Assembly: GCF_026151205.1 (NCBI RefSeq)
Contig: NC_087082.1
Location: 6,147,908-6,207,907 of the forward strand
DNA length: 60,000 bases
Reading direction: 5' to 3'
From: Bolinopsis microptera
Lineage: Eukaryota > Ctenophora > Tentaculata > Lobata > Bolinopsidae
Below the pieces are notes generated by a model, which had not been told where the DNA came from, ran no database searches, and saw nothing but the letters and a program-made list of their open reading frames with translations. Within the stretch, counting starts at the first letter, position 1; each line of letters opens with the position of its first letter. The position numbers and the translations under genes were made by a program. Of this stretch, positions 1 to 60,000 are shown piece by piece.

Positions 1-1250
1 TACATATACTGCTTCTAGTAACACGCTAGCGATCTCAGTCCCCAATAAACGTGTGACCCAACAGAAGGGATTGTGGAAGGACACGTACATTTTTCATTAA
101 CACGTGCCCTGATTACCCCCTCCGTTGATAAAACAAAAGTTTAATAAAACAAAAGTTAAATTTATCAATAAATGTTTTTGCCATGAAACGGACCAAACTG
201 ATCCTAACTCATATTCCACTCATCATAGCATATCGCTTCAGCATGTACAAAGGGCATAACCTCAATCAGTTTAATGTAGTGAAATGACTGGTGTGAATGA
301 AGTAGTGTACTAATACAAGTTGGAGAGGATCAGGTAAGCTTAGTCAGCATCCATGATGTTACAAACCCTCTGGGACATTACTGCGCCCAGTCTCCAAAGT
401 TACAGTAAATTCCTACTACGGACAAACAAACACAGACAAAACACCAACAAGAAACTGATATACACTAGCTAGCTCAGAGAGGAAATGAGTACCGGCTCAG
501 GAGGTATGTCAAAACAGGGCGCCCTTTCGAACACTACTCGGGCTAGAATCAGTGCAATTCGGACACTACTATGCAACTGAACCATGAAAACTATATAAGT
601 ACACCTATGCTGGCAAGGCAATAGGTCAGACTGCCAGTCCTGAAAACCAGTTCTATGATAAGGGTCACGCAAGCCCCGAAGGGTTAATACAAAAGTTAAA
701 TTTATTACCAATTATTCAATCAATACATATCATAAATTCTAATATTGGAATCACAATGCAGAATGGATGTCTTAAACTATAATTTTGTTGTCACTAATAA
801 TCTATTTACTTTCAAAGTTGAAATTTAGTTAAGTATGAAATGCCACCACATCATAGTTAGGGTAAAATATTATTCTTAAAAATTTTAAAATTAAGAAGAT
901 TGCTCTATGACTTAAAATTTAAAATTTAGCAAAAGATATCTAATTTTTAAATAGTTGGTTACAGTTTATGGCAGTACTGGCATGACAAATTTTATTGTGG
1001 CTGGTAAAAGGACCCAGTTGCCTGTAAGGGCTTTACCGAACCCCTGGGGACCACAATGTGATAGGATCAGGCCAGATGTTTCTATGTAGAGCAATTTATT
1101 TATTTCGGAGCTATGGTTACGTGGTATAGCTGGTGGTCATGTTTAAAGGTCAGTTTATCCTTGTGTGCTAATTATCCATCCAGATGCTTAGTGAGCTACG
1201 GGGAACGTTGATCGCTAGTCTGTAGTCAGATCCTTAATAAATTTTGATTT
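1..1250 (-). repeat. LINE-type 3' UTR repeat split by a nested insertion
   Basis: Positions 1-128 and 1190-1250 together match the continuous stretch 20462-20650 (shared landmarks include AACGTGTGACCCAACAGAAG and GGGGAACGTTGA). About 1.06 kb therefore interrupts the copy here. Because a reverse-transcriptase C-terminus lies directly to its right on the minus strand, I read this repeat as the 3' untranslated end of that LINE. The assignment to a LINE is inference; the match and the interruption are seen directly. Confidence 0.7.
129..1189 (-). mobile_element. Nested insertion with a tandem LINE-like tail
   Basis: This segment interrupts the repeat at 1-128/1190-1250. Its left edge holds two copies of an ATAAAACAAAAGTT-type unit; read on the minus strand this is a short tandem 3' tail of the kind left by non-LTR elements. 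The bases TGA flank both sides and may be a very short target duplication. No coding sequence is recognisable; a reading frame at 469-711 (minus) has no family resemblance. A 5'-truncated LINE or SINE is the likeliest identity. Confidence 0.5.
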
Positions 1251-1860
1251 AAAATTGATTGTCAATTTTACAAAACTCATTCCACAGCCACACTGATTTA
1301 TAGATAAATTGTTTAGTTGGAGAAGGTGTGATTAACATATTGTCTTTCCTATGCGATATATGGTGAACAAAGAGTACAGTGAAATTGGTACTCTTGTCTT
1401 AATTATCTTTAAAAATTCCATTAGGCAACGTAGTCTATACAGGTTCTCTACAGCTAGTAATTCATGTTTTGCAAATAGAGGTTTGGTAGACTCCTTAACA
1501 TAAAAATCGTAATCCTAACGTTGGGAGCCAAATGGTCTAACTCTAGCACATGTTTTTCATTTGTCTACATACCTTTTATGGTCTCCGAATAGAATTCTTA
1601 TACATTTCTTTTGGGTAATAAATAGTGGTTTTAACTGGATGTTAGGAATACCTCCCCAGACAGAAATAGCAAACCCGAGATGTGATTCAAAGAGAGAATG
1701 GTAAATTTGTTTATATAGTGATTCTGGCAAGCATTTCTTAATACGGTAGATACGTCCACAAGCACTGCTTAGTTTTTTTGTTGAGAGATAGTATGTGTGG
1801 TTTCCAACTTAATTTGTCATCAATAATTACTCCAAAATATAAATTCATTTGATCATAATA
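1250..1860 (-). pseudogene. Degenerate LINE reverse-transcriptase C-terminus
   Basis: Minus-strand translation, in more than one frame, gives the hallmarks of the C-terminal region of a CR1/Jockey-like polymerase: YFGVIIDDKLSWKPHI near 1810-1850, then FESHLGFAISVWGG, then a block with LYRLRCLMEFLKIIKTRVP, and finally FIYKSVWLWNEF near 1270-1300. Stops and frameshifts break it and the catalytic RT domain is absent, so this is a 5'-truncated dead copy. It lies immediately upstream of BBS4. Confidence 0.8.
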
Positions 1861-2268
1861 ACAATGAATTTAGTATTTCATTATTGTTACAGTACGCAAA
1901 ACAATCTCGAATTTAACAGTTGCCAAGTCAACGCACGGTTTGTGACAAGTCAGCCAGATAGGTCTGTTTATTGAAACGTATCTAATCAGCTGGTAAGAAT
2001 AACGCAAATAATCAGTAGAAGGACTGTGAATTAATGGCAATGCATATTTTCGAACGAATTTTGCTAAGCATTCACATTGTGATTGAGTAATACTTGGAAT
2101 AAGCTGTGATGTAGAATAATCGGATATCTTGATCTTTAAAAGGCAGTTGATGGAAATCTAGCGTCTGCCTATATGGCCTATTAGGAGCACAATTTGTGTT
2201 GGTGTTTCAAATAAAATCTAACAAAGACATTAGACTAGGAATCTAGGTGATTGGTTTTTCAATACAAT

Positions 2269-2424
2269 ATGGACTACAGCCACTATGTTTGTGATTTAGG
2301 AAAGATGTCAGAAAAACCAACAACCAACGACATGTACGGAGAGCAAAGCGATGAAGAGGATGTTAAAGTAGCAGCCCAGGAACCAATCAAGCCTGCCCCT
2401 CTCCCCAAAGCCAAGCTTCCTGAT
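2269..2424 (+). CDS. BBS4: BBS4 coding exon 1
   Basis: This exon encodes an acidic, Pro/Lys-rich N-terminus ([19 protein letters not shown] from the inner ATG at 2305) and ends in GAT before a GTTTGT donor, phase 0. The N-terminus is poorly conserved in the family, so the choice between 2269 and 2305 is open. Confidence 0.8.
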
Positions 2425-5400
2425 GTTTGTGCTCTCAGCATAAGATTTTTGAAAATCTGCTTTAATTGAACTGTTTGTTGATCTATATTAAACTTTTAGT
2501 ACGACAGGTAGAATAACACTAAATTTTAGTGTTATTCTACCTGTCGTACTAAAAGTTTTCAAATTAAAATATTCATACTTTAATCACATAAATTTTCAGT
2601 TACCTATTATAGAGAAGAACAACTGGCTAATACATATGTTATTTATCAATAAAGAGTTTGAGAAATGTAAACAGGTAACAACCAAATTTATGTAAATAGT
2701 CAAGTAAAGTATCAGACAGGGAAATGTATATTGTATAGCTTACAAATGGAGACCAGTGGAAATACTGATTATAAATTTGGAATGTTTTAAATGTCATTTT
2801 AATTCACCTGTAAATTAAATTGCGGCTCTTTGCATGATTTCACACCAGGTTATCAAGGAACAGATTGAGATGACAGAGCGAACCTGCGAGTATGCACTGT
2901 ACGTTCAGGGTATGATACAGAGAAACGAAGCCATGATACAGGAAAGTTTGGAGAGTTTCCAAGCAGCTGCCATGCTCAATCCTAACAGCTTGGAAAATTT
3001 AAAACAGGTCCAGCGAGTTAAATACCTGATCTCATCAATATAATTATTAGTCACTCAAATTTAGTGATAACTAAACTCTGGATTCAACTAACAATATTAC
3101 GTTTTTTGAGAAAATAGTCGGAAAATTGGTCTAAAAATCTTAACGACTGTTAATGATGACAGGTGGGAAGATCTCTGTACCTACTAGGAAGACACAAAGC
3201 TGCCCTGGATATATACGCTGAGGCAGCAAAACTCTCACCTCAGGACCCAGAGTTGCTCCATAACCAGGGCGTCTGTCTGGTTTACCTCAATGACTACACA
3301 AAGGCTGAAGAGTTAGTTGATAGATGTACCTTTACCTTTCATGCATATCATCTAGTCTGTCAATATGTAATAACTATGTACTGTTGTCTGTTGATTGTTA
3401 AACTAGTGATTTATCTACAAATTTGATATGAATATGCATTAGAGAGAAGTTGAATTTGTTTTATAACATAATTGTTTTTAGCTCAGTTTCATAACTTCCA
3501 TCACATTCTTTACTTTTCTAGGTGTTTCAAGAAAGCTCTAGGTGTACAGAAAACAGAGCACTCTTATTCTCAACTAGGAAAAATGCACATCTTACGAGGT
3601 AACTCTTTTAACTTTTTAACAGACCTTCCCAAATTTTACCTATTTAGTCTGAAACACTACTTTGAGTAATGAAACAGATTGTTTTTATTTAAGTGCTTTT
3701 ATGGGCAATTTTTAGCCACCATATTTGATGGCAGAAGGGTCAAATTAATGAATCACAAGAAATGAACATATTTAATCACACAAAATAGAACTGTAACAAT
3801 TATTGATGAAAGAGGATATTCTTCATGATTATAGCATATAACGAAAAATTATGAAGACTTTAAGTATCAATCTTATACTCAAAATTCTCACTACTTATTA
3901 TCTTTAATAAGAAGAGGTATAGATGACATATTATACGAGATCATATATAATAAGAGAATATATTAAGAGGTAATAATTAAATTATGTTATTAGGGCAGTA
4001 TCGAGATAGCCCGACCACTGTCCGCGGACAACTGTCCGCGGACAATTGTCCACGAACGCTAGATTCACAATAACAATCAAAATTCATAAATCAAGTTAAG
4101 TACACTTAATCCATTGGTAAAGAAAACAACGTATTAAATTCAATCTGATGCTACATATCACCATATCTAGTGTTCTGCCATCTCGAAGTCAAACCCTAGT
4201 GCACCCCTTGTTTTTCTCCACATGTTTTTTAGGTACAATCTCATCTCAGATTTCCTTGCAAAATATACCACTGGGTTGCATGCGGAGTTGAGGGGTAGAA
4301 GGATACTGTGAAACACAACTGATAACAGGTTATCACTCAGGTGTGTGTGGATTGCGTATTTTATTCTATCAGCAATGAACCCAACGTTACAGAGGCAGTA
4401 GATCACTGAGAGGATACCCACTGTGATTGTGGCATGACGCGTTTTGGCCATTGTTTGTAGGTTTGATTTGTACAGCTTCAATATGCATAAAACGTTAGAA
4501 AAAATAACAATGACGAACAAGCTGGTCATCATGCTTGCTATAGTCCAGAGAACAATCACATGTGACGTGTTACTCAGATCTTTGCTCGAAATATAGATCA
4601 TCTGAAATATTGCGAGACATACATTAGAAAAACTGTACAGAACAATTGCGATATTTGTTGCCCTCCGTCGTTTTTCTACTACACTTAGAGGCCATATTAA
4701 ATCTACCATCCTTGTTACCGCAATTAAGCATGTAAAAGAACTGGTAAGATTCGCCAGTACGACTTGGTAAATTATACAAAAAAATTTAAATGTCACGGGC
4801 ATTTCCAGGTTCAAAACCTGTACCCATATTATTATCATGATTGCGGAATACACGCAGAGCAGGAGATCGAAAATGTTGAGCATCATAAAAAGTCTAGCAG
4901 TTGAATTATCTCTGGTGGGCAGTCTGGTGATGAAGTAAGTAAGTGACAAAATATTGCTGATCACACCCATCGCGGCTATCAGCCCACTCAATATCGCTAA
5001 TATATACAACCAGCTGTCCTCAGCAGCGGGCACGGTTTCTTCAAACTCAGACATGTTCCCAGGTGAGTCACACTAAAGATAATATGATGCTTTGTTAGAT
5101 AGATGTGTAGATTCCAAGGAGTTGGGTTAGTGGCAGGAGCTCTTGCAGTCTTGTGCAGGGACTTGAACCAGGGACTTGAACCAGGGACTTGAACCAGAGA
5201 CTTGTACCAGGGACTTGAACCAGAGACTTGAACCAGAGACTTGAACCAGAGACTTGAACCAGGGACTTGAACCAGGGACTTGTACAAGAGACTTGAACCA
5301 GGGACTTGAACCAGGGACTTGAACCAGGGACTTGAACCAGGGACTTGAACCAAGGACTTGAACCAGGGACTTGAACCAGGGACTTGAACCAGGGACTTGA

Positions 5401-8400
5401 ACCAGGGACTTGAACCAGGGACTTGAACCAGGGACTTGAACCAGGGACTTGAACCAGGGACTTGAACCAGGGACTTGAACCAGGGACTAGAACCAGGGAC
5501 TAGAACCAGGGACTTGAACCAGGGACTTGAACCAGGGACTTGAACCAGGGACTTGAACCAGGGACTTGAACCAGGGACTTGAACCAGGGACTTGAACCAG
5601 GGACTTGAACCAGGGACTTGAACCAGGGACTTGAACCAGGGACTTGAACCAGGGACTTGAACCAGGGACTTGAACCAGGGACTTGAACCAGGGACTTGAA
5701 CCTATTGAGATAATTAGATATTATGCTGTTAGTGAAAACTTGCAGGAATCATCCAATGTTAAGAAATTCAAATTGACAACAGGTAAAAGGTTAATTTAAA
5801 ATAACGTTACACTTATCGACCGTGTGTACAAGTACCTCGGGCCTCAATTTGACATTTTCAGTTTGATTATTTATTATTTAACTTTATTATTCGTTTATTA
5901 CTCCTGACAGATAAGCAGACAAACAGACAAATTGAGAATGAGCAAACGGTAACTAAGGGAGTGAGGGACGGGCAGTGTATCTAACTATCTAAGTGTGATT
6001 CTTAATAAAACATGACACCCACATGCACAGCCAGGAAGTCAATAGGATTTTACTTTTACTTATCAATGAGGGATTGATTAGGGACTGCATTATAAATTGA
6101 ATTGCAATTTTGGGCGTCGTACATCCTTTAAGTGGTAAGCTCTTTTGAATATATAATTATAAGGGGTCAGCATCTTGTACACTAAAGTTACTTAGTACAC
6201 TGTACCTTGCATATTCAGGGTAACGAGGTTTTATGCGATCAAAATTTATTAAAAGGAAAAATGGTGTGCGGCATCATTTATTTGTGTAAGAAATTCCCCT
6301 TGACCTATTTGCCGATGGGTAAGTATTTAATTGAATCGAATGATCCTTCTAGAAAGACCAAGCTGTTACTGACTTAATCCATTAAGAAAGAAAGAAGGAG
6401 TCCGAATCATAAGGGTCCTTTTCTAAGGGTAATCATACATCCCTAGCCCTACAATCTGAATCCTCAACAATTACCTTAAATTTTACTGGAGCCCAAAAGT
6501 TTGCGGTAAAATGCACAGGAGCCAGATGCTCTGTGTCACGAGGACAATGTATCTGAGAGATTGGTGCGCAAACTTGTGGAATGTGGGGCACGACGTTAAG
6601 TTGTGGGGCACGACATCCTGGACGACGATTACAAAATAGACTTAAGAAGAAATAGGCTGAAATAAAATAGCTGACTAGGTCCACTGCTAAGGAACTAGTC
6701 AGACAGGTGTGTTATTAGCATCCTTTTTGATTACAGTAAACAGGTTGCTAACCACGGACCCACCGGTAGCCAATGGTCATGGATTAACAAATAATTGTGA
6801 AATAAGATCCTTTAAATAATGCAATTATTGGCCTCATGGAACAATATCCAATGCAAACTTATACCTAAGCTGTAACTCAGTAAAGCTATCAGATCGTGTC
6901 CCTAAAGCAAGGTGGAAGCTCCTAGGTCATATCTTGCGTAGTGCTGATGACTCCCCCGCTGCATTAGCGTTAAAGTTTGCTGTCACAACAAACTGTAAAG
7001 GGCGCGTCGGTGCGCATCGTAAGAATTTGTTCAAGATTATTGTAAATGATTTGACCTGTAGAGGTTTAAAACTTAACTCTTTGAATGATCTTAATAAGCT
7101 TAAGATATTAGCCGATGATAGAGTTGCTTGGAGAAACAAATTTTAACTGTAGCTGTCTTGATCTGTACTGAATACTGATCACCATTTTAGGATGACTTGA
7201 TTTCTTTTAGGGGTTTTGAATATTTTAATGGTGTAAACAGTTTCTTAATAATAATAAATAATGCTAAAAGTTGCTTGCAATTGAGTATTTATGGACTGTT
7301 GTGTACTTGATTAGAAGTAAAAGTAACTAGAATTTTACATCGTGATACTAAGAAGGATAGCCTAATAAAAATAGCGATACTTATAGGAGGGGGGAGGGAG
7401 GGGTGTGTGTCACGCCCCCCTCTAGGGCGGTATTCACCAAGTTGGTTATCTTAAGTACCACCTCAAAGTACCACCATTCTTCAAGCAATGATTAAAAATA
7501 GCACCCCTAAGTGGACGTCCTAGGACAGCAACCATAAAGCTAGATGAAGGAACCTCAGAATCACTCTTCTCAACCTCTTGAACTGTGGCCAAATTAGCAA
7601 ATCAAAGTGTCAAGTAGGTACTTTGGTCATTCGATCACAATTGTAATTCGCTGGAGGACACATGGCATACGGTGTTATTAGCAAAATGGGTACTTAAGGG
7701 AAACCTAACTCCTGTATCTATCTCTAGCCAGTGTCACCGCTGACCGACAACCAGGCCTAATTATTTCAGGGCACGGTGTCACGTGATTATGTTCACATTG
7801 GTAGTGAACTAGTCACGTGACACCGTACCCTGAAAGTCACGTCGTGACCATCAGAAAATCAGAAAAATCATTTACTCAATTTTTGCTAAAAATAAACTTC
7901 TCAAAACAAACAAAAAAACTTTAACCTTAATTCCCTAAGCGTGCAATTTTGTATCACTGAGACAACTTGCACGACTGCACTGCTACAGATAATGTTCAGG
8001 TTTCAGTGTCGCGTATCTACTACGTCACAGCATTTCTACTCATATTACAGTGGTGATTTAGTTCTTCGGCGTGGTTTCTAATAAATAAAGAAATTTGTAA
8101 TATAAAAGGAAGATAAAACTGGTACCATAACATAAGCTAAGACAATATCAGGTGACTTTTATCATCTTTCTGTCGCTCACTTTTATTGTTCTGCTATGAT
8201 CTAATATTCACTTTACTCAACGTAAAGTTAGTGCCGTCTTTCCTCCTTTACCAGCCTTCTTATCTCCTATCTATAGCTATAGTTACACACATGATCATGG
8301 TGTACCAAATTATAATTAAATTGTTAAATAAAGTTCTAAACAAGAGATAGTTAAAAACAACGCTTAAGTCTAATCTGTCCCTTAAACAAATAACTAAATA

Positions 8401-11400
8401 TCAAAATTTCATTGTAGTTACTGAATTATTCCAAATAAAAAGCTTAAATAGTTATAAGATTAAACAGTATGATGTACCAAAATATGAGCACATGTCTCAT
8501 GTCTATCAGAAACAGAAACCTTTATAAAAACTAGTTTTTAGAGTGATTTTTCTTACACTGTTCTACGTATTATGATCATTATGTTGGGCGGTAAAGTTTA
8601 ACCTTTTTTTTTCGTATAAAAGGCTTCACGATTCTCTTTGTTTCCAACTTTCGATCTTTAATTTCTAGAGAATGTGCGTCCTGTTTTCTAGAGTCGGTTA
8701 CAAAGTCAAACGTAAAAACATTTTCATTTAGGTGATAAAAAGTGAGTAGTTCTAATCATGCATCGTATATCTTATTTAATTTGATTTGCAACTTCACGAA
8801 TATTAAATCTACAACACAGCAATTATGATACTAAGATCAAAAACAGAAAGCCATATTATTGCATCAATAATAAATGTATGACTGAGTGACACAAGTGAAG
8901 TAGTGCAAGGAGCAATACATAAAATAGATATTCTCTCAGAGTTACTAACGTCACCCCCTCTATTTGCACTCAAGATTATAAATTGATTCTAAAAACACTC
9001 AGTGAACATATTTTCAGAATCATTTAAAATAGCGGTCAATACTCAGTACATGAGTACAAGTGCATTATTCGGATCAAGCAGTCAAAGTCACGTTCCTCTC
9101 GTAAAATATCGGCCACTTCAAATTATGACTTAATAACTTCTAAATAACTGAATAACTTCCAAATAACTTAATAACTTCTTAAAGATATATCTACTCAAAG
9201 TAGCGACCAAATGATTTGGGTAGAACTTTAAACAAGCTGAGATTTTGTTACTACATCTAAGTTTATTTGGTTACATTTAGCGGGATAACTTGATTGTTTA
9301 CCTTTAATTCGTACAAGTAAGTTTACAATTAAGTACTATAAATCTGAAACAACGAAAACTAATTGTATCACAACAGAACAACTATCATATAATTTAAGTA
9401 ATTGTACTGACACGTTAACTACGGTCACTAATAGTAATACTCTCATATTCCGTCAACACCTTGTGTATCTCACTAAAATTATTTGTGGAAAGATATCTCA
9501 AGAACTGTACGTTTGGTAGCATCTACAAACATTTATAATTATTCTTCAGCCTTAATCAGCTTGTAGCTTGGTCAGCAGCTATTGTTCAAGCCAATAATCA
9601 TATTCGGAGAGTTTCTTGTGGAAATTATCGTAGTCCGATAGTTTCACAGCGTCCTAATAATATATATTATGCACTATATACGCTGCACCTGTCAGTGTGA
9701 TCCTGGAATGCAGTGTTTGGATGCTCAAATAACGATCCTAATTTACCGGGCTACTTGAGAATCACAACATACTTTTAATCATTTCCATATTATATTTAAA
9801 GATGTAACACTGTAACTTATCAGAAATAATCTATAATAAATAATAAACTATACCTCTTACAAAGCCTTTTGAAGACGCAACTACAACGCAGGCCTAAATT
9901 ACTGGTGTGTGATTTCAGTATAATTTTAGTGTGACCTATTTAGTATTTTCGCTCTTGAAAGTGTATTTTAGTTTACCAGCCCACTGCCTCCCCCCAGAGC
10001 CCCAGTTACCAGCCCACTGCCTCCCCCCAGTTACCAGCCCACTGCTTCCCCCCAGTTACCAGCCCTCTGCCTCCCCCCGGTTACCAGCCCACTGCCTCCC
10101 CCCGGTTACCAGCCCACTGCCTCCCCTAAGTTACCAGCCCACTGCCTCCCCCCAGTTACCAGCCCACTGCCTCCCCCCGGTTACCAGCCCACTGCTTCCC
10201 CCCAGTTACCAGCCCTCTGCCTCCCCCCGGTTACCAGCCCACTGCATCCCCCCGGTTACCAGCCCACTGCCTCCCCCCAGTTACCAGCCCACTGCCTCCC
10301 CCCAGTTACCAGCCCACTGCTTCCCCCCGGTTACCAGCCCACTGCCTCCCCCGAGTTACCAGCCCACTGCCTCCCCCAGGTGACAAGGACGGAGCTCTAG
10401 CAATCTACAAGAAAGCAGTGGAGAACTTTCCAGAAAACTCGGAGCTTTTGTCGGTACTGGGTTTATTGTATCTACAGATGGGTGATACACAGCGGGCCTT
10501 CGAACATCTGGGTACTTTTCGTATATTTATTTGATATTTTCAGATTTTTATCACGCAGCTCATGTCTCTCGCCGTACCCGTGCAACTATCTGATTTGCAG
10601 TTATATAAAATAATCTACTAGGATAAAATTTGATATCACGACAATATTATAAACACATCAATAACACGTGACTAACAACTTAGCAAGTGACTAACAGCTT
10701 AACACGTGACTAACAGCTTAACACGTGACTAACAACTTAACACGTGACTAACAACTTAGCACGTGATTAACACGTGGTTTTCAGGTAACGCTATGACGTA
10801 TGACCCCCAGAACACTAAAGCAATAATGGGAGCTGGAAGTATAATCCAGGACCACGGAGACTTTGATGTGGCGCTCACCAAGTACCGTGTAGCTGCCTCC
10901 GTTACTCCTGAGTCACATGCACTGTGGAACAACATAGGTAGGTAGTCTAGGTACCTCCGTTACTCCTGAGTCACATTCACTGTGGAACAACATAGGTAGG
11001 TACTGTCACTAGATTTTGGAGGGCTGTTACTAAAAAACCCTAATTTTCACTGTTACATGATAAAATTTAATAATTCTGGACCACTTTGCATAACAATATA
11101 ATTTCAAAATTTTTACAGAGAATTTTTGTCGTGTTCTTCATTTCAATATAATGGCAGTTCATGTTTAAATATTACAGGGATGTGTTTTTTCGGGAAGAAG
11201 AAGTATGTTGCTGCTATCAGTTGTTTGAAGAGAGCTCATTATTTGTCCCCCTTTGAATGGAGAACTTGCTACAACTTAGGTTCCTCTTATCTTCATTCGT
11301 TTGATTACCATTAGTAATTAATATAGTATAATATAGTATTAAGTATCAGCATGATTACAAATTACCAGATATTAACGGGTAAATTAAGTGATAATTCTGT

Positions 11401-13858
11401 ATCCTCTCATGAGAACTGTCCTCCACCTAGCTGAATCAGTCAGCAGTTTTAGTTACACTCTTAAGGGGGCAACTATAAAATCAATTTCGAGAGAATTTTG
11501 ATGAAAACCCCCCCCCCCCCCGGCCCCCTTAAACAACACTGATTTCCCAGGTTTAGCGCACTTGACAATGCACCAGTACGCCAGTGCGTTCCATTTCATT
11601 AGCGCTGCTATCAACCTCAAACCTAAGTTTGCTCCACTTTTCATGCTACTGGGTGAGCGTTAAACAAAAAAGCAACATTTAAATAAAAGTTACATTTTAT
11701 TTTATGTTAAATTTTATTTTATGTTAAATTATAACTTTAAAGTGTGAAATGTAACTTGTAACTGAAGGGTAGGGTTGGCCAGCAAACCATGGTGAGAATG
11801 ACACAAGGGTTATTATAGCCCTGACTTTCTAGTACACTAATTGTGGTCTTGTGTCTCCACTGCAGTGGTTAGTGGTTAATGTTGACAGTGTACGACTGTA
11901 ACTCATTTAGTGACATATGGTTTCTGATTTCTGGATGGTACTTTAGTAACAGGGAGTAGTTGAGTGTGCACTTCGATGTGCACGATTTCTGACAACACAG
12001 GGACATTATATGAGTTTGGTTTCTGATTTCTGGGTGGGTAGGTAACTAATCGTGTGACAGTTAATGTTGACAGTGTACAGTGTACTGTGTTTCCAAGTCA
12101 ACACTAGCTCGCATGTGTGTGTGTGTGTTATAGACAGCAGACTAGAGAAGGAACATGTGATAATATGGGTGTGGTTTGTAAGGGTTGTTGGCCTAGACAG
12201 TGGAATATAACCCTACATTAACAGGTGAGATGTTAAACGTTACACAAACTATTTAAACGAACGTACGAGTGACTGAGTCTATATTTTCAGGAGTTGCTCT
12301 AACACATTTAGAAGACCCCAGCAATGCAAAGCAAGCTTACGAACAAGCCATAGCTATTGAGACTGACAACTCTATGACGTTAGTGTTTTACAGTTACATA
12401 ATATTATATATATTGAAGATTTCAACATATTCATACTTTCATACAGTAGTCCTGTTTTGGATCAATATAGTTATTAAATGCTTTATCAAATATGAGTTTT
12501 AATTGTTGAACTCCTCAAATCCCCTTAAGAAAGTCCCCAGGTATTTGAACTATACAATAATGTTGTTCCCCAGGTATTTGAACTACGCAATAATGTTGTT
12601 CCCCAGGTAGTTGAACTACGCAATAATGTTGTTCCCAAGGTATTTGAACTACGCAATAATGTTGTTCCCCAGGTATTTGAACTACGCAATAATGTTGTTC
12701 CCCAGGTAGTTGAACTACGCAATAATGTTGTTCCCCAGGTATTTGAACTACGCAATAATGTTGTTCCCCAGGTAGTTGAACTACGCAATAATGTTGTTCC
12801 CCAGGTATTTGAACTACGCAATAATGTTGTTCCCCAGGTAGTTGAACTACGCAATAATGTTGTTCCCCAGGTATTTGAACTACGCAATAATGTTGTTCCC
12901 CAGGTATTTGAACTACGCAATAATGTTGTTCCCCAGGTATTTGAACTACGCAATAATGTTGTTCCCCAGGTAGTTGAACTACGCAATAATGTTGTTCCCC
13001 AGGTATTTGAACTACGCAATAATGTTGTTCCCCAGGTAGTTGAACTACGCAATAATGTTGCTCCCCAGGTAGTTGAACTACGCAATAATGTTGTTCCCCA
13101 GGTAGTTGAACTACGCAATAATGTTGTTCCCCAGGTAGTTGAACTACGCAATAATGTTGTTCCCCAGGTAGTTGAACTACGCAATAATGTTGTTCCCCAG
13201 GTAGTTGAACTACGCAATAATGTTGTTCCCCAGGTAGTTGAACTACGCAATAATGTTGTTCCCAAGGTAGTTGAACTACGCAATAATGTTGTTCCCCAGG
13301 TAGTTGAACTACGCAATAATGTTGTTCCCCAGGTAGTTGAACTACGCAATAATGTTGTTCCCCAGGTAGTTGAACTACGCAATAATGTTGTTCCCCAGGT
13401 ATTTGAACTACGCAATAATGTTGTTCCCCAGGTAGTTGAACTACGCAATAATGTTGTTCCCCAGGTAGTTGAACTACGCAATAATGTTGTTCCCCAGGTA
13501 GTTGAACTACGCAATAATGTTGTTCCCAAGGTAGTTGAACTACGCAATAATGTTGTTCCCCAGGTATTTGAACTACGCAATAATATTGTTCCCCAGGTGG
13601 TTGAACTACGCAATAATGTTGTTCCCAAGGTATTTGAACTACGCAATAATGTTGTTCCCCAGGTATTTGAACTACGCAATAATGTTGTTCCCCAGGTATT
13701 TGAACTACGCAATAATGTTGTTCAACAGCGGAGACAAATCCCATGCTGCTGCACAATACGCTAAGTTCGAAATGTATCACCAGAAGAAGGCGCTGAACGA
13801 TCCTGATGTAAACGCACTTGTTGCAAAACTTGGTCCAATTTTACATATGGGATCTTGA
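2269..13858 (+). CDS. BBS4: BBS4, BBSome TPR subunit (11 coding exons)
   Basis: BBS4 is a tetratricopeptide-repeat subunit of the BBSome, the coat complex that moves membrane proteins in and out of cilia; in vertebrates it also binds PCM1 at centriolar satellites. The joined exons 2269-2424, 2600-2674, 2849-3007, 3163-3311, 3522-3598, 10380-10511, 10785-10937, 11178-11279, 11551-11652, 12291-12378 and 13696-13858 give 451 aa with every splice phase consistent. Diagnostic stretches shared with vertebrate BBS4 include [67 protein letters not shown] and YLNYAIML. Vertebrate BBS4 is about 519 aa; the difference is mostly a shorter C-terminus. An ATG at 2305 would give 439 aa. Intron 5 (6.8 kb) houses an antisense GPCR, and introns 5, 6 and 10 end in minisatellites touching the acceptor. 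Confidence 0.96.
2490..2558. repeat. Perfect 69-bp palindrome in BBS4 intron 1
   Basis: Two 34-bp arms are perfect inverted repeats around the single base T2524. The arms begin with AAACTTTTAGTACGACAGG. It lies 65 bp after the exon 1 donor and about 40 bp before the exon 2 acceptor, so the pre-mRNA would form a long hairpin filling most of this 175-bp intron. Confidence 0.95.
2600..2674 (+). CDS. BBS4: BBS4 coding exon 2
   Basis: This 25-codon exon lies between a TTTTCAG acceptor and a CAG/GTAACA donor. It encodes [20 protein letters not shown], matching the conserved [20 protein letters not shown] region of vertebrate BBS4. Confidence 0.93.
2849..3007 (+). CDS. BBS4: BBS4 coding exon 3
   Basis: Fifty-three codons starting [20 protein letters not shown], the first TPR region. 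The acceptor is CACACCAG and the donor GTCCAG, phase 0 at both ends. Confidence 0.94.
3163..3311 (+). CDS. BBS4: BBS4 coding exon 4
   Basis: Encodes [20 protein letters not shown] and on to DYTKAEE; the TPR heptad pattern is clear. It ends in phase 2 before GTTAGT. Confidence 0.93.
3522..3598 (+). CDS. BBS4: BBS4 coding exon 5
   Basis: Encodes [20 protein letters not shown] then MHILRG, after a TTTTCTAG acceptor and before GTAACT. The next intron is 6781 bp and contains the nested GPCR. Confidence 0.92.
3599..4166. other. BBS4 intron 5, left part
   Basis: AT-rich intronic DNA with no gene seen. Near 4020-4060 a CTGTCCGCGGACAA-type unit is repeated about three times. Confidence 0.6.
4167..5054 (-). 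CDS. Rhodopsin-class GPCR, intronless, nested in BBS4 intron 5
   Basis: A 295-aa seven-transmembrane receptor of the plasma membrane, coded in one exon from ATG at 5054. Class A landmarks are visible: N34 in SNILS (TM1), D64 in LNIFDLLLC (TM2, sodium site), C93 before TM3, TRMVD at 114-118 in place of the DRY box (arginine kept, the acid and tyrosine changed), and NPVVY at 260-264 (TM7) followed by a short basic helix 8. There is no cysteine in the second extracellular loop to pair with C93, which is unusual. The tail is short (about 30 aa). The ligand is unknown; such short single-exon receptors belong to lineage-specific expansions of orphan receptors in many invertebrates. It lies antisense inside BBS4 intron 5, and a 15-bp minisatellite starts about 100 bp upstream of the start codon. 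Confidence 0.9.
   Translation of the reverse strand: MSEFEETVPAAEDSWLYILAILSGLIAAMGVISNILSLTYFITRLPTRDNSTARLFMMLNIFDLLLCVYSAIMIIIWVQVLNLEMPVTFKFFCIIYQVVLANLTSSFTCLIAVTRMVDLIWPLSVVEKRRRATNIAIVLYSFSNVCLAIFQMIYISSKDLSNTSHVIVLWTIASMMTSLFVIVIFSNVLCILKLYKSNLQTMAKTRHATITVGILSVIYCLCNVGFIADRIKYAIHTHLSDNLLSVVFHSILLPLNSACNPVVYFARKSEMRLYLKNMWRKTRGALGFDFEMAEH
5153..5702. repeat. 15-bp minisatellite, about 36 copies, upstream of the GPCR
   Basis: The unit is GGGACTTGAACCAGG with rare variants (TGTACC, AGAGAC, GACTAG). Each minus-strand unit contains GGTTCAAGTCC, which fits the tRNA B-box consensus GGTTCRANYCC. It stops just upstream of the nested GPCR, so it lies in or beside that gene's 5' region and within BBS4 intron 5. 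Confidence 0.97.
5703..6840. other. BBS4 intron 5, no gene seen
   Basis: Unremarkable AT-rich sequence. A minus-strand open frame at 6433-6684 resembles nothing I recognise and I do not call it. Confidence 0.5.
6860..7146 (+). pseudogene. LINE reverse-transcriptase C-terminal fragment
   Basis: The reading frame carries [19 protein letters not shown], then a [10 protein letters not shown] stretch, and ends in VAWRNKF plus stop. The pattern W-K-L-L-G-H-I-L-R, a Gly-Arg-rich segment and a terminal W-R is the usual C-terminus of one group of APE-type LINE polymerases. Only this tail is present, so it is a 5'-truncated copy inserted in BBS4 intron 5. Confidence 0.75.
7764..7835. repeat. Foldback element, about 32-bp arms
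   Basis: Imperfect inverted arms (TTTCAGGGCACGGTGTCACG on the left, with its complement on the right) surround a short spacer. Each arm carries GTCACGTGA. It probably represents a miniature inverted-repeat element in intron 5. Confidence 0.85.
7840..9970. other. BBS4 intron 5, right part, no gene seen
   Basis: AT-rich intronic sequence of more than 2 kb. I see no coding similarity, tRNA or clear repeat beyond short local repeats such as AATAACTT near 9130-9180. Confidence 0.5.
9971..10379 (+). repeat. 25-bp minisatellite ending at the BBS4 exon 6 acceptor
   Basis: About 16 units built on AGTTACCAGCCCACTGCC followed by a run of C. Each unit has a pyrimidine tract followed by AG or GG, so most resemble a 3' splice site. 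The final unit ends in CTCCCCCAG, which is the actual acceptor of exon 6 at 10380. Confidence 0.95.
10380..10511 (+). CDS. BBS4: BBS4 coding exon 6
   Basis: Encodes [20 protein letters not shown], then [18 protein letters not shown] and RAFEHLG. The acceptor is the last unit of the preceding minisatellite; the donor is GTACTT. Confidence 0.94.
10662..10780 (+). repeat. 20-bp minisatellite with CACGTG cores
   Basis: About six units of AACACGTGACTAACAACTT fill the end of BBS4 intron 6, finishing a few bases before the TTTTCAG acceptor at 10784. Most units carry the E-box palindrome CACGTG. Confidence 0.93.
10785..10937 (+). CDS. BBS4: BBS4 coding exon 7
   Basis: Encodes [19 protein letters not shown] through [20 protein letters not shown] to LWNNIG. 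This is among the best conserved parts of the family. The donor is GTAGGT. Confidence 0.95.
10952..11002 (+). repeat. Duplicate of the exon 7 end with its splice donor
   Basis: Directly after exon 7, the last roughly 40 bases of the exon (CTCCGTTACTCCTGAGTCAC onward, through AACAACATAG) and the GTAGGT donor are repeated in tandem with one base change (ATGCACTG to ATTCACTG). The spacer is about 15 bp. Confidence 0.95.
11178..11279 (+). CDS. BBS4: BBS4 coding exon 8
   Basis: Encodes [20 protein letters not shown] to WRTCYNLG, close to vertebrate BBS4. The acceptor is ATTACAG and the donor GTTCCT, phase 1. Confidence 0.95.
11280..11550 (+). other. BBS4 intron 8 with a poly-C run
   Basis: A 15-base C tract lies at about 11507-11521, just upstream of the acceptor GATTTCCCAG. 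It is probably length-variable. Confidence 0.7.
11551..11652 (+). CDS. BBS4: BBS4 coding exon 9
   Basis: Encodes [20 protein letters not shown] then [14 protein letters not shown]. The donor is a consensus GTGAGC. Confidence 0.95.
11653..12290 (+). other. BBS4 intron 9
   Basis: Contains a GTGTGCACTTCGATGTGCAC segment at about 11967-12000 that recurs, slightly changed, near 28200, and a short (GT)n run at about 12115-12130. No gene is seen. Confidence 0.6.
12291..12378 (+). CDS. BBS4: BBS4 coding exon 10
   Basis: Encodes [20 protein letters not shown] then AIETDNSMT, ending in phase 2 (AC) before GTTAGT. The next codon is completed by the G at the start of exon 11. Confidence 0.94.
12538..13724 (+). 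repeat. 33-bp minisatellite made of the BBS4 exon 11 acceptor and exon start
   Basis: About 36 tandem copies of a 33-bp unit (CCCCAG, then GTATTTGAACTACG, then CAATAATGTTGTT). The last copy is the real 3' splice site and the first nine codons of exon 11, so each upstream copy is a duplicated acceptor plus exon start. Units vary mainly at one codon: TAT (Tyr) or TAG (stop). Because 33 is divisible by three, all copies share one reading frame. The last six units have no stop in that frame; most units further upstream do. Confidence 0.97.
13696..13858 (+). CDS. BBS4: BBS4 coding exon 11 (terminal)
   Basis: Encodes [20 protein letters not shown] then [19 protein letters not shown] to LGPILHMGS and stop. 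The start given uses the acceptor of the last minisatellite unit, which best matches vertebrate NLNYAVLLYNQGEK. Earlier units could serve as in-frame alternatives, each adding 11 residues ending in Pro-Arg. Confidence 0.92.
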
Positions 13859-15085
13859 AAATACAGACATTTGGTCAGAATTTTGTAAACTGATTACCGT
13901 AACCGTGGTTTTAGGAGTTTGGTAAAGGTCTTTAATATACGTATAATTATATAATATATGTACAATTATAATGTACAATGTATATAGATTGTAAAGTGAA
14001 ATGATGGTGCGGTCACCACTTGTTCGTGAAGAAGTATATTCTCTCAACTTTTCAGTGAATTGGTGTTACCTAAGCTACGGCCTATGTCACCTATGTTGAG
14101 ATTCGTTAAGTTGCTTTAACAGGGTTATCACATCGTGTGGGCAATTTAGAATATTTTGGTGACGAATTACGATTAACTTCGGTACTTTTTTCTAGACCAA
14201 TTATTATTGTTTCTTAGATCTTTAGATGATGGCCATTTCCTCTGCGTATATTTGTTATTTAAAGTTATTATATTGTTGAATATGTTGATGCTTTCAGTTT
14301 TTATTCAGAAGATAGTTTTCAACTTTCGGTTCAATTTGTCAGCAGAACAATATCTGGAACAAATTTGGAAAAAAGCTTGTTTGATACGAAGGAAACACCT
14401 TTATTCATTTGAACAAACCACATAGATTAAATATTTAATGTGAGGAGGTGTTGTAGCAAAATTGTAAGCGAAATTTTAAGAATGTCCCCCAAATGTCGCC
14501 CTAGGTTTATTCTCAAAATTGTAAATGGTGTCCTCCAAATCGGATAAGAAATAGCGAAAAAGTTCGGTGCGTGCGTAAATTCACCTCCATAATTAGTTCG
14601 GAGAATACTGTCTGAAGAAGGCCTTGTTTTGTTAACAGAGACTGTCTGGAGAAGGCCTAGTTCACACAGAGACATGTCAAATGGTATTTGGTAAACAAAC
14701 TTATTAATCGGGAAATTTTTGTTTTGATAAATTAATACGTGCTTCCTGCAAACCTGATATAACAGCTGAAATCAAATGTTGTTATATCTATTTTAGGACC
14801 CATAAACAATACAAGGCCTTCTCCGGGTAGTCTTCTACGAACAGTATTATCTATCGATGTGAATTTCCGCTTGCACCTACTTTTTGCGATAATTTGGATT
14901 AAATCTGGGGGACATGATTACAATTCTGAGAAGAAAACATTACTGTCTTAATGTAAACTAGGCTTACGATATTATGATTCCTCATATTTGGAAACATTTT
15001 GGAAACATTGTTTCCATGGGAATTTCATGGGAATTGGAGGGGAATTGGAAGGGAATTACGTATTATTGACATTCATCCACTTAAA
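13859..15085. other. Intergenic, no gene seen
   Basis: AT-rich sequence downstream of BBS4. No canonical AATAAA lies close to the stop, so the poly(A) site is uncertain. Open frames at 14207-14425 and 14427-14675 resemble nothing I recognise. Confidence 0.5.
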
Positions 15086-15169
15086 TTAGCTGTATATGGT
15101 TTCAAAATGTTTTATAGGTAATAAAATTGTACCTAAACCTTTCATAAGCACTATCGGGCCAAAAAAAAG

Positions 15170-15192
15170 GGGGGGGGGGGGGGGGGGGGGGG
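15170..15192 (+). repeat. Poly-G run
   Basis: More than 20 consecutive G residues follow an A tract. It is probably unstable in length and prone to G-quadruplex formation. Confidence 0.9.
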
Positions 15193-15239
15193 AGGCAAAT
15201 TTTTGCCAAAACATTTTTCTAAAAATTTTTTCGGAAATC

Positions 15240-15545
15240 GTTGGAATTGTACTGGGTGAGTTGCTTAGAGGTTGGACACATCTGGTCGATTGCAGAAAAT
15301 CGAGTTTCCAAGGTCCGAAATGACTTGAAAAGATTTTGTAAAAAAATGGAAACATTTGATAATCCATGGGAATTTTTTGGAAACATCCCAATTGTGCCCT
15401 AAACAGTCTCCGATGAGGTTTGTTGGTGTCCTGGTAGGTGAGGGAGGACGTTTCCAGTTAATAAGGGCCACCATGAAAACTCGGAGGCCGGAAATGGCCC
15501 TAAAAATGGCCTTTTTGGGGTGTCTTCGAAGTTGAGCCAATTAAG
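15240..15545 (-). repeat. Inverted unit of the 337-bp satellite
   Basis: Reading the minus strand here gives the same order of landmarks as the direct units that follow (GGCTCAA, CACCCCAAAAGGC, GGCCTCCGAG, ATTAACTGGAAA, CCTACCAGGACACC, GTTTCCAAAAAATT). It is a diverged unit in opposite orientation at the left edge of the array. Confidence 0.85.
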
Positions 15546-15709
15546 GGGGCAATGGGGTCTTTTTGAAATTTATCTCGAAATTGGTTTTATAGTTGTTTTT
15601 GATAGAGGGGGGTGATATCTATCTGCTGCTTTTGGTCGCATGGAAAAATATTGTTCCTAGCCAAAGTTATTGCCGGTCAAAGGTCAGCGCTCATGTGTAA
15701 TTGTATTGT

Positions 15710-17330
15710 GCGAGCGATTTTCTACGATAAATAAGATGTGTCCTATTACTATGCAACTCACCCGGTACAATTTGGACCTGTTCCGACCAATTAAAGCCGA
15801 AAATCTGGCTTTAATCAGCTCAAATTTGAAATCACCCCGAAAGGCCTTTTTTAGGGCCATGTCCGGCCTCCAAATTTTCATGATGGCCCCTATTAACTGG
15901 AATTGTCTTCCCTGACCTACCAAGACACCAAAAAACCTAATCAGAGACCGTTTAGGGCAAAATTAGGATGTTTCCAAAAATTCCCATGGATTCTCAAATG
16001 TTTCCATTTTTTTTACAAAATCTTTTTAAATTATTTTTGAACTTGGAACCCCGGTTTTCTACGATAAATAAGATGTGTCCTATTACTATGCAACTCACCC
16101 GGTACAATTTGGACCTGTTCCGACCAATTAAAGCCGAAAATCTGGCTTTAATCGGCTCAAATTTGAAATCACCCCAAAAGGCCTTTTTTAGGGCCATGTC
16201 CGGCCTCCAAATTTTCTTGATGGCCCCTATTAACTGGAATTGTCTTCCCTGACCTACCAAGACACCAAAAAACCTAATCAGAGACCGTTTAGGGCAAAAT
16301 TCGGATGTTTCCAAAAAATTCCCATGGATTCTCAAATGTTTCCATTTTTTTACAAAATCTTTTAAATTATTTTTGAACTTGGAACCCCGGTTTTCTACGA
16401 TAAATAAGATGAGTCCTATTACTATGCAACTCACCCGGTACAATTCGACCTGTTCCGACCAATTAAAGCCGAAAAATCTGGCTTTAATTGGCTCAAATTG
16501 AGAAACACTACAAAAGGCCTTTTTTAGGGCCATGTCCGGCCTCCAAATTTTCTTGATGGCCCCTATTAACTGGAATTGTCTTCCCTGACCTACCAAGACA
16601 CCAAAAAACCTAATCAGAGACCGTTTAGGGCAAAATTCGGATGTTTCCAAAAAATTCCCATGGATTCTCAAATGTTTCCATTTTTTTACAAAATCTTTTT
16701 AAATTATTTTTGAACTTGGAACCCCGGTTTTCTACGATAAATAAGATGTGTCCTATTACTATGCAACTCACCCGGTACAATTTGGACCTGTTCCGACCAA
16801 TTAAAGCCGAAAATCTGGCTTTAATTGGCTCAAATTTGAAATCACCCCAAAAGGCCTTTTTTAGGGCCATGTCCGGCCTCCAAATTTTCTTGATGGCCCA
16901 TATTAACTGGAATTGTCCTCCCTGACATACCAAGACACCAAAAAACCTAATCAGAGACCGTTCAGGGCAAAATTCGGGTGTTTCCAAAAAATTCCCATGG
17001 ATTCTCAAATGTTTCCATTTTTTAAGAAAATCTTTTCAAATTATATTTGAACTTTGAACCTCTGTTTTCTACGATAAATAAGATGTGTCCTATCGCTTTG
17101 GAACTCACCCGGTACAATTTGGACCTTTCCGACTGTAATTAAAGCCGAAAATCTGGCTTTAATTGGCTCAAATTGGAAAACACCCCAAAAGGCTTATTTG
17201 GGCCATTTTTGGCCTCCGAGTATTTGTGATGGCCTCAATTAACTGGAAATGTCTTCCCTGACCTATCAGGACCCTAGACCTCATCAGAAACCTTTTTGGG
17301 CAAAATTAGGTTGTTTCCAAAAAATGTTTC
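15710..17330 (+). repeat. Satellite of about 337-bp units, about 4.8 copies
   Basis: The landmark TCTACGATAAATAAGATG recurs near 15716, 16055, 16392, 16729 and 17069, a spacing of about 337 bp. Units are very similar in the middle and diverge towards the right edge. Each contains the hairpin TTAAAGCC, eight bases, GGCTTTAA. Long open frames on both strands across the array (for example 15994-16671 minus) arise from the repeat and resemble no protein. Confidence 0.95.
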
Positions 17331-19317
17331 CATTTAACAAAAGGCCATTTTCAGTCTCCGAATACCCTTTTTTTTGTTGCTCCAATTAACTTTAAATTGG
17401 AATTTGAAAATGGAGATAGTTATTTCTAATAGATCCTAAAAACTTGAATAACAAAGTTTGATATAACTCTAATAGCACACTGAGCTTGCTGGCAAATTTA
17501 TGAAATTTTGATTTTATGGCAAAATTTGCTCCCCACCCCTTCTCGATTGGTTTAAACACTCTTGCAACATATATAAACTGACAAAGAACATAATAAACCA
17601 GTTTCCCGGTAATTTTGGGGAAATCAGACATCTAGAAAATGTTTCCATTTTGAGGAATCATTATATGAGGCTTACTGTATACGTCGGCCGCGAAAACAAA
17701 ATATAGTTAAAAGTAATCACGGCTACGTCTGTGTGTGACAAAATGTGTGCGGCGCGCGCATCACGGCTGAAAAAAAAGTGTTATGACTATGTTTAATTGT
17801 TAAATTATGAATTTAATCTTTTATATAGTTATACTAATAATCTCAATAAAGATGTGTGTTCGAGCGGATGCAATAGCAAGAAAGAGAGGTGGAGAGTTGT
17901 TAGGGTGGTTAGGATCAGTAGGTGGAGCCTTCTGTTTTGTTGTATAGCATTTTAGTCACTCCGCAGTTTATTAACTGTGTCTCAACTCAGCAATTAAGCC
18001 GAGTTATAATAATTTAAAGATCTGGTGGATACTTGATCCCGACACTTAATCACTGATATCTTTACTCAATCAACCGTCTGATTGGTTCGAGACTGCTTAT
18101 AGGGCAGCAACTGGAGAGTTATGTAACACGAACTTCTTTGATTTTAAGTAAAGCTCATTATCAGTATTCACTCAATTCAAAGTGATCAGATTGTCATCCA
18201 ACATGATGCTCGGTACTATACCGCGTAATGAGGCTCATTATTGCACTTGAATAGCTCCCGATGAGATTACTGATTGGGTGACGAAATCACTGACAACTGA
18301 TTAATATAAGCAATAAGTGCAGAGATCACGTATCTGAAAGATTTTAAAAAGGTCATAACTCGGTTAAATTGTAAACAACCAACTAGAAATTTTGGGACAG
18401 CACTTCAATTATCAAGCCAAATGTGTCTGTCCAACCAACTTCATTGTCCAACTCCAGGAAAACCAACCCCAGGATGAAGCCCGTCTTAATTTAGCAGCTG
18501 TATACACCCTTCGAAAGAACATTATTTGACATCAGGGTCACTCATCCTAATTGCGACTCAAATACTTTAAAGCCACTAGATATAAAAATCTACATCATAC
18601 ATTGTGCATGAGAAAGAGAAGAAAGATGTTTATGAAGAGAGAGTACTTCAAGTAAAATACAATGTTTAAGTAAAATACAATTTTTATTTTCCACAGAAGA
18701 ATCAATACATATTGAATTATAAATATCCAATAATTCCATTAATAATCATTAAAAGTTGCTTGCTTTGTCATTTGTAAAATCAAAAACGAAAAGCCGTACG
18801 CTGAACTGTGAACGCGCGCGGCATTTTTTCTGCAGCTGCCTAGCTTCAATACAAGCTTGTAGCCGCTAACATCAAAGCCGCCGCGCGCGCCCAGTGCTGG
18901 GGTGCATTCTCATTAACAACTAAACTTGGTCAAAGATAGTTATATACAATTCCTAAATTAAATCAATAATCATGTTAATATGAGTATTCAACACTACTCG
19001 ACAACAAATATTTGCCGGCCCATCAACGATTCAGTCGCCGAAACAAAAAACAAATGTTTGCTTTTTCGTTTCGGGGACTGTTTGAACTCCGATAATCATA
19101 CGTTACTTTATAATGGTTAAAATACAAAGTAAAAAGATTTTCCTCGATGGGCCGGCATTCGCAACCGCGAAACGTTTAATTTTGAGTACGACAAACGATG
19201 ACACCACCACCAGCCGTTAATTAATAAGTCCATGGGTGACGGGATAAAGTTAAAGTAAGATGTGTTATTTCATATTGCCTATCACCTATATGTTAATAGA
19301 TCAACATCACATAAAAA
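17331..19317. other. Intergenic, repeats only
   Basis: No gene seen. It includes short CpG-rich patches (17690-17770, 18800-18900) and, at 18400-18426, a segment whose complement reappears at the right edge of the window (ACACATTTGGCTTGATAATT). A doubled AAGTAAAATACAAT motif at 18650-18690 resembles the tandem tails described elsewhere. Confidence 0.5.
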
Positions 19318-19515
19318 CTTTCAATACTTGGGGGCAAAATGTTGGAATAATGTTCCAACAGATCTACGAATGACGAAATCTGCCCGATGTTAAAAGCTTT
19401 AGTGATTCGTATAAGAAACAGCTACTCTCATCTATAACAACAGACCCTAATTATACCGTCGACAATTCATATGACAAATTTTACACTGCAATCATAGTCG
19501 ACGATAACTAAGTAT
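19318..19515 (+). pseudogene. LINE reverse-transcriptase extreme C-terminus
   Basis: Translation with one frameshift reads FQYLGAKCWNNVPTDLRM, then SFSDSYKKQLLSSI. The pattern of A..CWN.VP..LR followed by F...YK..L is the usual end of APE-type LINE polymerases. The remaining 3' sequence to about 20455 is its probable UTR. Confidence 0.7.
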
Positions 19516-19639
19516 CTTCTAATTCTTTTAAATCTGAGGCATATATAATTTATGTATCGAAAGGTTTTTCCCTTTTTTACCACCTTACCATTTTGATTGA
19601 TTTTGCACATGACTGACATGTTTTAACTGGAGAAAGGGT

Positions 19640-20455
19640 TCGCACAGTGGTAGTTTTATAAACCACTTTTAATTTATTGACCTATTATACCTAGTGGTAG
19701 TTTTATAGACCACATTTAATTTATTTACTTATTATACTTAGTATTTATTTTTGGTGACTGTATCACCCAGTTTTAACATTTGATAATTGTACAGTTTATT
19801 GACGACACATTGACTGAATGTTATTTTATATTCTAATTTATATTCTAGATATTTTATTTATTTTTCAACAGACGACAACCTCCTGTTTTTTCTTCTATAT
19901 TAGTTACTCATATCTCTTTTACAGACTTTTTTACAAGGACATTGACAGATGATACTCACATTAGGCATTCATTATTGCATCTAAATTATTTCACTTGCAT
20001 CCTAGGTTTAGAAATTTATTCTCTGGTTAACAGATTTCAAATGTTTAATTAATTTGTAGTATGACAGTAAGGTATATAAGAAGTTATTTAATTTTGCTTG
20101 GGCTATTATATTATTATATATAATATATTATATTGACTATTGAGGTTTAATGATGATATGGAATTTGAATTCTATATAAATTTACACTATGTGGTTGGGG
20201 CATTTTACATAGTAAATATGGTTACTACTCCTATATATCATATTATTTGATTGGTATTCGATTTCTGATTATTTCTCTAGGAATATGATTATTATATCTC
20301 AATTTGGCTTTAGGTAGGGTGCCCCGCTAAAAGAACTGGATTCTTCCAGGAAGCATCCCGTGCACAGACCTTGGTCTACATATATATTAAATTATTAACC
20401 ATTCATTCTGTATGTGCACGAAAATTTATTTCAATCAAAAAACCTATCACCTAAG
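19640..20455 (+). mobile_element. LINE 3' UTR, copy 1
   Basis: The stretch from about 19970 to 20455 is repeated at 58735-59215 in the same orientation, ending in TGTGCACGAAAATTTATTTC. Near 19645-19730 a roughly 55-bp block (TGGTAGTTTTATAAACCAC) is duplicated in tandem. With the RT C-terminus just upstream, this is best read as the 3' UTR of the same element. Confidence 0.7.
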
Positions 20456-20461
20456 TTACTT

Positions 20462-20660
20462 TGTATATACTGCTTCTAGTTACATGATAGCGATCTCAGT
20501 TCCCAATAACGTGTGACCCAACAGAAGGGATTGTGGAAGGACACGTACATTTTTCATTAACACGTGCCCTGTTTACCTCCTCCGTTGAGCTACTATACGG
20601 GGAACGTTGACCGCCAGTCTGTAAGTAGTCATATCGTTAATAAATAATACTTTAAAATTG
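20462..20660 (+). repeat. Uninterrupted copy of the 1-128/1190-1250 repeat
   Basis: This copy runs through the point where the left-edge copy is interrupted, so it serves as the empty-site comparison. Note that it lies on the plus strand here by direct match. Confidence 0.85.
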
Positions 20661-20839
20661 GTTGCAGGGTGATGGTGTCAGTGAGAGACGTTAAGTTAGG
20701 TGAACATTGGTACAAAAATATAATAATATAACAGTTTATCTCAAAGTTAAAATCACTATTTGTTAAAGTATACAAACAGTTCTATTCAAAAGAACAAAGT
20801 CCGAGAGCAGTCAGAGGAAGGGTCCTTTGTCCCACTAGT

Positions 20840-21215
20840 CTTTACAACATCTGGAGGTATGGGACTGCATGCTATGCACTGTGTTTGTAGAGCATGTGGA
20901 AGACTTCACCTATCTGGGTTCTAGAATCAGAGACTGTGAGAGTGATATCAGGGTTAGAATAGGAAGAGCATGGGGAGCATGCCACACACTCAAAAAACTT
21001 TGGAATTCTAAGCTCAGAAAGTCTATCAAGATCAAGAGTGTTTACAATTACAGCACTAGTGGAGTCGGTGCTACTGTACGGTTCCGAGACTTGGACTATG
21101 ACGAAAATGGTAGAGAAGATGGTTGATGGTTGCTATACGCAAATGTTAAGATTAAGAATGGCCCTGGCCTTAACATCAATCAATATCGAGACCATATGTC
21201 AGCAACCACAGCCTT
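20840..21215 (+). pseudogene. LINE polymerase fragment, first half
   Basis: The frames read VEDFTYLGSRIRDCESDIRV then RIGRAWGACHTLKKLW, and after a frameshift LVESVLLYGSETWTMTK. F-x-YLGS, RI..A, and LLYGSE.W are classical for the C-terminal part of LINE polymerases of the craniate/invertebrate APE group. It continues at 21482 after two inserted elements. Confidence 0.85.
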
Positions 21216-21388
21216 TGGAGGACTTCGTCGCTTCGACGCGCCGCGCAAACTAGCATTCTTGCTTCGCATCGAAGCAAGTCAACCCATCGTCGATCGTTGC
21301 TCTGCACTCTGCTTCGCAGAGCAACGATCTCGATGGGTCATGACACCGTCAATCAACCACAGCCTGTACCGCGCGGTACGGTGATCTT
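21216..21388. repeat. GC-rich hairpin repeat inserted in the LINE
   Basis: CpG-rich sequence holding the 14-bp inverted repeat GATCGTTGCTCTGC / GCAGAGCAACGATC. Its first 70 bases (CAAACTAGCATTCTTGCTTC and neighbours) recur at 51660-51750, and the CTTTGCTTCGCAGAGCAACG part recurs at 52200-52220. Confidence 0.8.
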
Positions 21389-21396
21389 CCCAAAGT

Positions 21397-21473
21397 TTAC
21401 TGGGCCGCGCTCAGCCTGTCATTCCGGCGAATCTCTATGTTTATGAACATAATAGCCTGAGGTCCCCAGGTTA
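21397..21473 (+). mobile_element. MITE copy 1 (77 bp, 8-bp TSD)
   Basis: The element runs from TTACTGGG to CCCCAGGTTA and is flanked by perfect 8-bp duplications CCCAAAGT (21389-21396 and 21474-21481). An 8-bp duplication points to hAT-type transposition. It sits next to the GC-rich repeat inside a LINE frame. Confidence 0.93.
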
Positions 21474-21481
21474 CCCAAAGT

Positions 21482-21735
21482 CAGCTCCAAGATAACCCAA
21501 CGAAGGCTCAAACTTGCAGGTCATGCTCACCGACATCCGGAGCTGACACTGAACCAACTGATCCTCTGGAAGCCGAGTCATGGGCATACTAACAGGGGGC
21601 GACCTCACTTAACACTACTAGATAACCTAAAAGCAGATACTGGGCTAAAGTCAGTAGATGAGATAGCTAGACTGATGTAAGACAGAAAGCTGTGGAGAAC
21701 TGTTGTCAATGGATCTCGGGAATACTACCCACCTT
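21482..21735 (+). pseudogene. LINE polymerase fragment, second half
   Basis: Continues the frame interrupted at about 21215: RRLKLAGHAHRHPELTLNQ, HGHTNRGRPHLTLLDNLK, and a final DRKLWRTVVNGSRE. R.L...GH..R, GRP..T.LD.L and W...V are the standard C-terminal signature. One internal TAA marks it as dead. Confidence 0.85.
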
Positions 21736-23556
21736 AAGTCAGTAAGTAAGTCAGTGTTTGTAGATCGTATTTCTGGGATGATAGTTGACCACAATAAAGA
21801 AGCTAAGAGCCAGGTCAAAGATCATATCAGAATACGATTCAGGTTTGATCCATGATCTGCTACGAAACACACTCATAGTCATAGCCACTCAGGGGAATCA
21901 GAGGAAGACAAAAAGCCCAGCACCTTGGACTGCATGTGTATTGTGTAGGGTGTAATCATAATGTGTATCGGTCATTATAAATCTATAAATATGGTGCACG
22001 TGCATTGCAATAGTTAAAGTTTTAGAGCTGTATCACCAGCCGGCAGCTGCTGATATAGCGAGCAGCCCGCTATATCAGCGGGCTGGGAAATATCAGGTCT
22101 TCGAACTAACGGGCCTGCTGGTGCAGATATAGCCCGCTGGTGGATATATATTTGTTTACTTTTGAGTGGCGCGTCTATTCAGCAGATTGAAGATGTGATG
22201 CAAATTTTGTATTATAGAAGGCTTGTAACACTTGTAACTTCTTTTTGTTACCCCCTTTGAAGGTCCCGAATTATTTTCTGAACGAAAGCTCAAAACCTTC
22301 TTATTAACTCATTTTGATGACTGTTTCTGTCCTTAAATTGCACGGAAAATCGATTTAACTAAGTTTCACGACCTATAAACACTTTCTTATCCCTCAAAAT
22401 TGATGTTTTATAGTTCCCTCAAAATTGATGTTTTATAGTTAATAGTCTTCACTACTTTCCAACCAGCATTGTCATGCCGTGTATGACTGGACAAATAAAG
22501 ACTTTGATATTTGTAACCTTAAATTTTCGTAGGCTCCTGCAGGGATTCCACCTGACCTCCAAAATTTCATGACCAAATCGACATACTCTGCCAGCGTATT
22601 CCTCTGTCAAGTTAAATGTGATGTGTGAGTGAGTAAGTGTAGTGTAAAGAGATCCTATTTTTATATCCAATTTGAATTCTAATAAAGACCCTAAGCATTA
22701 TGATCAAATTTTTAGTACAATAGTTATATCAGGGTTGACATCTATGATTAATATTATAACCCAATATTCATTTCTTTTTCTCCCTTAAATTTAAACCCCC
22801 GGCCCCCATTGAACACCCAAAATACCTACCGTCCTTAATAATCGTAAAGACCATTTGTTACAAAATAGCTGCTAGAATAATGCATGCCAAATATTCCCTC
22901 TTACACCCACAAATTATAATGCCTTCCTATCAACGCCTCTAATTTGGTCATTAATCAACCAGACTAGCGTTTTGGTGTGTACAAAAGCTACCAGCCAGTA
23001 CATTCCTTGCCCCGCTAGTTGATTGTCAAAAAATCATACAGCTCAGAACAAACGGCCATTTACCACTAAGAGCATTATATGTTTTCATTTGTTTAAATTT
23101 TATGCTGTAAAATGTGCTAAAACTTTGATTATTTGTTTTTGATTATTTGTTTGAATAATACAAGCAACAATCAACATGTATTTTGATCCTTCGGTTGTAC
23201 TCATAACCTAGGGCCTAGGGAGTTAAGCTGAAACCGAAAGATCGAACTTGTACTATCACAATTTTCAGAGCAGAGCACAACAGTAAAGTCAAAAGAAACA
23301 CAATGAAAGAATGAAGGTAGGTAACCAACATCATGATATAACAATCATCATAATAACAACTGAATTATATTTAGTCAGAAGGACGGGCAGCCATGCCTTC
23401 CGTGATCCTGACCGAGCGACCAATTGTAATAGAGGTGTTATGTCACGTGACGCCGATCCGTCCAATCACAAACAGAAAGAGTGAGCAGACGGATATAATA
23501 TCGTTTTTTTACTTTTCTTATCTGTATTTTACCCTCTGTTCACATTGTTATCTCTA
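21736..23556. other. Intergenic, no gene seen
   Basis: Contains the 12-bp inverted repeat GCTGATATAGCG / CGCTATATCAGC at about 22048-22080 and a 24-bp tandem duplication (CCCTCAAAATTGATGTTTTA) at 22391-22440. No coding similarity was recognised. Confidence 0.5.
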
Positions 23557-23564
23557 CCACAGCT

Positions 23565-23643
23565 TTACTGGGCCGCGCTCAGCCTGTCATTCCGCCGAAT
23601 CTCTATTCGTTTATGAACATAATAGCCTGAGGTCCCCAGGTAA
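23565..23643 (+). mobile_element. MITE copy 2 (79 bp, 8-bp TSD)
   Basis: Runs TTACTGGG to CCCCAGGTAA, flanked by perfect CCACAGCT duplications (23557-23564 and 23644-23651). It is about 95% identical to copy 1. Confidence 0.95.
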
Positions 23644-23651
23644 CCACAGCT

Positions 23652-26421
23652 TGGCTCGGCAATTTCAAGGTGCTCATATCTGCACCGCGGTACACACGCC
23701 ATGATTACGTCAGAACTAGAAATAGTGTGATCGCTATAATATAACCATGCCCACTGCCCATGAGGGGGGGGGGGGGTGTTTACGATAGGCAAACGATCTT
23801 GATAGTGTGTTGGTCGCTCCTACAACCGTAATATTTGCCGTAATATGTGGTCGCGATTATGAACTCAGTGGGATTCCAAATGATGAACTGTGCCTTACAC
23901 CAACTGGAAGCAAAGGAATATATTCATATATCAGTGCTCCCTAGCTTAACTTGGACGGTAAGTGTTTGAAAGCAGAAACTAGGACACGAATTCTCTGACA
24001 AGAATTAGAAATGTATGTTACAGGAGCAGGAACTTGCGGTGTACAACTACATAAGGACGAGCATGGTTGTACCCAGAAATGCGCAAAGGTAAACTACGCG
24101 GTAGCAGCAAACTGAACTTATCGCAAATTTACAAAAGATAAGAGAGCTCGATAATTGCAACGAAAGCTATAACACTGACTACACATAATGCTCATTTGGT
24201 ATATGACTTTCTGTCCTTGACTGCTAATTGGGTTGTAAACGGACAGGCAACTAACGGTGCAAGGAATTTGCGGGCCTGAAAGCTTTAGAACACACTGAAA
24301 TGCTAGTCTAGATGGGTTTTTGGAGACAAGGCTCTTACTTGGATCAAACACTTGAACCAAATACAAATTGTTGGGAGAAATAAAGTGTTGTTACTAAGGA
24401 TTGCATTCTTTTTGTGACAGAAACTCTACAAGATATTATGCTTATATTTATGTTGTGTAAATCATGAATCAGGAAAATAAAATGCCACTTGAAGGTGAAT
24501 ATTATCTATTGCCATTATAGCATTATGGTGGGCTGACGAAAAATGATGGGCTTTGTGCATGCTTATAGCTTTATAGACTATAGAGTTTATGTTGTTGTAT
24601 AGTAATTAGCATGTTTTCAGTAAGTGTTATCATACAACAACGTATAGAAAATTGTGATGCTGAATTATAATTCTAAAATATTATCAATAGAGTCACTATT
24701 TCTTTTATTTTCTTACACCGCTTAGAAAATAGATATTATAACCTCCGCTCACAACTTAGGCAGGACAATTATAGCCATATATTATAAGTATAACTGAAAC
24801 CAGGGAACTCCCTCGGTATTATCTGCCGAACTGAGCGCGCGCGCGACAGCAGCAGTTAGCAGCAGTCAGCAGCAGTTAGCAGCAGTTAGCAGCAGTTAGC
24901 AGTAGTTTCTTTGCACTACAGTCCTCCTAGCTCAAGCTGTGTACCGATTCCACTAACATTGTGAGACACGATTTAAAAACATTATTTCAGTACGTTGTTT
25001 TACAAACTGTGTCTACCGAACGTTTGTCATATACGGCTTAAGAAGGTCAATAACGGGCAAACCATGGGGCCTCTAAATCTAATTTGATCCAAACTCTTAC
25101 CCTAACTCAATCTCTAATTGAAGCATATGCTGAAACCCTTACCATAAGAAAAAATTCGACCAACTTCCTTATATGGTCATATAACATGATCAAGACAGTT
25201 TTTCGCCAATATCTTGTCAGGGCCGGGAGCATTTTTACCCTATGTCATGAGGGGTGATTCGGAATCAGCGTTCAAAAAAAAAAAAAATTAAATTAGCTGT
25301 ACGGTACGTACTTAATAAGGTAGGCTGAAAGGTACAAATCCAGCAGAATAATCCAGAAGTAGAAGAAATGGAACCTAATTAGTAATTACAAGTAGTAGTA
25401 GTGTAGTACTGGCTAAGAGCGATCCGTTACACAAATTTTCCTCTTAAATCTTTTATTGTTTTAACCACTGTGTTTATTTTCGACTTCTATCTCAAAAATT
25501 ATGATGATAATACTAATCAAAAATTGCAAGTAATTCACTGAAGTTGATTCTAAAAATTTGAAAAAAAATTGTACCTTACAGAGCCTGTACGGTACGTACC
25601 TTTAAAAGTAGCTGTACCGTACGTACTTAAAGACCTGTACCGTACGTACTTGCCATCTAAGATCCATCCTAGTTGGTTTCATGGGGCCCTTTTAGAAAAC
25701 TCTCGAAGATCGAATGTTGAGTGATTTAGCACGATCGAAGGACAATAGTGGTCAAACCAGGAGGCGCCTTTGGTCTCCATCTCCTGGTACTGCAGTCATT
25801 AAACAACGTAATATATATATATATTAAACAACGTACTGGGCACTCTATCGTGTTATGTTCATTAGCTACATATACCGCATTATATATACAAAGAATAATT
25901 GGGTGTTTTATTGTTTATACAATCATATAGTTATACACCCATTCGGTACGTGTGGGAATACGGGAAAGCTCATCATGTTGAGAATCTTTCAATCTTAGGC
26001 ATCATGAAGAAGTGTCTGTTTAGAGTTTACGAGCAGTTTACAGCTTAACACTAATCAGTTAGTCAGTCCAATTATCCAGGCACCAAGTTGTAACTTTAAA
26101 ATTTACAACTTTTTGGTCATCCTTTGCATTTTGTTATATTTTGTCCTTTTAATTCAATTTGCAATTTCTAACTCTTGTGCAGCAAGACTCATTGCTTAAT
26201 GTATAAGATTTCTTTGCGTATTTTTTCCGATATCATATCCGAACGTAACATACAGGCGACCAGAAACCTATTTTTGTAATAATACCATAGTATTAGTAAT
26301 GTCGTGATTTTTATATATTTTCGAAAATACGTTTTCCGATTACAAAAAATAAAATTTACGCTGTGAAAATACTAATATAATTATCTTAATTCGTAGAATA
26401 CCGCGCCCGACGTCAAGTTCA
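23652..26421. other. Intergenic, no gene seen
   Basis: Includes a G run at about 23765, a tandem AGCAGCAGTTAGC array at 24848-24905, and a cluster of GTACGGTACGTAC-type palindromes between 25296 and 25650. No gene is supported. Confidence 0.5.
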
Positions 26422-26429
26422 CTAGTTGC

Positions 26430-26523
26430 TTACGCCTTACAGCTGGGGACCCCAGGCTATTATGTTTATGAACATTTAAGAATAGAGATTCGGCGGAATG
26501 ACAGGCTGAGCGCCGCCCAGTAA
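26430..26523 (-). mobile_element. MITE copy 3 (94 bp, 8-bp TSD)
   Basis: Inverted copy, from TTACGCC at left to GCCCAGTAA at right, with perfect CTAGTTGC duplications (26422-26429 and 26524-26531). It carries a roughly 10-bp insertion near the left terminus and extra bases in the middle relative to copies 1 and 2. Confidence 0.92.
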
Positions 26524-26814
26524 CTAGTTGCGTGACCAATTTGCTTTTGATAAAGGCCATGCCTTATAGTTATATTATTAGGGACGGCTAATCAGTTTAC
26601 AATTTGTAATGCCCGAATCAGCGGAATTCTGTTAAAATACTAATTAGAGGAGTAACGATGGACTAGTAGTACTAGTAGTTTTAGTGAGCCTAGCTTTGAA
26701 ACATGTGTTGGCGTGAAAACGCCGTCAGATAAATTTCAAAAATGAGAACATACGAGTACATTTAACTTGCTCGAGCAAATAATGACTTAGACATTTACAT
26801 GTAATTCAGCAGTC

Positions 26815-27683
26815 ATGGCTGTAACGAGAGTAGTGCTTTTCACTTTATTTGTGGCCCTGCTTGATCCCGGCACAGCCAACAGTGAGGTGAGACTTTAAAC
26901 CAGTTTATGATTTTATATCACCCAAAAACGAATCAGTGATATCATTTTTATTTTTTTAAACCCATTATCCGTATCGGTATCTTTGTTATTTAAAAGTTAT
27001 AATTTATGATAATTGCTTTAAAGTTTTTAATCTTATCTGGAGTTTCTTTTAGAAATTAGTCAAGATTTTTTAAATACGCACATCCCAAATCCGAAATACC
27101 TTGGCATAATGATGATCGTTTTCAGACGGAAGTAGCAGACTCCGAAAACGTAGCAAAAGCAGAACTAGTAAAGAAAGAGGTAAGAGTTTCAAATTAAAAT
27201 CAACTTTATATCATTTAAATCAGCTTATGATTTTATTTTGCCCAACAACAAAATTACCAATTGAGTGATATTAATTTAATTTTTCTAAATTATAATTGAA
27301 TTACTCGCGTGTTACATACATATCATTTAAGGGTGTGGTAACATAACTCATTAATCCTAAGTGTAAGGACTTTGAATCCATGTTCTACCCCTCTAAATGT
27401 GATGATTCTGACCATTTTCTCATTTTCATATCCAAGTTGATCTCCTTTCTCCAATCAGAAGTGGGGATATGTGGGTTTAGATATCGCGAAAGCGTCAAAA
27501 AAGGGCGTGGTAAATTGCGCAAAACTGCCCCATACCTTACGAGACATATTTATATGGTACGAAATTTGGGGATTTTTGGAAAAAATCCCCATATTTTCGT
27601 ACTACCAAAATTGTGGCCGCCATTTCAAAATCCCACACATTAATTTTTATGTATTTGGCTTAAATAGGGCTAATTTGAGGTGA
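26815..27683 (+). CDS. Small candidate secreted protein (3 exons)
   Basis: Not recognised as a known family. Exon 1 (26815-26886) encodes a signal peptide, MAVTRVVLFTLFVALLDPGT then ANSE, before a GTGAGA donor. Exon 2 (27126-27179, 18 codons, acidic/basic: TEVADSENVAKAELVKKE) lies between TTTTCAG and GTAAGA. Exon 3 would start at 27459 after CCAATCAG with KWGYVGLDIAKASKKGV and either read to the stop at 27683 or splice again at 27510 (GTAAAT). All junctions are phase 0, giving about 116 aa if read to 27683. Introns 1 and 2 resemble each other, suggesting that an exon-intron unit was duplicated. A charged propeptide followed by a short basic segment would suit a secreted peptide precursor, but that is inference. 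The 3' part overlaps a hairpin repeat at 27556-27606. Confidence 0.5.
27556..27606. repeat. Hairpin repeat, copy 1
   Basis: GGTACGAAATTTGGGGATTT on the left folds on AAATCCCCATATTTTCGTAC on the right, with a short loop. A second copy lies at 28053-28105. Confidence 0.85.
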
Positions 27684-29925
27684 ATTTGTCAAATAAGTTG
27701 TTTTACGTGTTTTGTGAGACAAGGATACGCATTTCTCAGGTAAATAGAAAGTTACCTTTAAGTACTTAGTATAAAAATTACTGAATAGAAAATACTGGTT
27801 TTTCAGTGTTACGTGAAAAACGTGCGTCAGATTCAAAATTATCTCACATATAATTTTATATAGACTTCTATAACAAAGACTAGTTTCACACTAGAAAAAC
27901 ATTAAGTACAAAATAGAATAATGAAGACATGCAATTTTCACCCTTATGGAATAACTTGAACAGCTAAACATTGTTGTTAAACAAATGGATCCTGCTCCGA
28001 AAATTTTGATTTCTCTGAAATAATTTAGCGTGAAAATGCGACAATTTAATTTGGGGTACGAAATTTGGGGATTTCTGAAAAAAATCCCCGTATTTTCGTT
28101 CCCCCATAATTCCGATCCCCAGAATTATGATCCACATAAATATGTCTTGTAAGGTATTCAGAAAGTCTACCCATACTAGAGTATAGCAAAGTGTATTTGT
28201 GTGTGCACTTCAATGTGCACAATTTTTGACCACACAGGGTCTTTCATTGCTATTCATGCTGTATGTGCACGAAAATTTATTTCAATCAAATGCATTGGGT
28301 CATTACCAAACCAAAATCATTTAGGTACCCATTTTGTATCGCTAGTCCCAGTCCTCAGGCGCAAATTTGGGATTTCTTTATCTCGGCTTCTAAAGCCAAA
28401 GGAGTTAGAGACTTGATTTTTTCCCCTACTCTTGCCGAAGATTCATTTATTGTTGATGCGCGGCGCTGCATTGGTCAAATAAATCGTCAACTTTTACCCT
28501 GCACGAATCCCACTCATTTATAAAAAACATAGTATGTAAATATGTTGCACTTTTTTCCAGTCACACTTTTCACTCAAAAGAATTAAATTTAATGGTACAA
28601 GTACATTGTAGCGAAAATTAATCGTGCGTGGTTTAACTGCAGCGAAATTATTGTTGACTTAAAATAACTGCAATAGCCTTATTTATATACAAGTTATGCA
28701 GCAATATAATGTCTCCAGTGCCTAGCGTAGCTAGGTTTTAAGGAATTCACGATAAACTGTTTTTTGGCTCATCGCAGCCTGAATTTCCGGATTATTTTTA
28801 TATTTCGAGCTAGAAGTAGAAACTGAAAGGTCGTAGATACTTTTCTGATATTTAAAAGTATTCGCAATGAGCATACTTATGTTAGACTTATGAATCATTA
28901 TATGCTCTAAAATGCTTATTTGTAGAGATTCAGATATTGGCAAAAATCAGTAATTTTGGCTGCACGAAATACAAATTTGGTAATTTGTTTCGTCTTTTTG
29001 TTACAATTTTCAAGATGCGGTTTGTGGCTATCGATAGGGCTTTATATGCCATTGTATGGTTTTGGTACAATCCTTCACCACCTGACATAGGCAATAGTGG
29101 CCACAAACCTTGAAATTTCAGGAACTGGGCAATAGCCGAGTTAAAAATTTGATAATTAATTGGACTCTTAACTCACATATATATCTTTTCAACGGTTAGT
29201 TAGACATCTTAAAACAGTATTGAACGCGGATTAAAACTTCTGATCCATTTGTAGCTCAGGTGATGTGCCCAGACCCCAGTACCTCACGCCTGTGTGACAG
29301 TGGGCCTTATCGATCATGAGCCGGAAATCTCAATAACTTTGGGCCTAAGAGACAAGGGCATTCGTACTCTTGCCTTAAATTGTCTCTTCGTTAGTATCAT
29401 CGATCAGGTTTCTAACTTTTATATCATCTGCCTGTCCAGTGTCCATCCGTCTATTTGAGATTCATTATAATTTTAAGTTCAGTCATTTCGCTTCTTTTTT
29501 TTTCATTCAAACCATGAACTTTAGTTGTCGAACTGTAGTACGTAAATCGTCCGATAGTTAGTGAGAAGAGGAGCAATTGGTTTAAAATAGCTCAAAGCTA
29601 TCAAAATAAGCCCGAAGTGATTCGACTTCGAATGAAATCTACTGGAAATCCATTCATCACGGCCGTGAATCAAGGTAGTATTTCTATCGTGGGAATAGCT
29701 ACCAGAGGTATGGAACTATGATCATTATGAAGTTATGAGAAACCCCGGCACCGGGCATATCCGGCGGTGATTAAATTTAATTTACGAGCTCTTAGACAGC
29801 TATAGACGGCTCACTCAAATTTTAACTGTGGCACGTCCAAATTCCACGGTAAATTGGGGTTCTTATGATGTAATAACCAGATTCATTATAAATAACATTT
29901 ATTTACGTCTTCAGTTTACAAATCA
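27684..29925. other. Intergenic, no gene supported
   Basis: Holds hairpin repeat copy 2 and, at about 28250-28300, the terminal 35 bases of the LINE 3' UTR found at 20455 and 59215. An open frame to 28523 (GVRDLIFSPTLAEDSFIVDA) and a minus-strand one at 28731-28943 resemble nothing I know. Confidence 0.5.
28053..28105. repeat. Hairpin repeat, copy 2
   Basis: Same structure as 27556-27606 with a few changes (CCCCGTATTTTCGTTCCCCC on the right arm). Confidence 0.85.
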
Positions 29926-29943
29926 GTGAAACACAAACATACT

Positions 29944-32900
29944 ATGTATGTCTCATTTAAGTCTCCTTGCACCCCACACATCAACTACAATTATCATAAT
30001 CATATGTTTCTCTTCTATTCTCTTATCATGACTTACTTTCTCCCAATTCTTCTCTCCACAACTAGGTCCATGAACACTGTACTCCCCCTAGATTCTAATA
30101 TTCATTCCTCTCTACTCCTTGACAGCCCACGTTATCTTATACCATTTCTTGCTTGCTCCCACATCAAACTTTTCTTTGTAATTATCTCCTCATGGTTTAT
30201 AAGAAATGTTCTTCTCCCTGGTAAGATGAATAGAGCCAAGTATTCCAGCCGCCTCAGGCGTCTAGTCTCTTTATTCATTCTTTGGGTTTTCTCTCTTAAC
30301 TTTCTTTTGATAACTCTTGTTAATCCTTCTATGCTTAATCCAGGTCCCAACTCCCTATCTGTACTCTACCAAAATGTCCAAGGTCTTATTCCTTTCAGTA
30401 ACCTAAGCTCCTCCCATCCCCTTCTTGATGGTAGTAAGATTTCCGAACTTCAATCCTTTGCTAACATAGAGCAGCCTGACATAATTGCCCTAAATGAGAC
30501 TTGGCTCAAAAAATCTATTTCTAGCAACGAAATCTTTCCTTCTTCTCAATATGAAATCTTCCGCAATGACCGCACGAGAAAGACTCATCCTCAAGATCCT
30601 AATAACCCTAAAAAGTTTAGGGAAAATGGAGGTGGTGTTCTTTTGGCTGTTCGGTCTGATCTCGATGCCACTACAACCCGACTACCAGTTAGCCTAGGTG
30701 CAGAAATGCTTGCCGTTAAAATTGCTTTTCCTAACAAAGAGAGTATTGTAATCTGTACTTGTTATAGAGTAGGAACTCTTGGGTTACCTAATCATGATGT
30801 CATAGTTAGTTATATTCGCAAGCTAGTTTCCAAAAAGAATCCCCCTAAAATCTATGTTATTGGTGATTTTAATCTCCCCCATACAGACTGGCTATCCTCA
30901 TCCAGTACCGTACCTATTGAGCAATCCTTCATAGATTCTTTCAGTGATCTCTCTCTCTCCCAGTTGATCACATCACCCACCCATAAAAGTGGTAATACAT
31001 TATATAATATATTAGACATTCTTCTCAGTAATTATGATAACACAATCGATAACTTGAATGTCTGTGATCCTCATTCCGTGTGCAAATCTGATCATTTTCC
31101 TGTCACTTTTTCAATTAAAAGCTCCTTTTCCCGCAAGAAAACTCCTAAACGTAAAATCTATAATTATAAGAAAGCAAACTGGGACATGATTAATCGTGAA
31201 TTATGCTCGATTAATTGGCAAGTCCTAGAATGCCTAGATCCTGATTCGTCTTGGAAGTTAGTTAAAGACTGCATTATGAATTTAGTTGATATACATATTC
31301 CTAAAGTAACTATTAAATCAGAGTTTCAACCCCCGTGGTTCGATAGTGAACTTTTTTCTTCATGCCGTAAAAAAGATAGACTCAGAGCCAAATTTAAAAT
31401 TTCTGGTTCTATTTCTGATGAGTTAAAGTTTGTTACTAGCCGTAAAGATTTTAAGAGGCTTTCATCAGCCAAAATAAGAGACAATCTTTTCAATAGTGAT
31501 GATCTAGCGCTTATAACTAAGAAGTTTTGGTCACATGTTAAGTATAAATCTAACTCCTGCCGTATTCCTAATTGTGTTAGTTATTCTGGACAGCTTCGGT
31601 TCAAACCCAAAGCTCAAGCTGAACTTTTCAATTCTTTCTTTTATAACCAGTTTTCGGATCCTTCACTTTATGACACTGACATCTCCTATGTCAATGATGT
31701 TGATTTTGATAGTGACTTCGATCATCGGGATGTTCGTAAGCTTCTTTCAAATATTAATTCAAATAAAGCCCAGGGACCAGATGGCATACACGGTAAAATT
31801 CTCAAAAATTGTTCCGTAGGTTTAGCTTACCCTCTAACATGCATTTTTCGTGGATCTTACATTCCACAAGAATGGAAACTTGCAAATGTTGTCCCAATAT
31901 TTAAGAAAGGTAAGAAAAGTGAGGTTGAAAACTATAGACCAATATCCCTTACTTGTTTAGTCATGAAAGTTTTTGAGCGCATTGTTAAACGTAAACTGCT
32001 TTCTTTGACAAGTACCCTTCTTGATCCCAGGCAGCATGGTTTTCTAGAGCACAAGTCATGCACAACCAATATGGTTGACTTTTGTGATAGCCTGGCATTG
32101 TCTCTTAACGAAAACATTATCAATCATGTTGTGTATTTTGATTTTGCTAAGGCATTTGATTCTGTAAATCATGATATCCTTCTTCATAAGCTAAAGACCT
32201 TATATAACATTGATGGTACACTTCTCAAATTTCTTACCAATTACCTTCAAGGCCGTTACCAAAGAGTGGTTATTGGTAATGAGATGTCATCTACCCTCTC
32301 AGTTAATTCTGGTGTCCCCCAGGGCTCTATTCTTGGTCCCTTACTTTTTGTATTGTTTATCAATGATATTCCTCTTGGCCTTTCGGATAATACTGATATT
32401 GTTTTGTATGCCGATGATACAAAAATCTGGCGTAAAATACATTCATCTTCTGATAATACTAATTTACAAATGGATATAGACTATCTCTCTGACTGGGCAC
32501 TAAGAAACAAAATGCGATCCCATCCAGCAAAATGTAAAGTGCTTATTGTTTCAGGAAAACCATCTTTATCTCCTCCATTCGCATATAATCTTGATGGCTC
32601 TCCTCTTGTGTATGTAGAGTTAGAAAAAGATCTTGGAGTCGATGTTACTCCTAAGCTAAGTTGGAATAGTCAGTGCGACAGAATTTATACTAAGGCCTGC
32701 CAACAACTTGGTATGGTCAGAAGAGATGGCCATATTGTCATTGATCAGAAACGTCGCCGGGCTCTTTACCTCTCCCTGGTTCGTAGCCAATTCGAAAATT
32801 GTTCCATAATCTGGCGCCCTTGTAATAAATCACTCAGTGATAAATTAGAAAGTCTCCAAAAGAGAGCTATTAAATGGATTCTGTCTGAAGAGGGCCGCAG

Positions 32901-32949
32901 TTATCCACCTGAGCAATATCGACATTCTCCCTTTGTCTCAAAAGTTTGA
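29944..32949 (+). CDS. LINE endonuclease-reverse transcriptase, 5' main part
   Basis: About 1000 aa from the first ATG at 29944. The first 140 residues are hydrophobic and end in MLNPGPNSLSVLYQNVQGL, recalling the NPGP leader of CR1-like elements. An apurinic-type endonuclease follows (NETWL, GGGVLLAVRSDL, VIGDFNLPHTDW, KSDHFPV). The reverse transcriptase comes next: NKAQGPDGI, YRPISLTCLVMKVFERIV, DFAKAFDSVNHDILLHKL, GVPQGSILGPLLFVLFINDI and the catalytic YADD at 32407-32418. The frame ends at 32949 by a frameshift and the C-terminal part continues in the next frame. All catalytic motifs look intact. Confidence 0.95.
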   Translation: MYVSFKSPCTPHINYNYHNHMFLFYSLIMTYFLPILLSTTRSMNTVLPLDSNIHSSLLLDSPRYLIPFLACSHIKLFFVIISSWFIRNVLLPGKMNRAKYSSRLRRLVSLFILWVFSLNFLLITLVNPSMLNPGPNSLSVLYQNVQGLIPFSNLSSSHPLLDGSKISELQSFANIEQPDIIALNETWLKKSISSNEIFPSSQYEIFRNDRTRKTHPQDPNNPKKFRENGGGVLLAVRSDLDATTTRLPVSLGAEMLAVKIAFPNKESIVICTCYRVGTLGLPNHDVIVSYIRKLVSKKNPPKIYVIGDFNLPHTDWLSSSSTVPIEQSFIDSFSDLSLSQLITSPTHKSGNTLYNILDILLSNYDNTIDNLNVCDPHSVCKSDHFPVTFSIKSSFSRKKTPKRKIYNYKKANWDMINRELCSINWQVLECLDPDSSWKLVKDCIMNLVDIHIPKVTIKSEFQPPWFDSELFSSCRKKDRLRAKFKISGSISDELKFVTSRKDFKRLSSAKIRDNLFNSDDLALITKKFWSHVKYKSNSCRIPNCVSYSGQLRFKPKAQAELFNSFFYNQFSDPSLYDTDISYVNDVDFDSDFDHRDVRKLLSNINSNKAQGPDGIHGKILKNCSVGLAYPLTCIFRGSYIPQEWKLANVVPIFKKGKKSEVENYRPISLTCLVMKVFERIVKRKLLSLTSTLLDPRQHGFLEHKSCTTNMVDFCDSLALSLNENIINHVVYFDFAKAFDSVNHDILLHKLKTLYNIDGTLLKFLTNYLQGRYQRVVIGNEMSSTLSVNSGVPQGSILGPLLFVLFINDIPLGLSDNTDIVLYADDTKIWRKIHSSSDNTNLQMDIDYLSDWALRNKMRSHPAKCKVLIVSGKPSLSPPFAYNLDGSPLVYVELEKDLGVDVTPKLSWNSQCDRIYTKACQQLGMVRRDGHIVIDQKRRRALYLSLVRSQFENCSIIWRPCNKSLSDKLESLQKRAIKWILSEEGRSYPPEQYRHSPFVSKV

Positions 32950-33244
32950 CTTGAATGATCTTATTTTTTTCCACAAAGTTCTTAACAATATAATTCCTGT
33001 ATCGCTGCCTCACTATCTCTCTTTATATCAGGGCACTTCTCGACTAAGACGTTGCCACCTCGACAGTCTGTCTATTGTGTCATCAATTTTACCTAAGTTA
33101 AGTCAGAATTCACACACCACATGTACCTCAAATAGCCCACTGGCGAAATCATTTTTCTACAGAACCCATATACTGTGGAATGGACTCCCTTTACAGGTAA
33201 GACAGATTGTGTCTACTAGTCTTTTCAAAGCTGAGGTCACTTAG
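32915..33244 (+). pseudogene. LINE polymerase C-terminus, frameshifted
   Basis: In the +1 frame relative to the main ORF the sequence runs LSQKFDLNDLIFFHKVLNN, LPHYLSLYQGTSRLRRC and SFFYRTHILWNGLPLQVRQ. F..R....WN.LP.... is the expected polymerase end. A single one-base event near 32920-32945 separates it from the main frame. Confidence 0.88.
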
Positions 33245-33879
33245 CATCTATGGAAATGTTTATTGGATAGTGAAACAACAGTCTAGCCTAGTCTCTTTGC
33301 TCCCCATATTATTATTATTTTTGTTTTATTAATTTTTTTATCTACCTTCCTATACTTTCAACATCATATCACACTTCACCCGCACACCTTCTCACACATT
33401 AATGACCATTTCAGACCTGTATCTAATGTATCTGGAATTTGACGTATTGAAATACCAATTTTGACTCTATATCCACAGTTATTCACCATGGATTTGTTTG
33501 TTATTAAATAGTTTTTCATAAATTTTTGGATTTAGATTAATTCGATGTAATGGGTCCAAGTTACTGCGGACATAGTTCACTATGTGTTTACCGTGTTTGG
33601 GTGCCCATCATATTTTACAGATGGGGGCGATATTTTGAACGATTCTATTTTATATTCATCTATTGCTGTACTCTGTAAAATTTTAAAAGTATTTAATAAA
33701 AAAAAAATCAATATGCCCATCATCTGGTAAGGTTAGTGTGTAATAAATATGCAATAAATTGTAGATGTACCTACTAGCTCTATGAGGCTGGTCAACAAAC
33801 CAGCAGGACAATAAGAAAATGTTAAACATGCCCCGTCAATAGGTCTCAGCGAACCTTAACATTAGTTGAAATATTCTAA

Positions 33880-34895
33880 TAAAACAAATATTTAATAAAA
33901 CAAATATTTAATAAAACAAACATTTATTTTTACGGCACAATCAAACAATTTCAATAATAAATAAATCAGGGGAGGTTTGAAGAGGTTTCAAGTGCCGAAG
34001 GCCACTGCTTATCTTTAGGATTTGAGAGTGACCTGTGCTTGAAACCCCCTCAACCATCCACTACGTCAATAAACTTATTATACAAATATAGAAAAATATA
34101 ATTATCTAAGCTAAAATTGCTTATTGGTCTAGTTTGGTGACATAGGAGAGCCCAGTTGAGTTTTAGTTTAGGTTTATGTTTGAAATCATAGTTTGAAAGG
34201 TTAGCCATGTTTCATGGCAGAGAGAGATATCATGTGTGCAGAGCCGTACCGGATGTAGAATTTGAGATATAATATAGATTAGTTACCATATATTAGGGTC
34301 ACCTCGATTTTGGAGGGATAGCAAGTGCTTTTTAAGGTTAGATTTAATAATACCTGACGAGGCTGATAAGTCTGAATTTTTGGAAGAACCCGGGATTATT
34401 ATCCCATCTTCATTAGCATCACATATTTCGAATACATAGGGGATGAGATCATTCCAAATTTTCATAGAGGTGTACAAAAAGTTCTGTTGGGAGATATCTA
34501 ACCTCAGTAATGGGACAATCAGACGAAGTTTTTCATTTCTAGGACAGAACTTGAAAAGATCTTTAATCGACTGGGGGACATCAAATTTAAGAATTTTGAA
34601 TAGTTCCATAAATGTATGGTACATGTGCAGATTCTCCAGGTTGATAATTTTCTGCTCAGTGAATAGCGGTTTAGTGTGTTCAAGACAGTAGTTCTTGCTA
34701 GCCATATGTTCGTTATAAGTTCTTGAACGTGCACAGGTTAAGTAGTATTCTTTATGATCAAAATTAGGAATGTTACCAAATAGCAGTCTTATACATCGTT
34801 TTTGAATTGCAAAGATTTTATTCAGCTTATGTTTAGGGATCCCACCCCAGCAACTTATACAATAGCTACGATGTGACATAAAAAGAGCATCGCGA
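33880..34895 (-). mobile_element. 5'-truncated LINE with tandem 3' tail
   Basis: A minus-strand insertion. The RT C-terminus is at 34879-34283, followed by a roughly 360-bp 3' UTR and three copies of a TTTGTTTTATTAAATA unit at the 3' end (33880-33925). It differs in family from the LINE just to its left, whose tail is poly(A). Confidence 0.85.
34283..34879 (-). pseudogene. LINE polymerase C-terminal domain (198 aa)
   Basis: Opens MSHRSYCISCWGGIPKHKLN and continues with IQKRCIRLLFGN, LFTEQKIINLENLHMYHTFM, FLYTSMKIWNDLIP and a terminal VIPGSSK-like block (IIPGSSKNSDLSASSG). It lacks the catalytic RT part. The same ending occurs at 58156-58362. Confidence 0.88.
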
Positions 34896-35179
34896 AGCTA
34901 TTGTTAACAAAGAAGCTTACAATTGTGTATAACCGAATAACTTGATGAACGTGTGTATAATAAACGCTTCACACAACTTTATATTTGCCGTACGGATGCC
35001 ATTTATAGATCCCTTCCCCCTGGTTTAAAGTCCTGACTGAAGATTGATTAAAAATGGAATTGTCAACTAAGACGATAAATAGGGAAGGAATTTAAACAGG
35101 CAACTAAGAATTTGATTCACGGGTCATGTGCTGACTATCATGCACCCTGTTAAAGTAAACGAAAATTAAAATATGCCTC

Positions 35180-35716
35180 TGTCACCTTAAAAATAGAATT
35201 AGGGACTCTGTACCGAAGGAACTTCATAAAGACATCTACCACACCCTATTTGAATCCCACCTTACATATTGTATCTCAGTCTGGGGTGATGCAGCACTCT
35301 TTAGGACAACAAGTATCTGGCTGTCTCAGAAGCACTGCGTACGGGTCCTCTTTGGTGATAAAGAGGCTTACCTAAACAAGTTCCTAACATGCGCAAGAAC
35401 AAGAGAGTTTGACAACCATGCACTTGACCATACATTCTTTCAACTAGAGCACTGTAAACCACTTTTCAAGCAACAAAACATCATGGCTTCCAAAAATTTG
35501 TATACATATCACACATTTATGGAAGTTTTTAAAATACTAAAACTAAGGTGCCCAACATCACTGCAACAGTATTATCAGCTATCTTCTAGAAAGGAAACCA
35601 CTCTCATTTCACAAATCCCATCTAATGACTTTATATCAAGATCCACCAAAATTTGGAGCATAATTGCACCTAAACTTAAGCTTTTTGACTACTCCTACAA
35701 GATAAGCCTTGCTTAA
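35180..35716 (+). pseudogene. LINE polymerase C-terminal fragment
   Basis: Translation gives RIRDSVPKELHKDIYHTLFE, SHLTYCISVWGD, LFGDKEAYLNKFLTCARTRE, then MASKNLYTYHTFMEVFKILK and RSTKIWSIIAPKLK. It is homologous to the minus-strand copy at 34283-34879 but diverged, with at least one frame change. Sequence to about 36150 is probably its UTR. Confidence 0.85.
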
Positions 35717-36590
35717 AGTCGCCTAAAAAAGGCACTCATAAAGCTGCAACATGCTTATAATGATTCAGCATGGACCGCAAGCGATTATGAAATAATGGAG
35801 CTGTCATTTGAAAACAACCCCCTTCAACAAACAAATTTAATCCAGTGTTCTCGGGCCACAGGTTCCTCCTATTGAAAAATTTTTGATTTTGGTAAACGTG
35901 TGCTGACTCCACAACCTATGTATTTACCTAATATTTAGTGTATTACAGGTAGAAATTAATTAAGGTAGGTATTTTTCTTTTAGGTATATATTAAGAATTT
36001 GGTAAATTTCTAAATTGTATGACTATGTTCATTATTGAGACGTTTTTAATATTTAATTTAAGAGGGTTTTTGTGGTTTTTTATAGGAATGGTTCACAGTG
36101 TGAACAGATTCCAGATTTATATATTTTTAAACTGATATTTAATAAACAAATGATTAAAAGAACCAATTTTAAATTTGCCATAGATGGTAGCCTTTAGATC
36201 CAAAAATATACCCATAATGCTCACTTAAAAATAACTCTAAATCAGTAGGCTGTCACTCTATTAATGCACCACACCGATCCCTCCACTCCTTGTAGGTTAT
36301 AAAATAAATTCCACAATCCTAATGTTGTATCGTGATGGAGACCGGTGTCCATACAAAACTTTTACTAGGTTGCCGTTTGGTGTGAGCAATAGCGAGCAGC
36401 ACGCACACTCCTTTGCCCCGTTGAATACAACGAAAATATTTTTGTAAATAATCAATATTTATTAAAAATGCATAAATCGTGATTGATAGAACAATGCTAT
36501 GAAGACGATTTACACGTGTATTTTGAAAGCTCCTGCTAATACAATCTTTTCGTATCACTTAAATTTTTTAAATAATCCCCCTCGGGAACA

Positions 36591-38209
36591 ATGCAGTTCA
36601 GCACTTTTTATCCATTTTTCTTATCGAGATTCGCCATATTATTTCAGGCTGACTACGGATTAGCTCAGAAAACAGAGAAAGAATTGACAGTCACAACATA
36701 TTTCGATTGTGCTGATGTCACATGGAAATCATTAAATCCAGGTATAGCATCACTCCTGATCCTAGGTCATATAACTTTTTTTAGAATTTTATATTAACAA
36801 TCTCCCTGCAAGCATTGGATTTAATAACGCTCTGGTTTTGGTTTCTCTGGACCGACTTTTTGCCAAGAGTATATGCAACTTTAATACTTGTACCGAGGTA
36901 GATCTTCGATTGGGGTTAAATCAAATTAAGGGTTGAAGGGTTCCAGGTTCTGGACAGAACAACATAAACCCAACAACATGCATCTGAGTCCAGATCTGCA
37001 AAACGTTTTTAATTCTTACTTCAAAACTCATCTACCCTCCCATACAGATGGAAATGGAGCGACAATAGCACAGGAAGATCTTGGTGATGGTTCTCTGAAG
37101 CAGACTATAACCTGCCCTGTTAACTCAGACCAAGCTAGATTTGAATTAGTTACCCGTGAGTATTATTACTAAACTTTTTACACAATCTGTTGAAAATAAG
37201 CATAATTACACATCAAATTAATGTTATCTTTAGAACCTTGCCTGCGTTCTATTATTTGTGATATCACTTTCCCTATTCATAACCAAAACCCAAGCTTTTT
37301 ACCTCATTTTCCAGCGCCCGGCTCGGCTGCAGCAATAACTTGCACCAAGGAGACTGGAAAGTATGACAACTCCCTTGCCCGGTGCCAAGAAACAAACCCA
37401 TTGTCCACTGGCACGGGAATGCAGAAGATGGTTGTTGCAAACAGCGCAGAGCAGGTGCTTTTTGTTTATTTGTTTATATGCTTTATTTAGTACTTATTAA
37501 TTCCATTTATTTGTAAAGTTTTCACAGGTAAGAAAAAAAGGCTATATATAAGCCGCTTTTTCGCTTATATATAAGCCGCTTTTTAAAATATACAAGCCGC
37601 TTTTTCGCCAAAGAAAGTTGTACTCGTTGTAGATATATACCTGTCACAACTTTAACAGTATATATTTCAGCCAGCGCCTTGCACTGCTGAAGCAACTGGT
37701 GAATATTCGATTGCAATAATGAAAGAAAAACTGAACTCACCGAACGATGTTTATTGTGGTTTTAGACATCAAGTTACGTGTTTGGATGACGGAAGTAAGT
37801 GTTTTCTGTAGTTTTACGATTTTATAAAATTATCGTGGTGACTGTTGACGATGATAATAAAACTGGTACATTCGCATGTTTATGACGCATATAATGCTCT
37901 CAATACTTATTATCTAAAAATGCACCATAAACTTGATAAAGTGCCAAGCGAAGGCACTCACATGACTTTAAAGTTTAAGTGACCATCTATGAACCATCAT
38001 TGTATCGCTTACTACAAAATACTCCCCTCACAGCGTGTACTCTGGATACAGACAAAACAGATTGTCGTTACGAGGACGGCAAGGTGATTTTAGAGTACTT
38101 TGTTAACTTGACACCTGGTGTTTGGACTCTCACTGAGAGATATCCTCTCATAGTATTGAAAGGTAAAATTCAGTTCTGGAGCTGTTCAAACGATTATAAT
38201 AAAAGGTAG
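36591..38209 (+). CDS. Cysteine-rich secreted protein of unknown family (5 exons)
   Basis: Five exons join in phase: 36591-36741, 37048-37155, 37315-37454, 37671-37794 and 38034-38209, giving 232 aa. The N-terminus MQFSTFYPFFLSRFAILFQA is a signal peptide. The mature part has about ten cysteines in short Thr/hydrophobic-x-Cys motifs (YFDCAD, TITCPVN, AITCTKE, ARCQE, APCTAEA, YCGFR, VTCLDD, TCTLD, DCRYE, WSCSN), about two per exon, so it may be built from small disulfide modules. Donors are GTATAG, GTGAGT, GTGCTT and GTAAGT; acceptors end in CAG. In exon 5 a further donor (GTAAAA at 38163) is possible, so the C-terminus is less certain; no later exon is visible. An AATAAA overlaps the stop region near 38197. 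I do not recognise the family. Confidence 0.68.
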
Positions 38210-39112
38210 TTATTAGAAAAGTTATTATTTATATTAAAATAGTTATTATATTTATATATAAATATGAGTTTATTTTAATGGTGTGGACTGATTATATGAG
38301 TTTCTTATAATGGTGTGACCTGTTTATTTGAGTTTCTTTTAAAAAGATTACATGATGGTTTTTTCTGGTACATAGTTGAAATATTTGTTTTAATGAAACT
38401 TTATAAAGCTCCAATGATTAAAATAATCGTTTCGTCCTCAAGGCAAAATTTGTCACCAAATTTTCAAATGTCCAGTTGATAGGATAGTATGACTATTAAT
38501 GTATGACTATTATCTACATATTAAACAAGTTTTTGTTAAATGGTACCATTAGATCATAGAGAAACTGATCTTCTCTCTCTTAAATCAACCACTTGCCATG
38601 ATTAAAGGAATTTTCGAATCAACACTCAAACAGTCCTTACTTTTTAATGTGAGCTGAGCCATTATTATTTATTATATTTATAATGCTCGCAATATATGTT
38701 AATCATGATTGTATTGCTTTTCTTCACTCATGATTATATTGCTTTTCTTCACTCATTAAGACGAAATTGTTGTTTTCTTTCTAACACCGTCTAGAAAAGG
38801 GTTGGTAACCATGGTTAACATTCTATACTAATATAATGCTAGCATGGTTACCATTCTATACTAATATAATGATACCATGGTTAGTGGTTACCTTTCTACA
38901 CTAAGACAATATACCTCATCGGAATTTATTTGGTCGGACATTAAGTTAACGCTGGGAGGATAAGCGTGCAAGTAATGTTCGTCTAAATCAAAGTCTAACT
39001 ACCATGGACGTTCAAAAGAAATCTTTCCGTTCAAAATTATGTCCGTTTAAGTAATCTCTGTCTAAATACGGTCCGAAAGTTAAACCAATATTGTCCAATC
39101 GAAACAAAATCG
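38210..39112. other. Intergenic, short tandem repeats
   Basis: Contains a 24-bp duplication (ATTGCTTTTCTTCACTCATG) at about 38710-38757 and a roughly 38-bp unit (CATGGTTACCATTCTATACT) repeated about three times at 38808-38910. No gene. Confidence 0.6.
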
Positions 39113-42100
39113 TTAATGTAAAGCACTCTGGTCACGATAAGCAGAGGAAAATTCTGAATCAGTTTCCAAACTTCTCATCTCCCAGTTGTCAGCAGTGTAG
39201 CTCTCAGAAGATTCTCCACTGTTAACGCTCTCAAATAGGAGCTCATTAGAGTTAAGCTCCATGGCTAGTGCGAATAATGGAATCAAAGTAGGAGTGAAGC
39301 CATCCTCAGAGTAGAGGTTGAACTGAAGCTCAGTCTGCATGTTGGCACTTGATCTGAGTGTGCAACTAGGCTTCACGACTTCATTTGGTTCATCTGGTTC
39401 TGGAGTTTGATATTCGATGTACTCAACATTTCCCCCGTCATTCCGAAGCTCCAAATTCCTCATTTTGTTCCGCCATTTTTCACCACTGCTTGAAGATCCG
39501 ATACTACTCACCGTTACCCTTTCCAGTTTCATGTATGTGTCGAAATTTCTGAGCGTGTTACATCTTATCGAATCAGAACCTGTGTCTGAAATTGAGCTTG
39601 ATGAATCTGAGGAGAATCTAATCGTTTGTTCGTCTGACCCTTGCCTGGTGAGAGTGGAGATTTGTTTTGTAGTACCCTCAATAAACAAACTATCATAAAG
39701 TGTCTCTTGAGATACACTCTTGACATTCTCAAATGTTTCCTCGGATATTGGCGCAAAGTCTGGAATCGTTTCGACTGACTTATAATAGATTGGTTCGCAT
39801 TCTGACTTTTCATTTACCTCAGCCGCATCTACCCTCTCAATTAAGTTGCAGATTTCTTTAGATTCTATCACATGAATACCATTGATTCCACTCTTTTCGG
39901 AGGAGTCACATTCGAGTACAAGTGACGGATTCTTTTGAAGGTAAGATTTTTCAAGCTTGTTTTCCCGGTAGACGTTCACTATAACCAGTGAACCACTTTC
40001 AGAGCAAGAAGAATAAGCAGTTTCCGCATCTATTTCAGCACGATTCTTTTTCTGTTTCCCTTTTGACGATCCCTTTTTCCTCTCAATTCTGATATCCAGC
40101 TGCTTGTTATTCTTATCTAGGAAAATATACTGGCTAACTCCCGAGTCCTGGCTGCAGTTAATGAACCTCAAATTATCACGAGTTGTGTTTGCATCCTCCA
40201 TATTATCACGAGTTGTGTCTGCATCCTCCATATTATACGTGATGTTCGATTCTTGCTCTTGATCAGATTGAATGATCTGAATCCTATTCGGAAAAATAGT
40301 TTCAACTCTTGCAGAGTCTCCTTGCCTGTTGTCGTCGGGATGAGTCGTTAGACTGGTAGAAAGTACGTCTTTTTCACTTATAATAACAGTCCTGCTTTGT
40401 GCTTTCTCTTTAGCTTCAACAATAGTAAAGGGTATATCCAAGCTTTTTCTTTTCGTGACGGGTAACAAACAAGATAAGGTAGCACCAATCAGCATTAGAA
40501 CCGAGATAGTGATCCTTATCTCATCACCAGACTCCCCGCCCTGAGGGTTGAAATATCTTGTGTTGATGATGGAAGCAGCACCGAGGAGACTGAACCCCAC
40601 CCCAAACACTCTGCCTCTCTGGGGCATGGGAACCACCTCGTGTGTGACCAGCAGGAGGAGGATGCATGACACTTCTGTGAGACCTTGTACTGCCAGATTC
40701 AGAACAACTGAGCTGTTAACTATAGTGAGCAGACTACAGATAGCATTGAGCAACACCACCACACTCAGCAGTGTTTTAGCTGGAAAGTACAGTAAAACAC
40801 CCATACTGACTGCCTGGAGACACCAACATACAGCAGTTCTAATGACGTAGTACACAGACAGACTCATACCACCACCTAGTTTACTGGATAGAGGAAGGAG
40901 TGCAGAGCCCCACAAGTAGAGAATTATCAGAACTCTGAGTCCTGTGCTCCGGTGAGTGAAGAGTGCCGTGAAGTGATCCTCCTCACGGTGGTGGGTTTCT
41001 GTTGCAGTTGTTATCTTCAGTATTCTGGAGAAGGAGCTCCACTTAGAGGAGATTTTAGTGAGCGCTCTGTCCGCTTCCCTGTCAAGGTGGTGGGAAAGGA
41101 GGAATTGTACTGACTCCGGGAGGAAGAGAGAACAGCAGCCAGATACCCAACAGAGGATCAGTATCACTATAGTGATATCCTTCCAGTTATATAACTCCGT
41201 AACAAGCACGGCAAACAGTAACCGTCCCACAGCCCCAACTGACGAAAGCAGGAGTAGTGTTAGATGCCGGTATTTCTTTGGAATATTCTCAGACAACCAG
41301 ATGAAACTAGATATAAGGTACAATGTGTATACTACCCCCTGGAGCACTTGTAGCACAACCAGGACGGAGTATGAACCAAAAAAAACCTGCACCAGGACTA
41401 GAAGCGAGCCGAACAGAGCCGAACTCATGAGAGGTGCTCTGCGGCCACATTTATCTACCACTAATCCAGATATAATCCCACTCACCAGTACTCCGATCCA
41501 GATGTACTCTGTGTGCGTACTACCCTCCCTGTCACAGTACAGACTCCATTTTATGGGAAAGTAGGTGCTGACTTTGTCCGACCAAACAAAGTCCACTCCT
41601 CTTATGAAATAGTTGCTTAAATCAGCTGTAGACGGGACATTAGCTTCGTTATTATTTGTAGTCAAGTCTGAAGAATACATTTGCACAGGAATATGATCGA
41701 CAGGATTTAGAGAACAGAAAACCTCTCTAGAGTAGAGGGATCCACCCTTTGTAGCATCGCTACATTTACCAGTGGACGTGTCCACACACCGCCACATAGT
41801 GTAATCAATCTGTTCTGCAAATACCACCCAGTCGAATAACATGGGTATGATAAGGAACACAAGGCTGGCGACTGTGTATTTCACACAGAATGAGAGTTTC
41901 GGCTCGATGAACTGATTTAGAAGTTCTTCCACCGATAGAAATCGTTCCTTGTGTTCGATGTTGATGGTCTGATTGGACATGTTATTTAGTTCGAGCCTCG
42001 CTTTATCATTCGTTGTGTTACTATTCTCAATTCTTTTCCAGAATCCTTTACGAACAGATTTCGTAATCTGATTTGTGACATCTGTTGTTTTCTCCTTGAT

Positions 42101-42133
42101 CACTGCAAATACTTTCGTTTTTCCCGCATCCAT
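39113..42133 (-). CDS. SLC22-type organic ion transporter with a long C-terminal tail
   Basis: A 1006-aa intronless protein from ATG at 42133. Residues about 75-562 form a major facilitator domain of the SLC22 (organic cation/anion/carnitine) family. It has a first TM near 85-105, a large extracellular loop with cysteines between TM1 and TM2 (WRCVDTSTGKCSD, WSLYCDREG), the loop 2-3 signature GLVVDKCGRRAP at about 223-234, and PES (LPESVQFLLS) at about 339, the usual family marker after TM6. Twelve hydrophobic segments can be counted. The family is normally about 550 aa; here about 440 extra residues follow, rich in Ser, Glu, Asp and Thr, with a 10-residue tandem repeat (NMEDADTTRD / NMEDANTTRD) and a basic KGKQKKNR patch. 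The tail looks cytoplasmic and disordered and could hold phosphorylation or scaffold sites. The substrate cannot be inferred. Confidence 0.94.
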   Translation of the reverse strand: MDAGKTKVFAVIKEKTTDVTNQITKSVRKGFWKRIENSNTTNDKARLELNNMSNQTINIEHKERFLSVEELLNQFIEPKLSFCVKYTVASLVFLIIPMLFDWVVFAEQIDYTMWRCVDTSTGKCSDATKGGSLYSREVFCSLNPVDHIPVQMYSSDLTTNNNEANVPSTADLSNYFIRGVDFVWSDKVSTYFPIKWSLYCDREGSTHTEYIWIGVLVSGIISGLVVDKCGRRAPLMSSALFGSLLVLVQVFFGSYSVLVVLQVLQGVVYTLYLISSFIWLSENIPKKYRHLTLLLLSSVGAVGRLLFAVLVTELYNWKDITIVILILCWVSGCCSLFLPESVQFLLSHHLDREADRALTKISSKWSSFSRILKITTATETHHREEDHFTALFTHRSTGLRVLIILYLWGSALLPLSSKLGGGMSLSVYYVIRTAVCWCLQAVSMGVLLYFPAKTLLSVVVLLNAICSLLTIVNSSVVLNLAVQGLTEVSCILLLLVTHEVVPMPQRGRVFGVGFSLLGAASIINTRYFNPQGGESGDEIRITISVLMLIGATLSCLLPVTKRKSLDIPFTIVEAKEKAQSRTVIISEKDVLSTSLTTHPDDNRQGDSARVETIFPNRIQIIQSDQEQESNITYNMEDADTTRDNMEDANTTRDNLRFINCSQDSGVSQYIFLDKNNKQLDIRIERKKGSSKGKQKKNRAEIDAETAYSSCSESGSLVIVNVYRENKLEKSYLQKNPSLVLECDSSEKSGINGIHVIESKEICNLIERVDAAEVNEKSECEPIYYKSVETIPDFAPISEETFENVKSVSQETLYDSLFIEGTTKQISTLTRQGSDEQTIRFSSDSSSSISDTGSDSIRCNTLRNFDTYMKLERVTVSSIGSSSSGEKWRNKMRNLELRNDGGNVEYIEYQTPEPDEPNEVVKPSCTLRSSANMQTELQFNLYSEDGFTPTLIPLFALAMELNSNELLFESVNSGESSESYTADNWEMRSLETDSEFSSAYRDQSALH

Positions 42134-42426
42134 ATCCAGATTAGTAAAAATTTGGGAATAAGGCAAACGTCATCGGAATTAATAAACTAAAGCGTTAATC
42201 ATGAACAAACATTTTCAAAAACATTTTCAAAGTACTAAAGATAACTGCTTTATAGAGAACAGTGTAGAGAGGGTAACATTGCGACTTCGTGAAGATTGAG
42301 GTTTGCAGTGTATGTATTGAAATGTGTTATTACGAGTAACCAGTGCGGTTATCAAAAAATTACATTCAAACATCTTTACTTGGTATCAGCTGATATCCTT
42401 GATTACCAATAATAGATCCTGAATAA
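42134..42426. other. SLC22 upstream region
   Basis: AT-rich sequence between the transporter start and a LINE ORF1 remnant; the promoter is presumably here, but no motif is firm. CAAACATTTTCAAAAACATT is partly repeated at 42206-42230. Confidence 0.4.
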
Positions 42427-43077
42427 TACAATTTCTCAAATAAGGAGATCATCGAGTGCTTCAAGACGGAAGCACTAGCAGACAAAGAAAAGGTGATCAG
42501 ACTGCAGGGCCAGCTGCTGATGCAGAAGGACGAACAACTACAGTTGCTTAAGACGTCTGTTGAGGAGACAGAGCAAACAACGGTGGAGTCAGGGATTCAG
42601 AACTATAGTGCAGCTGTTCAACAGAACAGTGCAAGTGGTACGGTCTGCAACAGTAAAATCCTGAAGAAGGTGATGAAGAGTGTGGCTGCAGAGGAGGACA
42701 GGAGCAAGAACCTGATCGTGTTTGGGCTGAAAGAAGAGGACGAAGAACAGCTTCCAGCGCTAGTTACCGCAGTTTTGGAGGAGATCGGGGAAAAACCTCA
42801 CTTCGAAGCGACTAGAGTCGGTTGGAAGAGGCCAGGTAGTACGGCTATCCGACCAGTCAAGATCACCGTCCCAAGCTCAACAGCGGTTCATCAGATTCTG
42901 ATGAAAACAGGGAGACTGAGGGAGACGCACAAAGATGTATGGATATGTCCAGACAGATCCAGCGAAGAACGAGCAACAAGGAAGCATCTGGTCACTGACC
43001 TGAAGAAAAAGAGGGCTGAACAGACTCATCTCGACCACTACATCCGGTACGGGAAGGTATGTAGCCGTGATAAGTAG
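42427..43077 (+). pseudogene. LINE ORF1-like nucleic-acid-binding protein, 5' truncated
   Basis: An open frame with no initiating ATG at its left end, running from NFSNKEIIECFKTEALADKE to SRDK and stop. The first 40 residues form a coiled coil (IRLQGQLLMQKDEQLQLLK). The rest has RSKNLIVFGLKEE, ATRVGWKR, RPVKITVPSS, WICPDRSSEERATRKHLV and HYIRYGKV, the usual pattern of LINE ORF1 proteins (RRM-like core and C-terminal domain) in invertebrates. No matching polymerase follows, so it is a fragment. Confidence 0.8.
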
Positions 43078-43960
43078 TCATCATGAGTTATTCATGTCTC
43101 TCAGACACTGATCAGTATATGAAGGAGTGATGATTATTTTAAGAATTTTTAGACGTTATCTGTATTTAAGAGACAACTATATATTTTGAATATTTTATTA
43201 TTTGATTGTTTCACACTTTTCATATTTCATAATTTTATTACTAGGTGGAGGTGATATTATTGAGACTTTGGGCGGCCATAAAACTCCTGTTTTGAAAGTT
43301 GTCCTCTGTACTTGTTTCACTGACCCACGCTTTATAGCATTTATACATTTCGGCCCATTTTATATGTTTGTTCGATTTGCTGTACATTTGTATATTTGCT
43401 ATTTTGTAAAAGTTTCAAATCAAATCAAGCTCAGTTCGCCAACAGAAGCGCAGCCTGGTTCATCTCAACCAACTCTGAAAAGTGACGTCACACACATTAC
43501 AGAGTTGGATAGAGCTATCACGGAGGAAAGACTGCCGCCAAGAGAGTAAGTTCACTATTACTACTTCTACTAACTAGCAAATCACAAAATTTTCGAAGCT
43601 AAATTTGATCCAGGGAGCACGATGCATGGTTGTTAACCAAGATAAAGTACGCTTTTTTATAACAAACACAGACGATTATACAGCTGGTACTTCTATCAAA
43701 ACTTGCCACAAAGGTTTGACTACGTCTTGTTATTGACATTCTGTAAAATTTTGAAGCAAAAGTATTTATCAGAACATAAGCTATGCCACTTTCTGTTTTA
43801 AAAATAATTAGCAACATCTCAGCGACTTGTAACAATTTTAAAAGATAAGGATGTGTCCTCTAGAAAGTTTGACTCTGGAATGTTATATGTAGTAATATTA
43901 TCGGTCGTTAATTTCCGATGTAAATGCTGCATTCGCTATAGCATCATTTCGTAGATCATC
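43078..43960. other. Non-coding, one possible exon
   Basis: A segment at about 43431-43546 (SPTEAQPGSSQPTLKSDVTH then ITELDRAITEERLPPR) sits between a CAG acceptor-like site and a strong GTAAGT donor. It may be an exon or LINE ORF1 debris. Nothing else is seen. Confidence 0.35.
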
Positions 43961-43969
43961 AGAGAATGC

Positions 43970-44130
43970 ATTTACATCACTGCTTATAATATGATAACAT
44001 GAGTTAAACACCTCGGTCAAACCTCGGGATATAACTCGTTTTATCCAACTCGTCAAACTCGTTGGATAAAACTATTTTCACAACTCAAAGTTGTGAAAAT
44101 AATGTTATCACATTATAAGCAGTGATGTAA
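43970..44130. repeat. Foldback element 1
   Basis: ACATCACTGCTTATAATATG at 43976 and its near-complement ATTATAAGCAGTGATGTA at 44113 enclose about 100 bp that includes the smaller inverted repeat TTTTCACAAC / GTTGTGAAAA. Confidence 0.8.
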
Positions 44131-44254
44131 CTGCTTATTATAAGACCCCAATGAAAGTGTTTTTAATTGGCATCACTAATAGCTGAATTGTAATGCTGGT
44201 ATATAGCTCGATTACTTTTTGTACTCGGACTTAAAATAAGCATTAATTAAATTA

Positions 44255-44450
44255 CATTATATACGCTAATCTAACTGCGTATAATGCGATTACACTATTA
44301 ATTGCACGAGGCGCAGCCGAGTGGAAATTGATACAATAATCGCACGAGGCGAAGCCGAGTTCGATTATTGCAGTTATTTCACGAGGCGCAGCCGAGTGCA
44401 ATAACTGGTGTAATCGTATTATACATGCAGTTAGATTCGCGTATAACTCC
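44255..44450. repeat. Foldback element 2 with triplicated core
   Basis: Imperfect terminal inverted repeats of about 37 bp (ATACGCTAATCTAACTGCG on the left; TGCAGTTAGATTCGCGTAT on the right) enclose three direct copies of CACGAGGCGCAGCCGAG (44308, 44343, 44380). Confidence 0.85.
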
Positions 44451-44474
44451 ACGCCTCTGATGTTATAACCAGTG

Positions 44475-44555
44475 TAATTAGTTTATAATCGTACCGACTT
44501 TGTTGTTATTCTAGTAATTGCTAGCAATTACGATTATAAACTAATCGCACTGTTT
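44475..44555. repeat. Foldback element 3
   Basis: TTAGTTTATAATCGT and ACGATTATAAACTAA are a perfect 15-bp inverted pair. The spacer contains the palindrome AATTGCTAGCAATT. Confidence 0.85.
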
Positions 44556-45589
44556 TGAGAGGCTGCAGCTGATATTTTGATTTCCGGAGTGTACTCACAA
44601 ACAAATGAAACAGTCATTAGATAAACAAATTTCAAAAGTAGATTAATGTTTCATAAATCAGTTTTAAAAATCTTAAGAACAATTGGATTTACAATTAATA
44701 AAATATAATAACTAGGAAACAATGCCGTAATACACAATTCAATTAAAATTAATTGTCATATTGTCATCCTCATGATATTACATGATATCCAAGTTCTGTC
44801 CCACTTCCAAATTATATGAAATTTTCTGAACACACATTTGACAGATTGGATGAAATTTCCAGGACCGCAATTTTACAGTTTTGACTGATCTTTTTACCCG
44901 CAACCAATTAGTAAGTCAACTATAGATGCTAAATGTCACGATTGAGGTGCTGCCGCTGGAAGTTTGATTTCGGCAGGGTTGGGAAAAACGCAAATGGAAT
45001 CTTTAAAAAAAGCAAAAAAACGCAACTTTTTTCATTTTCTTTAAAAAAACGTCCCAAAAACGTTCAAAAAACGTTTTCGTACCCGAATCAAACCTACTCA
45101 CGTGAGAATTTAGATAATTGTATGACCAGCCATGCATATCAGTATCACGTCCACACAACACTTTTTTTTTTGTTCAGGGAGCAGGCTTGCCACATAGGTC
45201 CAGGATTACCGAACGTTTAGGCAGGGTGCTAGGTTATGGAACACACTCAACTAGGTAGTAGGTAGTCTGAGAGTCCGAAAATCTCCAAAAGGAGATGTCA
45301 TCAGAGTGTGATCCACTGCCTGACTAACCTGTGGGTAGAGTTCATTAGACTCTATAATGATGACAGGTAGTATCTTCTGTATGTTGCTGAGATCCAGTGT
45401 CCATGGTACCTATTTTTGAATTAGTTGGAAGAAGGATAATCGATAATATTGAAACCACTTTTGTTTCTGCAAATTAAACTGATAAATGAAATAAAAATCT
45501 AAAAACCAACAATAAATATAAGGATAAATACCTTGCAGGTAATAACATAAATAACATTATTAGTTTTACAATTAAATATAAAATTTGTT

Positions 45590-45788
45590 TTTACACCTTG
45601 TAGAAGTTCATAACATGAAACAACGTGACAATTTCAACCAGGCTTATAAAGTGTCAATTCTCAGTAATAGTAGTCCAAGAACTCTAGAAGTAGATGAACA
45701 CCGTTATATTCAGAAACTAAGAACTATACGTCCATTGGGGCTCAATGCCGTGGACCCGTTTGGGATTCCATTATTGGATTTATCTTAA
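45590..45788 (+). other. Unidentified coding-like segment inside the hAT-type element
   Basis: Translates to VSILSNSSPRTLEVDEHRY then LRTIRPLG. A related segment lies on the minus strand at 58503-58640 (INNTSPKTLEV, RPLG). It is a shared repeat of unknown origin. Confidence 0.45.
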
Positions 45789-46193
45789 AGGTTTTCCATT
45801 GCATTGGGGCACAAAAGTTATGTTTTTAAAAATATTCATAGGTATCGTTTTTAGTTGTGTCATTTCATTTCCAATGTTACACTTTGTAGGAACTGATATT
45901 AACCGAGTTTCTGATTCAGGATGTTACTGAAGATAGTAATGAAAATGTTTTAACACCTCAGTACTGTGTTTTACTACAGCTCAACCTGCTCAGTCTGACT
46001 ATTTGGGAATTTAAACTCTTGATAAAATTTGTATGTCCAAAGATAAAATCATTATTAAAAGTACTGCTCCTAAATGTATTTACAGGATTAAAACTGTAGC
46101 AAGTGAGACAACCTCTACCATTGCAACATCTAAAAGTGCTAGAAAAGACATTACTAGGGGTTACCCTAACACACCCGATAAAGTTGGTGAAAG

Positions 46194-46295
46194 TTTCAAA
46201 TGCTACAACTACACCTGGGATGCTACCGACTGGGTTAAGCAAACAGAGGGCACTACTTGTCATCGACTGGAAGATACTGCTATTAAATGCAACAT
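46194..46295 (+). CDS. Ly6/uPAR-like exon (N-terminal half)
   Basis: Encodes FKCYNYTWDATDWVKQTEG then TTCHRLEDTAIKCN, with the K-C-Y start and three cysteines of a three-finger Ly6/uPAR fold. The frame is open to about 46033, so the exon start is uncertain. Its donor (CAAC-AT before GTTAGA) leaves phase 2, which fits exactly the G-CC start of every downstream terminal exon. A signal-peptide-like MFLKIFIGIVFSCVISF at 45820 might be an upstream exon, but I found no phase-matched junction. Confidence 0.65.
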
Positions 46296-46827
46296 GTTAG
46301 ATGTGACTTATTGATCATAGATTCTTCCTTGCCATAATAGTGCCTGCTGAAATTCAATGGAAATCCATCAGATACCTTCTCTGATACTTTACGGATCTAA
46401 TATTTTAAAAATTTAAATACACTTTTTAGTGTTTTTCTCGTGAATAATTGGTAAAATTGCAGTTGAATTTTCATGAATTTGTCCAGAAATCTGTTTGAAC
46501 AAGCCTGAACTTAACTTAAATTAATTACCAAAAATGCAGTTTCTCAGTTTAACAAAAGACTGAACTACTCCGACCCTTTTACACAGTTGGCTGAGGCTCA
46601 AATTAGATAGAGTCATAATTTAAGCTCTCCTGCAAATCGACGTGATTCAGTAAATTTCAGTTTGTAACATAAATCACGGTATGACATCTTTTCCATGATA
46701 TGACGGCATTTCCGAAGGTTCATTGAAGTTCTGCTGATGTATCAAATATGGCACGGAACTCCAATCGCAGTATTATAGGAAGAACGAATTATTGGATATA
46801 GGAAAATGTAAATGTCTCATTCCCCAG

Positions 46828-47101
46828 GCCGGGTACAGCAGCTGATGCAGACTACTCATTCCTTAACAATGGATGTGGACCTTGTGCAACTGATGCTGCT
46901 AACAACACTTGTGTTGAGTGTGACACTGACAGCTGTAACGAGGAGAACAGTGCTACTATCTTCACTGCTACATTTCTACCACTCATCACAGTCATCTACT
47001 CGCTTGTGATGTATATTTGTGACATTACCATCATAACATCGATTTTAAATGAAACATTTTGTGGAATCAAATGCCACTTTTTATCTGCAAAAACTACATA
47101 A
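46828..47101 (+). CDS. Ly6-like terminal exon, diverged copy 0
   Basis: After TCCCCAG it reads PGTAADADYSFLNNGCGPC, NNTCVECDTDSCNEE, then a hydrophobic end FLPLITVIYSLVM typical of a GPI-attachment signal. Joined to the 46194 exon, the domain has eight cysteines and ends C-N as in Ly6 proteins. Where the other copies stop (ATG TAA) this one has TAT and reads 30 further codons to TAA at 47101, which would spoil the GPI signal. Confidence 0.65.
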
Positions 47102-47479
47102 GTACTGGACTAAGATTAGGATAGGCCTTTTCTTCTGATCTAATTTAAAATATTTTACTACAGTAAATACATCTAATTTTCTTTTGAGGTCAAGTTTGAA
47201 GGTTTTACAGTGAATATTTCTATAAAATTGATCTTTTCCGCCTTGGGTTTCAGAAGTTGTTCGCCGAGAATTTGAGAACTATTTTGGTATTACACATCCA
47301 GCTGCCCTTAAGAATGATGCCATTTCAATTATCATGCACACAATATTAGAACAGTAACTTGTTTTTATTTATTGAGGATGATCAGGTGGAACCGTTTTTT
47401 CGGTTACATTTGAAGTTGAACTGAAATGTATGACGCTCAATTTAATTTATAATAAAAGGGTAAAGTTTTTTATACACCT

Positions 47480-47578
47480 TGACAGAAATAGTCATACTAT
47501 AAGATCAAAACCAATGAGTTAAAACTGAGAAAATAAGGAGGGTTTCTTATTGGGTAGTCTTTTTTGGGACACCCTGTA
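47480..47578 (-). mobile_element. Mariner-type terminus within each array unit
   Basis: Read on the minus strand it begins TA-CAGGGTGTCCC followed by AAGACTACCCA, very like the terminus at 59749 and like Tc1/mariner ends. It recurs with each array unit (about 48385 and 49190). No transposase is seen. Confidence 0.65.
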
Positions 47579-47637
47579 TTTGCCGAAAAATGCGCTTTTT
47601 TTGCTCTAAATAACTTACGATCTTCGTATTTATCCAG

Positions 47638-47815
47638 GCCAGGTACAGCAGCTGATGCCGACTACTCGTTCCCTGACAATGGATGTGGACCCTGTGCTAC
47701 TAATGCTACTACTGACACTTGTGTTGAGTGTGACACTGACGAGTGTAACAGTGCTACTACCAATACTGCAGTCCTTCTGCCACTCATCGCTGTCATCTAC
47801 TCGCTCGTGATGTAA
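47638..47815 (+). CDS. Ly6-like terminal exon, copy A
   Basis: Starts after TATCCAG with PGTAADADYSFPDNGCGPC and ends with VLLPLIAVIYSLVM and stop. Cysteine spacing C-x2-C...C-x2-C-x4-C-N is that of a Ly6/uPAR C-terminus followed by a GPI signal. Confidence 0.7.
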
Positions 47816-48443
47816 AATACTCGTGATACTGTCATCTAAACTTCGATTTTAAATGAAACATTTTGTGGAAACGGGTGCCACTTTTGACCTCCAAAAACTA
47901 CATAAGCACTGAACTAAAATTAGGATAAGACTTTTCTTCTGAGTTTACTATAGTAAATAGTATCATCAAATTTCCTTTGAGGACAAGTTTGAACGTTTTA
48001 AGGTGAATATTCCTATACAATTGATCTTTTGCGCCTTGAAGGTTCAGAAGTTGTTTACTGAGAAGTTTATAACCATTTTGGTATCGAAATTATTATTACA
48101 CATCCAGCTGCTCTTAAGAATGATGCCATTTCAATTATCATGCACACAATATTAGAACAGTAACTTGTTTTTATTCATTGAGGATGATCAGGTGGAACCG
48201 TTTTTTCGGTTACATTTGAAGTTGAACTGAAATGTATGACGCTCAATTTAATTTATAATAAAAGGGTAAAGTTTTTTATACACCTTGACAGAAATAGTCA
48301 TACTATAAGATCAAAACCAATTAGTTAAAACTGAGAAAATAAGGAGGGTTTCTTATTGGGTAGTCTTTTTAGGGACACCCTGTATTTGCCGAAAAATGCG
48401 CTTTTTTTGCTCTAAATAACTTACGATCTTCGTATTTATCCAG

Positions 48444-48621
48444 GCCAGGTACAGCAGCTGATGCCGACTACTCGTTCCCTGACAATGGATGTGGACCCTG
48501 TGCTACTAATGCTACTACTGACACTTGTGTTGAGTGTGACACTGACGAGTGTAACAGTGCTACTACCAATACTGCAGTCCTTCTGCCACTCATCGCTGTC
48601 ATCTACTCGCTCGTGATGTAA
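48444..48621 (+). CDS. Ly6-like terminal exon, copy B
   Basis: Appears identical in coding sequence to copy A, exactly 806 bp further on, with the same acceptor and stop. Confidence 0.65.
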
Positions 48622-49249
48622 AATACTCGTGATACTGTCATCTAAACTTCGATTTTAAATGAAACATTTTGTGGAAACGGGTGCCACTTTTGACCTCCAA
48701 AAACTACATAAGCACTGAACTAAAATTAGGATAAGACTTTTCTTCTGAGTTTACTATAGTAAATAGTATCATCAAATTTCCTTTGAGGACAAGTTTGAAC
48801 GTTTTAAGGTGAATATTCCTATACAATTGATCTTTTGCGCCTTGAAGGTTCAGAAGTTGTTTACTGAGAAGTTTATAACCATTTTGGTATCGAAATTATT
48901 ATTACACATCCAGCTGCTCTTAAGAATGATGCCATTTCAATTATCATGCACACAATATTAGAACAGTAACTTGTTTTTATTTATTGAGGATGATCAGGTG
49001 GAACCGTTTTTTCGGTTACATTTGAAGTTGAACTGAAATGTATGACGCTCAATTTAATTTATAATAAAAGGGTAAAGTTTTTTATACACCTTGACAGAAA
49101 TAGTCATACTATAAGATCAAAACCAATTAGTTAAAACTGAGAAAATAAGGAGGGTTTCTTATTGGGTAGTCTTTTTAGGGACACCCTGTATTTGCCGAAA
49201 AATGCGCTTTTTTTGCTCTAAATAACTTACGATCTTCGTATTTATCCAG

Positions 49250-49427
49250 GCCAGGTACAGCAGCTGATGCCGACTACTCGTTCCCTGACAATGGATGTGG
49301 ACCCTGTGCTACTAATGCTACTACTGACACTTGTGTTGAGTGTGACACTGACGAGTGTAACAGTGCTACTACCAATACTGCAGTCCTTCTGCCACTCATC
49401 GCTGTCATCTACTCGCTCGTGATGTAA
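49250..49427 (+). CDS. Ly6-like terminal exon, copy C
   Basis: Again 806 bp further on and the same in coding sequence. The surrounding unit ends early at about 49903, where the sequence changes to unrelated DNA. Confidence 0.65.
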
Positions 49428-49903
49428 AATACTCGTGATACTGTCATCTAAACTTCGATTTTAAATGAAACATTTTGTGGAAACGGGTGCCACTTTTGAC
49501 CTCCAAAAACTACATAAGCACTGAACTAAAATTAGGATAAGACTTTTCTTCTGAGTTTACTATAGTAAATAGTATCATCAAATTTCCTTTGAGGACAAGT
49601 TTGAACGTTTTAAGGTGAATATTCCTATACAATTGATCTTTTGCGCCTTGAAGGTTCAGAAGTTGTTTACTGAGAAGTTTATAACCATTTTGGTATCGAA
49701 ATTATTATTACACATCCAGCTGCTCTTAAGAATGATGCCATTTCAATTATCATGCACACAATATTAGAACAGTAACTTGTTTTTATTTATTGAGGATGAT
49801 CAGGTGGAACCGTTTTTTCGGTTACATTTGAAGTTGAGCTGAAATGTATGACGCTCAATTTAATTTATAATAAAAGGGTAAAGTTTTTTATACACCTTGA
49901 CAG

Positions 49904-51180
49904 AAAGAACGCGCGCATTAGACGCACGTACAACTTTGCGGATGTCAGATGTTATGCAGTATTATTATTATAATAGCCAGTATTACAACTATTATGTTAT
50001 TAAGAAAATGATCTTATCATTTGAAGAGACGATGTTCAAGATTATTCTTGATAAATTGTAGATAACCATGCCAAGACTCGACTGATCGTAAAGCTGTGGA
50101 CAGTGGAATGTGGCTTTTGTACTTGTAGTTATAATGCCAATGTTAGCTACATCAGCTCGGAATAAAAATAATGTAAAACAATTACCTGTAGTTCCAGCAC
50201 AGACTCTAGCACATTTGGGATTTCCTTTAGGCTTCGTTTCCTCACTGTTTAGTATGATAACCGGACTGTGGAAATCAAGAGTTATCGTTATTTGTAGTCG
50301 TAAAGTTACACTTACAGCTGCCTGGATAATAGCGGGGAGGTGGTGCATCATGCATGGCTGTTTTATCCTGGTTAATTGGCAGATGGTTGGTTGATCGCTA
50401 ACACATAACACATGCTTCTCAAGTTATTTTACATATAACACAAATAGCGAGGATATAAACTTGTTTTGTTGCATCTTTCGAGGGGAAGTGTGTGTAGTTC
50501 CGTAAAGCCATTATATCATACCTTCTAAAAGAGAAGCATTAATAACCAACTTAAGTAAATGATTATTAACACGTTTTAAAATCGTGATAACGTTGATACA
50601 TTGCCGTAGGCGTATGAACTTGAAATGTTGGTACTTAGAAGGGTTATATTAGAGTTAGGGTTGGGATCAGATTAGAGGGTTAGGGTTTCGAAAAGTCGTT
50701 CAGAACCAGTAAAGAACAGCTAGAGAACAAGTTGAAAAAGTCACGGGACAGTCGAGTGTAGAGTGATTAATCATCATCCAGAATTGTCAGTTGTCACTAT
50801 ACTATTGAGTGAGCACTATACTATTGAGTGAGCACTTGATTGAGTAATATTTATAATTGTACTGTGTAATATATAATATGTAAAACTAAAATAAAGTGAA
50901 ACAGTTACAAATAAAAATTGAGTTTCTGCCTCGGTTCTCGGTATAGTAGTTTGGCGCGCACGTGTCATGGTCAATGGTAACCTGATATAATGATATCCCG
51001 CCAAATATGAAACAGCTAGACTAAACGTATACACTGTATAGTACTGTGTATTTACTATTTATAGAATTAGTCTTCTAGAATTGAGAATGTTCACTTGGAT
51101 GTTATGACAAATATTTACTAATCCATGCAGTTCAATTAATCTTTGACGATGATTGTAAATGTAGTTGAAATTTAAAATGT
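49904..51180. other. Right part of the hAT-type element, no gene supported
   Basis: Open frames at 50110-50394 (+) and 50411-49992 (minus) overlap; a minus-strand segment reading KPKGNPKCARVCAGTT lies between splice-like sites, but its upstream phase does not work. A 20-bp duplication (ACTATACTATTGAGTGAGCA) lies at 50797-50834. Confidence 0.4.
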
Positions 51181-51315
51181 TTAACTACCGCTGGTTGCGT
51201 GAAATTTGTTGATTTTTGGCATTTTAAAAAAACCGCAAATTCGTCTTAAAAAACGCAAAAAACGCCGCAGTTCTTTAAAAAAAACGCAAAAAACGTTTAA
51301 TTTTTCCCAACCCTG

Positions 51316-52220
51316 GATTTCGGTCGGAGGAAGCACACAGCAGAAAGCTAACAAAACGAAAAGTTGCATTTTCAAAATCCTGTAAAATTCTCTAATATGA
51401 AATTTTCTGAGCACATATTAAATAGCTATTGTGTATTGGATGAAATTTTTGTCCAGAAATTAACGGATAATGCTGATCGTAAAATATTTATTTCAAATAT
51501 ATCCAAAAATGTTATTAGGACCGTTGACGAGTCTAACTCGGCGCGCGTCCTGGTAGGTTATATGTTATAAACCTACAATTGAGCGGACGCGCGCTACTGC
51601 AAGCGCGAGGGCTCTCGCATCATGGTCAGAGAAACATGAACAAATTTGAAATCACTTGAATTGGAGGACTTCGACGCACCACGCAAACTAGCATTCTTGC
51701 TTCGCATTTTTGCTTCCCATCGTCCGCGTCGATCGTTGCTCCATGCTTTGTTGATTCACGATGTCAATCCTTTCCCAGAAAACCTTACCGGCTGCTGGGC
51801 TTGCTAGAGGTTATAGATTCTCAACAGCACGTTTGGCGTCGCGCGTCACGTCAAGTTTACCTTTCGCACGCTGCATTGAGCCTAGTAGTCATGACAACGA
51901 CATTTCTTTGCAAAGTTTAAAAGCTGTGATCTTTTATTTAGCCCAAAATCAAACTTTTCGGTTTAATTCAGAATCTACGTTGTCTCAAATTTGGCTCCTG
52001 GGGAGCTAACTTTAAATTTACGAGACGGAAATTTTGTTGAAAACCGGAAGGTTCTATCTATTTTACTTTTGGAGATATACCCCAGCCGGTAGGGTTTCCT
52101 GGGTTGCAGCTCGGTGAGGCACAGTGGTGCATCTCGCCGATCTACCGAGAAGCATTATTTGATGCGCGCGCGACCCAGTAGTGCATCGCGCTACAACATG
52201 CTTTGCTTCGCAGAGCAACG
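51316..52220. other. Repeat-rich flank, no gene supported
   Basis: Contains a hairpin with GCGCGCGTCC / GGACGCGCGC arms at 51541-51592 and a copy of the GC-rich repeat of 21216 at 51660-51750. A plus-strand frame (MKFSEHILNSYCVLDEIF at 51397) partly matches 44818-44863. Confidence 0.5.
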
Positions 52221-52600
52221 ATTGAAATGAAATGAAATGAAATGAAATGAGGTATTTATATCCCGCTCATATGATTAACCAACAACACAAGGAAGAGGTT
52301 AACCATGTCAGAGCGGCTGACTGTGAGTAATGTGGGCAAATGTGTAAAATGAACAAAAGTATAACTCAAAAAGGCTTAAGACAAAATTAAAACATCTTTT
52401 ATTGTAAACACCACACTAAACTAAGAAGAAGCAGAAACCATACAATACGTGTAGGCATTATAAATGATAATACAGTGACATGATCAACAAAAAAGAGAGA
52501 CAGATCCTAGAAAGGTAGAGATCAAGACATAAAATGGAGTGCAGTAAAAAATAAAAGCCAATGTGTCTTGCAAAGTGAAGACAAATGGGAAGAAAAAACA

Positions 52601-54169
52601 TCAAAACTGATTATATAAATGGTTCTTTAACATTCGCTTGAAGCAGTTGGTATCAGTAATACATCTCAACATCATTGGAAGAGAGTTCCATGCAATCGGT
52701 GCATGGCTTGAGAAACGTCTGTCATCAACTTTTGACCTTTTATTCTTTGGTACCTTTAACATGAGATGGTCACCAGATCTTTTCGACCTGGTCATGGTGT
52801 TTGAAAGTTCTGTATCCACTACAGCCACATCTAGTAATGCTTTTAGGTAATCAGGTGCAGTACCGTGAACTGATTTGTGGGTTAAAAGACAAACCTTAAA
52901 GAAGATTCGTTGGTCTATAGGGAGTATGTGGGCCTTCTTATAGAAGGGAACCAAGTCCGTGGTTCTGTCTTCTATGTTATAGATGAAACGAACTGCCCCA
53001 TTAAGGGTGGATCTAAGTTTGTTTAATCTGGTCTTGGGTAGATTCATGTACAGAGAATTACAGTAATCTAATTTAGATATAACCAGTTGTTTCACCAACA
53101 TCAATTTAATGCCTTCATCCAGGTAACGACCAATAGTTCTTAAGTTCATCATTGTCCAGCTACATTTCCTTTTCACATTATTTATTTGTCTTTCCATGTT
53201 TAAAGTTTCATCAAATTTGACACCTAGACTCTTCCAGCTGTCTCCTTTGCACTCCGTAGGTAGAATTTCAGTGCTTCCGAATTGTAGTCTGACACTGAGT
53301 TCACACTTTTTTAGAACATGGCTCTTTCCTAACACCAGTAGTTCTGTCTTTGTTTCATTCAGTTTCATGTAATTGTTCACCATCCATGTTTTGATCTCTG
53401 CAAGACATTTGTTTGTCCTGTCTTGGACATCAGTGAACTGTACCACACGGTTTGGTTGAAACGAGATGTACAGGTGGGAATCATCTGCATATAGCTGTAT
53501 ATCAAGACCATATTTGGCAGCAATTTCTTGGAGAGCTTTGATATAGAGGATGAAAAGAATAGGCCCCAAGAGTGATCCCTGGGGAACTCCAAACAAAAGC
53601 TCCAAGAAAGTAGAAAGAGTATCGTCAATCTTCACACAGAAGTGTCTCTTCTCAAGGTAGGACTTTATCCATTGCAGTGCACTTCCAGTAATTCCATAGT
53701 CTTTCATAAGCTTTTCCAATAAGACTGTGTGGTCAATGGTATCAAACGCTGCACTTAAGTCGAGAAGTACAACAATAACAACATTCCCAGCTTCAATTTC
53801 TTTGTTAAGATCATCACACATTCTTACAAGTAATGTTTCACAGCTGTGGTTAGGGCGGTATCCAGATTGGACGTCCGAGTAGAGGCTATGTGTCGTGAGA
53901 TGGACGTTGAGCTGGTTAAGTACAGTTCTCTCTAGGATCTTGGAGAAGGCAGAGAGGTTAGAGACTGGTCGATAGTTACTGAGAATATCAACATCAGCAT
54001 TTTCCTTCTTCAAAGTCGGCTTGATGACTGCTTTCTTCATATCTGAGGGAAAGATTCCAGTCTTTAAGGATGAGTTCAAGACGTGGAGTAAAATAGGTGT
54101 CAGTTCAGCGACACAGTTTTTTAAGAGAAATGCTGGGATCGGATCCAAGCAGCAGAACTTGTTAGACAT
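52601..54169 (-). CDS. LINE reverse transcriptase
   Basis: At least 522 aa with a full RT core: LDPIPAFLLKNC, YRPVSNLSAFSKILERTVLN, SGYRPNHSCETLLVRM, LDLSAAFDTIDHTVLLEKL, GVPQGSLLGPILFILYIKAL, the catalytic YADD (53480-53491) and SWKSLGVKFDE. The C-terminal domain ends RRFSSHAPIAWNSLP. The frame stays open upstream of the ATG at 54169 into the Asp-Lys tract, so that ATG is not the real start. It belongs to a family distinct from the LINE at 29.9 kb. Confidence 0.94.
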   Translation of the reverse strand: MSNKFCCLDPIPAFLLKNCVAELTPILLHVLNSSLKTGIFPSDMKKAVIKPTLKKENADVDILSNYRPVSNLSAFSKILERTVLNQLNVHLTTHSLYSDVQSGYRPNHSCETLLVRMCDDLNKEIEAGNVVIVVLLDLSAAFDTIDHTVLLEKLMKDYGITGSALQWIKSYLEKRHFCVKIDDTLSTFLELLFGVPQGSLLGPILFILYIKALQEIAAKYGLDIQLYADDSHLYISFQPNRVVQFTDVQDRTNKCLAEIKTWMVNNYMKLNETKTELLVLGKSHVLKKCELSVRLQFGSTEILPTECKGDSWKSLGVKFDETLNMERQINNVKRKCSWTMMNLRTIGRYLDEGIKLMLVKQLVISKLDYCNSLYMNLPKTRLNKLRSTLNGAVRFIYNIEDRTTDLVPFYKKAHILPIDQRIFFKVCLLTHKSVHGTAPDYLKALLDVAVVDTELSNTMTRSKRSGDHLMLKVPKNKRSKVDDRRFSSHAPIAWNSLPMMLRCITDTNCFKRMLKNHLYNQF

Positions 54170-54250
54170 CTTCGATACCAGGTCTTTGAGTTCATCAGCT
54201 GTTATCTCAGAGAATTTATCAAAGACGAAGTCTTTATCAAGAACAGGATC

Positions 54251-54620
54251 TTTGTCTTTGTCTTTGTCTTTGTCTTTGTCTTTGTCGTTGTCGTTGTCTT
54301 TGTCTTTGTCTTTGTCTTGGTTTTTGTCTTTGTCTTTGTCTTTGTTTATATCTTTGTCTTTGTCTTTGTCTTTGTTTATATCTTTGTCTTTGTCTTTTTC
54401 TTTGTCTTTGTCTTTGTCTTTGTCTTTGTCTTTGTCTTTGTCTTTGTCTTTGTCTTTGTCTTTGTCTTTGTCTTTGTCTTTGTCTTTGTCTTTGTCTTTG
54501 TCTTTGTCTTTGTCTTTGTCTTTGACTTTTTCTTTGTCTTTGTCTTTGTCTTTGTCTTTGTCTTTGTCTTTGTCTTTGTCTTTGTCTTTGTCCTTGTCTT
54601 TGTCTTTGTCTTTGTCTTTA
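54251..54620 (-). repeat. Hexanucleotide (GACAAA)n array inside a LINE frame
   Basis: About 61 units of GACAAA (minus strand) with rare substitutions. In the polymerase frame it encodes (Asp-Lys)n, continuous on one side with DPVLDKDFVFDKFSEITADE and on the other with EIRRAIEKEGKDSVKDKD. It looks like an in-frame expansion of a pre-existing DKD stretch. Confidence 0.92.
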
Positions 54621-54817
54621 ACAGAATCTTTTCCTTCCTTCTCAATGGCTCGTCTGATTTCAAATTTTTGGCAAATTTTTGCGTGAAAGGCACAATAGCG
54701 TAAAATATTTTTGTTAATGGTTGAGGTACCTCAAAAGTGATTTCAACGCGCCGTTCAATATTGTGTATTGGTCGTAAGTAAAACGTCCAATTAGTGAGTA
54801 ATCAAGCAGGTTAAAAA

Positions 54818-54911
54818 CATATTGGGCGGCGCTCAGCCTAGCCTGTCATTGCATTCCGCCAAATATTTATTCGTTAGTTTGTGAACATAATAGCATGGGG
54901 TACCCAGGTAA
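54818..54911 (+). mobile_element. MITE copy 4
   Basis: Diverged copy (TTGGGCGGCGCTCAGCCTAG to ACCCAGGTAA) with internal insertions. The flanks GTTAAAAACAT / GTTATAAACAT are similar but not an exact duplication. Confidence 0.8.
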
Positions 54912-55411
54912 GTTATAAACATGTTTGATACCTATCAAATTTTATGCGTTTTCGGCGGAAATTATATACCGTACGCCTTTTTAAAATAGTTTAGTAAGAT
55001 CAGAGAAGCTTGTATTATATACGGCGACTCGCCGCGCGAACTATCATTTTTGCGTTGCAGAAAAAAGGTTGCTTTGTATTCTTTTGTTTTGAGTGTTATG
55101 CAATTTTTGTTAATTCTAATAAAGCTAAAAATGAAAGTAAACCAAAAAAATTGTATACTAAAACATTAAAACAATTGAAAGTTTATTAATGTCAATTAAT
55201 TCTTGTAGCGCGATGCGTTACTGTGCCGCGCCGCGCACTCAATAAGGCTTCTCACTGCTCACAGCGACATCTGGCTAGATCGGCGAAATGCGCTACTGTG
55301 CCGCGCCGAGCTGCCATGAATTGACATCGTCAATTAAATTAATTCAGACAGTTAAGTATAAACGATATCATTGTTGATTATCATGCCTAAAATGGTTTCC
55401 GCCAAATTTTA

Positions 55412-55475
55412 AGATTCGGCGGAATGACAGTTTACTGGGCGGCGCTAAGCCAGTCATTCCGCCGAATCTTTATTC
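55412..55475. mobile_element. MITE copy 5, partial, forming a palindrome
   Basis: TTACTGGGCGGCG begins at 55432 and runs to about 55475. Just before it lies an inverted piece of the same element, so AGATTCGGCGGAATGAC (55412) and GTCATTCCGCCGAATCT (55453) form a 17-bp stem. Confidence 0.8.
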
Positions 55476-55740
55476 GAGCTGAGTGAATTACGACTTCCAT
55501 CGCCTTGGAAAAAAGTGCGAATGCTCATTGGATGTTAGAGCGCACGTGACTCGCATTCACGTGATCGGTCAAAACCAATTACAGCCGCGCAAAAGATCAC
55601 GTGCACGCCAAATACCATTAAGAAAGAAGTGATGTATGCGCTACAAAAGCCGCGCGCTCAGTTATATTGTAAAATCTGATTATTTGATTGTAAAATCGCA
55701 AAAACGCGCCTATTTGCGCGTATTAGATCAGAGGGTTCAA

Positions 55741-55817
55741 TTACGCCAGGCTATGTTTATGAACATATAAACAGCTTGGGTCCTCAGGTAAAATGACAGG
55801 CTGAGCGCCGCCCAGTA
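55741..55817 (-). mobile_element. MITE copy 6
   Basis: Inverted copy from TTACGCCAGGCTATG to GCCGCCCAGTAA. Like copy 3 it begins TTACGCC. I see no clear target duplication. Confidence 0.8.
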
Positions 55818-56574
55818 AAAATGGGACATGAGGATAAATTGATGCCAATTGAACAAATGATGAGTGTAAATCTTTAAAATAGCTGAATTATATCGTGATG
55901 AGGCATTTGCTAAACATGTTTTCAGTTTTGAGCTATCGTCAGTAGCATATCAGCTTGACGGATGTTACTCGTCTAAATTTCTTCGAAGTAGCGCGCGCCG
56001 CTTTCTTCTCGATGGCAAGAGCTACGAAGTAACGCGCGGCGGGCCAGATCATTAACAATGGTCAACATATCAGCCTAAAATAAAAATAATTTGTGCGATT
56101 GAAAAATCTCCCAAAATTGCATCAAATGGAAATATATAAATAAGCTGCCCAATTAATTATTTTAGTGGTTTATTCATTTTCGAGGGTGTCTAAGTGAAAC
56201 AAAGTATTTAGTAAAACAAAGTATTTTACTTATTAGCAGTGCAATCAACTCATATGATATAATTATAAGAAAATAATAGTATGTCACACATATTAAACTG
56301 TTACGTTTGAGTAGTCGTGCCATGGCTAAATCTAACTAGGACCAGTGGTGTCGATTAACATTTAATAGGTGAGTCTAAGTGATACAAATATCAGAAAAGT
56401 GTGTCAAACAGTATACATACATTCAATTAAATCAAGTGATGCAATTGGCAGAGCACAATCAAATTTTAAGTGTTGCAATTAGCAGAGCACAATTCATTGC
56501 TACCAATAATTTTTTCAAAAAACATTTTAACAAAACACATGATCTACTCCATTATAGGGGCAGGGATGAGGTTG

Positions 56575-57150
56575 TATGAAACTTCTGATAGCTGAATCTC
56601 ACGTTTGGTGTCCACCTTCTTTCCTCGGTACCCTCGTAGAGCTATAAGGGTTGTTCTCAACATTGCAAATCTTATCATAGTTCTCACGTGTCTTACTACA
56701 TCGCAGTACCTGGCCTCTCCTTCCTTTTTCTTGCAATGAGGTCTGCTACTCTGTTGACGAACTGCTTACACTCTTTAGACATTCCTCCAGATGTGAGGAA
56801 TACAGCCGGGGTGAAGGTAGCCTTCTCCACATTCAACACTCTCTCCAAGTACTCGTCCTTCTTCTCCTCTTTCTCTTCGTATACTTCTTGAAGAGTTGTT
56901 GTCCTGTTTGATAAGCAATTGGGGTGTGAAACCCTTATGTCAAGAAAGGTCTTATCAAATGGAGTCTAGCAGATACATCAAGCCGAGCTTGGTCACCTGT
57001 TATAGTCTTGGGGTTGAGGCTGTCACCCTAATTTACCTTCTGTAGCTGGGGTTCAACTTTTACATCATGACATACCTCACGAAGGAGATTTTCCATTGTG
57101 TCTCTGATGTTGTTGTGGGTCATTATCACGTAGCCCCCTAGCTTACAGGT
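56575..57150 (-). pseudogene. Retroelement reverse-transcriptase C-terminal remnant
   Basis: Minus-strand translation, with frameshifts, gives MTHNNIRDTMENLLREVCHD, VKVEPQLQ, ARLDVSAR, then EYLERVLNVEKATFTPAVFL, TSGGMSKECKQFVNRVADLI and IRFAMLRTTLIALRGYRGK. This block (E-V-C-H-D-V, F-T-P-x-V-F-x-T-x-G-G-M, R-F-x-L-L-R-x-x-L-x-x-L-R-G) is a familiar C-terminal module in retroelements of cnidarians and other marine animals. It is degenerate. Confidence 0.78.
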
Positions 57151-58155
57151 GAGAAGTGAAACAAATTTTAGTGAAACAAATTTAAAATTTTATCCTTTAT
57201 TTTACAATCATAATATAATAATATTTATAAGCCTCCGTTTTGAAAGTTTTAAATTTTAATATATTCACATTTCTATTTAAAAATTCAATTTAAAATATAA
57301 GTTAATAACTGGCCGCCAAAGCCGCGCATTCATGAAAACAGGATTAACTTGTTTATAATTATACGACCAATAGAAATAAATTTAAAACTATCCATGGTTT
57401 TTAAAATAAATTATAATCTTCAATCTTACCTAAATCCAAAGCCAGCTTTGTAATAAAATTTACTATTAGATCATGATATATCGTCAATTCTAAATATTTA
57501 CAATGCAACGTTTCATTAATCTATAAACAAGCGTACTCCAGCCCCTTCACGAATCTGTTCTTATGCGGCGCGGCTCAAGCCTTCGTGGGGTTTACCATTG
57601 CCCAATCCTCCCAATCTTATTGGTAGACTTAACACGTCTCTTTCTAAGTCTGAGATATCCCTGCCCAGCATCTTTGGCAGGAGCTTTTGTCTTATCTCAT
57701 GTTCTAGCGGCTCCATGGCTTCAGAGATGTGGGGCACAAATGGAAAATTTTATAAAAAGATGGATCAAAACACAGATCCAAGGACAAGGAGACCCCACTG
57801 CAGGACCATATGTATGTGCTATTGGCTAGTGCATGGCCCAAATATAAAAAGGTTCCAGTTGTCCAGGAAACTGTACGTAGCTGGTCAACTAGTTTAGAAT
57901 TCCGACTAGGCTTGATGAGTTCTGGGTTTTCTTGAGGTAAGATTTGATGGTGCCAGGTTTGTTCAGGCGGACATGGAAATAATGCGAGGAATATATATAT
58001 AGATATATAAAAATCATATCTATATAAAAATAGATCCAAAAATAAATCCAAAGATTCACACGGCAGTCATGGAACTTCCAGACAGGATGCTTTTGAAACA
58101 GGTACAATTAGCGCTTTTGTAATTAATTGTATGCAAGGGATGGGATGCTGATTGA
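57151..58155. other. Non-coding, no gene seen
   Basis: Begins with a doubled AGTGAAACAAATTT motif (57157-57184) like the LINE tails elsewhere. AT-dinucleotide-rich palindromes occur at 57990-58030. Overlapping frames at 57563-58051 show no known similarity. Confidence 0.5.
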
Positions 58156-58400
58156 CTAAGCTGGTTCAATGCCCCAGCTATTTAGGGGGAGCCACTCAAT
58201 TTCTCGCCCAGGTGTTGCCAATTGCTGGGTTTCAAGTAAAAGCTTTTTGATACGGCTCTTTATAATTGAGATGGTGGAGGAAAGGTCGGAAAATTTACTA
58301 GAGCCAGGGACTATGACATTGTTTTCATTAGGAGTGCATTTATCGAATATTTTATCAACCAAGCTGTTCCATATAGTCGTACCTTAGAAGACAAAATTGT
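58156..58400 (-). pseudogene. LINE polymerase C-terminal fragment
   Basis: Reads TTIWNSLVDKIFDKCTPNE then VIVPGSSKFSDLSSTISI and IKSRIKKLLL. It is homologous to the end of the LINE at 34283-34879 (IIPGSSKNSDLSASSG). Confidence 0.82.
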
Positions 58401-58734
58401 GTTTGGAAATGTCAAGTTTTTTATAGTTAAACAATTACCATTGTTTTAAAACGGTCACGTTCAATTATTTCATAAGATTTATACAATTCTGTTTAAAATA
58501 ATTTACCTAAACGTGGAGAAGTGGAAGACCAAAGGAGCTGACCTTTCAATTCCCAGTGGGCGCTGGGCGCACTGTCTTAGGCAGGTGGTGAAATTATTTT
58601 CACGAACTTCTAAGGTTTTAGGCGACGTATTATTTATAACTGAAATTGCACAATCTTCTGGTGCAGACTTTACGAGTTTAACATTGACTCTGAATGTTAG
58701 GGTGCCCGATATCATTATATCAAGGGACAACATT

Positions 58735-59215
58735 TACATATTATTGCATCTAAATTATTTCACTTGCATTAGGTTTAGAAATTTATTCTCTGGTTAACAG
58801 ATTTCAAATGTTTAATTAATTTGTAGTATGATAGTATATAAGAAGTTATTTAATTTTGCTTGGGATGTTGTGTTGACTGTTATGTTGGGGTTTAGTGGTG
58901 GTATGGAATTTGAATTTTATATAAATTTACACTATGAGGAATTTGAATTTTATATAAATTTACACTATGAGGTTGGGGCATTTTGCATAGTAAATATGGT
59001 TACTACTCCTATATATCATATTATTTGATTGGTATTCGATTTCTGATTATTTCCCTAGGAATATGATTATTATATCTCAATTTGGCTTTAGGTAGGGTGC
59101 CCCGCTAAAAGAACTGGATTCTTCCAGGAAGCATCCCGTGCACAGAGCTTGGTCTACATATATATTAAATTATTAACCATTCATTCTGTATGTGCACGAA
59201 AATTTATTTCAATCA
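58735..59215 (+). mobile_element. LINE 3' UTR, copy 2
   Basis: Matches 19970-20455 over nearly its whole length, including GGTGCCCCGCTAAAAGAACT and the terminal TGTGCACGAAAATTTATTTC. It carries a 35-bp internal duplication (GGAATTTGAATTTTATATAA) at 58905-58965 absent from copy 1. Confidence 0.88.
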
Positions 59216-59748
59216 ATATCATAACATGATCTGCTGATGCACCTTTTAGTTGGACCATGTTGGCCACCATATGTTATTTCCAGGACTACTACCTCTCTGT
59301 CAATGACATATTTGACAACCAACACATCACCACAATTGTCAATTTCGCAAACCGCACCAAACGCTTAATTGTGCCGGAAGAGCTGGATCAGACCGGGGTG
59401 ACTTAAAGTATTATCTCATATGCTGTCTCGTCTCGTTTTACTTTTCCAAACCCAGCTGGCATTTAAGCGTATCATTTTGACTCATATATCATCTTACACC
59501 ATCCTCCACCAATCACTCTGATTTCACCGGCAACCTTCCCCAAGGTTGCCACACCCCAGAGGTAGGCAGAGCATCTCAATGCTATCCTCTCGTGGGCTAT
59601 CTTGGCCCAAGCCTCTCTTAAAAAAAAAAAAAAAAATGTTGGCCACCTTAAATAAAACAAAAGTCAATAAAACAAAGCTAGTTGTTTGACTTTGACCAAG
59701 GCCAAGCTAGGCTGACACAAGTCTTTTTTGACATACTTTCCAGTAGTA
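59216..59748. other. Non-coding, no gene seen
   Basis: An A tract near 59620 follows a stretch with a W-T-L-R-like frame; 59648-59684 has another doubled AATAAAACAAA motif. A minus-strand frame at 59472-59660 is not recognisable. Confidence 0.5.
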
Positions 59749-60000
59749 CAGGGTGGCCCATAAGTGACTACCCACACGCAACCTCTTTATAACTCACGTA
59801 ATTCGTCTCCAAATTGCACCAAAATTTCAGAGATTATAGATATGGGTCAAACTTAGATTTCCTGAAAGTTTCGTAAGCCACACCCAATTACAGTGGGCGT
59901 GGTGTGACACTCCCTCTTTTTCACTATTGTCTTCATAAAATGAGAACGCTTTAAGCTAAGAACTCAAAATTTTTTGCACACATTTGGCTTGATAATTGAA
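59749..60000 (+). mobile_element. Mariner-type element, left end (cut by window edge)
   Basis: TA followed by CAGGGTGGCCCATAAGTGAC resembles Tc1/mariner termini and the terminus at 47578. The last bases of the window (CACATTTGGCTTGATAATTG) match the complement of 18400-18426, so a second copy may lie there. Confidence 0.6.

Follow-up and report, generated by a model that had tools for sequence, protein, structure and literature searches.

A 6.3-kb segment in the genome of the ctenophore Bolinopsis microptera raises the question of whether an animal hAT transposon has taken up part of a host gene and carried it to a new site. The segment occupies 44966-51323 of the 60,000-nucleotide stretch of DNA that was analyzed (the window), which corresponds to C11:6192873-6199230, and an initial annotation had suggested that it may be a large non-autonomous hAT element that captured and moves a Ly6-like gene.

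The ends that had been proposed are correct to the nucleotide. An exact 8-bp target site duplication (TSD), GATTTCGG, lies at 44966-44973 and 51316-51323 and encloses an element of 6342 bp, whose terminal inverted repeat (TIR), CAGGGTTGGGAAAAA, is found at 44974-44988 and, on the reverse strand, at 51301-51315. The TIR is perfect over 15 bp and is exactly that long, because base 16 differs. A TIR/TSD pair of such quality, with its members no more than 10 kb apart, is expected about 3.5e-5 times in a window of this composition, and a scan of the window for exact 8-bp repeats bounding 12-bp inverted termini gave three cases, this segment and two of another family. The AAAACG-rich subterminal repeats described at both ends are also there, with five copies in the left arm (44974-45161, forward strand, TIR included) and four in the final 300 bp; elsewhere in the window the density is 0.06 per 300 bp. 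Paralogous satellite monomers at two loci (L084 and L085, four spanning alignments each) carry the target site empty, with the 8-bp sequence present once, and the segment is therefore a true insertion. Both the exact GATTTCGG pair with its paralogous empty sites and the short, perfect TIRs agree with the hAT superfamily, and we take the start of CAGGGTTGGGAAAAA to resemble the usual hAT CAGxG start.

Real relatives exist elsewhere in the genome, which bears out the reading as a non-autonomous hAT insertion. Exact matches to the terminal 15-mer number 16 across the 264.7-Mb genome, the window's two included, against one for the reversed control. The refuting outcome named at the outset, with these termini at no other locus, is therefore not what the genome shows. 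Elements with opposed ends lie on C2, C5 and C7, with flanks that match at 7/8, 6/8 and 7/8 positions, respectively. The nearest relative of the window copy is L007, a 1.23-kb copy on C2 that is without 5.24 kb carried by the window copy at one point. L007 is a relative and not an exact empty version, because ~330 of its bases are missing from the window. The remainder of the element (50402-51315, forward strand) is common to L007, apart from a nested high-copy repeat at ~50649-50785, and 50402-51040 is entirely absent from copies L003 and L070. CAGGGTTGTGAAAAA is present at 26 places.

L007 also bears on whether the Ly6-like DNA could be a resident paralog flanked by hAT ends from two unrelated insertions, which we find barely conceivable. 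Although hAT-domain sequences are frequent in this genome, the TIR/TSD pair is perfect, L007 is without the insert and the Ly6 homology stops at the hAT joint. Empty-site alignments spanning both flanks rule out a resident gene bracketed by unrelated hAT ends.

As had been noted, the element holds no recognizable transposase; Pfam finds no transposase family in its six frames of 95-143 aa. The search for an autonomous hAT with these TIRs yielded only a relative with divergent ends, since no transposase gene with the exact TIRs was found among the 150 of 365 hAT candidates scored in the genome. There, a PF05699 hAT dimerisation domain at C8:3681712 is followed 1.05 kb downstream by an end homologous to the left arm (68% over 137 bp, L097), the TIR of which differs from CAGGGTTGGGAAAAA at one base. 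With the TIR removed, the similarity of this end to the window end exceeds 200/200 shuffles, and the domain and the end probably belong to one element.

Inside the element, the initial annotation had placed a Ly6/uPAR-like exon and four tandem terminal exons. All of them lie on the forward strand. Exon A (46167-46295) is 5'-truncated and encodes a first half-domain, with a donor site inferred from comparison with C2 and C6. Terminal exon B1 (46828-47101) encodes the second half-domain plus a hydrophobic tail; it has lost its stop codon and its frame is open to 47101, whereas B2 (47638-47815), B3 (48444-48621) and B4 (49250-49427) have stops. The four terminal exons form 806-bp units, the second and third of which differ at 1/806 positions, and the 3' flank of the captured locus follows at 49428-50401 (forward strand), outside the array from 49907. 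The four tandem exons thus stand as described, but the exon frame had been drawn too far to the left and B1 is without a stop. The frame at 46015-46166 is multicopy retroelement sequence, which rules it out as Ly6 coding. Exon A is cut at 46166/46167, the domain preceding it in the C2 paralog is absent from the element, and the sequence upstream of it within the element is hAT or retroelement throughout. Judged by this exon structure, the Ly6-like content is a fragment rather than the gene that the element had been said to carry. With the beginning of exon A and all preceding exons gone, the fragment is unlikely to yield a receptor in its present form. Two of the paralogs, L056 and L063, have two domains.

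Ly6/uPAR domains are marked by eight cysteines ending in CxxDxCN, usually with a CC pair. The translations and their alignment show half-domain exons, eight cysteines ending in CxxDxCN and a hydrophobic C-terminal tail, and have CxxC in place of the usual CC pair. The Ly6/uPAR-like identity assigned earlier is retained by motif, but Pfam gave no family for two spliced products and two paralog ORFs, and no Ly6-type match was found in the PDB. The PDB profile search, built on an alignment (A1) in which one C6 piece is frame-broken, returned only two matches, a cytochrome trimer (E 0.011) and another (E 0.83), both taken as chance. For frames inside the element, Pfam gave one match below its cut-off, to TMEM9 (E 0.036), located in the hydrophobic frame of exon B1. 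Rfam gave one match, under the gathering score, and a literature search combining Ly6, uPAR and ctenophore gave no paper.

Paralogous Ly6-like loci on C2, C5 and C6, which answer to the parent locus expected outside the element, remain collinear beyond 50404, where the window turns into transposon sequence. By these alignments, the element acquired the Ly6-like fragment, because L007 is without the insert and all three paralogous loci continue past 50404; the capture proposed at the outset is upheld. A non-autonomous element with Ly6-like exons inside, a relative without them and homologous parent loci outside together show features of a Pack-TYPE or transduplicated element.

For exon A, exon B and the 3' flank alike, the best relative outside the window is C2. 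Substitution identity to C2 is 91.5% in the 3' flank from 49907. The hAT parts (0.885-0.943) are similar in substitution identity to Ly6 unit 1 (0.919) and the 3' flank (0.915), which favors the route by way of C2 set out below; against it, Ly6 unit 4 is less like C2, at 0.879, and identity in 100-bp blocks varies between 0.83 and 0.97. The C2 locus is the nearest relative and not the exact donor, because the intron separating exons A and B has no paralog match (its comparison scores lie within shuffles) and exon A resembles C2 at only 67% in amino acids. The dN/dS values of 0.093/0.199 for B1-C2 and 0.098/0.276 for B2-C2 mix time before and after capture, and so we draw no inference of selection from them; in this table, the three C6 rows were left out (C6 goes out of frame) and the B1-B2 row was unused.

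The left capture joint is concealed by a retroelement. A multicopy retroelement 3' end with poly(A) lies antisense at 45162-45535 (reverse strand), followed by part of the retroelement body at 45536-45588 (reverse strand), presumably Penelope-like/GIY-YIG. A second part of the body (46033-46166, reverse strand) adjoins the Ly6-like fragment, and in L092-L094 the two parts are joined without a gap. Here they are separated by a nested, 5'-truncated LINE-like insertion (45589-46022, forward strand) with TSD TAAAATTTGT at 45579-45588 and 46023-46032 and identity to other copies of up to 100%. The stretch 45162-45592 is retroelement sequence, which rules out hAT or Ly6 remains there. The insert as a whole, 45162-50401, is flanked by a 10-bp direct repeat, CACACAACAC at 45152-45161 (forward strand) and CACATAACAC at 50402-50411, equal at 9/10 positions, and L007 has a single CAGATAACAC.

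One possible, though rather doubtful, route is that 45162-50401 entered the hAT element through reverse transcription of a single RNA, which was antisense to Ly6 and ended in the retroelement poly(A) at 45162; the 10-bp direct repeat would then be the target duplication of this event. The poly-T starts exactly at the end of the hAT left arm, the repeats that bound the block are single in L007, and such an event would account for both the retroelement at the joint and the retained intron. However, the retroelement/Ly6 joint at 46166/46167 was seen in the window only (40 of 72 candidates scored), and the retroelement parts match their own family (97% and 98-99%) more closely than the Ly6 part matches C2. 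In addition, the right joint also fits a 5-bp match with C2, and the left joint fits CAACAC, common to hAT and C2 Ly6.

It is established that the ends are of hAT type, that there was an 8-bp insertion and that the element acquired the fragment. From there we infer a route and order, and think it fairly probable that a non-autonomous hAT element took a fragment of a Ly6-like locus near its C2 source and then moved to C11. A short hAT element would at first have lain near the C2 Ly6-like gene. Part of that locus would have been copied into the element at a single point, probably by repair synthesis that used short stretches of identity, CACAT for the right joint and CAACAC for the left one, and a hAT transposase acting in trans would later have transferred the composite into a satellite monomer on C11. 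Retroelements would have inserted inside the element and the terminal exon been multiplied to four copies, in both cases at a time that is not fixed. Capture on C2 and later movement as a unit are suggested because the nearest relatives of both parts, the C2 Ly6-like locus and L007, lie 20,759 bp apart in one orientation. The chance of such closeness is ~1.6e-4 for one named pair, in an argument formulated after the data were seen. Because only one composite copy was found in the genome, movement with the cargo is argued indirectly, and proximity is what points to the C2 source area.

The single copy also fits a different order, in which a plain hAT inserted at C11 first, the Ly6 fragment was copied in there and the composite never moved. 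This order, which the perfect TSD and TIR allow in that they do not date the insert, strikes us as somewhat unlikely; the ~20.8-kb closeness of both nearest relatives on C2 would then be chance. Capture in place and retrotransposition both concern route and order, and partly overlap with capture near C2 followed by transfer. A third route follows the Pack-TYPE model, in which two adjacent hAT copies around the Ly6 gene were mobilized as one element. PMC8903248 describes this model for Pack-CACTA and reports it as a proposal for other superfamilies, hAT among them, with insertions that are local and keep one orientation, and L007 is close to the C2 Ly6-like gene. We nevertheless regard it as quite improbable here: the left and right hAT parts join at the same point of one element and neither arm is duplicated, and two-element fusion is disfavored because it would require two independent breaks to coincide.

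Set beside known systems, the element most resembles the plant Pack-hAT examples in PMC8903248. Both are non-autonomous, with hAT-type TIRs and TSD; both contain gene-derived DNA and no identified transposase, have related copies free of that DNA, and have a related copy close to the probable parent gene, the arrangement expected from local hopping. In contrast to those examples (PMC8903248), the host is an animal, the element is a single copy and not a cluster, gene-locus DNA amounts to ~4.2 kb (array included) versus 58-280 bp, and acquisition resembles insertion into one element and not two-element fusion. Turmoil-1 of C. elegans is likewise an animal DNA transposon with host protein-coding fragments. 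However, it belongs to the Harbinger superfamily, its fragments sit within the inverted terminal repeats and several copies are tabulated (PMC2572040) in the report where such capture was said in 2008 to have been unknown in animals until then. For the Ds elements of the maize Ac/Ds hAT family (PMC3260210) the autonomous partner Ac is known, whereas here there is only a relative with divergent ends.

A far-reaching reading would make this animal hAT a moving exon cassette, which took a Ly6-like half-domain, multiplied the terminal exon and gives other genes alternative membrane-anchored ends. It would supply those ends wherever it landed 3' of the promoter and signal-peptide exons of a host gene; we consider this highly speculative. 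In plants, the capture of gene fragments by cut-and-paste transposons is well documented, whereas animal cases are seldom described. With an insert-free relative (L007), paralogous empty sites and a likely source area ~20.8 kb away from L007, the ctenophore case opens the steps of capture to testing in an early-branching animal, and the other hAT elements of the same genome are a place to look for further captures.

The 6342-bp hAT-type element is delimited by a pair of 15-bp terminal inverted repeats (TIRs), each adjoining one copy of an 8-bp target site duplication (TSD), GATTTCGG (44966-44988 and 51301-51323). By chance, about 3.5e-5 TSD/TIR pairs of this kind, no more than 10 kb apart, would be expected. 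When both flanks were joined with one TSD copy and aligned to the genome, they spanned the insertion point in repeated monomers of about 346-366 bp at two satellite loci, L084 and L085; each locus gave four such alignments, 77-85% identical. At the insertion point these monomers read ...GAAGTTTGATTCGGGTCGGAGG... or near variants, with a single 8-bp copy and no bases missing; relative to them, the window flank has 6 additional bases about 10 bases upstream of that point. These empty sites are paralogous, not allelic. The satellite arrays in both loci also end in immediate contact with a right terminus of the element's own hAT family, preceded in each case by TTTTAAT, and the window element is likewise inserted in one such monomer.

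The extent of the acquired block can be read from the nearest hAT relative, a copy on contig C2 (L007). This copy aligns with window positions 44974-45138 and, after 16 bases, with 50402-50641, and further with 50822-51021 and then 51011-51256, this last part being preceded by about 330 bases private to L007. The window therefore has 5240 bases, 45162-50401, that are absent from L007. Among the best 40 of 1711 candidates, only L007 matches 50402-50641; in two other hAT copies, L003 and L070, the left arm is followed almost at once by 51041. From the Ly6-like side, homology to the window runs up to 50406 for the C2 locus and up to 50404 for the C5 and C6 loci. Past this breakpoint C2 stays collinear with C5 for about 480 bases and with C6 for about 530, to the end of the stretches compared (83.6% and 85.3% identity overall), but C5 and C6 are not independent witnesses because they are 98% identical there. 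Their Ly6-like 3' flanks (L095 and L096) share 98% identity over 753 bp, yet lie on different large contigs.

At the right joint, the window switches to hAT sequence at the Ly6 breakpoint, with five bases, CACAT, common to both. At the left joint, the hAT arm ends ...CACACAACAC, and next to it lies a retroelement with poly-T in antisense orientation. At 46167, where the Ly6-like exon starts, C2 has ATGGATGCAACACACCT, and the C2 coding sequence upstream of that point (...CSTCDTDGCNTPLEVGENF...) is missing from the window. The poly-T, together with a 10-bp direct repeat flanking the block, fits arrival of the acquired block by retrotransposition, a route we consider possible but rather doubtful.

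The retroelement at 45162-46166 is presumably Penelope-like, a label we take from the GIY-YIG-like frame in one related copy, L094. Identity to the best relatives is 97% for its 3' part and 98-99% for its body, and the two parts appear to be one element with an internal deletion. Nested in the body, which is uninterrupted in L092-L094, is a 5'-truncated LINE-like piece (45589-46022; TSD TAAAATTTGT) with up to 100% identity to other copies.

The domain encoded by exon A (46167-46295) and the four terminal exons, B1-B4, has eight cysteines, a CxxDxCN ending and a hydrophobic tail. Comparisons with Pfam and PDB gave no Ly6 match, so the name 'Ly6-like' is based on motifs. The terminal exons form an array of 806-bp units in which one base separates units 2 and 3, and unit 4 matches until about 49906 before passing into the 3' flank; exon B1 has lost its stop and reads through. 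Outside the window, C2 is the top match to exon A (67%, E 2.2e-12), followed by a C5 place (53%, E 3.3e-7; 39/39 candidates scored), and C2 is also top for exon B (81% of amino acids), followed by C1 (67%; 46/46 scored). The 3' flank occurs at four places, all scored: the window, C2 (87%), C5 (81%) and C6 (79%). The genome comparison detected no relative of the intron. The Ly6-like family is large: exon B has 40 matches, the window's four among them; seven form a tandem cluster on C13 (G000:C13:4536238-4620240), and on C3 two open frames, at 12646024 and 10199686 (313 and 305 aa), each contain two domains.

The exact 15-mer TIR occurs 16 times in the genome versus once for the control, and 79 versus 30 times with up to one mismatch. 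A single variant, CAGGGTTGTGAAAAA, makes up 26 of those 79 and is perhaps a sister family. At the one of these 26 places that was read, an end at C8:3682972-3682986, an open 261-aa frame 1.05 kb upstream contains a hAT domain confirmed as PF05699 (E 7.6e-10), and an adjoining 103-aa frame has a DUF659 match under the cut-off. The estimated chance odds of such closeness to a hAT domain anywhere in the genome are <0.1. The terminal 137 bp at C8 are 68% identical to the window left end (E 3.6e-9), and without the TIR they score 49, whereas none of 200 shuffles exceeded 36; the opposite end of this putative C8 element was not found. Among the best 150 of 365 candidates, inspected by eye, no hAT-domain place lay within an element bearing the window's exact TIRs, and the six frames of the window element contained no transposase family. 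Three further copies have both ends recognisable: L007 itself (C2:11789299-11790532, 1234 bp, flanks ATTTATTG/ATTTATTC, right TIR eroded), C7:14851852-14852726 (875 bp, ACCAAACG/ACCAAAAG) and C5:12063154-12064050 (897 bp, GGTTACTT/GTTTATTT).

The window also holds a second TIR/TSD family, TTTATGAA adjoining CATAATAGCCTGRGGTCCCC, at 21440, 23610 and 26472. Other features of the window include a 1018-aa open frame with a sugar/MFS transporter match (39113-42169, minus strand), reverse transcriptase frames at 29896-32949 (plus) and at 52601-54730 (minus, continuing from a long KD-repeat stretch), and a long tandem repeat with open frames on both strands (12515-13840).

The closest relatives of both components, hAT and Ly6-like, lie on C2, 20,759 bp apart and on the same strand; the chance of this proximity is 1.6e-4 for one named pair, chosen post hoc. 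Identity by block ranges from 0.83 to 0.97. Compared with L007, the hAT parts have substitution identities of 0.885-0.943; compared with the C2 Ly6-like locus, the values are 0.919 for unit 1, 0.915 for the 3' flank and 0.879 for unit 4. We infer that a hAT element captured the Ly6-like fragment near the C2 locus and that the composite would then have transposed to C11. The assembly searched, in which the window occupies G000:C11:6147908-6207907, comprises 264.65 Mb in 232 contigs, of which 258.07 Mb (97.5%) is in thirteen contigs of 15-26 Mb, and a single copy of the composite was found there. The best 40 of 2104 candidates, mostly nested repeat, were scored with the whole element, and every candidate was scored in the exon A and exon B searches.

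Our literature search found no report of gene-fragment capture by a transposon in the ctenophore lineage. Pack-hATs have been described in maize, where 12 of 15 local hAT pairs share one orientation (PMC8903248), and PMC2572040 reports transduplication for the animal element Turmoil-1. The window element is a member of this Pack-hAT/transduplication kind, with a defective cargo.
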